DNA from: Pseudomonas sp. BGr12
Lineage (GTDB): Bacteria; Pseudomonadota; Gammaproteobacteria; Pseudomonadales; Pseudomonadaceae
NCBI RefSeq assembly: GCF_030272895.1
Contig: NZ_JALRNF010000009.1
Span: 62,001 to 126,000 of the forward strand
DNA: 64,000 nt
Reading direction: 5' to 3'
The translations under genes were made by a program, and so were the position numbers. Numbering within the stretch: position 1 is the first letter of the stretch; each line of letters begins with the position of its first letter. Under the pieces are notes generated by a model that was not told the DNA's origin, searched no databases, and saw nothing but the letters and a program-made list of their open reading frames with translations. Positions 1-64,000 of the stretch are shown here, in pieces.

Positions 1-1
1 C

Positions 2-1324
2 TGTCATTGCCTGACATTCTGCCTGCTCGGGCTGTCTTTTTCGGCCAGCGCCATGGACCTCAAACAAGCCTGGGACCTGCTGCAGTACCAAGGCCCTGTG
101 TACCGGGCCGCCGTGCATGAAAAAGAGGCCGGCACGGAAAACCGCGCCATCGGCCAGGCCGGTCTGCTACCGCAGGTCAATGCCTCCGCCTACAACAACA
201 AGGTCAATGGCAGCCAACGCCAGCATGGCATCGACAATGATCTGGACTACGACTCCAGGGGCGCAAACGTGCGCCTGCGCCAACCGCTGTTCAACAAGCA
301 GAAGATGGCCGAGTACCACCAGGGTCAGCAGCGCGCCGACTACAGCGACGCGGTATTCGATGCCAAGTCCCAGGACGCTGCGGTACGCCTGGCCGATAGC
401 TATTTCAACGTGCTGCTGGCCAGCGAAACCATCAGCCTGGCCAAGGCCAAGCTGAACGCATTCGAAGAGCAGCTGGCTTCGGCCAAGCGGCGCATGGAAC
501 TGGGGGCCGGCACCGTCACCGACATCGATGAGTCGACCGCGCGCCGCGACCTTGCCGAGGCCGAGCTGATCGAAGCACAGGACAACCTGGTCAACACGCG
601 GCGCAAGCTGGAGGAATACATCGGTGAAACCCCGGACTCGCTGATCACCCTGCAGCCTGGCTTCGCGACCCCACCCCTGCTGCCGAGCAACCTGCAGGAT
701 TGGCTGGTCAAGGCCCAGGCCGACAGCCCGCTGATCCATGCGCGCCGTCACAGCTACGAACTCGCCGAAGAAGAAGTCAAGCGTGCCAGTGCCGGACATT
801 GGCCGACCCTGGATTTTGTCGCCGGCTATACCGCCGGGGAAAGCCAGTCGATTTCTGAACTGAACCAGCGCAACCACTACAGCTCGATCGGCGTGGAATT
901 GAATATCCCGCTGTTCAGCGGCGGCGGTGTCAGTGCGCTGACTCGCCAGGCCAGCGCCAACAGTGCCAAGGCCCTGGACGAGCTCGACGCCTCCCGCCAG
1001 GAGGTGATCTCCGACACCACACGCGAATTTCGTGGCGTACAAAGCGGCGCCAGCCGGGTACGCGCGCTGGAGAAAGCCGTCGCCTCCAACGAACGATCGC
1101 TGCTGTCCACCCGCAAGGGCTTCAAAGAAGGTGGCACCAGTACCAACTCGGATGTCCTCAACGCCGAAGAGCAGCTGTACATCGCACGCCATGACCTGTT
1201 CGAGGCCAAGGTGCGCTACCTGATGTCGCGCCTGCGCCTGGCGTCTTCGGTGGGGAGCCTGGGCGAGGACGACATCAACCAGATCAACGATTACCTCGGC
1301 CCCGAACTGGTGGTCAGCAACTGA
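2..1324 (+). CDS. TolC-family outer membrane efflux protein, 5' end cut by window edge
   Basis: Outer-membrane channel of the TolC/AprF class, which joins an ABC or RND inner-membrane pump to the outside. The reading frame is already open at base 2 and reads a hydrophobic stretch ending in SFSASA just before MDLKQAWDLL. That is a signal peptide with an Ala-X-Ala cleavage site, so the ATG at 53 is probably the mature N-terminus and the true start lies left of the window. The mature part is about 420 residues, normal for TolC, with the two long alpha-helical halves (for example LADSYFNVLLASETISLAKA and LNAEEQLYIARHDLFEAKV). The pump partners would be upstream and out of view. The next gene is a secreted multicopper oxidase 174 bp downstream on the same strand; whether they share a function is unknown. 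Confidence 0.85.
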   Translation, partial: CHCLTFCLLGLSFSASAMDLKQAWDLLQYQGPVYRAAVHEKEAGTENRAIGQAGLLPQVNASAYNNKVNGSQRQHGIDNDLDYDSRGANVRLRQPLFNKQKMAEYHQGQQRADYSDAVFDAKSQDAAVRLADSYFNVLLASETISLAKAKLNAFEEQLASAKRRMELGAGTVTDIDESTARRDLAEAELIEAQDNLVNTRRKLEEYIGETPDSLITLQPGFATPPLLPSNLQDWLVKAQADSPLIHARRHSYELAEEEVKRASAGHWPTLDFVAGYTAGESQSISELNQRNHYSSIGVELNIPLFSGGGVSALTRQASANSAKALDELDASRQEVISDTTREFRGVQSGASRVRALEKAVASNERSLLSTRKGFKEGGTSTNSDVLNAEEQLYIARHDLFEAKVRYLMSRLRLASSVGSLGEDDINQINDYLGPELVVSN

Positions 1325-1498
1325 CGTCCACTGGCCGGCATCGGGCCCCTCCCTTTGCGCAGCTCAGACGCCACAAGGTTTTGCTTAACAACGTAGTCCT
1401 GAAATACCTGTTGGCACATCCGTTGTTCCAGGCACCTGGACGAGGCAATGCGTCATCAGCGGCAATAAGCCATCTAGCTGCGAGCGAGGCACCACACC

Positions 1499-4891
<3,393 letters not shown>

Positions 4892-4905
4892 GTCGTTAGC
4901 GAAAC

Positions 4906-4926
4906 AGGGGCCGCAAAGCGGCCCCT
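4906..4926 (+). terminator. GC-rich hairpin between oxidase and SCO gene
   Basis: Perfect 9-bp stem (AGGGGCCGC / GCGGCCCCT) with an AAA loop, starting 14 bp after the oxidase stop codon. Only a weak T-rich tail follows, so it may be a leaky terminator or an mRNA-stabilising stem that lowers expression of the downstream SCO-cytochrome gene. Confidence 0.5.
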
Positions 4927-4952
4927 TCAGTCAAACAAGAAAGGATTGCATC

Positions 4953-5939
4953 ATGACCGGCTCATGGCGTGTTCTGCTCGCACTCTCCCTGTTCGCCGCC
5001 AGCATCCCCTTCTGGCCGCTGCAAGCACCCCGCAACGCGAGCGCCGAAGCCGCCACCCCGTGGGGCGCCGACTACTTCCCCAACACCCCGCTGGTGACCC
5101 AGGATGGCCAGCGCGTGCATTTCTTCGACGACCTGATCAAGGACAAGGTGGTCGCGATCAACTTCATCTTCACCGGTTGCTCCGATTCCTGCCCCGTGGA
5201 AACCGCTCGGCTGCGCCAGGTGCAGAAAATCCTCGGTGACAGGGTAGGCAAGGACATATTCCTCTACTCCATCAGCATCGACCCGTACAACGACACACCT
5301 GCCACCCTCAAGCGCTACGCCGAGAAGTTCGGCATCGGCCCCGGCTGGACGTTGCTCACCGGCGAGCCCGATGACATCGAGAAATTACGCCGCAGCCTGG
5401 GCCTCTATATAGAAGGCCTGGAAAACGGCCGCTCCAAGGACCACAACCTGAGCCTGATCATCGGCAACCAGTCCACCGGTCGCTGGATGAAGGCTTCGCC
5501 GTTCGAAAGCCCCTACATCCTTGCCGACCGCCTGGGCAACAGCCTGCACAACTGGAAGCAGGCCAGTCGGATGACCAATGACTACGCCAACGCCCCCGAG
5601 GTACGCCCGCCCAGCACCGGCGAGCAGATCTTCCGCACGCGCTGCTCCTCCTGCCATTCCATCGGCAGCGCCGAGCCCGGCGGCGTGCCAGGCATCGGGC
5701 CTGACCTGCTCGGTGTGACCCGCCAACGCGACCCTCTGTGGCTGGCGCGCTGGCTGAAAGAGCCGGACCAGATGCTCGCCCAGAAGGACCCGCTGGCGAT
5801 GCTGTTGTACGAACAGTACAACCGCTTGGCCATGCCCAACATGCGCCTGGGCGACGTCGAGGTCGCCGCGCTGGTGGCTTACCTGGAAGAGGAAACGGTA
5901 CGGGTGCAGACGCCGCTGGCGGACAGGGAAAAACCATAA
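4953..5939 (+). CDS. SCO1/SenC copper chaperone fused to a cytochrome c domain
   Basis: Periplasmic fusion protein of 328 residues. An N-terminal signal/anchor (LLALSLFAASIPFWPL) is followed by an SCO1/SenC thioredoxin fold with the copper-binding CSDSCP (Cys76, Cys80) and the conserved His near residue 164 (KDHNLS). The C-terminal third is a class I cytochrome c with the heme motif CSSCH (Cys231, Cys234, His235) and a likely Met ligand in LAMPNM. SCO proteins deliver copper to, or reduce thiols of, copper oxidases; the attached heme could supply electrons. The start has an AAAGGA ribosome-binding site. It lies 61 bp after the multicopper oxidase on the same strand, which suggests it serves that enzyme. 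Domain assignments are firm; the partner is inferred. Confidence 0.87.
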   Translation: MTGSWRVLLALSLFAASIPFWPLQAPRNASAEAATPWGADYFPNTPLVTQDGQRVHFFDDLIKDKVVAINFIFTGCSDSCPVETARLRQVQKILGDRVGKDIFLYSISIDPYNDTPATLKRYAEKFGIGPGWTLLTGEPDDIEKLRRSLGLYIEGLENGRSKDHNLSLIIGNQSTGRWMKASPFESPYILADRLGNSLHNWKQASRMTNDYANAPEVRPPSTGEQIFRTRCSSCHSIGSAEPGGVPGIGPDLLGVTRQRDPLWLARWLKEPDQMLAQKDPLAMLLYEQYNRLAMPNMRLGDVEVAALVAYLEEETVRVQTPLADREKP

Positions 5940-5971
5940 GGGCGATTGATGTGTTCGTCGAATAGCTCGCA

Positions 5972-7291
5972 TCAGAACACATCCAGCGGATACTGAATAA
6001 TGATCCGCACTTGATCGACATCGCCGTCGGCCTGAGCCTTGTTTGCACGGTGGATCGTCTGTTGCGCAACAAGGGAGAGATCCTTCGCCGGACCGCTCTG
6101 AATCACGTACTGCAACTGAAAATCTCTTTCCCAATGCCGCCCGCCGCTCCCGAGCCTTGCGTAATAGGCATAGGCACCCGTGGGGTCTACCTTCGAGTTA
6201 TCGATATGCGAGCCTCGAAGGTAGCGCGTCATAAAGCCCAGTCCTGGCACACCGAGCACAGCAAAATTGAAGTCGTAGCGCAGTTGCCATGATCGCTCAC
6301 CGGGCGAATTGAAGTCCGAATACAATACCGAGTTGCTCAAGTAGATGGAGTCACCGTCTCCAAGGTAGTCGAACGGTTCGTCTCCCTGGATGCGTTGGTG
6401 CGCCAGCATCAGCGAATGCCCCCCTAGCAGCAAGCGCGCGTAAGCACTCCAGCTATCGGTGTCGATCCTGCCTGCCCTCGCAGCCCCTTGATCACGGGTG
6501 CGGTAAAGGTTGGCGCCCACGGTCACGGCGTGATGATCATCGAGTGAGAGGGTCCGGTCCAGGCTGATGTAGGTCTGGTTCCAGACATCCTCGAAACGCG
6601 CCTGGTACAGACTCAGCGACAACCCACCGGCGACGCTGTAGTCACCGCCCAGGTAACTCGCGGAACGGTAGCGGGTGCCACCGTACTCGGTGCTCAGGTC
6701 GTCGTCGTGGTTGCTGCTGGCCTTGTTGCGCGCCGCGTGCAGATGGCCGCCTTGCAGGGTCAGGTTGTCGATGAGCGTGCTGCGCAGCGAGACGCCGCGA
6801 AAGCTCTGCGGCAGCAAACGCCCGTCGCCATAGCGGAACACCGGCGTCACCGGAAACAGGTCCCCTGCCTTGAGTTCAGTGTCGAACGCGCGCAGCTTCA
6901 GCGCGCCGCCGGCGGCCGAGTAGTCCTCCTCGGCGCGGTTGTGGCTGTCCAACGGCAGCAAGTTGGTGCCCGAGGTACCGCCGCCGCTGTCCAGCTTCAA
7001 ACCCAGCAACCCGTGGGTATCAACGCCGACGCCAACCGTCCCTTGGGTGTAGCCGGAGCTGTAGAATGCCTGGAAACCTTGCGCCCACTCTTCGCGATAG
7101 CTTTGCTGGCGCGAGTTGAACACGCCATCGTCACGACTGCGGAAGTCCCGGTTGAAGTAAAAGTTGCGATTGATCAGCCGCAACGTGCTGTCTTCGACGA
7201 AACCCTGCTCGTCGGCGGCCATCAGGGGCAGGCTCAACAGTATCAGGGCGCTTGCACAGAACGCGCGAGGAGTACGGATCGGTTGGGACAC
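5972..7291 (-). CDS. OprD-family outer membrane porin
   Basis: Substrate-specific outer-membrane porin of the OprD/OpdK family, 439 residues, the usual size. The GTG start at 7291 is chosen because AGAGG lies 9 nt upstream and the signal peptide follows at once (FCASALILLSLPLMAADEQ). The mature N-terminus shows the family signature GFVEDSTLRLINRNFYFNRD, and the chain ends in the beta-barrel closing sequence QVRIIIQYPLDVF. It faces the SCO gene convergently and lies 122 bp downstream of a LysR gene on the same strand, with the TGCATGC-N7-GCATGCA palindrome in between. Porins of this family usually pass amino acids or organic acids. Here it is probably the uptake channel for the compound degraded by the genes up to 15.2 kb (inference). 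Confidence 0.9.
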   Translation of the reverse strand: MSQPIRTPRAFCASALILLSLPLMAADEQGFVEDSTLRLINRNFYFNRDFRSRDDGVFNSRQQSYREEWAQGFQAFYSSGYTQGTVGVGVDTHGLLGLKLDSGGGTSGTNLLPLDSHNRAEEDYSAAGGALKLRAFDTELKAGDLFPVTPVFRYGDGRLLPQSFRGVSLRSTLIDNLTLQGGHLHAARNKASSNHDDDLSTEYGGTRYRSASYLGGDYSVAGGLSLSLYQARFEDVWNQTYISLDRTLSLDDHHAVTVGANLYRTRDQGAARAGRIDTDSWSAYARLLLGGHSLMLAHQRIQGDEPFDYLGDGDSIYLSNSVLYSDFNSPGERSWQLRYDFNFAVLGVPGLGFMTRYLRGSHIDNSKVDPTGAYAYYARLGSGGRHWERDFQLQYVIQSGPAKDLSLVAQQTIHRANKAQADGDVDQVRIIIQYPLDVF

Positions 7292-7379
7292 GTCGGCGAA
7301 CCTCTTGTTGTTTTTGTATGAGGAAGCGCCAGTGTTGCCGGCCCGGCCGGGGCCGGACAAACGATCATTTTCAGTGCAG

Positions 7380-7400
7380 TGCATGCCGGATTTGCATGCA
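7380..7400. promoter_or_regulatory. Palindrome TGCATGC-N7-GCATGCA before the porin gene
   Basis: Perfect inverted repeat with 7-bp arms and a 7-bp spacer, 89-109 bp upstream of the porin start. A site with the same arms and the same spacer length lies at 11640-11660 upstream of the MFS operon. The size and symmetry suit a LysR-type binding site. The binding protein is probably one of the two LysR proteins of this cluster (inference). Confidence 0.55.
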
Positions 7401-7413
7401 GTAACGCGGTCTC

Positions 7414-8370
7414 TCAGCGCTGCTCGGCCAGTCCGAGAAAGTCGCGGGTAGCATCGTTGGTGCGCCGGGCGTAGTCGAGAATCCAGTCCTTGAACACCAT
7501 GTGCGGGCGCGAATCTTCCAGTGCCTTGGCGTAGACCAGGTGTTCGACGTGTCCGGTGTTCACCACGTCCCGCACCGGGCGCAGCAGCGTGCCGTTGGCG
7601 AAGTCGGCCAGCGGCGCGACGTAGGCCCACATCAGCACCACCCCCTGCCCGGCAAGGGCCGCCCGGCAGGCGAGGTCGTAGTTGGAAACCGAGAGGGTGT
7701 AGTCGATGCCGCGGGTCTCGCAGCCTGCACGGTTGAACCAGTCCGGCCAGCCCTTGACCGTGCGCAGGTGCTTGACCTCGAAGTCGATCAGTTTTTCCCG
7801 CGACAGGTCGTCAAGGCTATCGATACCACGGCCCTTCAGGTAGGCCGGCGTGCAGGCCGGGAAGATCACTTCCTCGAACAGACCGGTGGAGACGTAGCCG
7901 CCCCGCTGCCCCTGGTCATAGAGGATGGTGAAGTCGGTTTCGTTGTTCTGGATGGCGGCGTAGTCCTCGCCGTCGCCGGCGATCACCCGGACGCGGATGT
8001 CCGGATGAAGGTCCTTGAACTCGGCGATCCCCGGCAGCAGCCAGAAGCTGGCGATCGCCATGCTGGCGCTGATGGTGACAGTGGGGCTGCGGTCGTTCTC
8101 GATGGTTTCCACCGTGCGGCGCAACTCCGCCAGGCTGCGCTCGATCCCGCCCAGCAGCGTCCGTCCGGCCTTGGTCAGGTCGAGGGTCTTGTGGGTGCGG
8201 GTGAACAGCAGCACCCCCATGCTCTCTTCCAGGTGCTTGATCTGCCGGCTCACGGCACTTTGCGAAAGGTTGATCTCCTCCGCCGCCTTGGTGAAGCTCA
8301 GATGCCTGGCGGCCGCTTCGAAGGCTTCCAGGTTCTGCAACGGAGGGAGTCGTTTTCGTGAAATGCTCAT
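7414..8370 (-). CDS. LysR-family transcriptional regulator (GcvA-like)
   Basis: LysR-type regulator of 318 residues, the usual length. The N-terminal winged HTH reads LPPLQNLEAFEAAARHLSFT, then AAEEINLSQSAVSRQIKHLE. The effector domain begins near residue 95 (VTISASMAIASFWLLPGI), in the style of GcvA/AmpR relatives. It starts 24 bp after the FAD-enzyme stop codon and is probably read as the last gene of the MFS-cupin-oxidase unit, with the porin beyond it. It is a paralogue of the broken LysR gene at 11710-12605. A local regulator of the catabolic cluster is the simplest role. Confidence 0.9.
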   Translation of the reverse strand: MSISRKRLPPLQNLEAFEAAARHLSFTKAAEEINLSQSAVSRQIKHLEESMGVLLFTRTHKTLDLTKAGRTLLGGIERSLAELRRTVETIENDRSPTVTISASMAIASFWLLPGIAEFKDLHPDIRVRVIAGDGEDYAAIQNNETDFTILYDQGQRGGYVSTGLFEEVIFPACTPAYLKGRGIDSLDDLSREKLIDFEVKHLRTVKGWPDWFNRAGCETRGIDYTLSVSNYDLACRAALAGQGVVLMWAYVAPLADFANGTLLRPVRDVVNTGHVEHLVYAKALEDSRPHMVFKDWILDYARRTNDATRDFLGLAEQR

Positions 8371-8394
8371 GGTCGCACCAGGGGATTACGCTAA

Positions 8395-9726
8395 TTAATA
8401 CTCCTGCCTCCCGACCCAGCGTTCCTTGGCCAGGTACGCCTTCACGCCGACATCCAGGAAAGGCCTGGGCGGCAGCCTGCTCGGCGCGCCCAGTTCCAGC
8501 ATATCGGCGATCAGCTCGTTTTCTACACCGCAAGCCAGGTCAGCCAAGGTCACGCCGGCGATGGTCTGCTTGGCGATCCCGACACCGTTGCACCCCACCG
8601 CCGCGAAGACGTTGGGTTCGATCTTGCCCCAGCGCGGCGCGCCATTGCGAGTGATGCTGAAGAACCCCATCCAGAAATGTTCCATCGCCACGTCCCCGAG
8701 TTCCGGAAAGCGCGCCAGGAACACCTCCTTGTGCTGCTCGCGGATACGCCCGCGCACACGCTCGTCGACCCGCATGCCCGGGGTGAAATCGAACTGCTGG
8801 CGAATCAGCAGGCGATGATCGCGGGTATAGCGCATGGTCGCCCCGCTGACCGCATTGGCCGGGGTCACGCCCCACTCCTCGACATCGCCGATGCGCGCAC
8901 GCTGCTGCGCGGTCAGCGGCCGGGTCAGGCTGGCGTAAGAGGCAACGTTGAACATCTGCCGCTCGAAGCCGGGCAACTGCGAGGCGCTGCCATTGTTGGC
9001 GAGGATCAGCTGGCGGGCGCTGACTGCGCCGTGGTCGGTGCTGGCGAAAATCATCCGGCCACGCTCCAGGCGGGTCACCGCGCTGTTCTCGAACAGGGTG
9101 ACATTGTCCGGCAGCGAATCCGCCAGCCCGCGGGTCAAAGCCGCGGGATTGAGCAGGATGCAACCTGGTGTGTAGATCCCGGCGTGAAAGAACGAGGTGC
9201 CCAGGCGCCGCGCCAGTTCGGCCTGTTCCAGCCACTCATAGGGCTCGCCGAGGGTCGTAAGCTCCTGGGCGTGCTGGCGCAGCAGGGTCTCGGCCAGCTG
9301 CGGCGCGGCGGCGCAGTGGTACTTGCCCTTCTCGCTCCAGTCGCACTGGATTCCCCGCTCCCTGACGATGCCGTCGAGCCAGGCGATGCCCGCCTTCATC
9401 AGGCGTTTGTAGTTGACCGCCTTTTCCAGCTCGGCAGTGGAGCTGCCAACGTTGTGCGGCACGTCGATGGCGAAGCCGGAGTTGCGCCCGGAGGCATTAT
9501 CGCCGGCCTCGCCCGCTTCCAGCACTACGATGCGCTCGTTGGGACGGTTGTGCGCCAGTCGCCGGGCCGCAGCGAGCCCGGCGTAGCCGGCGCCGATGAT
9601 CAGCCAGTCGGCGTCCAGTTTCTGGCGCAGGGTCGCGTGGGCGCGCCGCGGCGGCAGAATCGCCGACCAGCCGTTGGTGTGGTCGTCGTGGGGTCTGAGT
9701 GTGATGTCCATCCGTTTCGCTTCCAT
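8395..9726 (-). CDS. FAD-dependent oxidoreductase of the DAO/amine oxidase family
   Basis: Flavoenzyme of 443 residues with a Rossmann FAD site (WLIIGAGYAGLAAARRLA, then VVLEAGEAGDNASGRNSGFA) and a C-terminal DAO motif (FAAVGCNGVGIAKQTIAG). This architecture is shared by gamma-glutamylputrescine oxidase (PuuB) and N-methyl amino acid oxidases, which oxidise a C-N bond and pass electrons to O2. The ATG at 9726 has GAGG 6 nt upstream. It lies 7 bp after the cupin gene, in the operon MFS-cupin-oxidase-LysR. In this setting it could remove an N-methyl or amino group after the Rieske enzyme has acted; that order of reactions is inference. Confidence 0.85.
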   Translation of the reverse strand: MEAKRMDITLRPHDDHTNGWSAILPPRRAHATLRQKLDADWLIIGAGYAGLAAARRLAHNRPNERIVVLEAGEAGDNASGRNSGFAIDVPHNVGSSTAELEKAVNYKRLMKAGIAWLDGIVRERGIQCDWSEKGKYHCAAAPQLAETLLRQHAQELTTLGEPYEWLEQAELARRLGTSFFHAGIYTPGCILLNPAALTRGLADSLPDNVTLFENSAVTRLERGRMIFASTDHGAVSARQLILANNGSASQLPGFERQMFNVASYASLTRPLTAQQRARIGDVEEWGVTPANAVSGATMRYTRDHRLLIRQQFDFTPGMRVDERVRGRIREQHKEVFLARFPELGDVAMEHFWMGFFSITRNGAPRWGKIEPNVFAAVGCNGVGIAKQTIAGVTLADLACGVENELIADMLELGAPSRLPPRPFLDVGVKAYLAKERWVGRQEY

Positions 9727-9733
9727 GGTTGCC

Positions 9734-10075
9734 TCACGCCTGCGGCGGGGTAATGACGAAGAAGACCTTCGCTTGCGAGCCGAAGTACTTCACGGCTGTG
9801 TTCCTGGGAATCCGCAGGGTCGTCTCGGGACCACCCTCGAAACGCTCGCCGGACGCCAGCTGGAAACCGAAAGTGCCTTCGAGCACGATCAGCACCTCGT
9901 CGTAGTTCAGCGTCTTGTAGGGCGACTCGTCGCCGTCCCAGCGGGCGAAACCGGCCAGCAGCGGCCCATCATCGTCCAGGGGGATGGACCAACCCATCTC
10001 GACCCGCGAATTGCCAGAAAGCGGACGCTGGCTGTAGAGCACCTGTGCTGCTTTCACGCTGAGTGGCTGGTTCAT
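9734..10075 (-). CDS. Small single-domain cupin protein (EutQ-like)
   Basis: 113-residue cupin. The beta-barrel core is visible in ALNYDEVLIVLEG-like sequence (LNYDEVLIVLEGTFGFQL, then LRIPRNTAVKYFG), resembling the C-terminal cupin of EutQ and related proteins. The usual metal-binding His pattern is poor, so it may bind a ligand rather than act as an enzyme. Its ATG overlaps the stop of the MFS gene as ATGA (10072-10075), showing translational coupling, and the FAD oxidase starts 7 bp beyond its stop. Its function is unknown beyond membership of the operon. Confidence 0.8.
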   Translation of the reverse strand: MNQPLSVKAAQVLYSQRPLSGNSRVEMGWSIPLDDDGPLLAGFARWDGDESPYKTLNYDEVLIVLEGTFGFQLASGERFEGGPETTLRIPRNTAVKYFGSQAKVFFVITPPQA

Positions 10076-11379
10076 CGTGTTTCCCTTTTCATATGGCGGG
10101 CGCAGGCCCAGTAGTGGTAAGTCGCCCAGAAACCAGTGAAGGTGCAACCCAGCAGCACGTAGCGCAGGGACTCCTGCGGATTGCCCAGGCGTGGCGCGAC
10201 CACGTCCGACAGCAGGCCCACCAGTTGCGGGGCGATCGCCAGGTTGGCGATGTTGGCGGTGAACAGCAGGATCGCCGAGCCCTTGGCACGCATGCCGGCG
10301 GGATAGAGGTTCTGCAGCAGGCCAATGGAAGGGCCGATGTAGATGTAGGTGATGGGCACGAACAGCCAAAGCAGCACGTGGACCAGCTCCAGCCGGGTGG
10401 TGGCGAACAGGGCGATGGAGAACAGCGTGCCGAGCAGCGTGGTCCAGGCCACGAAGCTGGATTGTTGGTACATGGCCTTGCTGCGCAGCAGGAGCATCAC
10501 CAGCACGGTGATGACCATCATTGCGGTGCCGGCGATGCCGTGGATCGGACCGAGCATGGCGCCCGCCTCGCCCACCGTCATCGAGTAGGTGCGCACCAGG
10601 AATGAGGTGGCCCACCAGAGAATACCCCAGCCCCAGAAGGTGACGACGGTGGCCCCGGCGATCAGGTGGAACAGCGCCCGGTGCCGGACCGTGTAGCGCA
10701 GCGCCTCGCGGAAGCTGGTGGCTTCGCTGTCGCGGCTCTCGCCCTGGTCATGCACCCGCTTCGGCTCGCGGATGCACAGCCACACCAGCAGGGCGAACGG
10801 CAGTCCACACAGGCCGAACACCAATAGTGTGGTGCGCCAGCCGTAGGCGTCGTTCAGGTAACCCGCCCCCGAAGCGCCGAACCAGGCGCCGACACTGGCA
10901 CCGATGCCGTAGACCGACAGGGCGAAGGCGCGCAACTTGGGACGGAACTTGTCAGCGAGGATCGAGTGGCTGGGCGGCGTGCCGCCCGCCTCGCCGACGC
11001 CGACACCGATACGGGCCAACAGCAGCTGCCAGAAACTGCTGCTCAGGCCGCAGAGCAGGGTCATCGCCGACCACACCGCTACCGCGGTACCGATCATGCG
11101 CTTGCGGTTGGTGCGGTCGGCCAGGGCGCCCAGCGGCAGGCCGGCGGCAACATAGAAGATCGCCAGGGCCACGCCGGTGAGAAAGCCCACCGAAGCGTCG
11201 CTGAGCTGGAACTCGTGCTTGATCGGTTCGATCAGGGTGGAGAGGACATAACGGTCGGCGATATTGATCGCGTACACCGCAGTGAGGATGAAAAGCGTGG
11301 TCCAGGCGCCGGAACTGGCGACCACAGACGAGGTAGTGGGCGACAGAGCGCCACTGATGCTGTTCGACTGCACGGACAT
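10072..11379 (-). CDS. MFS transporter
   Basis: Major facilitator permease of 435 residues with 12 predicted membrane helices. The family loop motif is visible as GALADRTNRKRMIG after helix 2. Helix 1 begins WTTLFILTAVYAINIADRYV. It most resembles the spinster-like/ACS group of organic-anion carriers, but the substrate is not readable. The start at 11379 (MSVQSNS) has GGAGG 5 nt upstream, so the longer open frame beginning at 11412 is rejected. It is the first gene of an operon with the cupin (4-nt overlap), the FAD oxidase and a LysR gene, and is the likely inner-membrane partner of the porin at 5972-7291. Confidence 0.88.
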   Translation of the reverse strand: MSVQSNSISGALSPTTSSVVASSGAWTTLFILTAVYAINIADRYVLSTLIEPIKHEFQLSDASVGFLTGVALAIFYVAAGLPLGALADRTNRKRMIGTAVAVWSAMTLLCGLSSSFWQLLLARIGVGVGEAGGTPPSHSILADKFRPKLRAFALSVYGIGASVGAWFGASGAGYLNDAYGWRTTLLVFGLCGLPFALLVWLCIREPKRVHDQGESRDSEATSFREALRYTVRHRALFHLIAGATVVTFWGWGILWWATSFLVRTYSMTVGEAGAMLGPIHGIAGTAMMVITVLVMLLLRSKAMYQQSSFVAWTTLLGTLFSIALFATTRLELVHVLLWLFVPITYIYIGPSIGLLQNLYPAGMRAKGSAILLFTANIANLAIAPQLVGLLSDVVAPRLGNPQESLRYVLLGCTFTGFWATYHYWACARHMKRETR

Positions 11380-11709
11380 ATAGACCTCCAGCCGCTCGGC
11401 GCGCCATGGCAACGCCGCGAGCCTTTTTTATTGTTTGCGGGGCGAATGGGTAGCAGTGGATACGGCGCAATCAGCCTGATCGTCTGTGGCGATCAGCGGC
11501 GGTCTGACAGGAAAGGACGTGCGGCTTCATGGATTTCCCTCGTACCTTGTTCTTGTTGGAAGGGATGGCTGCGGGTGTTGCAGGCAGGTCCAACATACGC
11601 GGGGCATCAGGGCGGCAAAAGCGCAATTTTTTCCTGCGTTGCATGCGCCTGACGCATGCAAATTCGTTGAGAGCGCTGTAGTTGCGATGGTTGCCTGAAA
11701 AAATGGCAA
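11380..11709. promoter_or_regulatory. 330-bp gene-free region with TGCATGC palindrome (MFS operon promoter)
   Basis: No credible gene is seen. The region lies between the MFS start and the 3' end of the broken LysR gene, both on the minus strand, so it should hold the promoter of the MFS-cupin-oxidase operon. At 11639-11661 there is a perfect inverted repeat TTGCATGCG-CCTGA-CGCATGCAA. Its core TGCATGC-N7-GCATGCA (11640-11660) matches the element before the porin gene. It sits about 260-280 bp upstream of the MFS start codon. Confidence 0.55.
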
Positions 11710-12605
11710 TCAGCAGCCAGGTTGTGATGCGGCGATCCAGTCCCACAGGGTTTGCGCCATCGGTGTCAGTTCGCGGGAGGCTGGAAAGGCAATGTATTCA
11801 CCCTGCCCGGTCTTCAGGGTTCCTCGCACGCCCGACACAACCGCTGGCTGTGGAACTCGTCGGGCAGCGCCTCGGCCCAGGCCAGCGCAACGCCCTCGCC
11901 GGCCAGCGCCGCCTTGATCGCCAGGTCGTAGCTGGAGACGCGGATGATCGAGCCACGGTGCTGGTCCAGGAATCCCACCTGGCGCATCCACTGGCGGGTC
12001 GAAAGGGCCGCGGGGTCGTTGCTTTCCAGTTCGATAAGGTCGCAGCGAGCCAGGTCGGCCAGGCCCTGGATCTGGTTGGCAGCGCGAAATTGCGGGGTGC
12101 AGATGGCGAAGATTTCTTCCTCGGCGATGCGCTGGACGCACAGGTCTTTCCACTGACCCTCACCGTAGAGAATGGCGAAATCGGTATCGGTGAAATCCAG
12201 CTTCAGGCGATCCTGGGCGCCCACCACCCGCACGTTGATCTGCGGGTACAGCTTGCGGAAGCGAGAAACCAGCGGGATGACCAGATAGCTGGCGATACCG
12301 GAACTGGCGCTGATGGACAGGCTCGGCGCCAGCGCGCTGTCGATCTGCTGCACGGCTTCCTTGATGCATTGCAGGCTCTGGGTCACCGCCCGGTACAGCA
12401 CGGCGCCGCTGGCGGTAAGGATCACCTCGTTGCCCTTGCGCTCGAACAGCGGCGTGCCGAGGCTCTGTTCGAGGCGCTTGATCTGTTTGCTGACCGCGCT
12501 CTGGGTGAGATGGAGTTCGCTGGCCGCCCGGGTGAAGGTGCCGAGCCGCACCACCGCGTCGAAGGCCACGACGGCACTCAGGGGTGGCAACTTCTTCGCG
12601 CTCAT
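11710..12605 (-). pseudogene. LysR-family regulator with a 1-nt frameshift near its 3' end
   Basis: The first 263 codons (12605-11814) give a normal LysR protein: HTH LPPLSAVVAFDAVVRLGTFT and LTQSAVSKQIKRLE, and effector domain from SISASSGIASYLVIPL. The frame then stops early after HSQRLCRACEEP. In the adjacent frame the missing C-terminus continues, VSGVRGTLKTGQGEYIAFPA, ending in LWDWIAASQPGC at 11710. This aligns with the end of the paralogue at 7414-8370 (VRDVVNTG, then DWILDYARR). One base appears to be missing near 11840. This is either a real truncation that removes the last 35 or so residues of the effector domain, or a sequencing error. The gene would otherwise be the second regulator of the catabolic cluster. 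Confidence 0.8.
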
Positions 12606-12689
12606 GGATAGTGTTCCCCCGCTCAGGCGCTGTATCGGAAGCGTCCGAGGGTAGCGACAAATCCACGGCTGGGCAATTTGCCGCGGTGC

Positions 12690-13742
12690 TCAACAATCGA
12701 GGGTTACATCCCCCTGGGGGATACCGCAGCAAGACAGGACATAGCCCTCGGCCAGTTCTTCGTCGCTGATGCCGCCTTGGTGTGTCATCGTCACCTCACC
12801 GGACAGCTTCAACACCCGGCAGGTGCCGCACAACCCCATGCCACAGGCCTTGGGAATATGTAGCCCGACCCGGCCCGCTGCGGCGTGCAGGGTTTCTCCT
12901 GGGGCGACCCGAACGCTGTGCCCGCTGCGGGAGAAGTTTACCTGGTGGCCTTCAGTGGTCCGCAGTGACACCGGCGCTACCTGAGCGACGAACGCTTCCT
13001 CGTGATAACGGCCCATGTCGAAGCCCGCGGCCTCCAGCATCTGCCTGACCGCCGCCATGTAGGGCGCCGGGCCACAGCAGAAGACCTCGCGCTGGAGGAA
13101 ATCGGCCGCGATCAGGTCGAGCATCGGTCGTGTGAAATAGCCGCGATAGCCGGACCACGCTTCGCCTTTCTCGTAGCGCTCGCACACCAGGTGCAGCTTG
13201 AACGCCTCGCTGCGGGCGGCCATCCGCCGCAGTTCGTCGTGGTAGATGATGTCCTTCGGCGAGCGGGCGCTGTGCACGAAGACCAGGTCAACCGGCTCAT
13301 GGGTGTCGAACAGCCAGCGGGCCATGGACATCACCGGGGTGATGCCGACGCCGCCGGAGAGCAGCAACACCTTGTCGGCGGGGAAGTCGATGGCGTTGAA
13401 CCGCCCCGCCGGGCCGTGGACGACCAACGGGTCGCCCGCCCTCAGGTTATCGTGCAGCCAGTTGGACACCTTGCCCCCCGGCACGCGCTTGATGGTCAGG
13501 GAAAAGCTGTACGGCTGCGACGGCGAACTGGAGAGCGTGTAGGAGCGCATAAGCTGTTCACCATCGATCTCCAGCTCCAGGGTGACGAACTGCCCGGGCT
13601 TGAAGAAAAACAGCGTCGGTGCTTCGGCCTTGAAGCAGAAGGTCCGCACGTCATGGGTTTCCTCGACGACTGCGACGCAGCGCACGCCATGCCGGCCGTT
13701 GCTCCAGATCCGCGAAGTGGTGGATTGCACGAAAGTATTCAT
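12690..13742 (-). CDS. Rieske oxygenase reductase: FAD/NAD domains plus C-terminal 2Fe-2S (GbcB-like)
   Basis: Electron-transfer partner for an oxygenase, 350 residues. Domain order: FAD-binding barrel (RSYTLSSSPS near residue 85), NAD(P)-binding domain (LLLSGGVGITPVMSM), then a plant-type 2Fe-2S ferredoxin domain with ACGMGLCGTCRV and the last Cys in VLSCCG. This order matches GbcB and CntB, the reductases of glycine betaine and carnitine oxygenases. The ATG at 13742 (MNTFVQST) is taken as start, not the longer frame running across the promoter. It is divergent from the GbcA-like oxygenase gene, 250 bp away, and the two presumably form one enzyme. Confidence 0.9.
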   Translation of the reverse strand: MNTFVQSTTSRIWSNGRHGVRCVAVVEETHDVRTFCFKAEAPTLFFFKPGQFVTLELEIDGEQLMRSYTLSSSPSQPYSFSLTIKRVPGGKVSNWLHDNLRAGDPLVVHGPAGRFNAIDFPADKVLLLSGGVGITPVMSMARWLFDTHEPVDLVFVHSARSPKDIIYHDELRRMAARSEAFKLHLVCERYEKGEAWSGYRGYFTRPMLDLIAADFLQREVFCCGPAPYMAAVRQMLEAAGFDMGRYHEEAFVAQVAPVSLRTTEGHQVNFSRSGHSVRVAPGETLHAAAGRVGLHIPKACGMGLCGTCRVLKLSGEVTMTHQGGISDEELAEGYVLSCCGIPQGDVTLDC

Positions 13743-13992
13743 ATCGGTCCCGCTGGTTATTGTTGTTCTGCCGTACAGGCTGCGAGCTCGAGTATCGAGG
13801 CGTCCCGCCGGGCGCCGCAAAGGATGTTTCGGCATGCGCCGATGCCGCCGTGGAATGGCCCCGGATGCCCATGAAAAAAGGAATGGCGGTCATGCCGGAG
13901 TTTCGTTTGGCGGCGCCCCCGCCCTGCCCTATAACAACCCCGGCCACATAACAACAACGCCCGAACCGGCGACACTCGATGAGGAACCGCAC
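13743..13992. promoter_or_regulatory. Divergent promoter region of the reductase/oxygenase pair
   Basis: 250 bp between two divergent start codons. A short inverted repeat CGGCAT-N6-ATGCCG is at 13830-13847. It contains a single GCATGC half that recalls, but does not match, the TGCATGC-N7-GCATGCA sites elsewhere in the cluster. No clear sigma-54 element was recognised. Confidence 0.35.
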
Positions 13993-15228
13993 ATGGCAGG
14001 CTGCAGCCACGGCATCACCCCGACCGACCATTCCTTCACCGCCTTGGCCGACCTCTACGGCAAGTGCCAGCGCGGCCATACCCTGCCGCAGGCGCTGTAC
14101 ACCTCCCAGGCTGTGTTCGATTTCGAGATGAAAGCGGTCTTCGCCCGCGCCTGGCTGCAGGCCGGACATCTGGCCGAAGTGCCCCGGGTCGGCGACTACA
14201 TCACCGCGCAAGTGGGCAAGACCTCGGTGGTGATCATCCGCGAGGCGGAAAGCTCGGTCCGTGCGTACTTCAACACCTGTCGCCACCGCGGCGCGCTGAT
14301 CTGTACCAGTGACAAGGGCTCGGCGCGGCGCCTGGTCTGCCCCTACCACCAGTGGACCTACGACCTCAAAGGCAACCTGATCTTCGCCCGCAACATGCCC
14401 GCCGATTTCGATCCGGGTCGGCACAGCCTGATTCCCGTCCATTGCGAAGTGGTGGCCGGCGTGATCTTCATTGCCCTGTCGGATGACGTGCCCGACTTCA
14501 GCGAATTGCGCCGGGCGCTCGGACCGATGCTGGCGCCCCACGACCTGGAAAACGCCAAGGTCGCCCATGCGGCGGTGCTGCCCGAATACGCCAACTGGAA
14601 ACTGGTGATGGAAAACGGCCGCGAGTGCTACCACTGCAGCGCGCGGCATCCGGAACTGCTGTCCTCCTTCCGCGACCCCACCGAGGACGACTACTTCGAA
14701 GGCCTGCCGCAGTGGATGGTGGACTTCGAAGCGACCTGCCGGGCCAACGGGTTGATCAATGGCCCGGCCGAGGGCGCCTGGTTCGACATCCTGCGCTTCC
14801 CGATCAAGGATGGCGTCGATTCCCTGACCCTGGATGGCCGCCTGGCCTGTGCGAAGCCACTGATTCCGGGCGGCGAAGGCAATATCGGCACCCTGCGCTG
14901 GGCCACCGAGCCGAGCGCGTTCAGCCATGCGCTGCGCGACCACGCCTTCACCTTCGAGGCCTGGCCGATCGACGCCGGCACCACCCACGTGCGAGCTAAA
15001 TGGCTGGTACACAAGGACGCGCTGGAAGGCCGCGACTACGAGCTGGCGCACCTCACCGCGCTATGGAACGCCACCAACGACCAGGACAAGTGGCTGGCTG
15101 AAAACAACTTCCTCGGCGTGCAGGGTGCCGGTTATGTACCGGGCCCGTATTCACAGAATGACGAGAAGAAGGTCATCGACTTCGTTGACTGGTATCTCGA
15201 TACGGTCCGCAGCTATCTGCATAGATGA
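13993..15228 (+). CDS. Rieske non-heme iron oxygenase alpha subunit (GbcA-like)
   Basis: Aromatic-ring-hydroxylating-type oxygenase of 411 residues. The Rieske 2Fe-2S centre is CRHRG (Cys96, His98) and CPYHQW (Cys116, His119). The mononuclear iron site is in ENGRECYHCSARHPEL (His214, His219). The sequence follows GbcA, the glycine betaine N-demethylase oxygenase, at several diagnostic places (ANWKLVMENGRECYHC, KWLVHKDALEG, WNATNDQDKWLAENN, PGPYS). A related N-demethylation or C-N cleavage of a betaine-like substrate is therefore likely. It differs enough in the substrate-pocket half that glycine betaine itself is not assured. The start MAGCSHGI follows the divergent promoter region. Confidence 0.9.
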   Translation: MAGCSHGITPTDHSFTALADLYGKCQRGHTLPQALYTSQAVFDFEMKAVFARAWLQAGHLAEVPRVGDYITAQVGKTSVVIIREAESSVRAYFNTCRHRGALICTSDKGSARRLVCPYHQWTYDLKGNLIFARNMPADFDPGRHSLIPVHCEVVAGVIFIALSDDVPDFSELRRALGPMLAPHDLENAKVAHAAVLPEYANWKLVMENGRECYHCSARHPELLSSFRDPTEDDYFEGLPQWMVDFEATCRANGLINGPAEGAWFDILRFPIKDGVDSLTLDGRLACAKPLIPGGEGNIGTLRWATEPSAFSHALRDHAFTFEAWPIDAGTTHVRAKWLVHKDALEGRDYELAHLTALWNATNDQDKWLAENNFLGVQGAGYVPGPYSQNDEKKVIDFVDWYLDTVRSYLHR

Positions 15229-15302
15229 AAGGTCGTTCGACTTGATCTCATGATGCCCGCAGCCAATCTCAGGTCTGCAGGCAACTGAGTCGAATGCGCA
15301 AA

Positions 15303-16226
15303 TTACATTTTGCTACCAGGCAGCACCAGACCCGCAGCGAGCGCGTCCAGCAAAGCACTGACCTTGGGTAGTGCCTGACGACTTTTGATCCAGACCAGAT
15401 TGATCGCCAGACCGTCGGTGGCCAGATGGGGAAGCACTTGCACCAGTGTCCCATCCTCAAGCTGACGGTTCACCAACCACGTCGGCAACTGCGCAATACC
15501 ACATCCCGCCAGTACTGCCGTCACCTGGCCTTCTCCATCGCCCAGCACAAACCGCGCGGGCATGACCCTTCGTTCCGTTTCGCCGGGTCGACTCCCCGAA
15601 AATCGCCACGGACTTACCGTGCCATCCGCCCGGCCATAAGCGATGCATTGGTGATGTTCCAGGTCGTGAGCATTCACAGGTGTGCCGTACTTGCTCAAAT
15701 AGGCAGGTGATGCGCAAAAGATATGCCGCTCACTGCCCAGATAGCGATGCCCAAGTGCGGGCGGCCAAACGTCAGAGCCACCGACGCGCACGGCGATATC
15801 GACGCCCTCCTCGACCAGGTCGATGAACCGGTCGGAAAACGAAATGTGTGGCATCAGCAAGGCATGATCCTGGGCGAACCGCAGAATGACCGGCAACGCC
15901 TGCAAGCGACCGAAAGCCGCGGGTAGATCGATGCGAATCCTGCCGCGCGGCTCGGTGTTTTCGGCGTGCAGCGACAACTCGGCTTCTTCAAGGCTGGCCA
16001 GCACATCCGTGCACGTGCGATAGAACGCCGAGCCCGCATCCGTGACTGTCAAACTGCGAGTTGTTCGATTGAACAACCGGATCCCGATCCTGCTCTCCAG
16101 CCGAGCAATGCTTTTGCTGATGGCCGAGCCCGTCAGATTCATCCGCTCGGCAGCGGCCTTGAAGCTGCCTGAATCCACGACGCAGACAAACACATCGATA
16201 CCCTTCAAGCGCTCGGAGGAGAACAT
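15303..16226 (-). CDS. LysR-family transcriptional regulator (CrgA/AaeR-like)
   Basis: 307-residue LysR protein. The start at 16226 (MFSSERLKGIDVFVCVVDSG) has AAGGAA 5 nt upstream, so the longer frame from 16385 is rejected. The HTH reads AAAERMNLTGSAISKSIARLE. The effector domain contains RFIDLVEEGVDIAVRVG, typical of the large LysR group that controls an adjacent oxidoreductase. It is divergent from the NmrA-like gene with 118 bp between the start codons and probably regulates it. Confidence 0.9.
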   Translation of the reverse strand: MFSSERLKGIDVFVCVVDSGSFKAAAERMNLTGSAISKSIARLESRIGIRLFNRTTRSLTVTDAGSAFYRTCTDVLASLEEAELSLHAENTEPRGRIRIDLPAAFGRLQALPVILRFAQDHALLMPHISFSDRFIDLVEEGVDIAVRVGGSDVWPPALGHRYLGSERHIFCASPAYLSKYGTPVNAHDLEHHQCIAYGRADGTVSPWRFSGSRPGETERRVMPARFVLGDGEGQVTAVLAGCGIAQLPTWLVNRQLEDGTLVQVLPHLATDGLAINLVWIKSRQALPKVSALLDALAAGLVLPGSKM

Positions 16227-16344
16227 ACTAATTCCTTTATTGATGAATCTGATTCCTTTTACTGGGTAAAATCTATCGTAAATCAGACCTGTTTTCATCG
16301 GTAAGCTGGCGACCGAAGACATCAACCAACCTACAGGTATGTTC

Positions 16345-17232
16345 ATGACCCAGCACAAACCGACGATCCTCGTCACCGGCGCCACCGGACAAATCGGCAG
16401 CTACACGCTGCGCTGCCTGCTGGAAAACGACTCCATCACGCCAGTGGCAGCCGTGCGTTCAGCCGCCAAAGCCGAGGCTTTCGAAGCCCAGGGCGTTCGC
16501 ACGGTCATTGTTGATTTTGATAGAGAGGAGACACTGGCCCCTGCCCTGCAAGGTATCGACCGCGCCTTTCTCATGACCGGCTACACCGTGGACATGCTGC
16601 GCCAGAGCAAGGCATTTCTCGATAGTGCGAAACAGGCCGGGGTGAAACACATCGTGCATCTCGGGGCTTGCGGACGTGACGACACCACCATAGCGCATTG
16701 GGCCTGGCACCAATTCGTGGAACGCTACATTGAATGGTCAGGGTTCTCCTTCACGCACTTGCGTCCGGAAGTCTTCATGCAAAACCTGCTCAGCTACGAC
16801 GGCACCCAAGCGGTGAACGCCGGAATCATTCAGCAATTCACCGGCGATGCAGCGTTCAGTTGGGTCGATGGCGAAGACGTCGCGGCAGTAGCTGCGCAAA
16901 CGCTGTTGCACCCGGACAAACACGCAGGAAGGACCTACCGCCTGGGCTACGATGTAAAGTCCTACGATGAAGTCGCGGCGATCATGAGTGAGTCGTTGGG
17001 GCAACCATTCCGCTATGAAGCTTTGCCCGCAGAAGTGTTCCTGGAAAACATGCGGGCGGCGGGCGCCGAGATGGCGTACATGAGTTGCGTGTATGAAAAC
17101 TTCAAGCGCATCGCCGCTCGGGCTATCCCAGGGGTCGAGGACACGTTTGACAATTTTGCGCAGATTACAGGCCGCGAGCCTGTTCGATGGAAAGAGTTCG
17201 TGCAAAAGCATCGCAGCGCATTCGCCTACTGA
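16345..17232 (+). CDS. NmrA-like NAD(P)-binding oxidoreductase
   Basis: Atypical short-chain dehydrogenase of 295 residues with the N-terminal nucleotide motif ILVTGATGQIGSYTL and a KHIVHLGACGRDD strand, as in the quinone-reductase/NmrA group (QorB/YtfG relatives). The second ATG, at 16345, is preferred because AGG stands 7 nt before it; the ATG at 16339 is too close to that AGG. It is divergent from the LysR gene at 15303-16226, a common arrangement for this enzyme family. The substrate is unknown, possibly quinones or reactive carbonyls. Confidence 0.85.
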   Translation: MTQHKPTILVTGATGQIGSYTLRCLLENDSITPVAAVRSAAKAEAFEAQGVRTVIVDFDREETLAPALQGIDRAFLMTGYTVDMLRQSKAFLDSAKQAGVKHIVHLGACGRDDTTIAHWAWHQFVERYIEWSGFSFTHLRPEVFMQNLLSYDGTQAVNAGIIQQFTGDAAFSWVDGEDVAAVAAQTLLHPDKHAGRTYRLGYDVKSYDEVAAIMSESLGQPFRYEALPAEVFLENMRAAGAEMAYMSCVYENFKRIAARAIPGVEDTFDNFAQITGREPVRWKEFVQKHRSAFAY

Positions 17233-17254
17233 TCCCCGACTCGATAATGGAGCT

Positions 17255-17282
17255 TCTCCCATTGCCAATTGGCATTGGGAGA
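17255..17282. repeat. 28-bp near-perfect palindrome
   Basis: Arms TCTCCCA and TGGGAGA flank a 12-bp perfect palindrome TGCCAATTGGCA, with one T-T mismatch on each side. It begins 22 bp after the NmrA-like stop codon, between convergent genes. It lacks a T-run on either strand, so a bidirectional terminator is possible but not typical. Confidence 0.5.
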
Positions 17283-17355
17283 CGTTCGATGTGGATCAGT
17301 AAGTCCCGCGAATGCCTGTTTCACGAGGTAAGCCAACAATATTTCGACCGTGACC

Positions 17356-18072
17356 TCACTTGCTGGCGAGCACGTGATTAGCCATCGGGCAGCTCTGGGC
17401 ATTAAGGAAGCGCGATTTCTTCAGCCAGTCCTGCTGCGGGTAATAGGCGAACACATAACTACCGCGCTGCAGCGTATCGATCAACTTGCCGGCAATGGCC
17501 GGTCGAACGGCAGGACACCCCTGGCTGCGGCCCAGGCGACCGAGACCGGAAACGACCTTGGGATCGGCATACGCGGCGGCATGCATGACAATCGCCCGCG
17601 ACATGCTGTTGTCGTTGAACCCCGGCTCCAGCCCCTGCAGGCGCAGCGAGCGGCCGTGCTTGCCGCTGTAGGTCTGACCGGTCTCATACAGGCCGATGGA
17701 GGACTGGAAGCTGTTCGGGGTGTTGGAGAACGCAGTCGGCACATCGGCGCCGCTGTTCTTGCCATGGGCCACCCACTCCTCGAACAACAACTTCCTGGCG
17801 CGCAGGTCGAACACCCACAGGCGTTTGTCACGCGATGCCTTGGAGTAATCGATGACCGTGAGCAATTTGTCCGCGTCGCTGTCGCTGGCGCACGCATAGG
17901 CGGTGAGTGCCAGCTTCAGGGCCGAAAGGCTGGCGTTCGGCGCCAGTTGCTGCAGTTCGGTGGCGCTCGGCAGGGTCTGGGCCTGGGCGGTGTGCCAGGC
18001 GCTGAGGAAAAACAGGCCAACAGTGGCTACTGAGAGCCGGACGGCTCCCCGCAATGGGTCGAACATCGACAT
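17356..18072 (-). CDS. Murein L,D-transpeptidase-like protein (YkuD_2 family)
   Basis: Exported protein of 238 residues with a signal peptide ending in TAQAQ (about residue 31). The catalytic Cys lies in GRSQGCPAVRP near residue 193, and a conserved His in AIVMHAAAYA near 170, as in the murein L,D-transpeptidase catalytic-domain family (PF13645). The function in the family is remodelling of peptidoglycan or lipoprotein linkage in the periplasm; the exact reaction of this subfamily is poorly known. A second, classical L,D-transpeptidase lies 263 bp upstream on the same strand. The intergenic bases 18073-18335 show no gene. Confidence 0.85.
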   Translation of the reverse strand: MSMFDPLRGAVRLSVATVGLFFLSAWHTAQAQTLPSATELQQLAPNASLSALKLALTAYACASDSDADKLLTVIDYSKASRDKRLWVFDLRARKLLFEEWVAHGKNSGADVPTAFSNTPNSFQSSIGLYETGQTYSGKHGRSLRLQGLEPGFNDNSMSRAIVMHAAAYADPKVVSGLGRLGRSQGCPAVRPAIAGKLIDTLQRGSYVFAYYPQQDWLKKSRFLNAQSCPMANHVLASK

Positions 18073-18335
18073 GGTTTATCCTGTTCAAAACCTGTCTGCG
18101 ATCGAAAGCTAGTGGGCCGTACGGCGTTAATCCGCACGGACTTTCTCGCTTGCTTGCTTCGCTGTTCGCCTACTGCTTTTTTGTCTTGTACGGCGCTGGC
18201 TCACGAAGTCGTCAACAGGTGCTACGTCCTAATGGTCGGTTTTGCTTTGCGTTGTTACGGCACGCGTTCAAAGCGAAAATCGGTTTGTGTGAAGTCAAAG
18301 GCCACTACTTTGCTTGATTTTTACAGGGTTGCCGA

Positions 18336-19370
18336 TCATTTCTTGACCAATGGTTTAGATTCTTCACTGTCTTCGGTGCTGACCACGGTGAAATTGCCAT
18401 TGCTGCGGGTATCCCGGGTCGACGCCCAGTCGGTGATCACCAGCATGGTGCCGATGTCCATCGCCGAGCGTAAATGACGGCGGAATTCCGGACTCATGTT
18501 CAATTGGCCCAATTGCTCAAGCGGTGTATCCCCATACTCCGGGTTGCTCAGCGCAACCGCCGACCAGCGTAATGGCTGTGCGGCGTCGAGTGCCATGGCG
18601 GATGGCTTTTGCAACAGCGAATACACCGCCATTCCACTGCGATGCCGGCCATTTTCAAGCGACAGCGCGGGCGCCGAGCCGATCAACTGGCCACCACGAA
18701 ACGCATAGGCGCGCAGGTCGGCGCGACTGATCAGGATCGACAACGGCCCCGCTGTCGGGTCCGGATCGTTCCAGAACTGCTGGTTGTTCAATACCAGCGG
18801 TCCTTGGGCCTTGCCCTCGTTGACCGTAGGCGCGAGCACACCGGGGTGGTTGACCTCCACCGGTGCGCTATGGGTATCGGAAACGATCACGGTGGTCGAA
18901 CTGAAACCGGTGACGCCATACAGCTTCTTGGCGAATTCGAGCGGCAGGCGCACGCAACCATGGGAGGCGGGGTAGCCCGGAAGATGGCCAGCGTGCAGGG
19001 CAATGCCGTCCCAGGTCAGCCGTTCCATGTAGGGCATCGGCGCGCTGTTGTAGAGGCTGGATTTATGCTCGACCTTTTTCTGCAGGATGCTGAATACCCC
19101 GGTAGGGGTTTCCCGGCCTGGCTTGCCGCTGCTCACGGTGCTGACGCCGATGGCGATGCCATTGCGATAGACGTAGGCGCGTTGCTCGGTGAGGCTGACC
19201 ACCACGGTCACCGGCCCTACCGGCGAGACCTGCGGGTACCAGAGAAACTGGCCAGGCTTGAGACTGTCGAGCTGGGCCCTGAGTTGGGCCGGGCTGGGCA
19301 CCTGCAGCGGAGCCGCTTCGACCAAGGCGGCGGCAAGTAACAGACCCAGCGCGAGCGGTAGATGCATCAT
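18336..19370 (-). CDS. L,D-transpeptidase (ErfK/YbiS/YkuD family)
   Basis: Periplasmic L,D-transpeptidase of 344 residues. The signal peptide is LALGLLLAAALVEAAP. The YkuD active site is complete: HAGHLPGYPASHGCVRLP, with the catalytic Cys and His near residues 149-167. A C-terminal region of about 150 residues follows the catalytic domain and contains a second SILISRADLRAYAFRGGQL strand set that resembles a degenerate YkuD half. The enzyme would form 3-3 crosslinks or attach proteins to peptidoglycan. It is probably co-oriented with, but not tightly coupled to, the YkuD_2 gene at 17356-18072. Confidence 0.88.
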   Translation of the reverse strand: MMHLPLALGLLLAAALVEAAPLQVPSPAQLRAQLDSLKPGQFLWYPQVSPVGPVTVVVSLTEQRAYVYRNGIAIGVSTVSSGKPGRETPTGVFSILQKKVEHKSSLYNSAPMPYMERLTWDGIALHAGHLPGYPASHGCVRLPLEFAKKLYGVTGFSSTTVIVSDTHSAPVEVNHPGVLAPTVNEGKAQGPLVLNNQQFWNDPDPTAGPLSILISRADLRAYAFRGGQLIGSAPALSLENGRHRSGMAVYSLLQKPSAMALDAAQPLRWSAVALSNPEYGDTPLEQLGQLNMSPEFRRHLRSAMDIGTMLVITDWASTRDTRSNGNFTVVSTEDSEESKPLVKK

Positions 19371-19697
19371 CGATTCGATCCTTGAATGAACCCTGTTGCC
19401 AGCTTAGCTGGAAGCGCCTGGCGCGACCACGCGAATATCATTCACGCAAGGGCTCTACAGAAATCAGAAATCACCTGCATCGTTGCGTCTTCGATCCTTC
19501 CTTCCAGGATTTCTGACCAGTTTGTTGACGACCGCCGTTACATCTGACCCACCGTGGTGGCCGGGTTGCGACTGCTACGCAGTCGATCGCAGGCTTCGCC
19601 AGCTCCCACAGTAGTCGCAGGGTTGCAGGGGCATCTGTGGGAGCTGCCGACAGGCTGCGATCGCTCCACCGCCGAGTTTCTCCCCTATAGGGTCGAC
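19371..19697. other. Gene-free stretch holding a REP pair
   Basis: No gene is seen in these 327 bp. The only notable content is the inverted REP pair at 19584-19663. The rest is AT-poor spacer between the L,D-transpeptidase start and the lipoprotein stop, and should include the transpeptidase promoter. Confidence 0.5.
19584..19663. repeat. Inverted pair of Pseudomonas REP elements
   Basis: Two imperfect complementary units, 19584-19610 (CGATCGCAGGCTTCGCCAGC, then TCCCACA) and 19636-19663 (TGTGGGAGCTG to GCGATCG), face each other across about 25 bp. This is the familiar Pseudomonas extragenic palindromic type. Confidence 0.75.
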
Positions 19698-20024
19698 TCA
19701 CGCACACTGGGTGGCTATCTGGACAACGTCATCGCTGAACAGACCACGTTGATACACGTAAATCCTCCCACCCGTGCTTCCTTTATAGGCCTCAATGACA
19801 TTGCTCGCCGCCACGGGGCTGGGCAAAACAACCCGGTACCCACGATTGGATTGCGAGAGACTGGGCTCTTGATGACCTTCCCGCAGTTTTTGTACGACGC
19901 AAGTGGAATAGGCTTGCGGCGACTTTGACGTAGTGAGTTCCAGTGTTGGCTGGTTTGGGGCGGAGGTACAGCCCGACAATACTGCAAGGGCAAGGGGCAG
20001 ATAAGCGAGGGTCAGAATACGCAT
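19698..20024 (-). CDS. Small lipoprotein, function unknown
   Basis: 108-residue predicted lipoprotein. The start at 20024 (MRILTLAYLPLALAVLSGCT) places a clean lipobox LSGC at residues 17-20, so the longer frame to 20177 is rejected. The mature part contains a short conserved-looking region (YSTCVVQKLREGHQEPSLSQ, GGRIYVYQRG) that may form a small alpha/beta fold. No family was recognised. It sits alone between a REP pair and a LysR gene. Confidence 0.7.
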   Translation of the reverse strand: MRILTLAYLPLALAVLSGCTSAPNQPTLELTTSKSPQAYSTCVVQKLREGHQEPSLSQSNRGYRVVLPSPVAASNVIEAYKGSTGGRIYVYQRGLFSDDVVQIATQCA

Positions 20025-20177
20025 TGGCGTGATCTCAAACGAAGATCGGCTAAAAGACAGGCTGCCATTCTCCATCCCGACGGACTGATAGAAAACAGGT
20101 AAATATCGATGGTAACTATCACGTCTATTGATAAGTCGACGCGCCAAAATGAGCGCTGCCTTTGCCAACTTGCCCAC

Positions 20178-21128
20178 TCAGAACAACAACCGAAGCATAT
20201 CGGCCAACCGCCGGGCCTCGGCATCGGCCGATCGAGCGCAGGCTTTCAACGCTTGCTGCAGACAGGCCACAAAACAGCGCGCCGCCGGATCCAGGGCCTG
20301 GTCGCGCAAGCGCACGACACTGATGTCGCCCTCCTCCAGCGTTTCCGCCAGCTCAAGCGCCGCGGCCTTGCCGCGTAACGGCTCGCACAACAACATCGGC
20401 TCGGGTGAATAACCCAACATGCCGGCATCGATGATCAGGCTGCTGAGCATGGCGCTGGACTGGGCGCAGACCACGCGCCCGTGCGCCACGCTGTAGCCGT
20501 AGCGGCCAAACAACTCATGCATGACCTGCTCGTGGCTGGCCTGGGTGAAGTTCATCACCCAGTCCTGTTCCAGCAACTGGCCCAACGACCGGGCCGTGCG
20601 CAGCGGATGACTGTTGCTGGCCAACACCCGCATGCGGTAGCGGGCCAGCGGTTCATGCGCGAACTCCTGGCCGGGCAGATTGCCCGCAGGGCCCAGGGCA
20701 AACTGCATCTGGCCGCTACGCAACAATGACAGGCTGACCGCCTGCAGTCCCTCATAGAGCTCCAGTTGCACCGCCGGCATCTCTTGGCGAAATGCCTTCA
20801 CGGCCTCGGCCAGCAAGGTCTGACCGAACCACGGCGTTACCCCCACGCAAAGCCGCGTCGGTGCTTCGCCACGCAGGCTGGCAAGATCGCGCTGGGCATT
20901 TTCCAGCTGGCTGGCGATCTGCCGGGCGTGGGGCAGCAAGGTCTGTCCGGCCACGGTCAGGCGTGCACCGCCTGCATGCCGGGATAACAGCGGCAGGCCC
21001 TGCTCTTCTTCCAGCTCACGCAAGGCCCGGGTGATCGCCGCCTGGGACAGCCCCAGGGCACGCGCCGCCGAGCGAATGCCACCACTGTCGGCCACTGCGA
21101 TCAGGGCCTGTAACTGATGCAACTTCAA
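20178..21128 (-). CDS. LysR-family transcriptional regulator
   Basis: 316-residue LysR protein beginning at a TTG codon (LKLHQLQALIAVADSGGIRS). AGGAG lies exactly 6 nt upstream of it, making it better than the upstream TTG at 21152. The HTH is AARALGLSQAAITRALRELE, like the CysB/AbgR branch. It is divergent from the amidohydrolase-MHS transporter-porin operon, with 145 bp between starts, and is the likely regulator of that operon. AbgR-type regulators controlling M20 peptidases are a known precedent. Confidence 0.9.
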   Translation of the reverse strand: MKLHQLQALIAVADSGGIRSAARALGLSQAAITRALRELEEEQGLPLLSRHAGGARLTVAGQTLLPHARQIASQLENAQRDLASLRGEAPTRLCVGVTPWFGQTLLAEAVKAFRQEMPAVQLELYEGLQAVSLSLLRSGQMQFALGPAGNLPGQEFAHEPLARYRMRVLASNSHPLRTARSLGQLLEQDWVMNFTQASHEQVMHELFGRYGYSVAHGRVVCAQSSAMLSSLIIDAGMLGYSPEPMLLCEPLRGKAAALELAETLEEGDISVVRLRDQALDPAARCFVACLQQALKACARSADAEARRLADMLRLLF

Positions 21129-21273
21129 GCGCTTCTCCTGCCTGAACACCAAGGGTCGTCACGACAACCATTTTGCAGCTTATGCGCGCCGGCTGCGGGC
21201 GTTAGGTTAGATCTCGCGAACGCGCCAGCCAACGGGCCGCGCAGTGTCGCCTTGCGAACCAGGACAAGACAAT

Positions 21274-22449
21274 ATGCACGACACCGATTTTGCCCCCGGC
21301 ATCAACGCCATCACCCCCGCCATGATCGAGCTGCGCCGGGCGATCCATCGCCAGCCGGAACTTGGCTTCGAAGAATTCGCCACCCGCAAGCGGGTGATCG
21401 GCCACCTGGAGAGTTGGGGTTACGAGGTCCACAAGGACCTGGCCACAACCGCCGTGGTCGGCACCTTGCGTAACGGTCAGGGTCCGGCACTGGGCCTGCG
21501 CGCAGAACTGGACGCCCTGCCGATCCAGGAGCACGGCACGCAACCCTGGGCCAGCCGTACGCCGGGCAAGATGCATGCCTGCGGCCACGACGGTCACACC
21601 GTCATGCTCCTCGCCGCAGCCTGCGAGCTGGCCCGCGACCGTAGCTGGCGCGGCACCTTGCACCTGTTCTTCCAGCCCGCCGAAGAAGGCCACGGTGGCT
21701 CGGGTGCCAAGCGCATGCTGGATGAAGGGGTGTTCGAGCTATTCCCCTGCGACGCCTTGTTCGCCCTGCACAATTCGCCCGGCATGCCGGTCGGCAAGTT
21801 CGGCATCCTGGCCGGCCCCTGCATGGCCTCCACCGACAGCGTCAGCATCGTCATCCATGGCAAAGGCGGTCATGGTGCCATGCCGGAAAAGACCATCGAC
21901 CCGGTGGTGATCGGCGCGTCGCTGGTGCTGGCGCTGCAGACCGTCGTCTCGCGCAATGCGCCACCCAGCGAAACCGCGATCATCACCACCGGCGCCTTCC
22001 TTGCCGGTGACGCCGCCAATGTCATCCCACAGACCGCCGAGCTGCGCCTGAGTGTTCGCTCGCTCAACCCGCAAGTCCGCAGCCTGTTGCGCCAACGCAT
22101 CCAGGCCCTGGCCGAACTGCATGCGCAAAGCTATGGCGCCCAGGCCGAGGTCAGCTTCGGCGCCGGCTACCCGGTGCTGGTCAATGACCCGGCAGCCAGC
22201 CGACTGGCCGAACAGGTGGTGCGTGACTGGCTGGGTGACGATGGCCTGGCGCACAACCAGAAGCCCATCTGCGCCAGCGACGACTTCGCCTTCTGGCTGG
22301 AGCGGGTACCCGGTTGCTACCTGCTGATCGGCAACGGTGACGGTGCTGGCAACTGTGAAGTGCACCACCCCGGCTACGACTTCAACGACCAGATCCTGCC
22401 GCTGGGCGCCACCTTCTGGGTGCGCCTGGCGCAACGCTTTCTCGCCTGA
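21274..22449 (+). CDS. M20-family amidohydrolase (hippurate hydrolase-like)
   Basis: Metallo-amidohydrolase of 391 residues, of the M20D group (hippuricase, IAA-amino acid hydrolase, N-acyl amino acid deacylase). Metal-binding motifs are present: GLRAELDALPI, MHACGHDGH, FQPAEEGHGG and the dimerisation-domain motif HGKGGHGAMPEKTIDP. A C-terminal His (CEVHHPGYDFND) completes the site. It has no signal peptide and is cytoplasmic. The start ATG at 21274 has AGGA 9 nt upstream. With the transporter and porin behind it, it forms a pathway to import an N-acylated amino acid or dipeptide-like compound and split its amide bond (inference). Confidence 0.9.
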   Translation: MHDTDFAPGINAITPAMIELRRAIHRQPELGFEEFATRKRVIGHLESWGYEVHKDLATTAVVGTLRNGQGPALGLRAELDALPIQEHGTQPWASRTPGKMHACGHDGHTVMLLAAACELARDRSWRGTLHLFFQPAEEGHGGSGAKRMLDEGVFELFPCDALFALHNSPGMPVGKFGILAGPCMASTDSVSIVIHGKGGHGAMPEKTIDPVVIGASLVLALQTVVSRNAPPSETAIITTGAFLAGDAANVIPQTAELRLSVRSLNPQVRSLLRQRIQALAELHAQSYGAQAEVSFGAGYPVLVNDPAASRLAEQVVRDWLGDDGLAHNQKPICASDDFAFWLERVPGCYLLIGNGDGAGNCEVHHPGYDFNDQILPLGATFWVRLAQRFLA

Positions 22450-22477
22450 ATCGACTTAACCCAAGAGCCCCACGACG

Positions 22478-23794
22478 ATGACAACAAAAACAACAACGTT
22501 CGACCCCAGCTGCGCATTGGCCCGACCGAAGAACCACCGGGCCATCGCCGCTATCTGCCTGGGCAATGCCCTGGAGTTCTACGACTTCCTGGTCTACAGC
22601 ATGCTGGCGACGCTGATGGCCAGGCTGTTCTTTCCCTTCGGCGACCATCCGTTGATCCCGCTGATGCTGTCGTTGGCGGTATTCGGCACCGGCTTCGTCA
22701 TGCGCCCGCTGGGTGGCCTGGTGATCGGCCTGTATGCCGACCGGGTCGGACGCAAGGCCGCCATGCGCCTGACCTTGTGGCTGATGGCGATCGGTTCGCT
22801 GCTGTTCACCGTCGCCCCGACCTATGCCCAGGCAGGCTTGCTCGGCCCCGCCATCGTCATCGCTGCGCGGTTGCTGCAAGGCTTCGCCGTCGGTGGCCAG
22901 ATCGGTACCTCGACGACCATGCTGATGGAGTACGCCGACAAGCATACGCGCGGCTACTACTGCAGCTGGCAGACCTTCAGCCAGAGCCTGGGTATCCTCA
23001 TCGGTGGCTTGATGGTCATGGGCCTGAGCAACCTGCTCAGTCCCGAGGCCATGGACAGCTGGGGGTGGCGCCTGGTGTTCGCCATGGGCATCCTGGGCAT
23101 CCCGGTCAGTGAGTACATTCGCCATCGCCTGGAGGAAACCGCCGTCCATCGCCAGTCACTGCGCAGCAGGCCATCGCTGTCGCGCTCCGGGCAGTTGGCG
23201 TTGTTGCTGCAACACCCGCGGCAGTTGCTCGCCGGTGTCCTGCTGGTGGTCGGTGCCACGGTGCCGATCTACACCATCCAGTTCTACCTGGCCAACCATG
23301 CCGTCGGCGTGCTCGGCATGCCGCTGAGCGTCGGCGCCTGGGCAGCCATTTGCGCCTGCCTGCCGCCGCTGTTGCTGTCGGCCCACGCCGGGCGCCTGAG
23401 CGATCGCATCGGCCGGCGCAAGGCGATTTTCTGGCCACTGCCGGTGCTGCTGCTGGCGATCTACCCTGCGTTCCTGCTGATCAACCAACACCCGAGCATC
23501 AGCGTATTGCTGACCGTGGTGACCTTGCTGTGCATTCCCCTGACCTACACCATCGTGCCTAACCTGGCGATGCTGCCGGAGTTGTTCCCCACGCAGATCC
23601 GCGCCAGTGGCATGTCCCTGGCCTATTGCATTGGCGTGGCGCTGTTCGGCGGCTTCGCGCAGTTCTTCGCCGCCGGGCTGGTCAATCTCACCGGCAGCCC
23701 CAACGCCCCCGCCTGGTACATCTTCGCTGCCATCCTGCTGTCGCTGATCGGTTTGAAGCTGGCCCCCGAGACCGCTGGCAAAGACCTCGACTGA
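22478..23794 (+). CDS. MFS transporter, metabolite:H+ symporter (MHS) type
   Basis: 438-residue permease with 12 predicted helices. The MHS signature region is ICLGNALEFYDFLVYSML in helix 1 and GLYADRVGRKAAMRLTL after helix 2, as in ProP, citrate and shikimate symporters. The gene starts 28 bp after the amidohydrolase stop and precedes an OprD porin by 105 bp on the same strand, so an import role for the hydrolase substrate is likely. The substrate itself is unknown. Confidence 0.88.
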   Translation: MTTKTTTFDPSCALARPKNHRAIAAICLGNALEFYDFLVYSMLATLMARLFFPFGDHPLIPLMLSLAVFGTGFVMRPLGGLVIGLYADRVGRKAAMRLTLWLMAIGSLLFTVAPTYAQAGLLGPAIVIAARLLQGFAVGGQIGTSTTMLMEYADKHTRGYYCSWQTFSQSLGILIGGLMVMGLSNLLSPEAMDSWGWRLVFAMGILGIPVSEYIRHRLEETAVHRQSLRSRPSLSRSGQLALLLQHPRQLLAGVLLVVGATVPIYTIQFYLANHAVGVLGMPLSVGAWAAICACLPPLLLSAHAGRLSDRIGRRKAIFWPLPVLLLAIYPAFLLINQHPSISVLLTVVTLLCIPLTYTIVPNLAMLPELFPTQIRASGMSLAYCIGVALFGGFAQFFAAGLVNLTGSPNAPAWYIFAAILLSLIGLKLAPETAGKDLD

Positions 23795-23899
23795 ACCATC
23801 CTGCTCAAGGACGAGCACCACCCTCCCAGCTCATTTGCGGCGCGCCGTTGCGTCGTGCAACCGGCTGCGTGAAAAACAATAACAACAGGTAATACGACC

Positions 23900-25258
23900 A
23901 TGTCTCGTCCCCACGCCACACTGCTCTGCGCCACCTTGCTCACCGGTCATTCGTCACTGCTGCTGGCCAGTGCCGAGGGTTTTGTAGAAGACAGCCGCCT
24001 GGAGCTGATCAACCGCAACTATTACTTCAACCGCGACCTGCGCAACGGCGCCAGCAACACCCAGGGGGTGAACCCGGCGCGGCCTGCCAGCGAACGCAAC
24101 GGCTACCGCGAAGAATGGGCCCATGGCCTGATGCTGCGCTATGCCTCCGGATACACCCAGGGCACGCTGGGCCTGGGCGTGGATGCTCACGCCGACCTGG
24201 GCATCAAGCTCGACAGTGGCCCCGGTCGCACCGGCACTGCCCTACTGCCGATCAGCCACAACCGCCAGGCCGACGCCAAGGTCGAAGACAACTACAGCCA
24301 GGCGGGGGCCGCGCTCAAGGTGCGAGCGGGAGCCACTGAACTCAAGTGGGGTGAAATGCGCACGGCCACGCCTGTCTTCACCACCGCCGACAGCCGCCTG
24401 CTGCCAGAAATGGCCACCGGCCTGTACCTGCGCAGCGATGCACTGGACGCGGTTCAACTTGAAGCCGGTCACTTCACCGCCTACCACGAGTTTGCCTCCA
24501 GCAACAGCGACGACAGCCTGCGCACCCGTTACTCCGATGTCCCGGTACGCAGCCTGGATTTTCTCGGGGGCAGCTATCGCCTCAACGAGGCCCTGGGCCT
24601 CAAGCTGTTTTACGCCCGGGCACAGGACAACTGGCTGCAAAGCTACTTCAACCTCAACTACGACGTGCCCCTGGGCATGGGCCAGGGGCTGAACTTAGAC
24701 ACCCATGTGTACCGAAGCGATGCCACCGGCCGTGAGTTGTCAGGGCCGATCGATAACACCAGCTGGAGCCTGGCCGCGGCTTACCGGGTCGGCGCGCAGC
24801 GGTTCACCCTCGCCTGGCAGCAGATCGATGGCGACACGCCGTTCGACTATGTCGGCGGTTTGTCGATCGATCTGGCCAACTCGGTACAACTCTCCGACTT
24901 CAACGCGCCGGGGATGAAATCGCAACAGGCGCGCTACGACCTCGACCTGGCAGCGCTGGGTATCCCCGGCCTGAACTTCATGACCCGCTACGTTACCGGC
25001 CGCGGCGCCAGCGACAGTGGCTGGACGCCGGGGGCGCACTTCGCGGGTGGCCCGGCTTCGACCTATGGAATGTATGACGGTGCGCGCTGGCATGAGCTGG
25101 ATGTCGACGTGCGCTACGTGGTGCAGCAAGGTTGGGCCAGGGGCATGCTATTGCGCACGCGGTTTGCCGTGTATCGCGGCAACGTTGAGGCGCAGGCAGA
25201 TCTGCAGGACATCAATGAAGTGCGGGTGATCGTGGAGCATCCGCTTGATTTGCTGTAG
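23900..25258 (+). CDS. OprD-family outer membrane porin
   Basis: 452-residue outer-membrane porin. The signal peptide is followed by the OprD-family mature start GFVEDSRLELINRNYYFNRD, and the chain ends with VRVIVEHPLDLL, the usual beta-barrel terminus. It is the third gene of the amidohydrolase-MHS operon and would be its outer-membrane entry route. It is clearly related to the porin at 5972-7291 (shared YREEWAHG/YREEWAQG and LGLGVDAHADLGIKLDSG-type segments), but belongs to a separate locus with its own regulator. Confidence 0.92.
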   Translation: MSRPHATLLCATLLTGHSSLLLASAEGFVEDSRLELINRNYYFNRDLRNGASNTQGVNPARPASERNGYREEWAHGLMLRYASGYTQGTLGLGVDAHADLGIKLDSGPGRTGTALLPISHNRQADAKVEDNYSQAGAALKVRAGATELKWGEMRTATPVFTTADSRLLPEMATGLYLRSDALDAVQLEAGHFTAYHEFASSNSDDSLRTRYSDVPVRSLDFLGGSYRLNEALGLKLFYARAQDNWLQSYFNLNYDVPLGMGQGLNLDTHVYRSDATGRELSGPIDNTSWSLAAAYRVGAQRFTLAWQQIDGDTPFDYVGGLSIDLANSVQLSDFNAPGMKSQQARYDLDLAALGIPGLNFMTRYVTGRGASDSGWTPGAHFAGGPASTYGMYDGARWHELDVDVRYVVQQGWARGMLLRTRFAVYRGNVEAQADLQDINEVRVIVEHPLDLL

Positions 25259-25301
25259 GGCTGCGGCAGTGGTTTGAGGTGCAAGACAAGATTAGTACGA
25301 T

Positions 25302-25349
25302 AACCCGAAGGGAGTACATTTGTACTCTTCAGCTATTTGAAGCCCTCGG
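25302..25349. terminator. Nested hairpins after the porin gene
   Basis: An inner perfect repeat GAGTACA-TT-TGTACTC (25312-25327) sits inside an imperfect outer one (ACCCGAAGG and CCCTCGGGT). The position between two convergent genes suits a bidirectional terminator, though no long T-run follows. Confidence 0.35.
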
Positions 25350-25382
25350 GTCGAGTGATCTAGCCCTTGCCCCTGCCCTTGT

Positions 25383-26147
25383 TCAGGCCATATAACCACT
25401 GACACCATCCCACAAAAGCTTCACGGCTGTGACCACCAGCAGACCGTAACAGGCGCGATACATCTGCCGTTGATCCAGTCTTGCGTGCAGCCGCCAGCCC
25501 AGCCAGACACCGCTGGGAATGGCGAGCAGGCAGATCATCATCAGACTCAGCCCGTTACCTGTGGGCTTGGCCAGCAGCAGCCAGGGCAAAGCCTTGAGCA
25601 GATTGCCCACGGTGAAAAACATACTGGTGGTGCCGGCATAAACCTGTTTGCTCAAGCCAAGTGGCAACAGATACATCGCCAAGGGTGGCCCGCCTGAGTG
25701 CGCGACCATGGTCGTGATGCCCGAGGTGACGCCCGCCGCCACCGCCTTGGCCGATGACCGCGGGCGCACCCTGACTTCCCCGCCGGACTTGAACCAGAGG
25801 CCGACAAAGGTCAGGGTGACCACTGCCATCGCAATGGCGACTGCGTGCTGGTCCAGCACGCGAAAGAGTCCATAACCCACGCCGATGCCGACGACCAGGC
25901 CCGGCACCAGCAATCTCAGGTCCGGTTTGGACCACGTGGCCGCTTTCCAGTAGCGCAGGCTGAACAGGTCCATGGCAATGAACAGCGGCGCGAGCAGCCC
26001 ACCGGCAGTGATCGGGTCCATGACCAGTGACAGCAGCGGGATGCCGACAATGGCAAAGCCGCCGCCGAATGCGCCTTTCATGAAACAGATCAAGAACACC
26101 CCGGCGAATGTGACAAGGAGTGTGGCCGCAGTCAGTTCCAGCTCCAA
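25383..26147 (-). CDS. TSUP (TauE/SafE) family membrane permease
   Basis: 254-residue integral membrane protein with eight or so helices and the TSUP pattern FLICFMKGAFGGGFAIVGIPLLSLV near the N-terminus, repeated as SGITTMVAHSGGPPLAMYLLP in the second half. Family members carry sulfite, sulfonate or organosulfur anions. The start is a TTG at 26147, supported by AGGAG 8 nt upstream. It lies 60 bp downstream of oprN on the same strand, but no link to efflux is evident. The substrate is unknown. Confidence 0.85.
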   Translation of the reverse strand: MELELTAATLLVTFAGVFLICFMKGAFGGGFAIVGIPLLSLVMDPITAGGLLAPLFIAMDLFSLRYWKAATWSKPDLRLLVPGLVVGIGVGYGLFRVLDQHAVAIAMAVVTLTFVGLWFKSGGEVRVRPRSSAKAVAAGVTSGITTMVAHSGGPPLAMYLLPLGLSKQVYAGTTSMFFTVGNLLKALPWLLLAKPTGNGLSLMMICLLAIPSGVWLGWRLHARLDQRQMYRACYGLLVVTAVKLLWDGVSGYMA

Positions 26148-26207
26148 GAGGTTGTCTCCTTGTGCTTTCGAGGTTTACGAAGGTCCAGGCGTGGGCCCGG
26201 CGCCGGG

Positions 26208-27635
26208 TCAGCTTGCAGAAGCCCGTGCAGCCGGCACTTGCCACCCTCCTCCCAGTGCCTTGTAGATCGCGACGATGCCGCGATACAGCTCAATCTCTCC
26301 TTGGGCCTGGGCATCATCGGCACTCAACTGCTCGCGTTGTGCATCGAGCAGTACCAGGTAATCCACTGTCCCTTCCCGGTATTGAATCGAGGCCAGGGTG
26401 GCGGCGCTGCGGCTCGATTCGGCCTGTTTTATCAATGAAGCCAGTCGTTGCTGGCGTTTGCCATAATCGCTGAACGCATTTTCCGCCTCTTCCAGGGCCA
26501 GCAGCACCTGTTGCTCATAGGTCGCCAGGGCGCCTTGCGCTTGCGCATTGGCACCGCGAAGCCGGGCGCGGACGCTGCCCAGGTCGAACGCAGGCCAGGT
26601 AATGCTCGGCCCCAATGCCCAGGCCGCTGCATTGCCCGAGCCCAATTGCGAACCGCGCGCTGCGGTAAAGCCCAGGAAGCCACTCAAACTGATCCGCGGG
26701 AACAGGTCGGCGGTGGCGACGCCGACGTCCGCCGTGGCCGCGGCCAGCTGACGTTCAGCGCTGCGGATATCAGGTCGGCGCCGCAGCAGCTCGCCGGGAT
26801 CGCCAATCGGCAAGGCCTTGGCAATGGCTGGCAGTTGCGCGGGACGCAGGTCGACGCTCAATTGCTCCGGGCGCTCGCCCAGCAGTGTGGCAATGCGGTT
26901 ACGTTCGCGCACCTGCTCGGCCTGTAGCTGCGGCAGCGTGGCTTCCACGGCCGCCACACGTGCATCGGCGCGCACGACATCCAGGTCGTTGCCTACGCCG
27001 GCTTCGCGTCGGGTAAGGGTCAGGCTGCGCGAATCGTTCTGGTTTTGCAGGTTCTCCAGGGCAATTCGCTCCCGCAGTTGCGCGCCGCGCAGTTGCCCAT
27101 AGGCGTCGACCAGCTCGGCAATCAGGGTGACCTGCAATTGATACAGATCCTCTCGCACGGCGTCCTCGCGTGCATCGCTCGCCTCCAGTTCGCGGCGGAT
27201 ACGGCCGAACAAGTCGATTTCCCAGGCCATGTCCAGGCCCAGGTCATAGCGCTCGATGTTGACCCTTTTCTCGCTCAGGCCAGGCACCTGGGCCTTGCCC
27301 AGGTCGCTGCTGACGCGGCTGGTGACCACCGGCAGCTGGTCATTGGCGACATCGTCGCGAATGGCCCTGGCGGCCTGCAGGCGTGCAAACGCCACGCGCA
27401 GGTCGCGGTTGCCCTGCAATGATTTGCCTACCAACTGGTTGAGGACCGGGTCGTCGAATTGCTGCCACCAGACAGCGTCGAACCGGGTGCGGTCGTACCT
27501 GGCCGTGGCGGACTGCGCGCTGGCCGAATCAATCCTTGCCGTTGCGATTTCAGGTGCCTGGTAATCAGGCCCCACCGTGCAGGCAGCCAGCGCCACAGCC
27601 AGCAGGCCTGGCAGCGCAAGATTCAGGGCGTTCAT
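26208..27635 (-). CDS. oprN: RND efflux outer membrane lipoprotein (OprN-type)
   Basis: 475-residue outer-membrane factor of the OprM/NodT family. It begins MNALNLALPGLLAVALAACT with a lipobox LAAC and continues VGPDYQAPE. The whole chain follows OprN (for example ALPIGDPGELLRRRPDIR and YREGTVDYLVLLDAQREQLS). Its ATG shares one base with the mexF stop (TGATG at 27633-27637), showing translational coupling. It forms the outer channel of the tripartite pump with the two upstream products. Confidence 0.92.
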   Translation of the reverse strand: MNALNLALPGLLAVALAACTVGPDYQAPEIATARIDSASAQSATARYDRTRFDAVWWQQFDDPVLNQLVGKSLQGNRDLRVAFARLQAARAIRDDVANDQLPVVTSRVSSDLGKAQVPGLSEKRVNIERYDLGLDMAWEIDLFGRIRRELEASDAREDAVREDLYQLQVTLIAELVDAYGQLRGAQLRERIALENLQNQNDSRSLTLTRREAGVGNDLDVVRADARVAAVEATLPQLQAEQVRERNRIATLLGERPEQLSVDLRPAQLPAIAKALPIGDPGELLRRRPDIRSAERQLAAATADVGVATADLFPRISLSGFLGFTAARGSQLGSGNAAAWALGPSITWPAFDLGSVRARLRGANAQAQGALATYEQQVLLALEEAENAFSDYGKRQQRLASLIKQAESSRSAATLASIQYREGTVDYLVLLDAQREQLSADDAQAQGEIELYRGIVAIYKALGGGWQVPAARASAS

Positions 27636-30600
27636 CAATGCACCTCCGGCTCAGCGCTCAAACGTGCGTGGGCGCGGGCCGCTTTGCGCGCCTGCAAGCG
27701 CTCGACATAACGGCGAATCAACACGAAGAACACCGGCGTCAGCAACAAGCCGAAAAAGGTCACCCCAAGCATGCCGGAGAACACCGCCACACCCATGGCA
27801 TGACGCATTTCCGCACCGGCACCGGAGGAGAATACCAGCGGCACCACACCCATGATGAAGGCGATCGAGGTCATCAGGATCGGCCGCAGGCGCAGACGGC
27901 AAGCTTCCAGCACCGCGGCCAGCGGATCGAATCCTTCGGCCTGTTTGTCCTTGGCGAACTCGACGATCAGGATCGCGTTCTTGCACGCCAGCCCCACCAG
28001 TACGATCAAGCCGATCTGGGTAAAGATGTTGTTGTCACTGCCGGCCAGGATCACCCCGGTGATCGCCGAGAGCAGCGTCATCGGTACGATCAGGATCACC
28101 GCCAGCGGCAGGCTCCAGCTTTCGTACTGGGCGGCCAGCACCAGGAAGGCCAGCAATACGCACAGCGGGAAGACGAACAGCGCGGTGTTGCCCGCCAGGA
28201 TCTGCTGGTAGGTCAGGTCGGTCCACTCATAGGTCATGCCGTTGGGCAGCTCGGCCTTGAGCAGTTTTTCCATCGCCGCTTGCGCTTGCCCCGAGCTGAA
28301 GCCGGCCCCGGGAGCACCATTGATCTCGGCAGTGACGAAGCCATTGTAGTGCTGGACCCGATCCGGCCCCGAGGTATCGCTGACCTTGATAAAGGTCGCC
28401 AGCGGAATCATCTCGCCCTGGTTGTTGCGCACCTTGAGCTGGCCGATCTGCTCGGGTTCCAGGCGGAATTGTTGTTCAGCCTGGACGTTGACCTGGTAGG
28501 TACGGCCAAAGCGGTTGAAGTCGTTGGCATACAGCGAGCCCAGGTACACCTGCAAGGTGTCGAAGATGTCATTGATGGCCACGCCATGGGTCCTGGCCTT
28601 TTCGCGATCGATGGCGGCATCGACCTGCGGCACGTTGACCGTATAGCTGGTGAACAACCTCGCCAGCTCCGGCATGCTGCGGCTCTTGGCAATGATGTTC
28701 TGGGTTTCCTTGTACAGCTCGTCATATCCCAGGTTGCCACGGTCTTCGATCTGCACCCGGAAGCCGCCGATGGTGCCCAGCCCATGTACCGGCGGCGGCG
28801 GGAATACGGCCGTATAGGCTTCCTGGATTTCACCGAACTTGCTGTTCAACCCCGCAGCGATAGCCGGCGCCGATAGACTGGCGTCCTTGCGCTCATCGAA
28901 AGGTTTCAGGCCGATGAACACCACGCCATTGTTCGGGCTGTTGGTAAAACCATTGATCGACAGGCCCGGGAACGCCACCGCACTGACCGCACCGGGTTGC
29001 TTGAGGGCAATCTCGCTCATGCGTCCGATCACCTCCTGCGTGCGGTCCAGGCTGGCGGCATCGGGCAGCTGGGCGAAGGTCACCAGATACTGCTTGTCCT
29101 GGGTCGGCACGAAGCCGGTCGGCGTGGTGGCAAAGCCAAAATAGGTCAACACCATCAGCCCGCCGTACACCAGCAAGGCGATACCGCTGCTGCGAATGAT
29201 CCGTGCCACCGTACCCACATAGCCGAGGCTGGCACGCTCGAAAAGACGATTGAATGGCCGGAACAGCCAGGCGCCGAAGAGCGTGTCGAGCATTTTCGAA
29301 AAGCGGTCTTTAGGCGCATCGTGACCGCGTAGCAGCACGGCCGCCAGCGCCGGCGACAGGGTCAGCGAATTGAACGCCGAGATCACGGTGGAGATGGCGA
29401 TGGTCAGGGCGAACTGCTTGTAGAACTGCCCGGTAAGGCCCGAGATGAACGCGGCCGGTACGAACACCGCACACAGCACCAGCGCCGTGGCAATGATCGG
29501 CCCGGTGACCTCGCCCATGGCCTTGCGCGTTGCGTCCACGGGTTTGAGCCCCAGCGCGATATTACGCTCGACGTTTTCCACCACGACGATGGCGTCATCG
29601 ACAACGATACCGATGGCCAGCACCAGGCCGAACAGCGATAGCGCATTGAGCGAGAAATCGAACAGGTGCATGACTGCAAAGGTGCCGATCAGCGACACCG
29701 GTACCGCCACCAGGGGAATGATCGACGCGCGCCAGGTCTGCAGGAACACAATCACCACCAGCACGACCAGGACCAGGGCCTCGAACAGAGTGTGCACCAC
29801 CGCTTCGATCGAGCTGCGCACGAAGATGGTCGGGTCGTAGACGATGCTGTAGTCCATGCCTTCGGGGAAGTCCTTCTTCAGCTCGGCCATTTTCGCCCGA
29901 ACCTGGTTGGACACCTCGATGGCGTTGGAACCTGGACGCTGGAAGATCGGCATGGCCACCGCCTGCTCGTTGTTCAACAGCGAGCGCAAGGCGTAGCCAC
30001 TGGACCCGAGTTCAATCCGGGCGATGTCTTTCAGGCGGGTGATTTCGCCATTCTCACCGGCACGGATGATGATGTTCTCGAATTCTTCCTCGTTTGCCAG
30101 GCGGCCCTGGGTGTTGATCGACAGCTGGAAACTGGTGGCCGCAGGCGATGGCGGTGCCCCCAACTGCCCCGCCGCCACCTGGCGGTTCTGCTCGCGAATG
30201 GCCTTGACCACATCGGTAGCGGTCAGATTGCGCGAGGCGGTCTTGTTCGGGTCCAGCCAGACGCGCATCGAGTATTCGCCCAGGCCCCAGACTTTGACAT
30301 CGCCGATGCCGCCCAGCCGGGACAGTTCGTCCTTGACGTTCAGGGTCGCGTAGTTGGACAGGTACAGCATGTCGTAGCGCTGGTCGGGTGAGGTCAGGTG
30401 CACGACCATGGTCAACTCGGGCGAGGCCTTGTCGACGGTAATGCCGATGCGCGTCACTTCTTGAGGCAGCTTGGGTTCGGTGCGGGTTACGCGGTTCTGC
30501 ACCTGCACCTGGGCGTTGTCCAGGTCGGTGCCCAGGGCGAAGGTGATGGTCAGCGTCAGCTTGCCGTCCGCCGTGGATTGCGAGGACATGTAGAGCATGT

Positions 30601-30826
30601 TCTCCACGCCGGTGATGGCTTGTTCCAGCGGTGCGGCGACCGTTTCGCCGATGACCTTGGGGTTGGCGCCCGGGAAGCTGGCACGTACGACCACGGTGGG
30701 CGGCACGACTTCCGGGTACTCGCTGATGGGCAGCTGGAACAGGGAAATGGCACCGGCGATCAGAATCATCAGCGACAGCACGGCGGCGAAAATCGGCCGC
30801 TGGATGAAAAACTGGGAAAATTTCAT
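27635..30826 (-). CDS. mexF: RND multidrug efflux permease (MexF-type)
   Basis: 1063-residue HAE1 proton-driven pump, full length. The N-terminus MKFSQFFIQRPIFAAVLSLM and VVPPTVVVRASFPGANPKVI match MexF almost residue for residue. The helix 4 proton-relay motif GIVVDDAIVVVENVERN is intact. It exports amphiphilic drugs such as chloramphenicol and quinolones in P. aeruginosa MexEF-OprN. Here it is the second gene of mexE-mexF-oprN, 11 bp after mexE, and the operon faces a TetR gene rather than the usual mexT. Confidence 0.94.
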   Translation of the reverse strand: MKFSQFFIQRPIFAAVLSLMILIAGAISLFQLPISEYPEVVPPTVVVRASFPGANPKVIGETVAAPLEQAITGVENMLYMSSQSTADGKLTLTITFALGTDLDNAQVQVQNRVTRTEPKLPQEVTRIGITVDKASPELTMVVHLTSPDQRYDMLYLSNYATLNVKDELSRLGGIGDVKVWGLGEYSMRVWLDPNKTASRNLTATDVVKAIREQNRQVAAGQLGAPPSPAATSFQLSINTQGRLANEEEFENIIIRAGENGEITRLKDIARIELGSSGYALRSLLNNEQAVAMPIFQRPGSNAIEVSNQVRAKMAELKKDFPEGMDYSIVYDPTIFVRSSIEAVVHTLFEALVLVVLVVIVFLQTWRASIIPLVAVPVSLIGTFAVMHLFDFSLNALSLFGLVLAIGIVVDDAIVVVENVERNIALGLKPVDATRKAMGEVTGPIIATALVLCAVFVPAAFISGLTGQFYKQFALTIAISTVISAFNSLTLSPALAAVLLRGHDAPKDRFSKMLDTLFGAWLFRPFNRLFERASLGYVGTVARIIRSSGIALLVYGGLMVLTYFGFATTPTGFVPTQDKQYLVTFAQLPDAASLDRTQEVIGRMSEIALKQPGAVSAVAFPGLSINGFTNSPNNGVVFIGLKPFDERKDASLSAPAIAAGLNSKFGEIQEAYTAVFPPPPVHGLGTIGGFRVQIEDRGNLGYDELYKETQNIIAKSRSMPELARLFTSYTVNVPQVDAAIDREKARTHGVAINDIFDTLQVYLGSLYANDFNRFGRTYQVNVQAEQQFRLEPEQIGQLKVRNNQGEMIPLATFIKVSDTSGPDRVQHYNGFVTAEINGAPGAGFSSGQAQAAMEKLLKAELPNGMTYEWTDLTYQQILAGNTALFVFPLCVLLAFLVLAAQYESWSLPLAVILIVPMTLLSAITGVILAGSDNNIFTQIGLIVLVGLACKNAILIVEFAKDKQAEGFDPLAAVLEACRLRLRPILMTSIAFIMGVVPLVFSSGAGAEMRHAMGVAVFSGMLGVTFFGLLLTPVFFVLIRRYVERLQARKAARAHARLSAEPEVH

Positions 30827-30837
30827 GTCGGTCCCCC

Positions 30838-32085
30838 TCAGCCACGTGGTGACGCGTTACTGGCAACCTTGGGTTGCACAGCGAAGGTTTTGCCTGGCGA
30901 ATTGCCGGCTTCCAGCACCTGGCGTTGCCTGGCCAACGCCGCCAGGGTCTGCTCGCTGGCCATCGGCGCTTCTTGCGCATCGACCGCAGCCCCCGGACGT
31001 ACCCGTTGCAAGCCGGCGACGACGATGCGCTCGCCCTTTTGCAGGCCACTGCGCACGATGCGCAGGCCCTCAAGCTTTGGCCCCAGTTCGACGGGGCGGT
31101 AGGTCGTGGTGTTGTGCGCGTCGACGATCAGCACGAACTTCTTGCCAAGGTCGGTACCGACGGCTTCGTCCTTGATCAGGATGGCCTGGTAATTGCCGCT
31201 GCCCACCAGTTTGAGCCGGGCATACAGACCCGGAGTGAAGTTGCCATCGCGATTGTCGAACACCGCACGGCCACGGATGGTGCCGGTCTTGGGATTGACC
31301 TGGTTGTCGACGAAGTTCATCTGGCCCAGGTGCGGGTTGCCGGATTCACTGGACAAGCCCATGTACACCGGCGTGGTCTGCCCACGCTGACCGTCGCGGC
31401 TAAGTTGGTTGTACTTGAGGTACACACGTTCATCGACGTCGAAGTAGGCGTAGACCTGGTCGGTCGAGACCACGCTGGTGAGCGCGGTCTGGTCGGCGCG
31501 GGCAAGGTTGCCGGCGGTGATTTCGGCGCGGCTTGCGCGGCCGCTGATCGGTGCGGTAACGCGGGTAAAGCTCAGGTTCAGGCGCGCCAGGTCCAGTTGT
31601 GCCTGAACGCTGGCGACGCTGGCGCGCGCCTCCTCGGCAAGCGTGCTGCGCGACTCGGCCAGTTCCGCCGAGATCGCATTGCTGGCCCGCAGGCGTTCGC
31701 CCCGCTGCGCCTCATTGCTGGTACGCACAACCGTGGCCCGGGCTTGTTGCAGCTGGGCTTCCAGGCGATGGACCTCGGCCTCGAATGGCCGAGGGTCGAT
31801 CTGGAACAGCAGGTCGCCTTTGCTGACCTGGGCTCCCTCGGTAAACGCCACGCGGTCGATCTGTCCTGAAACCCTTGGGCGCACGATGACGGTTTGCGGC
31901 GCTTCAAGGCGACCGGTGAACTCATCCCATTCGGTGATGGGTTGCTCGAGCACTGTCGCGGCAGTGACCTTCGCTGCCGCAGGCGCGGTTGGCGACGCAC
32001 TTTGCGGGGTTCGATCACAGGCAGCCAGGGCGATCAATCCAGCGGCCAGGGCTGAATAGCGCAAGCGCTTGAGGGATTTGTCCAT
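30838..32085 (-). CDS. mexE: RND efflux periplasmic adaptor (MexE-type)
   Basis: 415-residue membrane-fusion lipoprotein. The start at 32085 (MDKSLKRLRYSALAAGLIAL, then AACDR) gives a lipobox and has GGTGAG 4 nt before it; the longer frame reaching back to 32802 would run through the promoter and the divergent TetR gene. The lipoyl and hairpin segments (RVSGQIDRVAFTEGAQVSKG, AQLQQARATVVRTSNEAQRG) and the C-terminal VGTDLGKKFVLIVD follow MexE closely. It bridges MexF to OprN. Two palindromes upstream (32176-32195 and 32295-32314) probably control it. Confidence 0.93.
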   Translation of the reverse strand: MDKSLKRLRYSALAAGLIALAACDRTPQSASPTAPAAAKVTAATVLEQPITEWDEFTGRLEAPQTVIVRPRVSGQIDRVAFTEGAQVSKGDLLFQIDPRPFEAEVHRLEAQLQQARATVVRTSNEAQRGERLRASNAISAELAESRSTLAEEARASVASVQAQLDLARLNLSFTRVTAPISGRASRAEITAGNLARADQTALTSVVSTDQVYAYFDVDERVYLKYNQLSRDGQRGQTTPVYMGLSSESGNPHLGQMNFVDNQVNPKTGTIRGRAVFDNRDGNFTPGLYARLKLVGSGNYQAILIKDEAVGTDLGKKFVLIVDAHNTTTYRPVELGPKLEGLRIVRSGLQKGERIVVAGLQRVRPGAAVDAQEAPMASEQTLAALARQRQVLEAGNSPGKTFAVQPKVASNASPRG

Positions 32086-32175
32086 TGGGCTCACCGATTG
32101 TTGTTTTAGAGTGCGCTCAGCGTGTGCCTGCAAGGGCTGCAGCACCAATCGACCGGAACGAAACTTACTATCACC

Positions 32176-32195
32176 AATCATGATAGTCATCATAA
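32176..32195. promoter_or_regulatory. Candidate TetR operator 1 (mexE side)
   Basis: On the minus strand it reads TTATGATGACTATCATGATT, 91-110 bp before the mexE start. Its ATGAT/ATCAT arms give dyad symmetry. It matches operator 2 at 16 of 20 positions, as expected for two sites bound by the divergently encoded TetR protein. Confidence 0.6.
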
Positions 32196-32294
32196 TTAGG
32201 CACGAGCAGAGGCTAGAAAGCCCGTTATAGAGGGATTCCAGTGTCTGATTTGCGTTGAACGAGCGATGCTGCCAGGGAAACGCACCCCTTGCTT

Positions 32295-32314
32295 TTATGA
32301 TGATCGTCATTATT
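32295..32314. promoter_or_regulatory. Candidate TetR operator 2 (tetR side)
   Basis: It reads TTATGATGATCGTCATTATT, with a core ATGATGATCGTCAT that is a near-perfect palindrome (ATGA-N6-TCAT, single mismatch inside). It lies 57-76 bp before the TetR start and pairs with operator 1, suggesting one repressor controls both directions. Confidence 0.6.
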
Positions 32315-32370
32315 ATTTTAAGGTCGTAGGCGATCCACGCGTCCTCTCCCGCAGCGACAGGAGCAGCAAA

Positions 32371-32931
32371 ATGAAGGTCACCAAAGAAAAGGCGGCAAGC
32401 AACAAGGCGGCGATCCTCCAGGCCGCCGCCCACCTCTATCGGGAGCACGGTGTCGAGGGTGTCGGCATAGGCCAGCTCGCCCGTTCCGTCGGCCTCACCC
32501 ATGGCGGGTTCTACGGACAGTTTCCTGGCGGCAAGGAGGAGTTGGCGGCAGCGGCTGTGCAACAGATGTTCGAGTCCGACCGATCGGCCTTCAAGCAGGC
32601 CACGACATTGACCGAGCTGGTTGAGGCCTATCTTTCCGAGCGGCATGTTGCCGGTGTCGGTACGGGGTGTCCGGTGCCCGCGTTGGCGGCCGATATCGCG
32701 CGTCAGACAGATACCGTGAAACAGCCCTTCACCGCAGGCATTCGCGCCATGCTGGCGACCATCGAGCGGGTCGACGGTGTCGAAAACGATGAGACCAGTC
32801 ACTTGCGTGCCGCACAGATCCTGGCCTCCATGGTCGGCGCGGTGCTGCTGGCCCGAGCAGTCGACGATCCGCAGCTTGCCCGGCTTTTCCGTGAGGCCAC
32901 GGCCGAGGCCTGGTGTTCATCAACCCCCTAA
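32371..32931 (+). CDS. TetR/AcrR-family regulator of the mexEF-oprN operon
   Basis: 186-residue TetR-type repressor. The HTH is KAAILQAAAHLYREHGVEGV, then IGQLARSVGLTHGGFYGQF. The start at 32371 has AGGAG 8 nt upstream. It is divergent from mexE, with two matching palindromes in the 285-bp gap. This is an unusual controller for a MexEF-OprN system, which in P. aeruginosa is driven by the LysR protein MexT. The effector-domain sequence LLARAVDDPQLARLFREA is common to stress-responsive TetR proteins. The last 4 nt overlap the convergent kinase gene. Confidence 0.9.
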   Translation: MKVTKEKAASNKAAILQAAAHLYREHGVEGVGIGQLARSVGLTHGGFYGQFPGGKEELAAAAVQQMFESDRSAFKQATTLTELVEAYLSERHVAGVGTGCPVPALAADIARQTDTVKQPFTAGIRAMLATIERVDGVENDETSHLRAAQILASMVGAVLLARAVDDPQLARLFREATAEAWCSSTP

Positions 32932-33545
32932 GGCACTGACAGGACGCTATAGATCTCGGAAACCACCTGCTCCGTTGCATCTTCGAGCGTTCCGTCATTA
33001 CGGCATAACGCCCAGCCATGCTCTGCAATCGCCCGCTCGAACGCCTGGGTACAAGCGGCATGCTCCTCCAGCTTGTGCAGCACAGTACTGCTCAGCCCAC
33101 GCGTACGCGCTGCTGCCCGCGCCCATGAAACATCAGGTGCGGTGACGACCCCGACATGCAGGTCCGGCACTTGCACATTTCGCTCGATGTTCAACTGCAG
33201 GATCTCGGCAAACGGGACTATCCGGCGAAACGCGGCTTCAGACGGGTACCAGCGATCGATCAGGATGATGCTGCCCGGGGGCTGTTTAGGCAGTATGTGG
33301 CGGGAAATCCAGGAGCGACTATCGGCAAAACGCTCACACACCCCCAACTCCAGGTCCCGGGAGGGATTCCGGACGAGTTTGTTGACGAGGGCCATGGTGT
33401 CCCCCCTGAAGGGATCGCTTTTCTTCTCGCAAAGCCGGATCACCTTTTTGTTGTCGGCCCTCAGTACTTTGGTAACGGCCTCCAACAGTGTGGTTTTGCC
33501 GGTGCCCTTGGGCCCATCTAATGAAACAAACAGCGGACGATTCAT
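32928..33545 (-). CDS. Thymidylate kinase-like P-loop nucleotide kinase
   Basis: 205-residue P-loop kinase. The Walker A motif is LDGPKGTGKTTLLEAVTKVL near residue 9-20, and a LID/DRW motif IILIDRWYPSEAAFRRIV appears mid-chain, as in dTMP kinases. It is shorter in conserved substrate motifs than true Tmk and so is probably a paralogue acting on another nucleoside, or a resistance-type kinase. It is encoded convergently to tetR with a 4-nt overlap, and 40 bp after the AraC regulator on the same strand. Function is not established. Confidence 0.75.
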   Translation of the reverse strand: MNRPLFVSLDGPKGTGKTTLLEAVTKVLRADNKKVIRLCEKKSDPFRGDTMALVNKLVRNPSRDLELGVCERFADSRSWISRHILPKQPPGSIILIDRWYPSEAAFRRIVPFAEILQLNIERNVQVPDLHVGVVTAPDVSWARAAARTRGLSSTVLHKLEEHAACTQAFERAIAEHGWALCRNDGTLEDATEQVVSEIYSVLSVP

Positions 33546-33585
33546 TGTTCAAATAACGCTTGAGAGACGGTTGTTGATGAGCAGG

Positions 33586-34374
33586 CTAACGGGCGACGCC
33601 CAGCATTGAGCTGTAACTCGACGGCGAGGCGCCCATCACTTTGCGAAACGCATTGCTCAGGTGGGCCTGGTCGAAGAAGCCCAACTCGACGGCGATGCGC
33701 GCAGGCGCGTCGCCAAGGCGCAGGCGCCGGCGTGCTTCGATCAGGCGCAACTGCTTGAAATACTGCATCGGGGGGAGGTTTTTCTCGGCCTTGAAGCTTC
33801 GCACCAGATGGAACCTGGACAGGTTCGCTTCGGCGCACAGGTCTTCAAGCTCGATCGCCTCGTACAGATTGGCCTTCATGAAACGGATCAAGTGTGCCAC
33901 CCGCAACGGCTCGCCGCTGGTATCTGGCGTGCTCCGAAAACGCGCCAGCTCACTGAACAGCACCAGCAACGCCTCGTCACGGCTGCTGGAGTGCAGCTGC
34001 TCATGCAGGTCGAGGATCGAACCAAACAGCGCACTGTCGCGGATATTGCCCTCCTGAAACGCGGGCAGGCCATTGTCGTGCGTGGTCTGGTCGAGAATGC
34101 TGCGCACCTGTTGTTCATCCAGATGCAGGCTGATGAACTGTGCGCCCTCACCGCAGAACTCCGATGACTGCACGGTCATCGGGTTATACAGCGTTACCTC
34201 GCCCGACAACACCTCTTGCTGCCTGCCGTTATACCAGATCCGCTCTACCCCGCTAAGGTTTGCGCTGATCACATACTCTTCATGGGTATGCTTGGGGTAG
34301 CAGGCGCCACTGGCATTGACCTGCGAACATTCAATACGCCCGAACCGGGTCAGATTTTCCATTACCAGGGCCAT
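33586..34374 (-). CDS. AraC-family transcriptional regulator
   Basis: 262-residue regulator with an N-terminal cupin sensor (CYPKHTHEEYVISANLSGVE) and a C-terminal double HTH (LEDLCAEANLSRFHLVRSFK, then ELGFFDQAHLSNAFRKVMGA). The ATG at 34374 is chosen because GGAG lies 8 nt upstream. The sensor type is common in regulators of exporters and amino acid metabolism. It is preceded 45 bp upstream by the alpha/beta hydrolase stop codon on the same strand; the target genes are not evident. Confidence 0.88.
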   Translation of the reverse strand: MALVMENLTRFGRIECSQVNASGACYPKHTHEEYVISANLSGVERIWYNGRQQEVLSGEVTLYNPMTVQSSEFCGEGAQFISLHLDEQQVRSILDQTTHDNGLPAFQEGNIRDSALFGSILDLHEQLHSSSRDEALLVLFSELARFRSTPDTSGEPLRVAHLIRFMKANLYEAIELEDLCAEANLSRFHLVRSFKAEKNLPPMQYFKQLRLIEARRRLRLGDAPARIAVELGFFDQAHLSNAFRKVMGASPSSYSSMLGVAR

Positions 34375-34419
34375 CGGCCTAGCTCCTCGAACGAATCGGC
34401 GCTTAGGGGGAGACATGCC

Positions 34420-35577
34420 TTAACCGGAGTACCTGTCCATCAACGCCCCCATGCACGCCAGGTACTCGCCACGCCCCAGGTGCAGGATATGGTTGCCGGG
34501 GAACCAGTGCAACGCACTACCCGGCCAGTGCCGGTGCAGCAGCCGCAGGTGGCGCGGCAGGGTGATGCGATCGCCGGCACCGCCGATGATCAGCATGCGC
34601 TCGCCCTCCAGGCACGGGGCGTAGGTCAACGGATTGTGCACGGCCAGTAATCCACGCATCTCGGCCACGCCAATGCCCTGGCTACGCATCAGCCGGGAGA
34701 GCAACAGCCCCGTGGGCTGCCACTCAAGGAACACATCGACCGGGCTGACCGCGGGTACGATCGGGATGCAATAGGCCAGGCGCGGGTCAACGGCCGCCAG
34801 CAGCGCCGCGGTATAGCCGCCCAGGGAAATGCCCGTCACACCGATAGGCTCGACGCCGCGTCCCTGGAGATAATCGATGAACACCCGCAGGTCGTGGATC
34901 GCATGCAGCGGCGCCTCGTTGAAGGCCACCAGCCCACCGCCGAACAATCCCTGGCCGCTGAACCAGTCGCTGCGCTCTGCGCGCCGACCATGGTGCGGAT
35001 AGGTGAACAGCAGAATGTCATAGCCGCGCCGATAGAAGCCGGCCAGCGACAGCGCATGGGCATTGAGCCAGTGCGGGTCGGCGGCGAAGCCGTGGATGAC
35101 GATCAGCGTCGGTCGCGGCCGGTCGCCGTGGCACCAGTGCTGGGCATGGGCAAACCTATTGCGCTGCATGGCCTCGAACTGCGGGCGGGCGTAGGGATTG
35201 AGCGGTTTGAACGGACTGGCAAAGCGCAGTTGGAAACGACGGATGTCATTGCCGGGCAACGCGCGTTGTGAAATGGCGATGCCCTTCGGCGGCGCCTGGA
35301 ATACCCGGGAGGCATCTTGCGCGCGTGCCAGCGGTTCGTAGAAGCGCAGCGCCTCGAACTCGCGCTGCACCCGGCCAGGTTTGCCGAGCGTGGCCAGCGC
35401 GCTCGCCGCCACCGTAGCCGCCAGAGAGGTGCGCATCACCCGTTCGATCGCGGCGCTGCCATGTATCTTCAGGCGATGCCTGGCATCGAGCTCGGTGCCA
35501 TCGGCCTGCCGCCAGAAGTCCTCGGGCAAGCACTCCCACCAGGGCCTGGGTGAATCCCCCGGCCCTTTATCGTTCAC
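34420..35577 (-). CDS. Alpha/beta hydrolase
   Basis: Predicted serine hydrolase of about 385 residues. The oxyanion-hole segment is PTLIVIHGFAADPHWL, the nucleophile elbow GISLGG (Ser in GVTGISLGGYTAALL), and a C-terminal His in PGNHILHLGRGEYL. No signal peptide is obvious. The start is uncertain: GTG at 35577 (VNDKGPGDSPRP) is used, while the frame remains open further upstream with no ribosome-binding site. It is divergent from a wax-ester synthase/DGAT gene 206 bp away. A pairing of lipid ester synthesis and hydrolysis is possible. Confidence 0.78.
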   Translation of the reverse strand: MNDKGPGDSPRPWWECLPEDFWRQADGTELDARHRLKIHGSAAIERVMRTSLAATVAASALATLGKPGRVQREFEALRFYEPLARAQDASRVFQAPPKGIAISQRALPGNDIRRFQLRFASPFKPLNPYARPQFEAMQRNRFAHAQHWCHGDRPRPTLIVIHGFAADPHWLNAHALSLAGFYRRGYDILLFTYPHHGRRAERSDWFSGQGLFGGGLVAFNEAPLHAIHDLRVFIDYLQGRGVEPIGVTGISLGGYTAALLAAVDPRLAYCIPIVPAVSPVDVFLEWQPTGLLLSRLMRSQGIGVAEMRGLLAVHNPLTYAPCLEGERMLIIGGAGDRITLPRHLRLLHRHWPGSALHWFPGNHILHLGRGEYLACMGALMDRYSG

Positions 35578-35783
35578 GCACTGTTCTTTACGCCACACGC
35601 AAGATCCCCTCCCCGGACGGGGGCCAGCAGGTGCGCCCCGACGGTGCGCACGAGACCCTCCGATAGCGCCAGAGTAAAGCGGCGCCCTGCGCGCTTTCCC
35701 CCCCATTTGCAGGGGGACGGGGCAAAGGCAGATCGATGAATCTGCCCATCCACCTGCGCCACCACCTTGCGAGAACGTTAACG

Positions 35784-37283
35784 ATGAGCAAACTCAGCGG
35801 GCAAGATGCCCTGTTCCTCAAAGTCGATCGTCCCCATGCCGCGTCGCACTGCACCATGATCTATATCTACGATCAGTCCACGGTAGAGGGGCAACGACTC
35901 GGCTTTCGGGAAATCGTCCAGCATATCTCGGACCGTCTCGACGTCTCGCCGGTGTTCAAGCGCAAGATCATCCAGGTGCCCTTTGGCCTGGGCTATCCCT
36001 ACTGGGTGGACGACGATCTGTTCGACATCGACTTCCACGTGCGCCATTTCGCCCTGCCCAAGCCAGGCGACTGGCGCCAGTTCTGCATCCTGGTGTCACG
36101 CATCCATGCCCGCTCGGTAGACCTGGCCCGGGCCCCCTGGGAGATGTACGTGATCGAGGGGCTCGACAACATCGAGGGTATCCCCGAGGGCAGCTTCGCC
36201 ATCCTGACCAAATCGCACCATGCCGCGATGGACGGCGCCGCAGCCGCGGAATTGACCTGGGCCTTGCACGATCTGGCTGGCGCGCAGGGCAAACCGGTCG
36301 CGGTGCTTGATAACACGCCGGCGGCAAGCAGCGCGCCGTCGCACTGGGGCATGCTCGACACGGTCGGCCGTATGTTCACCGACAACCTCACGGCCTCCGC
36401 CCGCATGGCCCTGCCCTTGGCCCGCGTGCTACCCAGGCTCGCCATTGCCAGTCTGCGTAAAGTGGCAAGCTCCGTGTTCAGCGCTGAAGGGGGCGCACCG
36501 CGCACACGTTTCAACAGCAACGTCACGTCCAGTCGGGTCTGGGATTCGGTCACCCTCGATCTGGGCGAAGTGAAAAAAATCAAGAACCTGGTGCCCGGGG
36601 CAACGGTCAACGATGCGGTCCTGGCCATGGTCGGTGGGGCGATGCGTCGCTACCTGATGGCAAAGGATGAACTGCCCGAGAAGTCGCTGGTGACCCTGGC
36701 ACCGGTTAACACCCGCCAGGGCAATGAAGCTGTCGCTGCCGGCAACACCGTGTCGATGCTGACCTTCCCTCTGGGCACGGATATCGAAGATCCGCTCGCC
36801 CGGCTGCAAGCGCTGCAGGCCGCCACATCGCAATCCAAGGCGATCCAGAATGCGGTCGGTGCGAACGACCTGACCAACCTGCAGAAATTCGCACCGCCGG
36901 CGACCCTGGGGCTCGCCGGCCGCCTGGCGACGCTGATGGGCATGGGCGGCAAGGGCCCGGTGCTGCTGCACAACTGCATGGTGACCAACGTCCCGGGCCC
37001 CAATGTGCCGCTGTACATGCTCGGCGCCAGGCTCGTGTACTGGTGCGGTGTGGGGCCGCTGGTCGATGGCCTGTCGTTGATCTGGAACCCCACCAGCTAC
37101 TGCGGGAAGATGTTCATCTCACTGACCAGCTCACCGAACGTCGTCCCCGACCCGGATTTTCTCGCGCAGTGCCTGAGGGACTCCTATGAGGAACTACAGG
37201 CAGTGGCGATCCAGGCAGCCAAGCCCGGTAAAACCAGGCGCGTTGCCCGAAAAACCGCCATACAGAAGGTCGACGAACAGTAG
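35784..37283 (+). CDS. Wax ester synthase/diacylglycerol acyltransferase (WS/DGAT)
   Basis: 499-residue bifunctional acyltransferase of the AtfA type, which joins an acyl-CoA to a fatty alcohol or diacylglycerol. The active-site HHxxxDG is HHAAMDG at residues 145-151. The N-terminal PLSxxDxxF-like block is KLSGQDALFLKVD, and the C-terminal NVPGPNVPLYMLGARL block is present. The ATG at 35784 is preferred over the frame start at 35736. Neutral-lipid synthesis of this kind is sparse in Pseudomonas, so the substrate may be another alcohol. The divergent neighbour is a hydrolase. Confidence 0.88.
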   Translation: MSKLSGQDALFLKVDRPHAASHCTMIYIYDQSTVEGQRLGFREIVQHISDRLDVSPVFKRKIIQVPFGLGYPYWVDDDLFDIDFHVRHFALPKPGDWRQFCILVSRIHARSVDLARAPWEMYVIEGLDNIEGIPEGSFAILTKSHHAAMDGAAAAELTWALHDLAGAQGKPVAVLDNTPAASSAPSHWGMLDTVGRMFTDNLTASARMALPLARVLPRLAIASLRKVASSVFSAEGGAPRTRFNSNVTSSRVWDSVTLDLGEVKKIKNLVPGATVNDAVLAMVGGAMRRYLMAKDELPEKSLVTLAPVNTRQGNEAVAAGNTVSMLTFPLGTDIEDPLARLQALQAATSQSKAIQNAVGANDLTNLQKFAPPATLGLAGRLATLMGMGGKGPVLLHNCMVTNVPGPNVPLYMLGARLVYWCGVGPLVDGLSLIWNPTSYCGKMFISLTSSPNVVPDPDFLAQCLRDSYEELQAVAIQAAKPGKTRRVARKTAIQKVDEQ

Positions 37284-37413
37284 CGGCGCTAGCCGCGAGC
37301 GGTCGCCAAGGTCGCGTGAAGGCAAAGCAGGCCAACCGGGCCTGTTTTGCCGCACTGCCACTGCTGCACTGACGTATAATCCCGCCCCCCGAAAATACCG
37401 ATGATGCTTTTGT

Positions 37414-38382
37414 ATGAAGAAGCTGTTGTACGTCGTAACGCTATCCCTTGCTGCTGTTTCTCCTGCCTTCTCAAGCCCTCCCGCCACCTTCACCGAAGCC
37501 AAGGTCATCGCCAAGCAGAAGATCTACCTCGACCAGGCGAACAGCTCGATGGGCGAACTCTACTGCGGCTGCAAATGGACGTGGGTGGGTAAATCCGGCG
37601 GCCGGGTCGATGCCAAGTCTTGCGGGTATGAAACCCGCAAAGAGCAAACCCGTGCCGAGCGCACCGAGTGGGAACACATCGTGCCCGCCTGGACGTTCGG
37701 CCATCAACGTAAATGCTGGCAAAGCGGCGGCCGGGAACAATGTGTCGATACCGACCCGATATTCCGCGCCATGGAAGCCGACCTGTTCAATCTCTACCCC
37801 TCGGTGGGCGAAGTGAACGGCGATCGCAGCAATTTCAACTATGGCATGGTGTCAGGGGTTGCCCCTCAATACGGCCAGTGCACCACCAAGGTTGATTTCC
37901 AGCAGCGGGCAGCGGAACCTCGCGACGAGGTCAAAGGCCTCGTGGCGCGGACGACCTTCTACATGTTCGACCGCTACCAGCTGAACATGTCCAGGCAGCA
38001 GCAACAGCTACTCATGGCATGGGACAAGCAGCATCCGGTGACGGCCTGGGAGAAAGAGCGCGATCGCCGTATCGCTGCGGTCATGGGGCACTCCAACCCG
38101 TTCGTTACCGGTCAACGCAGCTGGACGAGCGGGTATAAGCCGGTCGGTGACGGTGTCGCCAGCGCTGCCCCGGCGCGCGCCCCACAACCTGCTGCAAAAC
38201 CCACCCTGGCAAGTGCCTCCACCGCCACCGGCGTGGTCATCGGCAACCAGAAGAGCCACGTCTATCATCTGTCCAGTGGCTGCCCTGGCTATGCGCAGGT
38301 GTCGGCAAAAAACCAGGTGTCCTTCACCTCGGAAGCTGAGGCCCAGGCAGCAGGTTTCAGAAAAGCGGGTAATTGCAAATAG
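37414..38382 (+). CDS. Secreted endonuclease I with extra C-terminal Cys/His module
   Basis: 322-residue exported nuclease. The signal peptide is LLYVVTLSLAAVSPAFSS. Residues 20 to about 230 form an endonuclease I (EndA/Dns/NucM) domain, with the catalytic region RTEWEHIVPAWTFG and the downstream DLFNLYPSVGEVNGDRSNF. After a Pro/Ala-rich linker (about residues 245-270), a 48-residue tail (HVYHLSSGCPGY to AGFRKAGNCK) has paired Cys and His like the small zinc module found on staphylococcal-nuclease-like proteins and Ada. Extracellular or periplasmic DNA degradation is the likely job. A TATAAT lies at 37375-37380, 34 bp before the start. Confidence 0.88.
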   Translation: MKKLLYVVTLSLAAVSPAFSSPPATFTEAKVIAKQKIYLDQANSSMGELYCGCKWTWVGKSGGRVDAKSCGYETRKEQTRAERTEWEHIVPAWTFGHQRKCWQSGGREQCVDTDPIFRAMEADLFNLYPSVGEVNGDRSNFNYGMVSGVAPQYGQCTTKVDFQQRAAEPRDEVKGLVARTTFYMFDRYQLNMSRQQQQLLMAWDKQHPVTAWEKERDRRIAAVMGHSNPFVTGQRSWTSGYKPVGDGVASAAPARAPQPAAKPTLASASTATGVVIGNQKSHVYHLSSGCPGYAQVSAKNQVSFTSEAEAQAAGFRKAGNCK

Positions 38383-38390
38383 CGCCAGGC

Positions 38391-38424
38391 AGTGGACACT
38401 ATCCATCTAAAGGCAGTGTCCACT
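38391..38424. terminator. Hairpin after the nuclease gene
   Basis: Perfect 10-bp inverted repeat AGTGGACACT / AGTGTCCACT with a 14-nt loop, 9 bp after the endonuclease stop codon and 20 bp before the cupin start. No T-run follows, so it may stabilise mRNA or bind a protein rather than terminate. Confidence 0.4.
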
Positions 38425-38443
38425 CAGCCCCGGGCAGACCATC

Positions 38444-39082
38444 ATGCAGAACATGCTCAACGCCGATCTCCAAGAACGCGCCATCATGCACGGCGGCAGC
38501 TTGCCGTGGATTCCCAGCCCTGCTCCGGGCGTTGAGCGGCGCCTGCTGTTTCGGGTCGGTGCTGAGCAGGCCAGGGCCACATCGCTGGTCCGCTACGCCC
38601 CCGGCAGTCGATTTTCCGCTCACTCGCACCCAGGCGGAGAAGAGTTCCTGGTACTGGCCGGTGTTTTTGAAGATGAAAACGGCAGCTACCCGAGCGGTAC
38701 CTACGTGCGCAACCCGCCCGGGAGCAGCCACTCGCCAGCCTCTGCCCAGGGCTGCATCATCTTCGTCAGGCTGCGCCAGTTTCATTCGCAGGATAACGAC
38801 CGTGTCGTCGTCCAGTTACCCGAAAGCGGCGACAAGCAACTGTGCTGCAATGAGCACGAAAGTGTCTGGCTCAAGGCGCTGTCGCCCGGGCAGTCCCTAT
38901 CGGTAGGCAATGAGCGTGGGCTTGAGCTGTTTGTCGTGGACGGTGACATTCGAGGTGAGGGTTTCGAGCTAGGTCCGTGGGGCTGGATGAGACTGCCACC
39001 TTCTGCTCAATTGCACGCAGTCGCTGGTGAGGCCGGGGCCAGGATCTGGATCAAGGATGCGTCTCTGGAACTAGGATTCTAA
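38444..39082 (+). CDS. Cupin protein, ChrR-like
   Basis: 212-residue protein with a ChrR-type cupin in the first half (FSAHSHPGGEEFLVLAGVFE, with metal-binding His, His, Glu and a later His in PPGSSHSPAS). The second half is a weaker repeat of the fold (LELFVVDGDIRGEGFELGPW). ChrR cupins are zinc anti-sigma factors or metal-binding enzymes, but no sigma-factor gene is adjacent, and the N-terminal zinc domain of ChrR is absent. A metal-dependent enzyme or sensor is the best guess. Confidence 0.8.
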   Translation: MQNMLNADLQERAIMHGGSLPWIPSPAPGVERRLLFRVGAEQARATSLVRYAPGSRFSAHSHPGGEEFLVLAGVFEDENGSYPSGTYVRNPPGSSHSPASAQGCIIFVRLRQFHSQDNDRVVVQLPESGDKQLCCNEHESVWLKALSPGQSLSVGNERGLELFVVDGDIRGEGFELGPWGWMRLPPSAQLHAVAGEAGARIWIKDASLELGF

Positions 39083-39173
39083 AGGCGCTCAGCCCCGTGT
39101 TGAGCGTTGGCTGGCGTGCCAGACAGCTTGTGCTAGCGTTCTGAGGTCAATCCCTCCTTTGCGAGCCCGAGCC

Positions 39174-40022
39174 ATGGATGAATCCATCGTTAGCATGACC
39201 ACCACGAAGTTCAACGCGCTAGTCGCGCTTGTGCAACAGTACGGCGCCGCTTTCGCGGTGAAGATTCTCTCGGCCATCGCCTTCTGGATCGTCGGGCGCT
39301 GGTTGATCGGCTTTGCCGTCGGCATGGTGCAACGGGCGCTGACCAAGCAGAAGCTCGACCCGACCGTGCTGCGCTATGTCGGTTCGGTCATCACCGTGAC
39401 GCTGAACATCATGCTGGTGATCGGCATCCTCGGTTACCTCGGCATGCAGACCACCACCTTCGCCGCGCTGCTCGCCGCGGTGGGCCTGGCCATCGGCATG
39501 GCCTGGTCGGGGCTGCTGGCCAACCTTGCGGCCGGTGCCTTTATTATCGTCCTGCGCCCGTTCAAGGTCGGTGACTTCATCTGCGCCGGCGGCGTGACCG
39601 GTACGGTCACCGAGATCGGCTTGTTCGCCACCGCGATCAACACCCCGGACAACGTGCTGACTCTGGTCGGCAACAACAAGATCTTCAGCGACAACATCCA
39701 GAACTTCACCCACAACCCGTTCCGCCGTGTCGAGCTCAAGGCGCAGTTGTCCGGCGCGGCCGACTGGAAGGCCGCCGCGGCGTTGCTCAAGCAGCACATC
39801 GCGACGCTGCCCAACGTGCTCGCCGAGCCTGGGGTGGATGTGGAGATCCTCGAGTTCAACCTGGTCGGCCCGGTGCTGGCGGTGCGCCCGTACTGCCATA
39901 ACGAGCACTATTGGCAGGTCTATTTCGACACCAACCGCACTATCAAGGATGCCCTCGGCGATGCCGGCTTCCCGGCCCCGATGCCGGCGCAGACAGTGAT
40001 CGTCCAGCAGCAGGCCAACTGA
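39174..40022 (+). CDS. Small-conductance mechanosensitive channel (MscS family)
   Basis: 282-residue channel, the length of E. coli MscS. Three membrane helices lie at the N-terminus. The pore helix is visible in FAALLAAVGLAIGMAWSGLL, then NLAAGAFIIVLRPFKVGDFI. The beta domain follows (GGVTGTVTEIGLFATAINTP, VGNNKIFSDNI). It releases osmolytes under hypo-osmotic shock. The ATG at 39174 (MDESIV) is preferred, although a later Met (MTTTKFN) is possible. Confidence 0.92.
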   Translation: MDESIVSMTTTKFNALVALVQQYGAAFAVKILSAIAFWIVGRWLIGFAVGMVQRALTKQKLDPTVLRYVGSVITVTLNIMLVIGILGYLGMQTTTFAALLAAVGLAIGMAWSGLLANLAAGAFIIVLRPFKVGDFICAGGVTGTVTEIGLFATAINTPDNVLTLVGNNKIFSDNIQNFTHNPFRRVELKAQLSGAADWKAAAALLKQHIATLPNVLAEPGVDVEILEFNLVGPVLAVRPYCHNEHYWQVYFDTNRTIKDALGDAGFPAPMPAQTVIVQQQAN

Positions 40023-40099
40023 TCGGCAGCGCCTTGACGGCGTCTGCGGTACGAAGTGTTCCGCGGGCACGTCGAGGCACCCTCCCCCTGCTCCCTGCC

Positions 40100-42937
40100 C
40101 TACGCGGCGCGCTGGGCCCGTTCCGACTCATCCAGGTGCTCCAGCAACAGCGCTTTGGTTGCATCGCGCAGCTTGATCGCCTCCACCCAGTCCGGCCCTT
40201 GCGCCAATAGCGGCGGGCAGACGTCGACCTGAATTGCGCCATAACGCGGGAACCACCGACCGTCACGCAGCACGCTGCGCGTGCCGCCGACTGCGACCGG
40301 CAGCAGTGGCACGCCGGCACGGGCGGCGAGCACGAAGGCGCCCATATGGAAGGTGCGCAAACCGGGTTCGCGGGTGAAGGTGCCCTCCGGGAAGAACACC
40401 AACGACTGACCGGCCTGTAGCGCCGCGGCCAATGACTCGGTGTCTGCGGCGCTGCGCTGCAGGTCGAAGCGTTCGACGAAGCAGGTACCCAGCTTGCGCA
40501 GGAAGCGGCCGGCGAGCCACTGCCCGGCCAGTTCGCGCTTGGCAACGAAACTGAAGCGCGGCGGCAGGGCTGCACAGAGAATGACGCCGTCGAGGTAGCT
40601 GGCATGGTTGGCGGCCAGCACACTTACCCCGGACTCGGGCAGATGCTCCAGCCCTTTGACGCTGAACGGTACGCCCGTCAAATACACGAACACGCGTGCG
40701 GCCGCACGGGTAAAGCTGCGGCACCGGCGCTCGCCCGGCACTATCGCGACGCCCAGCCAGGTCAGGGGCGTGACCAGCCAGAACAGCAGCCAGATGTAGG
40801 CGCCATAGAGCAGCGCACGGCTGTTGCGCCAGCTGCGACCGAATCGGCTGCCCACGGCCTGCATCAGCAAGCGCAGTAGCTGGCGCCACACGGCAAGGTG
40901 TGGCCGGCCTACGTCGCCGTGCTCATACAGTTCACGACTGGCGGCCCGCCGGATCTTCCCGCTCGAGGTCTTGAGCACGCTATGCGGCGGCGCCAGCACG
41001 ACATCGTCGGGCGACACGCCGGTGAGGTCGAGCACGATGCGGTTGACCTCCTGCTGTAGCCGTTGGCGCGCGACGGCTTCTGTTTCGTAGCTTTCGGCCA
41101 TCACCACCAGGCGCTCGGTGCCGGTGGCCGGGTCGGCGCTGCCGAACACCGCGACGCAACCTTTGCGCAGGCCGGGCAAATTGCCGACCGCCGTCTCGAC
41201 ATCGTAGGGGTAGATGTTACGCCCGGCGCGGATGATCAGATCCTTGGCGCGGCCCGTCAGGTAGATCTCACCGCCCGCCATGTAGGCGAAGTCCAGCGAG
41301 TCGATCCAACCGTCGCGCAGCACCCGGCGAGTCTCTTCGGGGTTGCGGTAATAGCCGCCGGTGGTGGATGGCCCGCTGAATTGCAAATGACCTTCGCAGC
41401 GCTCGGGGAGTTCGACCCCTTGGCCATCGACGATGCGGATCTGGTGACCCGGTAGCGGCCGGCCGCTGGAGACAAACTGCAGGACTGCGCTGGCGCCCGC
41501 TTCAGCCGGCAGTGCCTGGCCACGGGTCTGGAACGCCTCTCGCTGCACAGGGTCGATCAGCGGCCCTCGGCCCAGGGGCGGAAAGGCCACGCCCAGCGTG
41601 GCCTCGGCCAGGCCATAGACGGGCGCCAGTGCAGTGGGTGCCAGGCCGTAGCGCGCAAAGCGTTCGGCGAAGCGCTGCAGGGTAGCCGGGCTGACCGGCT
41701 CGGCACCGTTGAACGCCAGGCGCCAGCGGCTCAGGTCCAGGCCCTCGAGGTCGCGGTCAGCGAGCTTGTTCAGGCACAGCTCGTAGGCGAAGTTGGGGGC
41801 CGCCGACATTGTCCCGTGAAAGCGGTCGATGGCCCATAGCCAATGCTGCGGGCGGGCCAGGAACGCCAGCGGCGACATCAGCACCAGGTTGTAGCCGTAA
41901 TACAAGCTGCCCAGCCAGGCACCGATCAAGCCCATGTCGTGGTACATGGGCAGCCAGCTGACGAACACGTCCTGTGGCCCCACTTTCAGCGCCCTGCCCA
42001 TGGCGCGCAGGTTGGCCAGCAGATTGGCGTGGCTGACCATCACGCCCTTGGGCTGGCCGGTGCTGCCGGAGGTGTACTGCAGGAAGGCGATGTCATCCGC
42101 TTGCCGCGCCGCTGTGATGCACTCATCCCCCTCACCCGCCAGTTCGGCCACGCTGGCGATCAGCGCCAGGCTCGGGACCTGCGGCCGCAGCAAGCGGGCC
42201 AGCAGCTTCGCCTGCGGCACGGTAATCAGCACCTTGGCCTCGGCGTTGCACAAGATACCGGCCTGGCGGCGCAGATGGTCCTCTATCTGCGACAGCCGCA
42301 GCGGTGGATAGATAGGCACCGGCACGCCACCGGCCAGCAGGATGCCGAAAAAGCTCTCGAGAAAGTCGCGGCCGGTGGGCAGCATCAGGGCCACCGTCTG
42401 CCCGGCGCGCAAGCCGCCGCGTTGCAACCCTGCGGCAACGGCCAGGGCGCCCTGGTGCAAGGCGCCATAGCTGATCGCTTGTTGCTGGTCACCCTCACCC
42501 AGCAGGCGCACATGGAGGTGCTGCGGCTGGTGACGCACATGCCAGTCCAGGACCTCGATCAGGGTACGTGCGGCATCCGGCGTCTGCCCTGTCGCTGCCA
42601 GGGACTCGCCAGCGTCGCCCGAAGGCGACGGACGGACGGCCTCGGGAGCATGACTGTGGTTCAGCACGCGCAGTACATCGGCGGGGGTTTCCGCCGAGGC
42701 GAACAGGCTTTCCGGCAAGCGCACGGCGAACTCGCGCTCGATACGCGACCACAGCTCGACACGAGCCAGGCTATCCAGGCCCAGGTCGCGGTCCAGCACA
42801 CTGTGCAAGCTGACCTGCACGGCGTCTGCCGCTTGCGGGTGCAGTTCGAGCACCGTGCGGCGGACAATGTCGAGCAACTTTTCCTCCCCCCCATCGTCGT
42901 GGGCAACGGCGGAAGGGTCTGGAGGCGGACGAGTCAT
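40100..42937 (-). CDS. Fusion of acyl carrier protein, acyl-AMP ligase and PlsC acyltransferase
   Basis: 945-residue, three-domain lipid enzyme. Residues 1-85: an acyl carrier domain with phosphopantetheine Ser56 in LGLDSLARVE. Residues about 110-690: an adenylating domain of fatty acyl-AMP ligase type (FLQYTSGSTGQPKGVMVSHA, SWLPMYHDMGLIGAWL, AAPNFAYELC, FNGAEPV, VYGLAEATLG). Residues about 740-945: a membrane-linked PlsC acyltransferase with NHASYLDG and FPEGTFTREPG. The likely reaction is fatty acid to acyl-AMP, to acyl-ACP in cis, to ester on a lipid acceptor. ATG at 42937 with GAGGGG is preferred over the GTG at 42961. It is divergent from a UMF1 transporter gene. Confidence 0.9.
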   Translation of the reverse strand: MTRPPPDPSAVAHDDGGEEKLLDIVRRTVLELHPQAADAVQVSLHSVLDRDLGLDSLARVELWSRIEREFAVRLPESLFASAETPADVLRVLNHSHAPEAVRPSPSGDAGESLAATGQTPDAARTLIEVLDWHVRHQPQHLHVRLLGEGDQQQAISYGALHQGALAVAAGLQRGGLRAGQTVALMLPTGRDFLESFFGILLAGGVPVPIYPPLRLSQIEDHLRRQAGILCNAEAKVLITVPQAKLLARLLRPQVPSLALIASVAELAGEGDECITAARQADDIAFLQYTSGSTGQPKGVMVSHANLLANLRAMGRALKVGPQDVFVSWLPMYHDMGLIGAWLGSLYYGYNLVLMSPLAFLARPQHWLWAIDRFHGTMSAAPNFAYELCLNKLADRDLEGLDLSRWRLAFNGAEPVSPATLQRFAERFARYGLAPTALAPVYGLAEATLGVAFPPLGRGPLIDPVQREAFQTRGQALPAEAGASAVLQFVSSGRPLPGHQIRIVDGQGVELPERCEGHLQFSGPSTTGGYYRNPEETRRVLRDGWIDSLDFAYMAGGEIYLTGRAKDLIIRAGRNIYPYDVETAVGNLPGLRKGCVAVFGSADPATGTERLVVMAESYETEAVARQRLQQEVNRIVLDLTGVSPDDVVLAPPHSVLKTSSGKIRRAASRELYEHGDVGRPHLAVWRQLLRLLMQAVGSRFGRSWRNSRALLYGAYIWLLFWLVTPLTWLGVAIVPGERRCRSFTRAAARVFVYLTGVPFSVKGLEHLPESGVSVLAANHASYLDGVILCAALPPRFSFVAKRELAGQWLAGRFLRKLGTCFVERFDLQRSAADTESLAAALQAGQSLVFFPEGTFTREPGLRTFHMGAFVLAARAGVPLLPVAVGGTRSVLRDGRWFPRYGAIQVDVCPPLLAQGPDWVEAIKLRDATKALLLEHLDESERAQRAA

Positions 42938-43136
42938 CGGCGGCCCCTCATGACAGGACACTCTGCGTGTAACGCCTTGCCAACTGCCATTATGCGCCTA
43001 TTGTGGCGGCCGGAAAGCCAATATGGGCCGGACCGCTCGCAGGATGGGAGGGCCAGGGCTAGGCTCAATAGCAGTCGGTCAGGGACCTTGACGTGCAAGA
43101 CAAGCCCATCGCCACACGCCTGCAGAGAGAGCGGCC

Positions 43137-44444
43137 ATGCCAGCCAGCCTTGCCCCCGGGGTGACACGCCGAGAAATCTGGGCCTGGGCGATGTACGATT
43201 TCGCCAACTCCGGCTACACCACCGTGGTGATCACCGCCGTGTTCAACGCCTACTTCGTCGCGGTGGTGGCCGAGGGCGCTGCCTGGGGGACATTGGCCTG
43301 GACCTGCGCCCTGGCCCTCTCCTACGCCCTGATCATCCTCAGCGCGCCATTGCTGGGCGCCTACGCCGACGCCTTCGCCTGCAAGAAGCGCCTGCTGCTG
43401 TTCAGCACGGTCGGCTGCGTCGTCTTCACCGCCGGGCTGGCGCTGGCAGGACCGGGGGAGCTCGCGGTGGCGATCCTGTTCATCGTGCTGTCCAATTTCT
43501 GTTTCGGCAGCGGCGAGAACCTGATCGCCGCTTTCCTGCCGGAACTGGCCCGTACCGATGCCCTGGGCAAGGTGTCCGGCTGGGGCTGGGGGTTCGGCTA
43601 TATCGGCGGCCTGGTCAGCCTGGGCGCCTGCCTGGCCTTCGTCAGCTGGGCCCAGGCGCAGGGCCAGACAGCCGCACAGTTCGTGCCGGTGTGCATGCTG
43701 ATCACCGCCTCCCTGTTCGCCCTCGCCAGCCTGCCGACCTTCCTGTACCTGAACGAACGCAGCCAGCCGCAGCCCGACCGCGGCACCGCACCTGTCGCCC
43801 GGGCGGTGCTGGCACGCTTTGCGCAAACCCTGCGCGAAGCCGAGCGCTATCGTGACCTGCTGCGCTTTCTGGCCTGCACCGTCTGCTACCAGGCCGGCAT
43901 CTCGGCGGTGATCACCCTGGCGGCCATCTATGCCAACCAGGTCATGGGCTTCGGCACCCAGCAAACGCTGCTGCTGATCCTGGTGGTGAATGTCACGGCG
44001 TCCATCGGTGCCGTGCTGTTCGGGTGGTTGCAGGATCGCCTCGGCCATCGCGCCACGCTGACGCTGACACTGCTGGGCTGGCTCGGCATGGTCGGTCTGG
44101 TCTGGGTCGCACAGGGCCCCGGATTGTTCTGGCTGGCGGCCAACCTCGCCGGCCTGTGCATGGGGGCCAGCCAATCGGCCGGACGCGCGATCGTCGGCCT
44201 GCTTGCGCCGCCGACACGCCTGGCGGAGTTCTTCGGCCTCTGGGGGTTGGCGGTCAAACTGTCAGCAATCCTCGGGCCGATGACCTACGGCCTGGCCAGT
44301 TGGCTGTCTGCGGGCGATCACCGCCTGGCGATGCTGATTACCGGCAGCTTTTTCGCCTTCGGCCTGCTGCTCCTGGCCGGCGTCGATCTCAAGCGCGGTC
44401 GGCAGGTCGCTATCAGCGCGAGCGCACCTCAGGTCAGGCAATAG
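43137..44444 (+). CDS. MFS transporter, UMF1 family (Atg22-like)
   Basis: 435-residue permease with about 12 helices. The N-terminus REIWAWAMYDFANSGYTTVV is the UMF1/Atg22 signature, and VSGWGWGFGYIGGLVSLGAC is the family's second conserved block. UMF1 members are related to amino acid effluxers of the vacuole in fungi; the bacterial substrates are not known. It is divergent from the fused acyltransferase gene (199 bp apart), and its last 16 nt overlap the convergent lipoprotein gene. Confidence 0.88.
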   Translation: MPASLAPGVTRREIWAWAMYDFANSGYTTVVITAVFNAYFVAVVAEGAAWGTLAWTCALALSYALIILSAPLLGAYADAFACKKRLLLFSTVGCVVFTAGLALAGPGELAVAILFIVLSNFCFGSGENLIAAFLPELARTDALGKVSGWGWGFGYIGGLVSLGACLAFVSWAQAQGQTAAQFVPVCMLITASLFALASLPTFLYLNERSQPQPDRGTAPVARAVLARFAQTLREAERYRDLLRFLACTVCYQAGISAVITLAAIYANQVMGFGTQQTLLLILVVNVTASIGAVLFGWLQDRLGHRATLTLTLLGWLGMVGLVWVAQGPGLFWLAANLAGLCMGASQSAGRAIVGLLAPPTRLAEFFGLWGLAVKLSAILGPMTYGLASWLSAGDHRLAMLITGSFFAFGLLLLAGVDLKRGRQVAISASAPQVRQ

Positions 44445-44851
44445 AAATCGCTGAGTTCCGCGACGATCTCGCGCTTGGCGTTGTACAACCGCGCCTCGGG
44501 CGTCATGGCCATCGAGCGGCCCTCCAGCACATAGCGTTGGCCGGCGACGAAATGGTCATAGTGCAGGGTCAGGTAGCACACCCGTACGGTGGGCCCGCCC
44601 ATCATCCCCATGTCGCCGCCCCCGGCGACCTCATAGTCGAAGCGGACCATCAGCTCGTGGCTACCCGGGGTGACCTGGAAAAAGCGCCCCTCGCTCAGGC
44701 GCTGTTTATCCAGGCGCTCGGCCATCAGCAAGCGGTCGTTGGGGAATGGCGTGGAGAAATCGACCCAGGCCATCTGGGGATTTGCGGTGGGCATCGGGGA
44801 CTGGCAACCAGCGACCATAGCGGCTGCGAGTAACAGCATTAACGTGCGCAT
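44429..44851 (-). CDS. Conserved Pseudomonas lipoprotein, function unknown
   Basis: 140-residue predicted lipoprotein with a clear lipobox (LLLAAAMVAGCQS). The mature domain is beta-rich, with GSHELMVRFDYEV, GGGDMGMMGGP and HFVAGQRYVLEGRS; it resembles the small envelope lipoproteins annotated PA0061/PA0062 in P. aeruginosa. A PEGA-like surface or ligand-binding fold is possible. Its 3' end overlaps the UMF1 transporter by 16 nt, convergently. Confidence 0.75.
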   Translation of the reverse strand: MRTLMLLLAAAMVAGCQSPMPTANPQMAWVDFSTPFPNDRLLMAERLDKQRLSEGRFFQVTPGSHELMVRFDYEVAGGGDMGMMGGPTVRVCYLTLHYDHFVAGQRYVLEGRSMAMTPEARLYNAKREIVAELSDFYCLT

Positions 44852-44917
44852 GATAAATGGCCCAAGGGACTATAGATTCAGCATAGCGCCGCCTGTGCAA
44901 GCGGGTGCAAACGATGA

Positions 44918-45565
44918 TCAGGCTTGCAAGGGCGCAGCGCTCTTCACAAACATCTGCGCGGTGGCAATGCAGCACTTCTCGGCTTTCTTCGAGCTGAACG
45001 CCTTATGGTCGAGCGCCCATTCCAGCCAGAATCCGTCGATCAGCGCGGTAATGGTCAAGGCGGCGCTCCTGGCGTCGATCTGCGTGCCGTTTGCCTTGCC
45101 GATGTCCTTGAATACGGCCTCCAGCTCCTTGCGATAGTCGGCGTAGAGCTTCTTGTTCAGCGCGCGCAGTTCCTGCGACGACACCGCCGCGCCCCAGAAG
45201 CCCAGCCAGGTGGTGAGGGTGAATTCATTGAAAATCTGCCCGCGAAACGATGAGCGAATGATCGCCAGCAGCCGATCCTCGGGCGAGCCGCCCTGGGTTT
45301 CCAGGTATTTGCGGGTTTCTTCACGCAGCTGGTCGGTCAGCTCCTGGTAGGTCGACAGCATCAACTCTTCCTTGCTGGAAAAGTGGTGGCCGATCAGCCC
45401 GATGGACACCCCGGCTTGCGCGCAGATGCGTTCCAGGGTGCTGCCACTGTGGCCATAGCGGGTGATGCATTGCATCGTCGCTTCGATAATGGCTTTGCGG
45501 CGCATCCCGGGGTCGATACGTGTCCGGCGTTTCTTGGTTTCGACTACTTCAGACTCACTGCTCAT
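44918..45565 (-). CDS. TetR-family regulator, BetI-like
   Basis: 215-residue TetR protein. The N-terminus RRTRIDPGMRRKAIIEATMQ, with CITRYGHSGSTLERICAQAG and VSIGLIGHHFSSKEELM, follows the choline regulator BetI. The C-terminal domain (TALIDGFWLEWALD) is also BetI-like. The ATG at 45565 is preferred to the frame start at 45622. It lies 196 bp downstream of the NCS1 permease gene, on the same strand as the ALDH-ADH-permease operon. It is the natural candidate to bind the TGAA-N6-TTCA palindromes at 50015-50062, though the distance makes this an inference. Confidence 0.88.
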   Translation of the reverse strand: MSSESEVVETKKRRTRIDPGMRRKAIIEATMQCITRYGHSGSTLERICAQAGVSIGLIGHHFSSKEELMLSTYQELTDQLREETRKYLETQGGSPEDRLLAIIRSSFRGQIFNEFTLTTWLGFWGAAVSSQELRALNKKLYADYRKELEAVFKDIGKANGTQIDARSAALTITALIDGFWLEWALDHKAFSSKKAEKCCIATAQMFVKSAAPLQA

Positions 45566-45722
45566 ACATCGAAAACCTGTGTGTTGCGGGGCATAAATCG
45601 ACTCTCCGGACAGCGGCAGCATTGGGCACGATACGTGGAACGCGGCGTTAATCTAGCAACTTTTGGCCGGGAGAGTGACAGGAAATAAGCGTGAGGGCGG
45701 TGTGGATCAACAACGTGAAACC

Positions 45723-45743
45723 CGCCGCCCATTGCAGGCGGCG
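45723..45743 (-). terminator. Hairpin downstream of the permease gene
   Basis: CGCCGCC / GGCGGCG stem with a 7-nt loop, 19-39 bp beyond the permease stop codon on the minus strand, followed by a short GGGTTT stretch. A modest intrinsic terminator that would separate the operon from the regulator gene. Confidence 0.45.
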
Positions 45744-45761
45744 AGCCATTTCAGACCAGGA

Positions 45762-47207
45762 TCAATTGGCTTGCAGGCCGCTTTCCAGGTCCTTGTCCAG
45801 GTCATCGATGCGCGACAGCTCTGCCTGGATGTCCTGGGAGCGGCACAGCCAGCCGTAGACAACGGCGGAAACCACCAGGCCAACCAGCATGCTGATGTCG
45901 GCACCGTCGAGCAAGGTGGTCACGTAGCCGGTGTACAAGCCGGTGCTGGAGAACGGCAGCATGGCCACGAAGCCGGCCACGTAGGCGCCGATCCCCCGCC
46001 AGTTCCAGCGTCCGTAGATGCCGTTGGGCTTGAAGATCTCGGTAATCGAGAACTTGCCGTGGCGCACTTTGTAGAAGTCCACCAGGTTGATGGCGGTCCA
46101 CGGCGTGAACAGGTACAGCAGGATTGCCAGGAAGTCGCCGAATTCCTTGACGAAGTTATCCGAGGCGGTCATGGCGATGGCGATCGCGGTGCCGCCCACC
46201 AGCACCATCGAGACAATCCGCTTGAGCAAGGTGGAGGTCTGGGTTTTCACCGTATCGGCAATGCTCAGCAGGGTGATCGAGGCGCCGTAGAAGTTCTGTG
46301 CGGCGCTGGTCACCAGGCTCAGTACCGCCAGAATCAGCAGCATCTCGCCAAAGCCGCTGAACAGCGAGTTGCCCAGCATCACCAGGCCCTTGGCCAGGTT
46401 TTGCCCCGGGCTCAGTGCCGCGGCCAGGGCGCCGATCAGCATCATCCAGACGCCGCCGATCATCGCCCCCAGGTAGGTCCACCAGAACGACGAACGCACG
46501 CTGACATTGGCCGGCAGGTAGCGTGAATAGTCCGAGACGTAGATCGCCCAGCTCAGCTGATAGGCGGCGGCCACGAAGAACTGCGCCAGGAACGGCGTGG
46601 CCTTGAAGCCGGACACGCTCAGTTGCTCCGCCGGCAGCTGGACGAAGAAGAACAGCCCGACGGTGAACACCATCATCACCGCAATCAACACGAAGGCCAG
46701 CAGCCGTTGCACCTTGTGGAAGGTGTTGTAGCCGGCAATGGCCATGATGATCGCCAGCAGCGAGAAGGCGATCGCCGAGCCGTTTTCCGGGACATCGAAC
46801 AGTTCATGCAGGGTCTGCCCGACCAGCAACTGGTTGAAGGCGTTGTAGCCGACATAGGTGGCGATCGCCACCACATAGACCAGCAGTGCGCCCAGGTAGC
46901 CGAACTGCGGGCGCGACTGGATCAGTTGCGGCAGGCCCATCTGCGGGCCCTGGGTCGAATGGCCGGCCATGAACAGCGTGCCGAAGGCGCAGCCGAGGAA
47001 GATCGCCAGCGCCGACCAGAACAGGTTGGCGCCCATGCCGACGCCGATGATGCCGACCGCCAGGGTGGTCAGGTGCGCTTCCCCGCAAAACCAGATGGGC
47101 CACAAGTGCCAGGCCTTGCCGTGGCGTTCGGCGAGCGGGACATAGTCGATGGAGCGGGTCTCGAGGTTCAGGCGTCCCTTGGACGCCGCTTGGCTTGGGG
47201 CAGACAT
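45762..47207 (-). CDS. NCS1-family permease (cytosine/purine/allantoin type)
   Basis: 481-residue sodium- or proton-coupled permease with 12 predicted helices. NCS1 signatures include the N-terminal IDYVPLAERHGKAWHLWPIW and GEAHLTTLAVGIIGVGMGAN, and DYSRYLPANVSVRSSFWW in mid-chain. Substrates of the family are nucleobases, hydantoins, thiamin and related small amine-bearing rings. Here it follows an iron alcohol dehydrogenase and an aldehyde dehydrogenase with 64 bp between genes, so it probably imports the alcohol they oxidise. Confidence 0.88.
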   Translation of the reverse strand: MSAPSQAASKGRLNLETRSIDYVPLAERHGKAWHLWPIWFCGEAHLTTLAVGIIGVGMGANLFWSALAIFLGCAFGTLFMAGHSTQGPQMGLPQLIQSRPQFGYLGALLVYVVAIATYVGYNAFNQLLVGQTLHELFDVPENGSAIAFSLLAIIMAIAGYNTFHKVQRLLAFVLIAVMMVFTVGLFFFVQLPAEQLSVSGFKATPFLAQFFVAAAYQLSWAIYVSDYSRYLPANVSVRSSFWWTYLGAMIGGVWMMLIGALAAALSPGQNLAKGLVMLGNSLFSGFGEMLLILAVLSLVTSAAQNFYGASITLLSIADTVKTQTSTLLKRIVSMVLVGGTAIAIAMTASDNFVKEFGDFLAILLYLFTPWTAINLVDFYKVRHGKFSITEIFKPNGIYGRWNWRGIGAYVAGFVAMLPFSSTGLYTGYVTTLLDGADISMLVGLVVSAVVYGWLCRSQDIQAELSRIDDLDKDLESGLQAN

Positions 47208-47271
47208 GGCAGTTGCACCTTTTGTTATTGGTTTGGTTGCACGGCTAGGTAGTTGGAACGGGGTCAGGCCA

Positions 47272-48456
47272 TCAGTCGCGGGCGCGATCGATCGCCTGCG
47301 CCAGCAGCGCCTCGAGTTGTTCGAGGGCGCTGTCGCGCGGGTTGGTCAGGCGCGCCGGATCGCCCATGGCCTTGAGCGCCACGGCGCCGATATCGGCGTG
47401 TTTCACGCCCAGGACCGACAGCGACTTGGGAATATCCAGGCGATCGAGCATGGCGCACACGGCGTTGTAGAAGGTCTCGAAGCGATCGTCCGGCAAGTCC
47501 ATGGCCTGGGCCACAGGCTTGAGCCGTGGGCTGATCAGCGCCTGGTTGAAGCGCAGCACTACCGGCAGGATGATCGCGTTGGTCAAGCCGTGGTGGGTGT
47601 TGTAAGTGGCCCCGACCATATGGCTCAGCGCATGCACCATGCCCAGGCCCTTGAGAAAGGCCACACCCGCCAGGCACGAACCGATGAGCATCTTGCCCCG
47701 CGCTTCCAGGTCCTGGCCGCGCTGCACCGCCGTGTCGATCGAGCTCCACAGCAACGTCAGGGCCTGCAGGGCGGCGCCGTCGCTGAGCGGGTTGAAGCTC
47801 GGCACGAAGTAGGCTTCCAGGGCATGGATGATCGCATCGCAGCCGGTCCAGGCGGTCAGGTTGGCCGGCAGGCTTTGGGTCAGCTCAGGGTCGAGGATCA
47901 CCGCCGATGGCCGGGCCCGGGGGTGCCAGACACAACCCTTGATGCCGCGACCGGTGTCGGTGAGCATCGCCGTGCTTTCGGTCTCGGCACCGGTGCCGGC
48001 GGTGGTCGGGATGCTGATGACCGGAGGAAAGTCCGCAGCGCTGAAGCCTGCTGGCACCGGCTTGTCGAAATCGAACGCCCATAGATCGCAACGCTGCTGG
48101 CGGGCGACCAGGGCCACCGCCTTGCCGCCGTCCAGGCCACTCCCACCACCCAGGGCGATGATGCCATCGGCTTCCCAGGCCTGGTACGCCGCCGCGCCGG
48201 CCATCACCGACAGGTCGGTCGGGTTGGGTTCGATGCCGCCGTACAGGCCGCAAGCCAGGCCTGCGTCGGTCAGATTGCGCTGTATTTCGCCGACGAAGGG
48301 CAGGTTCAGCGAGCCCTGGTCGGTGATGATGATGGGCCGGGTAATATTCAGGTCCCGGCACAACCGGGCCAGTTGCTGGCGTACGCCCGGGCCGTATTCG
48401 ATCGGCACCGGTACGGTCCATTGTTGCGGGTTCAATGCTGATAGCGTGTTGTCCAC
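47272..48456 (-). CDS. Iron-containing alcohol dehydrogenase
   Basis: 394-residue group III alcohol dehydrogenase (NAD-dependent). The nucleotide loop is IIALGGGSGLDGGKAVAL. The metal-binding His residues are in HALEAYFVPSFNPLSD, GMVHALSHMVGATYNTHHGLTNA, split here as HALSH and THHG. The GTG at 48456 is preferred because AAGGTGAG stands just upstream; another GTG at 48465 lacks such a site. It starts 10 bp after the aldehyde dehydrogenase stop, a tight operon. It would convert an imported alcohol to an aldehyde for that enzyme. Confidence 0.9.
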   Translation of the reverse strand: MDNTLSALNPQQWTVPVPIEYGPGVRQQLARLCRDLNITRPIIITDQGSLNLPFVGEIQRNLTDAGLACGLYGGIEPNPTDLSVMAGAAAYQAWEADGIIALGGGSGLDGGKAVALVARQQRCDLWAFDFDKPVPAGFSAADFPPVISIPTTAGTGAETESTAMLTDTGRGIKGCVWHPRARPSAVILDPELTQSLPANLTAWTGCDAIIHALEAYFVPSFNPLSDGAALQALTLLWSSIDTAVQRGQDLEARGKMLIGSCLAGVAFLKGLGMVHALSHMVGATYNTHHGLTNAIILPVVLRFNQALISPRLKPVAQAMDLPDDRFETFYNAVCAMLDRLDIPKSLSVLGVKHADIGAVALKAMGDPARLTNPRDSALEQLEALLAQAIDRARD

Positions 48457-48466
48457 GGGGCTCACC

Positions 48467-49963
48467 TTAACTGCAGCGCATGATGGTCGATTTCAACTCG
48501 GTGTACTTGCTCAAGGCATGGGCCGAGTTGTCCCGGCCATTGCCGGACTCCTTGAAGCCGCCGAACGGGAAGTTCATGTCCACCAGTTCGTCGTAGCAAT
48601 TGACCCAGACCGTGCCGGCCTTGAGCTGGCGGGTGGCGGTATGGATGGTCGCGAGGTCGGACGACCACACCGCCGCCGCCAGGCCAAATTCGGTCTGGTT
48701 GGCGATGGCGATGGCTTCTTCGAGGGTGTCGAACGGGATGACCACCAGCACCGGGCCGAAGATTTCTTCGTTGGCGATGCGTGCCGATGCGTCCTCGGCG
48801 AGAAAGATCGTCGGCTCCAGGTAGGCACCGGCGTCAATCTGCGACAGCGGCTGGCCACCCTTGAGCAGCCGGGCCTCCTGCTTGCCGATGTCAATGTAGT
48901 GACAGACCCGCTCGAACTGCACGGCATCGATGATCGCGCCAGTGACGCTGCCCGGGTCCAGCGGGTGACCCGGAAGGTAATCGTCCGCGGCCGGGAGCAA
49001 CTCGCGCAGCAAAGGCTCGACGATAGCGCGCTGGACCAGCAGGCGCGAACCGGCGCTGCACACCTGGCCCATGTTGGCGAAGATCGCCGCGGCGGCCGAG
49101 CGGGCCGCTTGAGCGATATCCGGGCAGTCGGCCATGACGATGTTGGCCGATTTGCCCCCCAGCTCCAGCCACACCCGCTTGAGGTTGGTGGCGGCGGCAT
49201 TCTGGGCGATTTCCCGCCCGACCCTGCCTGAACCGGTGAAGGCGATGCAGTCGACATCGACATGCAGGCTCAGGAAGCGACCAACCGCGCCATCGCCAGT
49301 GACCACGTTGAACACGCCTGCCGGCAGGCCCGCCTCCATCGCCAGGGCGGCGATGCGCAAGGCGCTAAGCGGGGTTTTTTCCGACGGTTTGAGCACGACG
49401 CTATTGCCGGCCGCCAGAGCCGGGGCAAATTTCCAGGCAGCCATCAGCAACGGGTAGTTCCAGGGCACCACCGCCGCCACCACGCCCAGGGGTTGCTGGG
49501 TGACGGTGCCGAAGAAGTGCGGGTCGGTGGCCGGCACTTCGCCGTGCACCTTGTCGATCAGTTCGGCGAACCAGCGCAGGCAGTAGATCGTGCCGGGAAG
49601 ATCGCCGCCCAGGGTGTCGGCGATCGGTTTGCCGCTGTCCAGGGATTCCAGCAGGGCCAGTTCTTCCGTGTGCGCTTCCAGCAACGCTGCCCACTTCAAC
49701 AACACCGCCTTGCGCTCGCGGGCAGCCAGGCCGGACCAGACGCCTGCCTCGAAGCTGCGACGGGCGGCGCCTACGGCCAGGTCTACATCGCTCCCGGCGC
49801 ACAAGGCCACAGGCGCCAGCAACGCACCGTCAACCGGGCTGTATGAACTGAAGGTCTCTGCGCTGCGGGCATCGACATAGGCACCCTCGATAAACGCCCT
49901 CCCCTCGATCCGCAACTGCCGGGCTTTGTCGAGCCAATAGGCTCTGTCTTTCAACGCTGTCAC
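48467..49963 (-). CDS. NAD-dependent aldehyde dehydrogenase, PuuC-like
   Basis: 498-residue ALDH, the length of PuuC. Catalytic Cys is in FANMGQVCSAGSRL, general-base Glu in VWLELGGKSANIV, and PWNYPLLMAAWKFAPALAAG marks the cofactor fold. The sequence parallels PuuC and KauB (AYWLDKARQL, ELALLESLDSGKPIADTL), which oxidise omega-aminoaldehydes. The GTG at 49963 has GAGG 7 nt upstream; the frame extending to 50029 is rejected. It is the first gene of an ALDH-ADH-permease operon, suggesting breakdown of an amino alcohol or choline-like alcohol. Confidence 0.92.
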   Translation of the reverse strand: MTALKDRAYWLDKARQLRIEGRAFIEGAYVDARSAETFSSYSPVDGALLAPVALCAGSDVDLAVGAARRSFEAGVWSGLAARERKAVLLKWAALLEAHTEELALLESLDSGKPIADTLGGDLPGTIYCLRWFAELIDKVHGEVPATDPHFFGTVTQQPLGVVAAVVPWNYPLLMAAWKFAPALAAGNSVVLKPSEKTPLSALRIAALAMEAGLPAGVFNVVTGDGAVGRFLSLHVDVDCIAFTGSGRVGREIAQNAAATNLKRVWLELGGKSANIVMADCPDIAQAARSAAAAIFANMGQVCSAGSRLLVQRAIVEPLLRELLPAADDYLPGHPLDPGSVTGAIIDAVQFERVCHYIDIGKQEARLLKGGQPLSQIDAGAYLEPTIFLAEDASARIANEEIFGPVLVVIPFDTLEEAIAIANQTEFGLAAAVWSSDLATIHTATRQLKAGTVWVNCYDELVDMNFPFGGFKESGNGRDNSAHALSKYTELKSTIMRCS

Positions 49964-50014
49964 CGCATCACCTCGTTTTGTTCTTGTCAGGCTGGCGGCA
50001 ATCCTAGGTGATAC

Positions 50015-50062
50015 TGAAAATATCTTCAATAAGGCCGGCAGCCTTTACTGAATTTTTTTTCA
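50015..50062. promoter_or_regulatory. Twin palindromes CTGAA-N6-TTCAAT before the ALDH operon
   Basis: Two boxes of the same build lie at 50015-50028 (TGAA-AATATC-TTCA) and 50049-50062 (TGAA-TTTTTT-TTCA). Both extend to AC on the left and AT on the right. Their centres are 34 bp apart, 52 to 99 bp before the GTG start of the aldehyde dehydrogenase. They look like a repressor pair, plausibly for the BetI-like TetR protein. Confidence 0.55.
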
Positions 50063-50066
50063 ATAT

Positions 50067-50090
50067 AAATGCCCGTATCGGCGGGCATTT
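50067..50090. other. Perfect 9-bp hairpin in the divergent promoter region
   Basis: AAATGCCCG / CGGGCATTT stem with a 6-nt loop, just beyond the second TGAA-N6-TTCA box. Terminator-like in shape, but with no T-run after it on either strand and between divergent genes, so a structural or protein-binding role is more likely. Confidence 0.4.
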
Positions 50091-50134
50091 CGGCAGGCAT
50101 CGAGTTGACCGCTGGTCAGAATCGCACCCTGGGC

Positions 50135-50148
50135 TTGACCTGCATCAA
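50135..50148 (+). promoter_or_regulatory. ANR/FNR-type box before the acetyltransferase gene
   Basis: TTGAC-CTGC-ATCAA, one mismatch from the TTGAT-N4-ATCAA consensus. Its centre is 79.5 bp before the start codon, leaving room for a class II site at -41.5. An identical box lies at 53345-53358. Confidence 0.65.
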
Positions 50149-50220
50149 CCAGCCCGGATCCCACAGGTGTAGATAGGAAGGGTGCAGTACGAACCTATCC
50201 CTCTCTTCGGAGCAACTCCC

Positions 50221-50793
50221 ATGGCATCTGTTCAACCTAATGCACAAGCACCCGCCTCCCCGGCTTTTCCGGCCGAGCCAGGCGAGCACTGGATCGAACC
50301 GCTCAAGGACGGCGGGCACGTGCTCATCAGGCCTTTGCGTGCCGAGGATCGCGAGCGGGAAAAAGCCTTCATCATGCGTCTTTCCCCCGAGTCGCGGCAT
50401 TTTCGCTTCCTGTGCCAGATCAAGGAGCCAGGCGAAGCGATGCTCGATCAGTTGATGACCGTCGATGAGCCGCAGCGCATGGCCTATGTGGCGCTGGCCC
50501 ACGTCGATGGCGAACTGCGGGAAGTCGGCATCAGCCGCTATGCGGCCTGCTCGCAGCCGGACGAATGCGAATGCGCGGTGACCGTCGATGATCAGTGGAA
50601 GGATCGCGGCCTGGGCGCCCTGTTGCTTGGCCACCTGATCGACAAGGCCCGGGCCAACGGGTTCAAGGCGATGTTCTCGATTGACGTGGCCGCGAATGTG
50701 GCGATGCACGACCTGGTGCGCGAATTCGGTTTCTCCACCCGCCGTGATCCCGAGGATGCCTGCCAGGTGATCCATCGCCTGTCATTGGCGTGA
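50221..50793 (+). CDS. GNAT-family N-acetyltransferase
   Basis: 190-residue acetyltransferase. The GNAT acetyl-CoA motif A is DQWKDRGLGALLLGHLID near residue 120, with VLIRPLRAEDREREKAFIMR at the N-terminus, as in the acetyltransferase domain of protein acetylases such as Pat. The ATG at 50221 has GGAG 8 nt upstream and is preferred to the frame start at 50182. An ANR box precedes it, so expression is likely raised at low oxygen. It may modify proteins under that condition (inference). Its 3' end overlaps the convergent membrane gene by 12 nt. Confidence 0.85.
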   Translation: MASVQPNAQAPASPAFPAEPGEHWIEPLKDGGHVLIRPLRAEDREREKAFIMRLSPESRHFRFLCQIKEPGEAMLDQLMTVDEPQRMAYVALAHVDGELREVGISRYAACSQPDECECAVTVDDQWKDRGLGALLLGHLIDKARANGFKAMFSIDVAANVAMHDLVREFGFSTRRDPEDACQVIHRLSLA

Positions 50794-51426
50794 CGCGCGT
50801 ATCCCGGCGCCATGCGCAAGCACCGCGTCCAGACAGTGCTGCTCGTCTTCTTCGCTGATGCCCTGGTAGTCGGTCACCTCCAGGGCCGCAGTTTCGAACA
50901 GGGCGAGCCGCACCATGCCGTTACGGTCCAGGAACACCTGGGCCAGGCATTGGCATACGGGCGCAGCGATCGGTAGCGACCGCCCACCTTCACCCGGGAT
51001 TGCCAATTGGTCGTTGAGGTTGGTTTCGCAAGCCGCGACGATGGTGCGCAGCGAACGGGCGGCAAAGTACAGGGTCGCCGGGTAGCCTACCGCTACCGCC
51101 AGCAGCAGACACAGCACCAGGTTCGATTCCCTGGCCCAGCTGGTCATGCGCCCGACCCGGTTGCGCCAGCCTGATGCACCCGGCGCGAAGATCGCCTTGC
51201 CAACCAGCACGGTGTAACGATGCTGGACGATGACGCCCACCCCCAGGCTGATGGCGATAAACCCTGCCAAAACCCAGGGCCTGGCCGTCAGCAGTTGCGC
51301 AACACCCTCGAAGGCGCTGGCGATGGAGACCAGCACCACGAAGCTGCCGACGCCGGCAATGGCGCCAAAGCTGCCCCGTGGCCTTTTCAGCCAGGCGCCG
51401 AGCTTCTCCTTGGCGGAGGCGTTCAT
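50782..51426 (-). CDS. Membrane protein of unknown function
   Basis: 214-residue protein with three or four hydrophobic helices (GAIAGVGSFVVLVSIASAF, RPWVLAGFIAISLGVGVIV, LVLCLLLAVAVGYPATLYFA) and a soluble C-terminal region with several Cys (APVCQCLAQVFLD, DEQHCLDAV). No family was recognised. Its ATG overlaps the upstream universal stress gene stop as ATGA (51423-51426), so the two are translated together and it probably shares the low-oxygen regulation of the Usp pair. Confidence 0.7.
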   Translation of the reverse strand: MNASAKEKLGAWLKRPRGSFGAIAGVGSFVVLVSIASAFEGVAQLLTARPWVLAGFIAISLGVGVIVQHRYTVLVGKAIFAPGASGWRNRVGRMTSWARESNLVLCLLLAVAVGYPATLYFAARSLRTIVAACETNLNDQLAIPGEGGRSLPIAAPVCQCLAQVFLDRNGMVRLALFETAALEVTDYQGISEEDEQHCLDAVLAHGAGIRASRQ

Positions 51427-52310
51427 GGTGTGCGATTGACCGCCAGTACACTGCAAAGCGCCGAGTTCACGATCCGCTCGGTCGTATCACCGAGCAATTT
51501 GCCCAGGCCCTTGGGTTGCACGATGCCCATCACCACGACATCGACGGCAAGGTCCAGCACCTGTTCCCTGATCACGGCAACGGGCGCCCCCTGGACAAAA
51601 TGCCGGCATTCAGGCGCGACGCCGTAGAGATCGGCCAGCGCATCGTAGGGTTCACGCAAGGCGGCTACCAGCTCCTCGACCCAGTCCGAAGCGGCATTCG
51701 AGTCCGCAACGAACAGGGGCGAAATGTCATAGGCGCACAGCAGGTGCAAGCGGGCATCGCATTGCAGCGCCATGGCCATGGCCTGGCGGATGATGCGCTG
51801 ATTGAAGTCGGCCCCCTGCTCCGGCAAGGAGGTATCGATGGCGGCGAGGATGACCTTGGGCAGCGCCGCCGCGCCATCCGGGACGACATGTACCGGTACC
51901 TGGCTGGCCTGCATCAGCTGTTTGTCGAAGGGCGTGCCGAATGCCCGAGCCAGCGGCGAGACCTTGTGCAAGTCGCTGATGACCATGTCGGGGCGACGTT
52001 CGCCCAGGCACGCCAGCACGTCCTTGAGCGGATCATCGCACACCACTGCCTGGCCGCTGGCGCAGGTATTGTCGAGACCGATCGCCCCGACCTGCTCCAG
52101 CAAGCGGTCGCGGAACTGCCCGAACTGTTCGGCAATGTGCCGATCCGTGTCTTTTTCCTGCTGCCAGTGGCCAAGCCCGTGGGGCTCGAACAGCCCCAGG
52201 ACATGCAAGCCTGCTCCCGTCGCCCTGGCCAGGGCGGTGGCGCGTCGCGCCGCCGGCGAGGTCAGCTCGGCATCCTGTGCAAGCAGCAACAACTGCTGGT
52301 ACTGACTCAT
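51423..52310 (-). CDS. Tandem universal stress protein (UspA family)
   Basis: 295-residue protein with two Usp domains. The second carries the ATP-binding style motif VVVMGIVQPKGLGKLLGDTT (G-x2-G-x9-G pattern). The first is more degenerate (DMVISDLHKVSPLARAFGTP). The start at 52310 has GGAGG 5 nt upstream. It is the second of two adjacent Usp genes, 43 bp after the first, and overlaps the membrane gene downstream by 4 nt. Tandem Usp proteins support anaerobic survival in Pseudomonas and are typical ANR targets. Confidence 0.9.
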   Translation of the reverse strand: MSQYQQLLLLAQDAELTSPAARRATALARATGAGLHVLGLFEPHGLGHWQQEKDTDRHIAEQFGQFRDRLLEQVGAIGLDNTCASGQAVVCDDPLKDVLACLGERRPDMVISDLHKVSPLARAFGTPFDKQLMQASQVPVHVVPDGAAALPKVILAAIDTSLPEQGADFNQRIIRQAMAMALQCDARLHLLCAYDISPLFVADSNAASDWVEELVAALREPYDALADLYGVAPECRHFVQGAPVAVIREQVLDLAVDVVVMGIVQPKGLGKLLGDTTERIVNSALCSVLAVNRTP

Positions 52311-52353
52311 GGCAACCTCCAGCCAGGCCTTCGCCTGCGCGCGCAATCAGCTA

Positions 52354-53280
52354 TCAGATCACCGGCGACTCCGGGGTCACGACCAGGACACTGCTCGGCA
52401 TCTTGTACAGCACCCGCTCCACCGTACTGCCGATGTACTTGGCCAGTCCACGATGATGCACACGGCCCATCACGACGATGTCGATGTCATGGGCTTCACA
52501 GAAGATGCTCAGGACTTTCGTCGGATCGCCCATGATCATGTGGCAACGCTCCGGATCGATCCCGTTGCCCTCGGCCAGCTCGCGAAAGGCGGCGCTTTGG
52601 GCTTCATGCAGGCTTTCGGCAAGGTTGGAGCCGAACAGGAACGATTTACGCCCCAGGGTTTGCGCATCGGTCTGCAAGGAGCTCAGGTCGTAGGCATACA
52701 GCAGCTCGACCTGCGCCTTGCATTGCATGGCCAGTTTCAGTGCTTCCTTGATGATACGGTCATTGAAGCCGGGGAACTGATCTTCAGGACGCGACAGGTC
52801 GACCGCCGCCAGCACCTTGCGTGGCGTGGCGTGGCCGGCGTCGCTGACAAAGTGCAAAGGCACCCTGGTTTCGCGCAGCAGCTGGATATCCAGGGAGGTG
52901 AACATCGCCCGCATCAGGCGCGATTCACGCTCGATATCCTTGACCACCAGGGCAAAGGGCTGCTCCTTCAGGTGAATGAGGATTTCGTCGAGGACATCGT
53001 CGACCCAGACCACTTCAGTGGTGACCGTGAGTCCGTTCCGGCGCATCGGGCCGGCCTGCTCTTCAAGCCATTGATGGTGCTTCTCGACATAGGCCTGGCG
53101 CATCACCGCCAGTGCCTGTTCATTGACCAGGCCGGCGGTGGCAAGGCCCACCAGGTAGTCGAACGCCACGATGTGCAGCGCCATGCCCTTGGCTTTGGCC
53201 AGGGCTGCGGCACGGTCATAGGCATCGGTGTGCTGCATCAGCGGGGAAGCGATCAGCAGCACGCGTTGATAGTCGGACAT
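52354..53280 (-). CDS. Tandem universal stress protein (UspA family)
   Basis: 308-residue two-domain Usp. The second domain ends with VVMGRVHHRGLAKYIGSTVE, then VLYKMPSSVLVV, the usual nucleotide-binding end. The start at 53280 has AGGTG shortly upstream; the frame to 53319 is rejected. An ANR-type box lies at 53345-53358, 71.5 bp (centre) before the start, so it is probably induced at low oxygen. It is the first gene of a Usp-Usp-membrane protein unit. Confidence 0.92.
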   Translation of the reverse strand: MSDYQRVLLIASPLMQHTDAYDRAAALAKAKGMALHIVAFDYLVGLATAGLVNEQALAVMRQAYVEKHHQWLEEQAGPMRRNGLTVTTEVVWVDDVLDEILIHLKEQPFALVVKDIERESRLMRAMFTSLDIQLLRETRVPLHFVSDAGHATPRKVLAAVDLSRPEDQFPGFNDRIIKEALKLAMQCKAQVELLYAYDLSSLQTDAQTLGRKSFLFGSNLAESLHEAQSAAFRELAEGNGIDPERCHMIMGDPTKVLSIFCEAHDIDIVVMGRVHHRGLAKYIGSTVERVLYKMPSSVLVVTPESPVI

Positions 53281-53344
53281 GACACACCTCGCACTGAGCG
53301 ATGAGTAGGTACGCACCATCGTGCATCTGTCCTACGCTGTGTAG

Positions 53345-53358
53345 TTGACCTGCATCAA
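53345..53358 (-). promoter_or_regulatory. ANR/FNR-type box before the Usp unit
   Basis: TTGAC-CTGC-ATCAA, letter for letter the same as the box at 50135-50148. Placed for activation of the minus-strand Usp genes. Confidence 0.65.
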
Positions 53359-53465
53359 GATCGACTGCAAAGCCCGGCAAAACCAGGCACCGTTCGGCTG
53401 AATCCGATGACCATCGGTGTGCTCCGACGCACGGTAAGCGCACGACCGGGAACCGGGGTGGATCC

Positions 53466-53479
53466 TTGATCCGGGTCAA
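53466..53479 (+). promoter_or_regulatory. ANR/FNR-type box before the alcohol dehydrogenase
   Basis: TTGAT-CCGG-GTCAA. Its centre is 77.5 bp before the dehydrogenase start, close to the spacing seen for the other two boxes, which supports a common activator. Confidence 0.65.
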
Positions 53480-53549
53480 TTGATTCGATGATTTTCAGCG
53501 CACGCTAAGCAAAGGTGAATGCCGCAATCCGAAAAAGGGAATCGATGCC

Positions 53550-54623
53550 ATGGCGACCATGAAAGCTGCAATTTTTGTGGAAAAGAACAGGATAGTGCTG
53601 GACGAAAAGCCGATTCCGGACATAGGCCCTGCCGATGCCCTGGTGCGACTCACCACCACGACCATCTGCGGCACCGACGTGCACATCCTGCGGGGTGAAT
53701 ACCCTGTCGCCAAAGGCTTGACCATCGGCCATGAGCCGGTCGGCATCATTGAAAAGCTCGGCGCCCAGGTCAAAGGCTTCAGCGAAGGACAACGGGTCAT
53801 CGCCGGTGCGATCACCCCCAGCGGCTACAGCAACGCCTGCCTGTGTGGCTGCGCCTCCCAGGACGGGCCCGGCGCCCTGCATGGCTTCAAGGCGGCCGGA
53901 GGCTGGAAGTTCGGCAACACCATCGATGGCTGCCAGGCCGAGTACGTCCGCGTGCCGGATGCCATGGCCAACCTGGCGTTGATCCCCGATCACCTGACCG
54001 ACGAACAGGTGCTGATGTGCCCGGACATCATGTCCACCGGGTTCTCCGGCGCGGAGCGCGGCGATGTGAAGATCGGCGATACGGTGGTGGTCTTCGCGCT
54101 CGGGCCCATTGGCCTGTGTGCGGTCGCCGGTGCCCGCCTCAAAGGTGCGGGCATGATCATCGGCGTCGACAGCGTCAATGCGCGCATGACGGTGGCCCGA
54201 AAGCTCGGCGCCACCCACCTCGTCGACTACACCCAGGGCAATGTCGTCGAGCAGATCATGGCGATTACCAACGGCCGCGGGGTGGATGTGGCGATCGAAG
54301 CGCTCGGCACCCAGGCGACCTTTGAATCTGCGCTGCGGGTCCTGCGCCCGGGCGGCACCTTGTCCAGTCTCGGCGTCTACGCCTCGGACCTGCGCATTCC
54401 CTTCGATGCCTTCGCGGCGGGCCTGGGCGACTACAACATCGTCACCACCCTGTGCCCCGGCGGCAAGGAGCGCATGCGCCGGCTGATGGAAGTGATCGCC
54501 AACGAGCGCATCGACCTCGGGCCGCTGGTGACGCACCGGTTCAAGCTCGACGACATCGAGGCCGCCTACGAGCTGTTTGCGCATCAACGCGACGGTGTGA
54601 TGAAGGTCGCGATTACGCCCTGA
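53550..54623 (+). CDS. Zinc-dependent secondary alcohol dehydrogenase
   Basis: 357-residue medium-chain dehydrogenase. Catalytic zinc ligands lie in ICGTDVH and GHEPVG; the NADP/NAD loop is FALGPIGLCAVAGARLKGAG. The sequence runs parallel to the Clostridium/Thermoanaerobacter isopropanol dehydrogenase family (GGWKFGNTIDGCQAEYVRVP, CPDIMSTGFSGAE, TLCPGGKERMRRLM). The four-Cys structural zinc site is not complete. An ANR box precedes it. It probably interconverts secondary or short alcohols and ketones/aldehydes as a redox valve at low oxygen (inference). Confidence 0.9.
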   Translation: MATMKAAIFVEKNRIVLDEKPIPDIGPADALVRLTTTTICGTDVHILRGEYPVAKGLTIGHEPVGIIEKLGAQVKGFSEGQRVIAGAITPSGYSNACLCGCASQDGPGALHGFKAAGGWKFGNTIDGCQAEYVRVPDAMANLALIPDHLTDEQVLMCPDIMSTGFSGAERGDVKIGDTVVVFALGPIGLCAVAGARLKGAGMIIGVDSVNARMTVARKLGATHLVDYTQGNVVEQIMAITNGRGVDVAIEALGTQATFESALRVLRPGGTLSSLGVYASDLRIPFDAFAAGLGDYNIVTTLCPGGKERMRRLMEVIANERIDLGPLVTHRFKLDDIEAAYELFAHQRDGVMKVAITP

Positions 54624-54913
54624 GCGGCACTGGCTTCGGGCGGTTTGCACACCGGGTGGCATGGACGCCGTTGCTGATTCGATCGAATGTGGAGCGCGTC
54701 ACATGTTCACCATACGCTTGTTGTCAATCCTGGCGCGCCTGCCTGGCCTATTTGGCCGCAGGCGGCGCCAACGCGCTCCGGACCTCGAGTGCCTGTTGCG
54801 CCGCGAAGTGGGCCTGCCTTGCCAAGGGGCGGGTTGCGCTTCGGCGTTGCGAAATTGCCGTCTCCCTCCCCGCGCCCAGCGCACACCCGGGCATCGACCA
54901 GGAGTTGCGTCAA

Positions 54914-55126
54914 ATGAACGTCTACATTGAAGATCACCCACGTCAGGATCGTTGGTGGGTTCACCTGGATGTATGGATGGTGAGCTTTCGCAGCCTTGAC
55001 GAAGCATCGGCCTTCGTCGATCGCCTCAACGCCCGGATCAGCGCCCCGCACTCATTCGCGCCGATGCAGGACAGGACGCGTTGGCCGCTACCCGTCAGCG
55101 GGCACGCCGGCTTTCCAGCAGGTTGA
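54914..55126 (+). CDS. Small hypothetical protein
   Basis: 70-residue protein. The ATG at 54914 has AGGAG 9 nt upstream. The sequence starts MNVYIEDHPRQDRWWVHLDV and has a conserved-looking WWVHLDVWMVSFRSLDEASA core with three Trp. No family was recognised. Its end overlaps the convergent YeeE-like gene by 32 bp. The 290 bp before it (54624-54913) show no convincing gene. Confidence 0.55.
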   Translation: MNVYIEDHPRQDRWWVHLDVWMVSFRSLDEASAFVDRLNARISAPHSFAPMQDRTRWPLPVSGHAGFPAG

Positions 55127-55514
55127 AGATCGCCATTCCCGCCAGCATCGCGAATACGAATACCAGTATCTGCCAGTGGCCGCTCAACACCAGGGCGACT
55201 GCTGGCCCGGGGCAGACACCGGCAATGCCCCAGCCGACACCGAACACCAGGCTGCCACCCACCAGGCGGCGATCCAGTGCCCGCGCCGTGGGCAGGCGCA
55301 TCGGCAAGCCAAGCATCGAACGTGTGCGTTTGCTGCTCCAGCGCATGGGCAGCAAGGCCGCGCCGATAGCCCCCACCATCACCAGCCCGAGCGAGGGGTC
55401 CCAGTGCCCGGCCAGGTCGAGAAAACCGAGGACCTTGGTCGGGTTGACCATGCCCGCCAACAACAGGCCGAGGCCAAACACCACGCCGCAGATCAAAGCC
55501 GATAGCCCTCGCAT
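55095..55514 (-). CDS. YeeE/YedE-family permease half, DUF6691 type
   Basis: 139-residue membrane protein with four predicted helices and the conserved cysteine in GIAGVCPGPAVALVLSG. The other conserved segment is GMVNPTKVLGFLDLAGHWDP. Such proteins pair with a second YeeE/YedE half to form a sulfur-compound (thiosulfate-like) channel in the inner membrane. It starts 2 bp after the stop of the partner gene at 55517-55951, with GGAG 7 nt before its ATG. Confidence 0.88.
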   Translation of the reverse strand: MRGLSALICGVVFGLGLLLAGMVNPTKVLGFLDLAGHWDPSLGLVMVGAIGAALLPMRWSSKRTRSMLGLPMRLPTARALDRRLVGGSLVFGVGWGIAGVCPGPAVALVLSGHWQILVFVFAMLAGMAIFNLLESRRAR

Positions 55515-55516
55515 CT

Positions 55517-55951
55517 TCAGGCTCCCAGCAGGTGGCGGATGATGTACACCACGGCAAAGCCCGTGCTCATGAAGCACAGGGTTGCCACCAGCGAGCGCGG
55601 CGACAGGCGCGCCAGCCCGCAGACACCGTGGCCACTGGTGCAGCCGGCGGCGTAGCGGGTCCCCACGCCCACCAGCAGACCGGCCACGAGCATCCCCGGC
55701 CAACCGGTCTGGAACTGCACGACCGGCGCCCCGGCGAACAACCACCACAGCAGTGGCGCGACCAGCACGCCCAGGAGAAACAGCCCTTTCTCCCCTCTGC
55801 CCTCACCCGCCTTTTGCAGCACACTGCCGAGCAGGCCGCTGATGCCGGCGATACGACCATTCATTAGCGCGAACAAGCTCGCGGCAAGCCCGATCAGCAC
55901 ACCGCCGAACAAGGCCGACCAGGGGGTGAAGCTGGGCCAGTCGATCGTCAT
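55517..55951 (-). CDS. YeeE/YedE-family permease half
   Basis: 144-residue membrane protein. The family motif is GTRYAAGCTSGHGVCGLARL, with the cysteine that contacts the sulfur ion in YeeE. The start at 55951 has GGAG 5 nt upstream; the frame to 56041 is rejected because it crosses a REP element. It forms a two-gene unit with the DUF6691 gene and probably imports a reduced sulfur compound. Confidence 0.9.
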   Translation of the reverse strand: MTIDWPSFTPWSALFGGVLIGLAASLFALMNGRIAGISGLLGSVLQKAGEGRGEKGLFLLGVLVAPLLWWLFAGAPVVQFQTGWPGMLVAGLLVGVGTRYAAGCTSGHGVCGLARLSPRSLVATLCFMSTGFAVVYIIRHLLGA

Positions 55952-55994
55952 TTCAACTCCTTTGCAGAAAACAGCGGGTCCGGGTAGCTTGTGT

Positions 55995-56054
55995 TGTAGG
56001 AGCGGGCTTGCCCCGCGATTGCACACTATATCGCGGGACAAGCCCGCTCCTACA
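55995..56054. repeat. Inverted REP pair (P. putida type)
   Basis: Arms of 24 bp, TGTAGGAGCGGGCTTGCCCC and its partner beginning TCGCGGGACAAGCCCGCTCC, separated by 12 bp. This is the abundant P. putida/fluorescens REP type, in the gap upstream of the YeeE pair. Confidence 0.8.
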
Positions 56055-56092
56055 GAGGGTAGCGAGCGCAGTTCCGGGAATGCCCAAACAAA

Positions 56093-56115
56093 AGCCCCCT
56101 CACCAGGAGGGGGCT
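56093..56115 (-). terminator. Intrinsic terminator of the membrane gene
   Basis: 9-bp stem AGCCCCCTC / GAGGGGGCT with a 5-nt loop. On the minus strand it is followed by TTTTGTTT, a good rho-independent shape, 43-65 bp past the stop codon of the gene at 56158-56820. Confidence 0.75.
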
Positions 56116-56157
56116 GACGTTGGGCAGGTTCACTGCCTTTTCCGGTCTTTCACTCGT

Positions 56158-56820
56158 TCAGCGTGCATGAATACCCGCAAGCATCCATGGGCCCGGCTGA
56201 GCCGCCACGCTCATGCGTCGGCCGCGTGCCCACTGGGTCAGGGCCACCATCAGCGCGAAGCCGAGCACGATCAACAACGGGTATGCCAGCAGCAACTCGG
56301 TGAGCGAATACTTCCAGGCCAGTGGCCGGCCGACACCCAGCATGGCGGCATACAACCAGGACACACCCGACAGTGCGCCGGCGAACAGGGCAAACATGCG
56401 TACACCGACCTTGAGATCGAGCAGCGACCCGGCCTTCATCAAGGCAGGCAATACATAGCGATGCAACAACATGCCGTTGAAGGTCAGCAACAAGACAATA
56501 ATGACTTTGGCGTGAAGTTTTGGGTTATTAAAATAGGTCATGCCTTTTTCGATATAGTCGATGCCGATAATTGCGGCACCGGTCAACCATAAAAATAAAA
56601 GTGCATTGGCAACAGACTTCTGCAAACTTGCCATGTGTTCATTATCGTGCCCGCTCGATACTCCACCTTTCAATAAGTCCTTGACCATTGCCGCATCGCT
56701 GGCAAACACCAGGCCGATGGCGACACAACAGGCCAGCAAATGGATATAAATAACCGCCAGACGCATAAGTTCCATGGATTCTTTCTGCCCGAACAGGCTG
56801 ATAATTGTATTAATCTCCAC
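56158..56820 (-). CDS. Membrane protein of unknown function
   Basis: 220-residue protein with five or six helices (VIYIHLLACCVAIGLVFASD, LLFLWLTGAAIIGIDYI, VIIVLLLTFNGMLLHRYVLP, ALFAGALSGVSWLYAAML, LLLAYPLLIVLGFALMVALT). Helical His residues (YIHLL, LLHRYV) recall cytochrome-b-like or CopD-like proteins, but no family is certain. The gene is a little richer in A/T than its neighbours in its first half. A palindrome CCAGAT-N5-ATCTGG lies 98 bp upstream. It ends at a strong terminator and stands alone. Confidence 0.75.
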   Translation of the reverse strand: MEINTIISLFGQKESMELMRLAVIYIHLLACCVAIGLVFASDAAMVKDLLKGGVSSGHDNEHMASLQKSVANALLFLWLTGAAIIGIDYIEKGMTYFNNPKLHAKVIIVLLLTFNGMLLHRYVLPALMKAGSLLDLKVGVRMFALFAGALSGVSWLYAAMLGVGRPLAWKYSLTELLLAYPLLIVLGFALMVALTQWARGRRMSVAAQPGPWMLAGIHAR

Positions 56821-57444
56821 GACGACTTCTCCACGTGATGCATTACTGCTGAATGACCATGCAACCGGCGCACGAAGGCCTTGGTCGCAACTACAGGATC
56901 AAGCTCAGATAAACAGACCAGATCATTAATCTGGCATGACGAGGACGCAGCGACTCGCTGGGCGAATCATTGATGGGGGCATGTCATTACTCCGGATTTC
57001 AGATAAAAAAAATCCCCATGTGCATGCCCTACCATGCAGATGAGGTTGAACGTCCATTTTTTTACTGGGGAGTGCACGGCGCGATCACTGAGTACCGGCC
57101 TGCTGGAAGATAAGAGGCCCGTAGTGTTTGATCGTTCATTTTTATGTGCCATCACCGACGGGCGGTAGTGGGTTCTCGACCTAAGTCTACTAGCCACGGC
57201 GACCTGAACCGGCAAGCGGGCACTGCGGCAGCGGCGACACGGGTGACTGTTTGTGGGAGCGGGCGTAGCCCGCGATGAGGCCCGTGCCCCCGGAACCAAT
57301 TAGACACAATTGCATTTCGCACGATATGCATCCCGGTGATAGCCTTGCGCGCGGTTTCAGCCTAGCTCCACCTGCCTGGGGACGACCCCAGTCACGGTTC
57401 TTCTTTTCAACAGGGACGGCCCTGAACTTCCGAGGAAGTAGACA
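56821..57444. promoter_or_regulatory. 624-bp gene-free region with palindrome, REP and promoter-like sequence
   Basis: No convincing gene was found; a 110-codon minus-strand frame inside lacks a ribosome-binding site and family signs. Notable items: a perfect CCAGAT-CATTA-ATCTGG repeat (56918-56934), a single REP unit (about 57252-57275), and a sigma-70-like pair TAGACA-N18-TATGCA (57301-57330) that could drive the NuoA-like gene. Confidence 0.45.
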
Positions 57445-57876
57445 GTGGCCTCTACGATTTCCCATAACTGGGCATTGGGCGCCTTCCTGGTCGGCGTCGT
57501 GTCGATCTGCGTGATCATGCTCGGCGTTTCAAAGTTCCTCGGCGGACGCGCCTGGGGACGCAGCAAGAACCAGCCCTTCGAGTCGGGCATGCTGCCTACC
57601 GGAGGTGCGCGCCTGCGCTTCTCTGCAAACTTTTATCTGGTTGCCATCCTCTTCGTGATTTTCGAAGCCGAAGCGCTGTTTCTGTTCGTTTACGCCGTGT
57701 CAGTCCGTGAAACCGGATGGGCAGGCTTTATCGGTGCGGCGATCTTTATCGCCATTCTGCTGGTCGGTTTGATCTACGAAGGGGCCATGGGCGCCCTCAA
57801 CGGTGGCGTCTCGGTAAACCAACGCAAGAAGGCCTCGAGCACTCAAGCCCAAGGCCTCCCCGCGTCCAGCGATTGA
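57445..57876 (+). CDS. NuoA-like NADH-quinone oxidoreductase subunit, orphan
   Basis: 143-residue membrane protein with three helices. It follows Pseudomonas NuoA through most of its length: [40 protein letters not shown] and [17 protein letters not shown]. NuoA holds part of the quinone/proton channel of complex I. Here the conserved Asp of the FDxEALF motif is Glu (FEAEALF), and the C-terminal tail is unlike NuoA. No nuoB follows; the next gene is cioB on the other strand. It is therefore a stand-alone paralogue. GTG start with AGGA about 8 nt upstream. Confidence 0.85.
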
Positions 57877-57890
57877 TCCGCGATCAACGA

Positions 57891-58907
57891 TCAGTGATAG
57901 GCATCCCCCACCTGCACCTTGCCGCGGAACACGTGATAGCTCCAGAAGGTGTACACCAGGATGATCGGGATGATGAACAGCGCCCCGATCAGCGCAAACA
58001 GTTGGCTCGACAGCGGCGAGGCGGCGTCCCAGATGCTCACCGCAGGCGGCACGATGTTCGGCCAGATACTGATCGCCAGGCCCAGGTAGCCGAGGAACAC
58101 CAGCCCCACCACCGCCATGAACGGCAGGTGCGAATGGCGCTTGCGCAGGGTCTTCTGGATCACCACCACGGCCAGCAGCGCCAGCACTGCGATCAGCGCG
58201 GAGCGGACCCAGTGGCTGCCGGCGAACCAGCGCTGGGCGATGTCGTCATGCAGCCAGGCGGTCCAGGCGAAGATCAGCGCAATCACGATCGCCAGCAGGT
58301 AGGTCAACGGCCGGCTGTAGTGACGCATGCGCGATTCGAGCATGCCGTCGGTCTTGATCAGCAACCAGGTGCTGCCCAGCAGTGCATAGGTGAGGATCAG
58401 GCCCACGCCGCAGAACAGCGGGAACGGTGACAACCAGTCCAGGGCACCGCCGGCGAACTGACGGTTCTCTACCGGAATGCCGCTGATGTAGGTGCCAATG
58501 GCCACGCCCTGGAAGAAGGTGGCCAGCACCGAGCCGCCGATGAACGCCTTGTCCCACCAGTGGCGTTTGCTCGGGTGTGCCTTGAAGCGGAACTCGAAGG
58601 CCACACCGCGAAAGATCAAGCCGGCCAGTACCAGCACCAACGGCAGGTACAGCGCTTCGAGAATCACCGAGTAGGCCAGCGGGAACGCACCGAACAGCGC
58701 CGCCGCGCCGAGCACGGCCCAGGTCTCGTTGCCATCCCACACCGGCGCCACGGTGTTCATCATCACATCGCGCTCGCTGGAGTCGCTGATCAGCGGGAAG
58801 AGAATGCCCAGCCCCAGGTCGAAGCCATCCATGATCACATACATCATCAACCCGAAGGCGATGATGACGCCCCAGATGACCGACAGGTCGATACCTTGAA
58901 TACCCAT
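57891..58907 (-). CDS. cioB: Cytochrome bd-type (cyanide-insensitive) quinol oxidase subunit II
   Basis: 338-residue CydB/CioB with about eight helices. The start MGIQGIDLSVIWGVIIAFGL, then MMYVIMDGFDLGLGILFP, and PVWDGNETWAVLGAAALFGA are the family signatures. With subunit I it forms a terminal oxidase that reduces O2 with electrons from ubiquinol and resists cyanide. It lies 14 bp after cioA on the same strand. Its stop is 14 bp from the NuoA-like gene, convergently. Confidence 0.95.
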   Translation of the reverse strand: MGIQGIDLSVIWGVIIAFGLMMYVIMDGFDLGLGILFPLISDSSERDVMMNTVAPVWDGNETWAVLGAAALFGAFPLAYSVILEALYLPLVLVLAGLIFRGVAFEFRFKAHPSKRHWWDKAFIGGSVLATFFQGVAIGTYISGIPVENRQFAGGALDWLSPFPLFCGVGLILTYALLGSTWLLIKTDGMLESRMRHYSRPLTYLLAIVIALIFAWTAWLHDDIAQRWFAGSHWVRSALIAVLALLAVVVIQKTLRKRHSHLPFMAVVGLVFLGYLGLAISIWPNIVPPAVSIWDAASPLSSQLFALIGALFIIPIILVYTFWSYHVFRGKVQVGDAYH

Positions 58908-58921
58908 AGTTCGACTCCTTC

Positions 58922-60313
58922 TCAGTCGGCGGCCGACAGCGGCCGGCGTGCGGTGGCGTGATTGTCCGGTAGCTCCGGGGACGGGTGCGGCTCATGGGCG
59001 CCCGGGCCTTTGCGCACCAGGCGCATCATGTAGCCGATACCGACGGTGAACACCGAGAAATAGATCAGCACGAACAGCGCCAGGGTGACGCTCATCTGCA
59101 CGGCATTGTGGTTGGAGGCCGCCTCGGTGGTGCGCAACATGCCGTAGACCACCCACGGCTGGCGCCCGACTTCAGTGGTGAACCAGCCCGCCAGCAAGGC
59201 CACCAGGCCCGAGGGTCCCATCAGCAGGGCCAGCCACAGGAACGCCCGGTTGCGGTACAGCGCGCCGTTGCGACGCAGCACCAGGGCCAGCAGCGCACAG
59301 GCCATCATCAGCATGCCAAGGCCCGCCATGACCCGGAAGCTCCAGAAGATAATGGTGGAGTTGGGGCGGTCTTGTTTGGCGAAGCTCTTGAGCGCCGGGA
59401 TCTGCTTGTCCAGGCTGTGGGTCAGGATCAGGCTGCCCAGGTAGGGCACTTCCAGGCTGTAGCGGGTGGTCTCGGCGTCCATGTCGGGCAGGCCGAACAG
59501 CACCAGCGGCGAAGCTTCGCCCGGCTTGTTGTCCCAGTGCCCTTCGATGGCGGCGATCTTCGCCGGCTGGTGTTCCAGGGTGTTCAGGCCGTGGGCGTCA
59601 CCCACCACCACCTGCACCGGGGTGGCGACCAGGATCATCCACATGGCCATCGACAGCATTTTGCGTACCTGCGGCGTGTTGCGACCGCGCAACAGGTGCC
59701 AGGCCGCCGAGGCGCCGACGAAGAACGCCGTGGACAGGAACGCCGCCAGTGCCATGTGCGCCAGGCGATAGGGGAACGACGGGTTGAAGACAATCTTGAA
59801 CCAGTCCACCGGCGCCACGCGGCCATCGATGATCTCGATGCCCTGGGGCGTCTGCATCCAGCTGTTGGACGAGAGGATCCAGAACATCGAGATCAGCGTG
59901 CCGATGGCGACCATGATCGTGGCGAAGAAGTGCAAGCGGCGCCCTACCCGGCCCCAGCCGAACAACATGACGCCGAGGAAGCCCGCTTCCAGGAAGAACG
60001 CGGTGAGCACCTCATAGGTGAGCAAGGGCCCGGTCACGGCGCCGGCGAAGTCGGAGAACCGCGCCCAGTTGGTGCCGAACTCGTAGGCCATGACCAGGCC
60101 GGAGACCACGCCCATGCCGAAGTTGACGGCGAAGATTTTCGACCAGAAGTGATAGAGGTCCCGGTACACCGGGTTGTCGGTTTTCAGCCAGCAGCCTTCG
60201 AGCACGGCCAGGAAGCTGGCCAGGCCAATGGTGATGGCCGGGAAGATGATGTGGAACGAGACCGTGAACGCGAACTGAAGCCGCGCCAGGTCCAACGCGC
60301 CGAGCGTTGCCAT
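58922..60313 (-). CDS. cioA: Cytochrome bd-type (cyanide-insensitive) quinol oxidase subunit I
   Basis: 463-residue CydA/CioA. Heme ligands lie in FAFTVSFHIIFPAITIG (His near residue 21) and SFPYRLAHMALAAFL. The GRQPWVVYGMLRT motif and the short Q-loop region show the CIO type rather than the E. coli long-loop type. It carries the hemes b and d and the quinol site. It is first in the cioAB operon, 106 bp after the molybdoenzyme gene on the same strand. Confidence 0.95.
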   Translation of the reverse strand: MATLGALDLARLQFAFTVSFHIIFPAITIGLASFLAVLEGCWLKTDNPVYRDLYHFWSKIFAVNFGMGVVSGLVMAYEFGTNWARFSDFAGAVTGPLLTYEVLTAFFLEAGFLGVMLFGWGRVGRRLHFFATIMVAIGTLISMFWILSSNSWMQTPQGIEIIDGRVAPVDWFKIVFNPSFPYRLAHMALAAFLSTAFFVGASAAWHLLRGRNTPQVRKMLSMAMWMILVATPVQVVVGDAHGLNTLEHQPAKIAAIEGHWDNKPGEASPLVLFGLPDMDAETTRYSLEVPYLGSLILTHSLDKQIPALKSFAKQDRPNSTIIFWSFRVMAGLGMLMMACALLALVLRRNGALYRNRAFLWLALLMGPSGLVALLAGWFTTEVGRQPWVVYGMLRTTEAASNHNAVQMSVTLALFVLIYFSVFTVGIGYMMRLVRKGPGAHEPHPSPELPDNHATARRPLSAAD

Positions 60314-60419
60314 GAGGATGTCCTTCTAGACGGACAGCCGTCCACTGCAGGTGCGACCGCCACGCGCGGCCTGCACCCGATGCAGGGAAGTACTGTCGAT
60401 GGGATCAGGAGAGTGAGGC

Positions 60420-62744
60420 TTAACCTGCGACGGTGTGGATACGGTTATCCGCCCGTGCCTTCTCCAGTTTGATGGCGATGAACTTCGACGTTGGCGTGTA
60501 CGTCCGGTCGCCATAGCTTTCCAGCGGCACCAACGGGTTGGTCTCCGGGTAGTAGGCCGCCGCCTGCCCCGCCGGGATGTCGTAGGCCACCAGGGTAAAG
60601 CCCGACACGCGCCGCTCGCGACCGTCCTCCCAGAGCGAGACCATGTCGACCTTGTCGCCGGGTTCAAGGTCCAGGCGGCGAATGTCCGCCTCGTTGGCGA
60701 ACACCACCTCGCGCAGGCCGAACACCCCACGGTAGCGGTCGTCCAGGCCGTACAGCGTGGTGTTGTACTGATCGTGCGAACGCAGGGTCTGCAGGATCAG
60801 GTCCGGTTTTTCGCCACGGGCCAGCACGGTTTCATTCACCAGCTGGGCAGGCAAGGCGCTGGGCGTGAATTGGGCCTTGCCGGTCGCGGTTTTCCACTCC
60901 CGGGTGGCCGCCGTGTTGCCCAGGTGGAAACCACCGGGATGTTGCAGCCGGGTGTTGAAGTCGGCAAAGCCGGGAATGGTATCGGCGATCAGGTCGCGGA
61001 TACGGCCATAATCGGCCACCACCCAGTCCCAGTCGATCGGGCGATTGCCCAGGGTGGCCTTGGCCATGCCGGCGATGATCGAAGGCTCGGAACGCAGCAG
61101 CGGCGAGCGCGGCTTGAGCTGGCCGAAGGAGATATGCACCATGCTGAAGGTGTCTTCCACGGTCACGCCTTGCGGCCCCTCGGCCTGCACGTCGATCTCG
61201 GTGCGGCCCAGGCACGGCAGGATCAGCGCATCGCGGCCGGTCACCAGGTGAGAGCGGTTGAGCTTGGTGGCGATGTGCACGGTCAGCTCGCAGTTGCGCA
61301 GCGCGGCATGGGTGCGTGGGGTATCGGGCGTGGCCTGGGCGAAGTTGCCGCCCAGGGCGATAAACACCTTGGCGCGGTGTTCTTCCATGGCCTGGATCGC
61401 CAGTACGGCGTTATGCCCGTGCAGGCGCGGCACCTTGAAGGCAAAGCGCTTTTCCAGGGCGTCGAGGAACCAGGTCGGTGGGTGCTCGTCGATACCCATG
61501 GTGCGGTCGCCCTGCACGTTGCTGTGGCCGCGTACCGGCGACAGCCCGGCGCCTGGCTTGCCGACGTTGCCGCGCAGCAGTTGCAGGTTGACGATTTCCT
61601 GCACGGTCGGCACCGAATGGCGGTGCTGGGTCACGCCCATGGCCCAGCACATGATCACCCGCTCGGCGCGCCGGTACATGCGCGCGGCCAGCTCAAGCTC
61701 AGCCAGGCTCAGGCCCGACTGCTCGACGATATGCGCCCAGGTGGTGGCATCGACTTCGGCCAGGTACGCGTCCAGGCCGCTGGTGTGCTCGGCGATGAAG
61801 GCATGGTCGAACACCGGCGGCTCGCCGTTGGCCTGGGCCTCGCGCTCCCACTTCAGCAAGAACTTGGCGATGCCGCGCATCACCGCCATGTCGCCGCCCA
61901 GGGCCGGGCGGAAGTACGCAGTGTTGGTCGGCTCGGAGCCGTTGCTGAACATCTCGAACGGGTGCTGCGGATGCTGGAAACGCTCAAGGCCGCGCTCCTT
62001 GAGCGGGTTGAAGCAGACCACCTGGGCACCGCGCTGCACCGCCTCGCGCAGCGGCTCGAGCATGCGCGGGTGGTTGGTGCCGGGGTTCTGGCCGATCACG
62101 AAGATCGCGTCGGCGTGTTCAAGGTCGTCAAACACCACGGTGCCTTTGCCGACACCCAGGGTTTCCGACATCCCTACCCCGCTCGCCTCATGGCACATGT
62201 TCGAGCAGTCGGGGAAGTTGTTGGTGCCGAAGGCGCGCACGAACAACTGGTACAGGTAGGCCGCCTCGTTGCTGGCCCGGCCCGAGGTGTAGAACTCGGC
62301 CTGGTCGGGCGACTCGAGGTTGTTCAGGTGCTGCGCCACCAGCGCGAAGGCGTCCTCCCAGGAGGTTTCGACATAGTGGTCGGTGGCCGCGTCATAGCGC
62401 ATCGGGTGGGTCAGGCGGCCCTGGTACTCCAGCCAGTAATCGCTTTGCCCGGCCAGTGCCGACACGCTGTAGCGGGCAAAGAAATCCGGGTCGACCAGAC
62501 GCCCGCTCGCTTCCCAGTTGACCGCCTTGGCGCCGTTCTCGCAGAACTTGACCATGCCGTTTTCAGGTGACTCCCCCCAGGCGCAACCCGGGCAGTCGAA
62601 GCCACCGTTCTGGTTGGTCTTGAGCATCATCCGAAGGTTCTTGAAAGCGTTCTCGCTGCCGAGCCAGGCCTTGGTCACACTTTTAAGTGCGCCCCAACCG
62701 GCGGCCGGCGCGTTATAGCTTTTAATATGCTCTTCTTCACTCAT
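60420..62744 (-). CDS. FdhF/YdeP-family molybdopterin oxidoreductase
   Basis: 774-residue soluble molybdoenzyme of the FdhF/YdeP family. The N-terminal iron-sulfur region includes GGFDCPGCAWG and FCENGAK. The molybdenum-ligand Cys is probably in NNFPDCSNMCHEASG. Molybdopterin-guanine binding segments FVIGQNPGTNHPRMLEPL and SPVRGHSNVQGDRTMGI are present. It has no Tat signal and is cytoplasmic. YdeP is linked to acid resistance in E. coli; formate is a common guess for the substrate. The start at 62744 (MSEEEHIKSY) has GAGGAA upstream. It is divergent from moaA, which makes its cofactor. Confidence 0.9.
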   Translation of the reverse strand: MSEEEHIKSYNAPAAGWGALKSVTKAWLGSENAFKNLRMMLKTNQNGGFDCPGCAWGESPENGMVKFCENGAKAVNWEASGRLVDPDFFARYSVSALAGQSDYWLEYQGRLTHPMRYDAATDHYVETSWEDAFALVAQHLNNLESPDQAEFYTSGRASNEAAYLYQLFVRAFGTNNFPDCSNMCHEASGVGMSETLGVGKGTVVFDDLEHADAIFVIGQNPGTNHPRMLEPLREAVQRGAQVVCFNPLKERGLERFQHPQHPFEMFSNGSEPTNTAYFRPALGGDMAVMRGIAKFLLKWEREAQANGEPPVFDHAFIAEHTSGLDAYLAEVDATTWAHIVEQSGLSLAELELAARMYRRAERVIMCWAMGVTQHRHSVPTVQEIVNLQLLRGNVGKPGAGLSPVRGHSNVQGDRTMGIDEHPPTWFLDALEKRFAFKVPRLHGHNAVLAIQAMEEHRAKVFIALGGNFAQATPDTPRTHAALRNCELTVHIATKLNRSHLVTGRDALILPCLGRTEIDVQAEGPQGVTVEDTFSMVHISFGQLKPRSPLLRSEPSIIAGMAKATLGNRPIDWDWVVADYGRIRDLIADTIPGFADFNTRLQHPGGFHLGNTAATREWKTATGKAQFTPSALPAQLVNETVLARGEKPDLILQTLRSHDQYNTTLYGLDDRYRGVFGLREVVFANEADIRRLDLEPGDKVDMVSLWEDGRERRVSGFTLVAYDIPAGQAAAYYPETNPLVPLESYGDRTYTPTSKFIAIKLEKARADNRIHTVAG

Positions 62745-63077
62745 CTGGGTATTCCTCGATTGGCACACAGGACGCAGAGAACTTATGAAAGTTATTGCCG
62801 AGTTGTTTTAATCGACACATAAGTCTTGCAATGCCGGCAGCCTATTGTTTGACCCAGGCAGCGTCCAATCGAAAGTTATGACAGGGTGATCGGAACCGTC
62901 TATCACGCCTGCAAGCCACGAATCACAAGGGCTCCAGGCGGTGATAGAGCGTTCTTATCAACCGGTCACTAAAAGCAATTTGACGCTGCAACAGCCCCCT
63001 GCCTATCCTCGCCCAACAGAGTTGTTACTCCCCCTTTCATGCAGTGGATAAATCGACGAAAGTCAGTTTAAGAGGTT
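62745..63077. promoter_or_regulatory. Divergent promoter region of the molybdoenzyme and moaA
   Basis: 333 bp with no gene. A sigma-70-like pair TTGACG-N18-TATCCT at 62980-63009 points to moaA. Near the middle, CTATCACGCC and GGCGGTGATAG form an imperfect inverted repeat. No ANR box was recognised. Confidence 0.4.
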
Positions 63078-64000
63078 ATGGCAGTCGTGAATAACGCCAA
63101 TACAGAACTGCTCGACGGGTTCAGTCGAAAAATCGATTATTTGCGCATGTCGGTTACCGACCGCTGCGACTTTCGCTGCGTTTACTGCATGGCCGAAGAC
63201 ATGCAATTCCTGCCGCGCCAGCGTCTGCTGACCCTGGAAGAGCAATACCAGATCGCCGAGCGCTTCGTCGCCATGGGTACCCGCAAGATCCGCCTGACCG
63301 GTGGCGAGCCGCTGGTGCGCCGGGGCGTCGTCGATTTTTGCGCACGGCTGGCCGCCCTGCCGGGCCTGCGCGAGCTGTGCATGACCAGCAACGGCTCGCA
63401 GCTCACGCGCCTGGCCAAGCCGCTGTTCGACGCCGGCCTGTCGCGCCTGAACATCAGCCTCGACAGCCTCGACAGCCAACGCTTCAAGGAACTGACCCGC
63501 ACCGGCGACCTGGCCCAGGTCATCGCCGGCATCGACGCCGCCCGGGCCGCCGGCTTTCGCCGCACCAAGCTCAATTGCGTGGTGCTCAAGGGCCGCAACG
63601 ATCACGAGGTCATCGACCTGATCCGCTTCGCCATCGACCGTGAGCTGGACATCTGCTTCATCGAGGAAATGCCCCTGGGGATCATCAGCGAACACCAGCG
63701 CAGCGAATCCTACTGCTCCAGCGATGAGGTGCGCGCCCGGATCGCCGAGCATTTCACCCTGATCGAGTCGGCCGAATCGACCCAGGGCCCGTCGCGCTAC
63801 TGGCGCCTGGCCGAAGCGCCGCACATCCGCCTGGGCTTTATCTCGCCTCACAGCCACAACTTCTGCGGCAGTTGCAACCGCGTGCGCCTGACCGTCGAGG
63901 GGCGCTTGCTGTTGTGCCTGGGCAACGAGCACTCCGCTGACCTCAAGCACGTGCTGCGCGCCCACCCGGGCGACAGCGAGCGGCTGGAAAAGGCCATCCG
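63078..64000 (+). CDS. moaA: GTP 3',8-cyclase MoaA, 3' end cut by window edge
   Basis: Radical SAM enzyme for the first step of molybdenum cofactor synthesis. The SAM cluster is CDFRCVYC ([19 protein letters not shown]), and the second, GTP-binding 4Fe-4S site begins with [12 protein letters not shown] and has its third Cys in LLLCLGNE. The [11 protein letters not shown] motif is also intact. About 307 codons are visible; the gene runs off the right edge. ATG at 63078 is used, with AGAGG very close; a GTG at 63087 is the alternative. It is probably one of several MoaA paralogues, devoted to the adjacent molybdoenzyme (inference). Confidence 0.92.

Follow-up and report, generated by a model that had tools for sequence, protein, structure and literature searches.

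A gene block at 5972-15228 of the window (the whole 64,000-nucleotide stretch of DNA analysed here) encodes a porin, two LysR regulators, a DAO-type flavoenzyme, a cupin, an MFS carrier, a reductase and a Rieske oxygenase. Gene calls and family models found every gene that an initial annotation had named in this block. Two further genomes, designated G363 and G050, carry the cluster and are used for comparison below.

5972..7291, minus strand, OprD-family outer-membrane porin (GTG start assumed; Pfam OprD 505 bits, gathering score 25)
7380..7400, unstranded, 21-bp dyad TGCATGC-N7-GCATGCA upstream of oprD (exact)
7414..8370, minus strand, LysR-A, GcvA-like regulator (orthologs at 88-89% in G050 and G363)
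8395..9726, minus strand, DAO-family FAD amine oxidoreductase (Pfam DAO 172 bits; 85-87% in G050 and G363)
9734..10075, minus strand, EutQ-like cupin of 113 aa (Pfam EutQ 23.2 bits; 79-81% in G363 and G050)
10072..11379, minus strand, MFS carrier (Pfam MFS_1 146 bits; 85-87% in G050 and G363)
11640..11660, unstranded, 21-bp dyad TGCATGC-N7-GCATGCA upstream of the MFS-cupin-DAO-LysR-A operon (exact)
11814..12605, minus strand, LysR-B, GcvA-like regulator (79% in G363 and G050)
12690..13742, minus strand, GbcB-type ferredoxin-NAD(P)H reductase (NCBIfam GbcB 583 bits, cut-off 500)
13743..13992, unstranded, divergent promoter region of reductase and oxygenase (short blocks kept in the alignment of three genomes)
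13993..15228, plus strand, Rieske oxygenase of 411 aa (Gly/Ala clade next to GbcA/Stc2)

G363 and G050 keep the cluster genes in the same order, their identities to the window being 69-89%, and the three cluster-bearing genomes fall under three genus codes. The flanking operon, which the initial annotation had grouped with the oxygenase pair, is present in both further carriers; an oprD ortholog (77%) adjoins the cluster in G363, and none was found beside the G050 copy. Next to the block lie a third LysR gene (LysR-C, 15303 to ~16223, nearest model YafC) and then an NmrA gene, together spanning 15303-17232. These two genes are excluded from the cluster because neither has a counterpart at the same place in the other two copies, the G050 genome having a LysR of 32% identity elsewhere.

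The oxygenase is present in 3 of 398 sampled genomes of the family (E <= 1e-125). Among 25 genomes of the genus it occurs in the window's own only, the remaining matches being at the level of GbcA-like proteins (41-43%), and the single positive of the 369 genomes in the class sample is again its own. At a looser threshold (1e-113) the phylum sample yielded 4 of 398, the three besides its own being 45-47% identical and all of the ENARECYHC type, and the best of the matches listed in a wider contig scan reached at most 51% identity. No oxygenase at 60% identity or more was found among the 153 plasmid records with a match, and plasmid records matched the DNA of the block only in scraps of 1-2%. 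The DAO flavoenzyme has orthologs in 2 of 198 family genomes (E <= 1e-110), both of them oxygenase carriers. When 120 listed oxygenases and 81 flavoenzymes were compared, six of the oxygenases shared their longest-contig size with a flavoenzyme, down to 53-57% identity. The cluster is rare in Pseudomonas, and its genes behave as one unit.

According to PMC7948474 and PMC10952381, quaternary-ammonium (group V) oxygenases are marked by their iron ligands, a bridging Glu and a Cys pair. The oxygenase of the window has the Rieske ligands (C96, H98, C116 and H119, invariant in 60/60 rows), the 2-His-1-Asp iron site, the bridging Glu and the Cys-X-X-Cys pair; E211, C212, H214, C215, H219 and D365 are identical in all 239 aligned rows. 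The bridging Glu and the Cys-X-X-Cys are shared with CntA, against whose chains the protein scores 132-136 bits, compared with 331 bits for the stachydrine demethylase Stc2.

The initial annotation had likened the gene pair to GbcAB. For the oxygenase this likeness did not hold: the protein scores 408 bits on the NCBIfam GbcA model, below the cut-off of 670 (its orthologs in the other two clusters score 411 and 420), and is about 40% identical to the true GbcA of its own genome and 40-43% identical to GbcA-type genes of the genus. In a tree rooted on E. coli YeaW, with the marker site discussed below masked, its clade is split from GbcA plus Stc2 with support of 100/99, so that it nests in neither. 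Such nesting, or a flanking operon missing from most carriers, would have told against the pathway proposed in the initial annotation, and neither was observed. On model score and separate clade, identity of the oxygenase with GbcA was rejected. Some homologs at 49-56% identity are named "glycine betaine catabolism A" in their source, a label for which the present evidence gives no support.

One pocket residue distinguishes the two branches of group V described in PMC7948474: Tyr or Phe occupies CntA position 203 in group Va (CntA, Cmo, OxyBAC) and Asn in group Vb (GbcA, BmoA, Stc2). The window oxygenase has Gly209 at this position, directly before the RECYHC motif, and accords with neither branch; the motif of YeaW at the marker site is DNYLECYHC. 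All 120 listed homologs have Gly or Ala there; L011 was left out of the marker count, its motif being unparsed. Among 239 aligned sequences (L011 and the near-duplicates L081, L106, L111 and L112 omitted) 148 have Gly or Ala at this position and 91 have Asn, a split that is perfect by definition, since the two groups were set by the marker residue. The independent evidence lies in the trees, on which the marker switches only once, also where the site itself was masked; in a tree of 75 rows, 46 Gly/Ala and 29 Asn rows lie on opposite sides of a single branch. Further positions separate the groups cleanly, such as Phe310 (148/148 of the Gly/Ala group) against Trp (91/91 of the Asn group), and the Gly/Ala group also has Trp263, Trp303 and Phe245 where the Asn group differs. 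Stc2 of the S. meliloti plasmid pSymA falls with the Asn rows in the tree, has Trp in place of Phe310, and has partner genes that differ from those found here.

Records that contain members of the Gly/Ala clade carry the names of Pseudomonas, Burkholderia, sphingomonads and further Alphaproteobacteria. A literature search covering few subscription journals returned no study recognisable as one of a clade member, and this branch of the betaine-demethylating enzymes is apparently unstudied. It brings a third residue type to the site that separates the two described branches of group V.

For the reductase the likeness to GbcAB was confirmed. It passes the GbcB model (583 bits against 500) and is nested in the gammaproteobacterial GbcB clade with support of 100/99; on this phylogenetic placement it is a true GbcB relative. 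Because the reductase is of GbcB type and the oxygenase lies outside the GbcA clade, the pair is a mosaic. GbcAB of Pseudomonas and Chromohalobacter, the system that turns glycine betaine into dimethylglycine, resembles the cluster in being a two-component Rieske system with divergent genes, the same reductase family and the same metal ligands; its oxygenase is only about 40% identical, belongs to another clade and has Asn, not Gly, before RECYHC. In the tree the three cluster reductases do not form one group, yet the AU test does not reject a single clade for them (p 0.478), so the tree does not establish separate recruitment of a reductase in each lineage.

The AF2 model of the flavoenzyme (pLDDT 91.3) matches the folds of glycine oxidase, DMGDH and sarcosine oxidase, which, with AmaA, share fold and Pfam family with it; a search of PDB sequences returned no useful match. 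It falls under the cut-off of each of the 11 NCBIfam models that it matches, the best being TIGR03329 (137 against 633), and so stays below the cut-offs for the L-pipecolate oxidase AmaA (122 against 600) and for aminophosphonate oxidoreductase (137 against 632.8). Genes of this family adjoin Rieske genes in Pseudomonas sp. MPC6, Oceanisphaera and Agrobacterium 1D1609, where the locus also contains formaldehyde-glutathione genes. In G661 a relative at 50% identity, without the oxygenase, stands with an MttB-family gene; the family thus accompanies other quaternary-amine enzymes as well. Relatives at 54-59% are found among named proteins of Dickeya and Pectobacterium.

The cupin passes the EutQ model narrowly (23.2 bits against a gathering score of 21), and a longer open frame scores 20.1. 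DAO-EutQ pairs also occur in Paracoccus and Tistrella, where the stretch examined contains no Rieske gene. Among solved chains the porin is nearest in sequence to Porin D (364 bits) and the histidine porin OpdC (356 bits). Relatives of the MFS carrier (E <= 1e-10) were found within the stretch around the oxygenase at 9 of 21 Gly/Ala-type and 0 of 58 Asn-type loci among those listed, one locus being unparsed. They also stand near Gly/Ala-type oxygenases of Alphaproteobacteria, whose neighbours otherwise differ from the Pseudomonas cluster and include sarcosine-oxidase-like subunits and a PLP gamma-lyase-like enzyme; counts of these alphaproteobacterial neighbours are lower bounds because genes were picked by length.

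LysR-A and LysR-B had been described as related, and LysR-B is indeed 39% identical to the LysR-A of G363. The LysR-B reading frame stops some 32-42 residues before those of its orthologs do, and the gene looks damaged. The dyad TGCATGC-N7-GCATGCA, which we take to be of the LysR T-N11-A form, is exact before the MFS operon in the window, G363 and G050, and is also found upstream of oprD in G363. Exact sites number two in the window's genome, two in G363 and one in G050, and a search through 1.94 Mb of other loci found none with 0-1 mismatches. No dyad of this kind lies in the promoter region shared by oxygenase and reductase. We regard the dyad as a candidate operator common to the MFS operon and oprD. 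G256, which lacks the oxygenase, has a single copy next to a different LysR gene, so the dyad marks a type of LysR rather than the pathway of this cluster alone. A shorter motif, GCATGCGYC, was rejected as an operator common to all promoters (5 matches, 5.2 expected).

An oxygenase, a GbcB-type reductase, an amine-oxidising flavoenzyme, uptake proteins and two regulators stand together, and the cluster therefore probably enables growth or maintenance on an N-methylated compound taken up by the cell. From the gene content, synteny, co-occurrence, operator-like dyad, clade and marker residues and predicted fold, all observed directly, we infer a substrate class, an order of steps, and roles for the cupin and the regulators. 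The substrate would enter through the OprD porin in the outer membrane and then the MFS carrier in the inner membrane. The reductase would pass electrons from NAD(P)H to the Rieske oxygenase, which would hydroxylate one N-methyl group, releasing the methyl as formaldehyde. The flavoenzyme, with the EutQ-like cupin, may oxidise the resulting tertiary or secondary amine by demethylation or deamination. LysR-A (or LysR-B) would act at the dyads before the MFS operon and oprD, the remaining LysR probably governing the divergent oxygenase and reductase promoters. We think it likely that the cluster forms a self-contained accessory unit for the catabolism of a quaternary-ammonium compound, with the betaine of some amino acid larger than glycine as the most probable substrate. 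Against this reading count the small number of carriers (three genomes), the missing oprD beside the G050 copy, flavoenzyme relatives that occur apart from the oxygenase, the ungrouped reductases, the apparently damaged LysR-B, the dyad in G256 and its lack at the oxygenase and reductase promoters, and the differing neighbours of alphaproteobacterial clade members. Synteny, co-occurrence and the common operator-like dyad favour the single pathway proposed in the initial annotation, and its betaine or N-methylated substrate fits but keeps the standing of a proposal.

A further route for demethylating glycine betaine, duplicating GbcAB, would agree with a reductase above the GbcB cut-off and with a divergent gene pair like the gbcAB of the same genome. 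We hold it to be very unlikely: a complete gbcAB is already present there (802 and 688 bits, both cut-offs passed), the oxygenase is under the GbcA cut-off and in a different clade, and the group positions differ, as at Phe310. Degradation or detoxification of a synthetic quaternary ammonium disinfectant has, to our minds, the faintest probability, although the cluster is rare and accessory and has its own porin and carrier. OxyBAC was considered as a candidate because of a gene cluster in a benzalkonium-degrading Pseudomonas. It is a Rieske oxygenase from a Pseudomonas (PMC7225539), but according to PMC7948474 OxyBAC has Phe at CntA position 203 and groups with CntA; this residue, which is Gly209 here, speaks against identity with OxyBAC.

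It is unlikely, if less so, that an amine-oxidase operon (MFS-cupin-DAO-LysR-A, with oprD) and an oxygenase-reductase-LysR-B module are neighbours by chance. The layout gives separate transcription units, the dyad stands on the amine-oxidase module only, and DAO-EutQ pairs exist elsewhere without a nearby Rieske gene; against this, the order is kept in all three carriers, each under a genus code of its own, flavoenzyme orthologs in the family sample always accompany the oxygenase, contig sizes coincide for oxygenase/flavoenzyme pairs down to 53% identity, and MFS relatives stand near the alphaproteobacterial Gly/Ala-type oxygenases. A substrate other than a quaternary amine, such as an aromatic or tertiary N-methyl compound, seems similarly doubtful. 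Because the Asn is missing and Trp263, Trp303, Phe245 and Phe310 are present, the pocket may be reshaped to suit a quite different substrate, and one source labels homologs 3-phenylpropionate dioxygenase; however, the cluster has no beta-subunit gene, the group V marks are intact, and the partners here and in Alphaproteobacteria are amine oxidases.

More tentatively still than the betaine-degrading unit favoured above, we offer a joint reading that we consider improbable as a whole. The Gly/Ala clade would be a third branch of group V, its pocket opened up next to the iron and rimmed with aromatic residues, and would demethylate larger amino-acid betaines; the Pseudomonas variant would work with a borrowed GbcB reductase and a DAO-type last oxidation. 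Trimethylhomoserine, which forms the headgroup of betaine lipids in algae and fungi, would be a candidate substrate, since the PLP gamma-lyase-like neighbour in Alphaproteobacteria suits a gamma leaving group.

The cluster unites oxygenase, reductase, carrier, porin and flavoenzyme, and so offers a practical handle on the substrate. In PMC5023230, EutQ cupins of Arthrobacter and Mycobacterium adjoin amine oxidation genes, as the cupin does here, and are proposed to act in methylated-amine oxidation; they lie beside Tmo, Tmd and Mao, and a Rieske partner goes unmentioned in the passages on them. The EutQ-type cupin would thereby gain a recurrent setting in the breakdown of N-methyl amines.

The cluster (5972-15228) holds eight genes, seven on the minus strand and the Rieske oxygenase gene alone on the plus strand. 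From left to right these encode an OprD porin, a LysR regulator (LysR-A), a DAO flavoenzyme, a EutQ-like cupin (113 aa), an MFS carrier, a second regulator (LysR-B), a ferredoxin-type reductase, and the Rieske oxygenase. The MFS, cupin, flavoenzyme, and LysR-A genes are packed end to end (a 4-base overlap, then 7- and 24-base gaps) and are therefore read as one operon; a 250-base gap separates the divergent oxygenase and reductase genes. By sequence, the porin's closest matches are OprD and the histidine porin OpdC. LysR-B (11814-12605) ends approximately 32-42 residues before the end of its orthologs, and the DNA beyond still aligns; its early stop is either a real change (frameshift) or a draft-assembly error.

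LysR regulators are known to bind dyads of the T-N11-A form. Two exact copies of one such dyad, TGCATGC-N7-GCATGCA (14 fixed bases), are found in the window: one lies upstream of the MFS gene, approximately 260 bases from its start, and the other approximately 90 bases ahead of oprD; none was found in the oxygenase/reductase gap. The same positions are occupied in G363, one of the two other genomes with the cluster, while in the other, G050, where oprD is not beside the cluster, the dyad precedes the MFS gene alone. Whole-genome searches located it at two places in the window's genome, two in G363, one in G050, and one in G256, a genome lacking the oxygenase, and at none in 20 other genomes; the reversed control pattern was absent from all 24. 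The other fetched loci (1.94 Mb) contained no dyad at 0-1 mismatches and 10 at two mismatches. In G256 the copy (L145, 9280-9300) is flanked by a LysR gene whose product is 34% like LysR-A on one side and by an MFS carrier-amidohydrolase pair on the other; the dyad therefore marks a LysR type. As a putative operator, it links the porin with the MFS operon, a tie that gene order alone could not establish.

A sample of 398 genomes from the family contained three oxygenase carriers (E 1e-125 or better), namely the window's own, G363, and G050. The other 24 members of the genus sample (n=25), including one conspecific genome, had GbcA-like matches only (41-43%), and G363 and G050 were the sole carriers among 79 and 18 sampled genomes of their respective genera. 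Both keep the gene order across the cluster, with identities to the window of 88-89% for LysR-A, 85-87% for the flavoenzyme, 79-81% for the cupin, 85-87% for MFS, 79% for LysR-B, 82-85% for the oxygenase, and 69-70% for the reductase. OprD occupies its expected place in G363 (77%); beside the G050 cluster it was not found, and a dehydrogenase gene stands there instead. The initial annotation had inferred that these genes form one pathway, and the flanking operon does accompany the oxygenase in both other carriers, save for the oprD missing beside the G050 copy. The cluster is thus one unit, the whole block being known here from three genomes. At 1e-110 a flavoenzyme ortholog was present in two of 198 family genomes, the window's and G050, both with the oxygenase; G363 was not among these matches, although its cluster does carry a copy. 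The sole other match in 340 genomes of the class was a 50% relative in G661, where the oxygenase is absent. Among the matches listed, Dickeya and Pectobacterium have 54-59% relatives (P0147, P0148, P0157, P0160, P0201). Six of 120 listed oxygenases share the size of their longest contig with one of 81 flavoenzymes compared, each list being the best 120 of many more; these putative same-contig pairs reach down to 53-57% identity, which suggests that the linkage is old.

Rieske oxygenases of this group are separated by a marker residue (CntA position 203) into Gly/Ala-type, including the window's (Gly209), and Asn-type, including GbcA and Stc2, the residue being aromatic in CntA itself. The cluster reductase scores over the GbcB cut-off, is placed inside the gammaproteobacterial GbcB clade (support 100/99), and is, by sequence, GbcB-derived. 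The three cluster reductases do not resolve as one clade, a single clade not being rejected (p 0.478), and that of G050 is 77% identical to the true GbcB of the window's genome versus 69% to the window's cluster reductase. Among 80 loci (58 Asn-type, 21 Gly/Ala-type, one not parsed), reductase relatives (E <= 1e-10, stretch fetched) occur at 55 of 58 Asn-type and 0 of 21 Gly/Ala-type loci, and MFS-carrier relatives at 0 of 58 and 9 of 21, respectively, seven of the nine being at least 44% identical. An oxygenase of one clade thus stands beside a reductase of another lineage, making a mosaic pair. In genus relatives, loci L082, L086, L102, and L107 carry a further Asn-type oxygenase. It is accompanied by a divergent LysR gene, and the short stretches fetched contain no relative of the reductase; the L086 oxygenase, the one scored, falls under the GbcA cut-off (502 of 670).

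Members of the window's flavoenzyme family are found again, together with EutQ cupins or RidA, near other quaternary-amine enzymes. In Pseudomonas sp. MPC6 and Oceanisphaera a relative lies near a Rieske gene that resembles YeaW most (27%) and has Tyr at the marker position, in rows that also include BCCT carriers and a rubredoxin-like flavoprotein, its rubredoxin part being our reading of the Oceanisphaera sequence. In Agrobacterium 1D1609 it is near an Asn-type Rieske gene, a reductase, and formaldehyde-glutathione genes, and in G661 near an MttB-family gene. Family members in Paracoccus (two records), Tistrella, Pantoea (two records), and Acinetobacter schindleri have no quaternary-amine enzyme near them in the stretches fetched. 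Such an enzyme is therefore close to the family in five of 11 loci, with the window lineage counted once and nine plasmid records hand-picked for variety from 58 listed. EutQ cupins have been proposed, from gene position, for methylated-amine oxidation in other bacteria (PMC5023230). The MPC6 and Oceanisphaera rows are on two plasmids, from Antarctic bases per their records (L146, 2943-8709; L147, 2349-8120), and comprise BCCT carrier, YeaW-nearest Rieske oxygenase, aldehyde dehydrogenase, flavoproteins, and EutQ-type cupin. The Agrobacterium plasmid row (L149, 1-11233) has formaldehyde-glutathione genes, an ABC carrier, a DAO flavoenzyme, RidA, an Asn-type Rieske oxygenase, and a reductase.

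Twenty-four Gly/Ala-type loci, two of them the Pseudomonas copies, were clustered by neighbor genes. Those of Alphaproteobacteria, with one plasmid example, have a PLP enzyme of the cystathionine gamma-synthase family in at least 10 loci (its representative exceeds the PRK07049 cut-off, 511 of 504), a common LysR gene in at least nine, and flavoproteins best matched by sarcosine oxidase models, namely alpha (at least 14 and 11 loci), beta (at least 14), and gamma (at least 8). The four flavoprotein representatives are all below cut-off (100 and 990 of 1164, 137 of 529, 39 of 144), and the subunit names therefore hold at the family level. Judged by these models, the neighbors point to N-methyl amino acids. 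The alphaproteobacterial loci L002, L003, L005, L014, and L128 pair the oxygenase with sarcosine-oxidase-like flavoproteins, and all except L003 have the PLP enzyme; these gene sets look like an undescribed pathway.

Beyond the parts, order, linkage, dyad, clade, and predicted fold, which are directly supported, we infer the following as the most likely mechanism of the cluster. The substrate would enter via the OprD porin and MFS carrier; electrons would pass from NAD(P)H through the reductase and Rieske cluster to the iron, and the oxygenase would oxidatively remove one N-methyl group, released as formaldehyde. The DAO flavoenzyme would then oxidize the remaining amine, with the cupin as helper. 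The replacements Trp to Phe, Phe/Leu to Ala, and Asn to Gly in the oxygenase suggest that it could accommodate a compound bigger than glycine betaine. Searches of open-access papers found no assayed member of the Gly/Ala clade.

Adjoining the cluster are two divergent genes (15303-17232), one for a LysR regulator with YafC as its nearest model and one for an NmrA-family reductase; the pair has no counterpart at that place in the other two cluster copies. On the opposite side, 53-5939 encodes an outer-membrane efflux protein, a multicopper oxidase of 1130 aa whose C-terminal domains are Ig-like, and a protein that fuses SCO1 to cytochrome c; these genes apparently make up a unit separate from the cluster. 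Two adjacent L,D-transpeptidase (YkuD) genes are located at 17356-19370.
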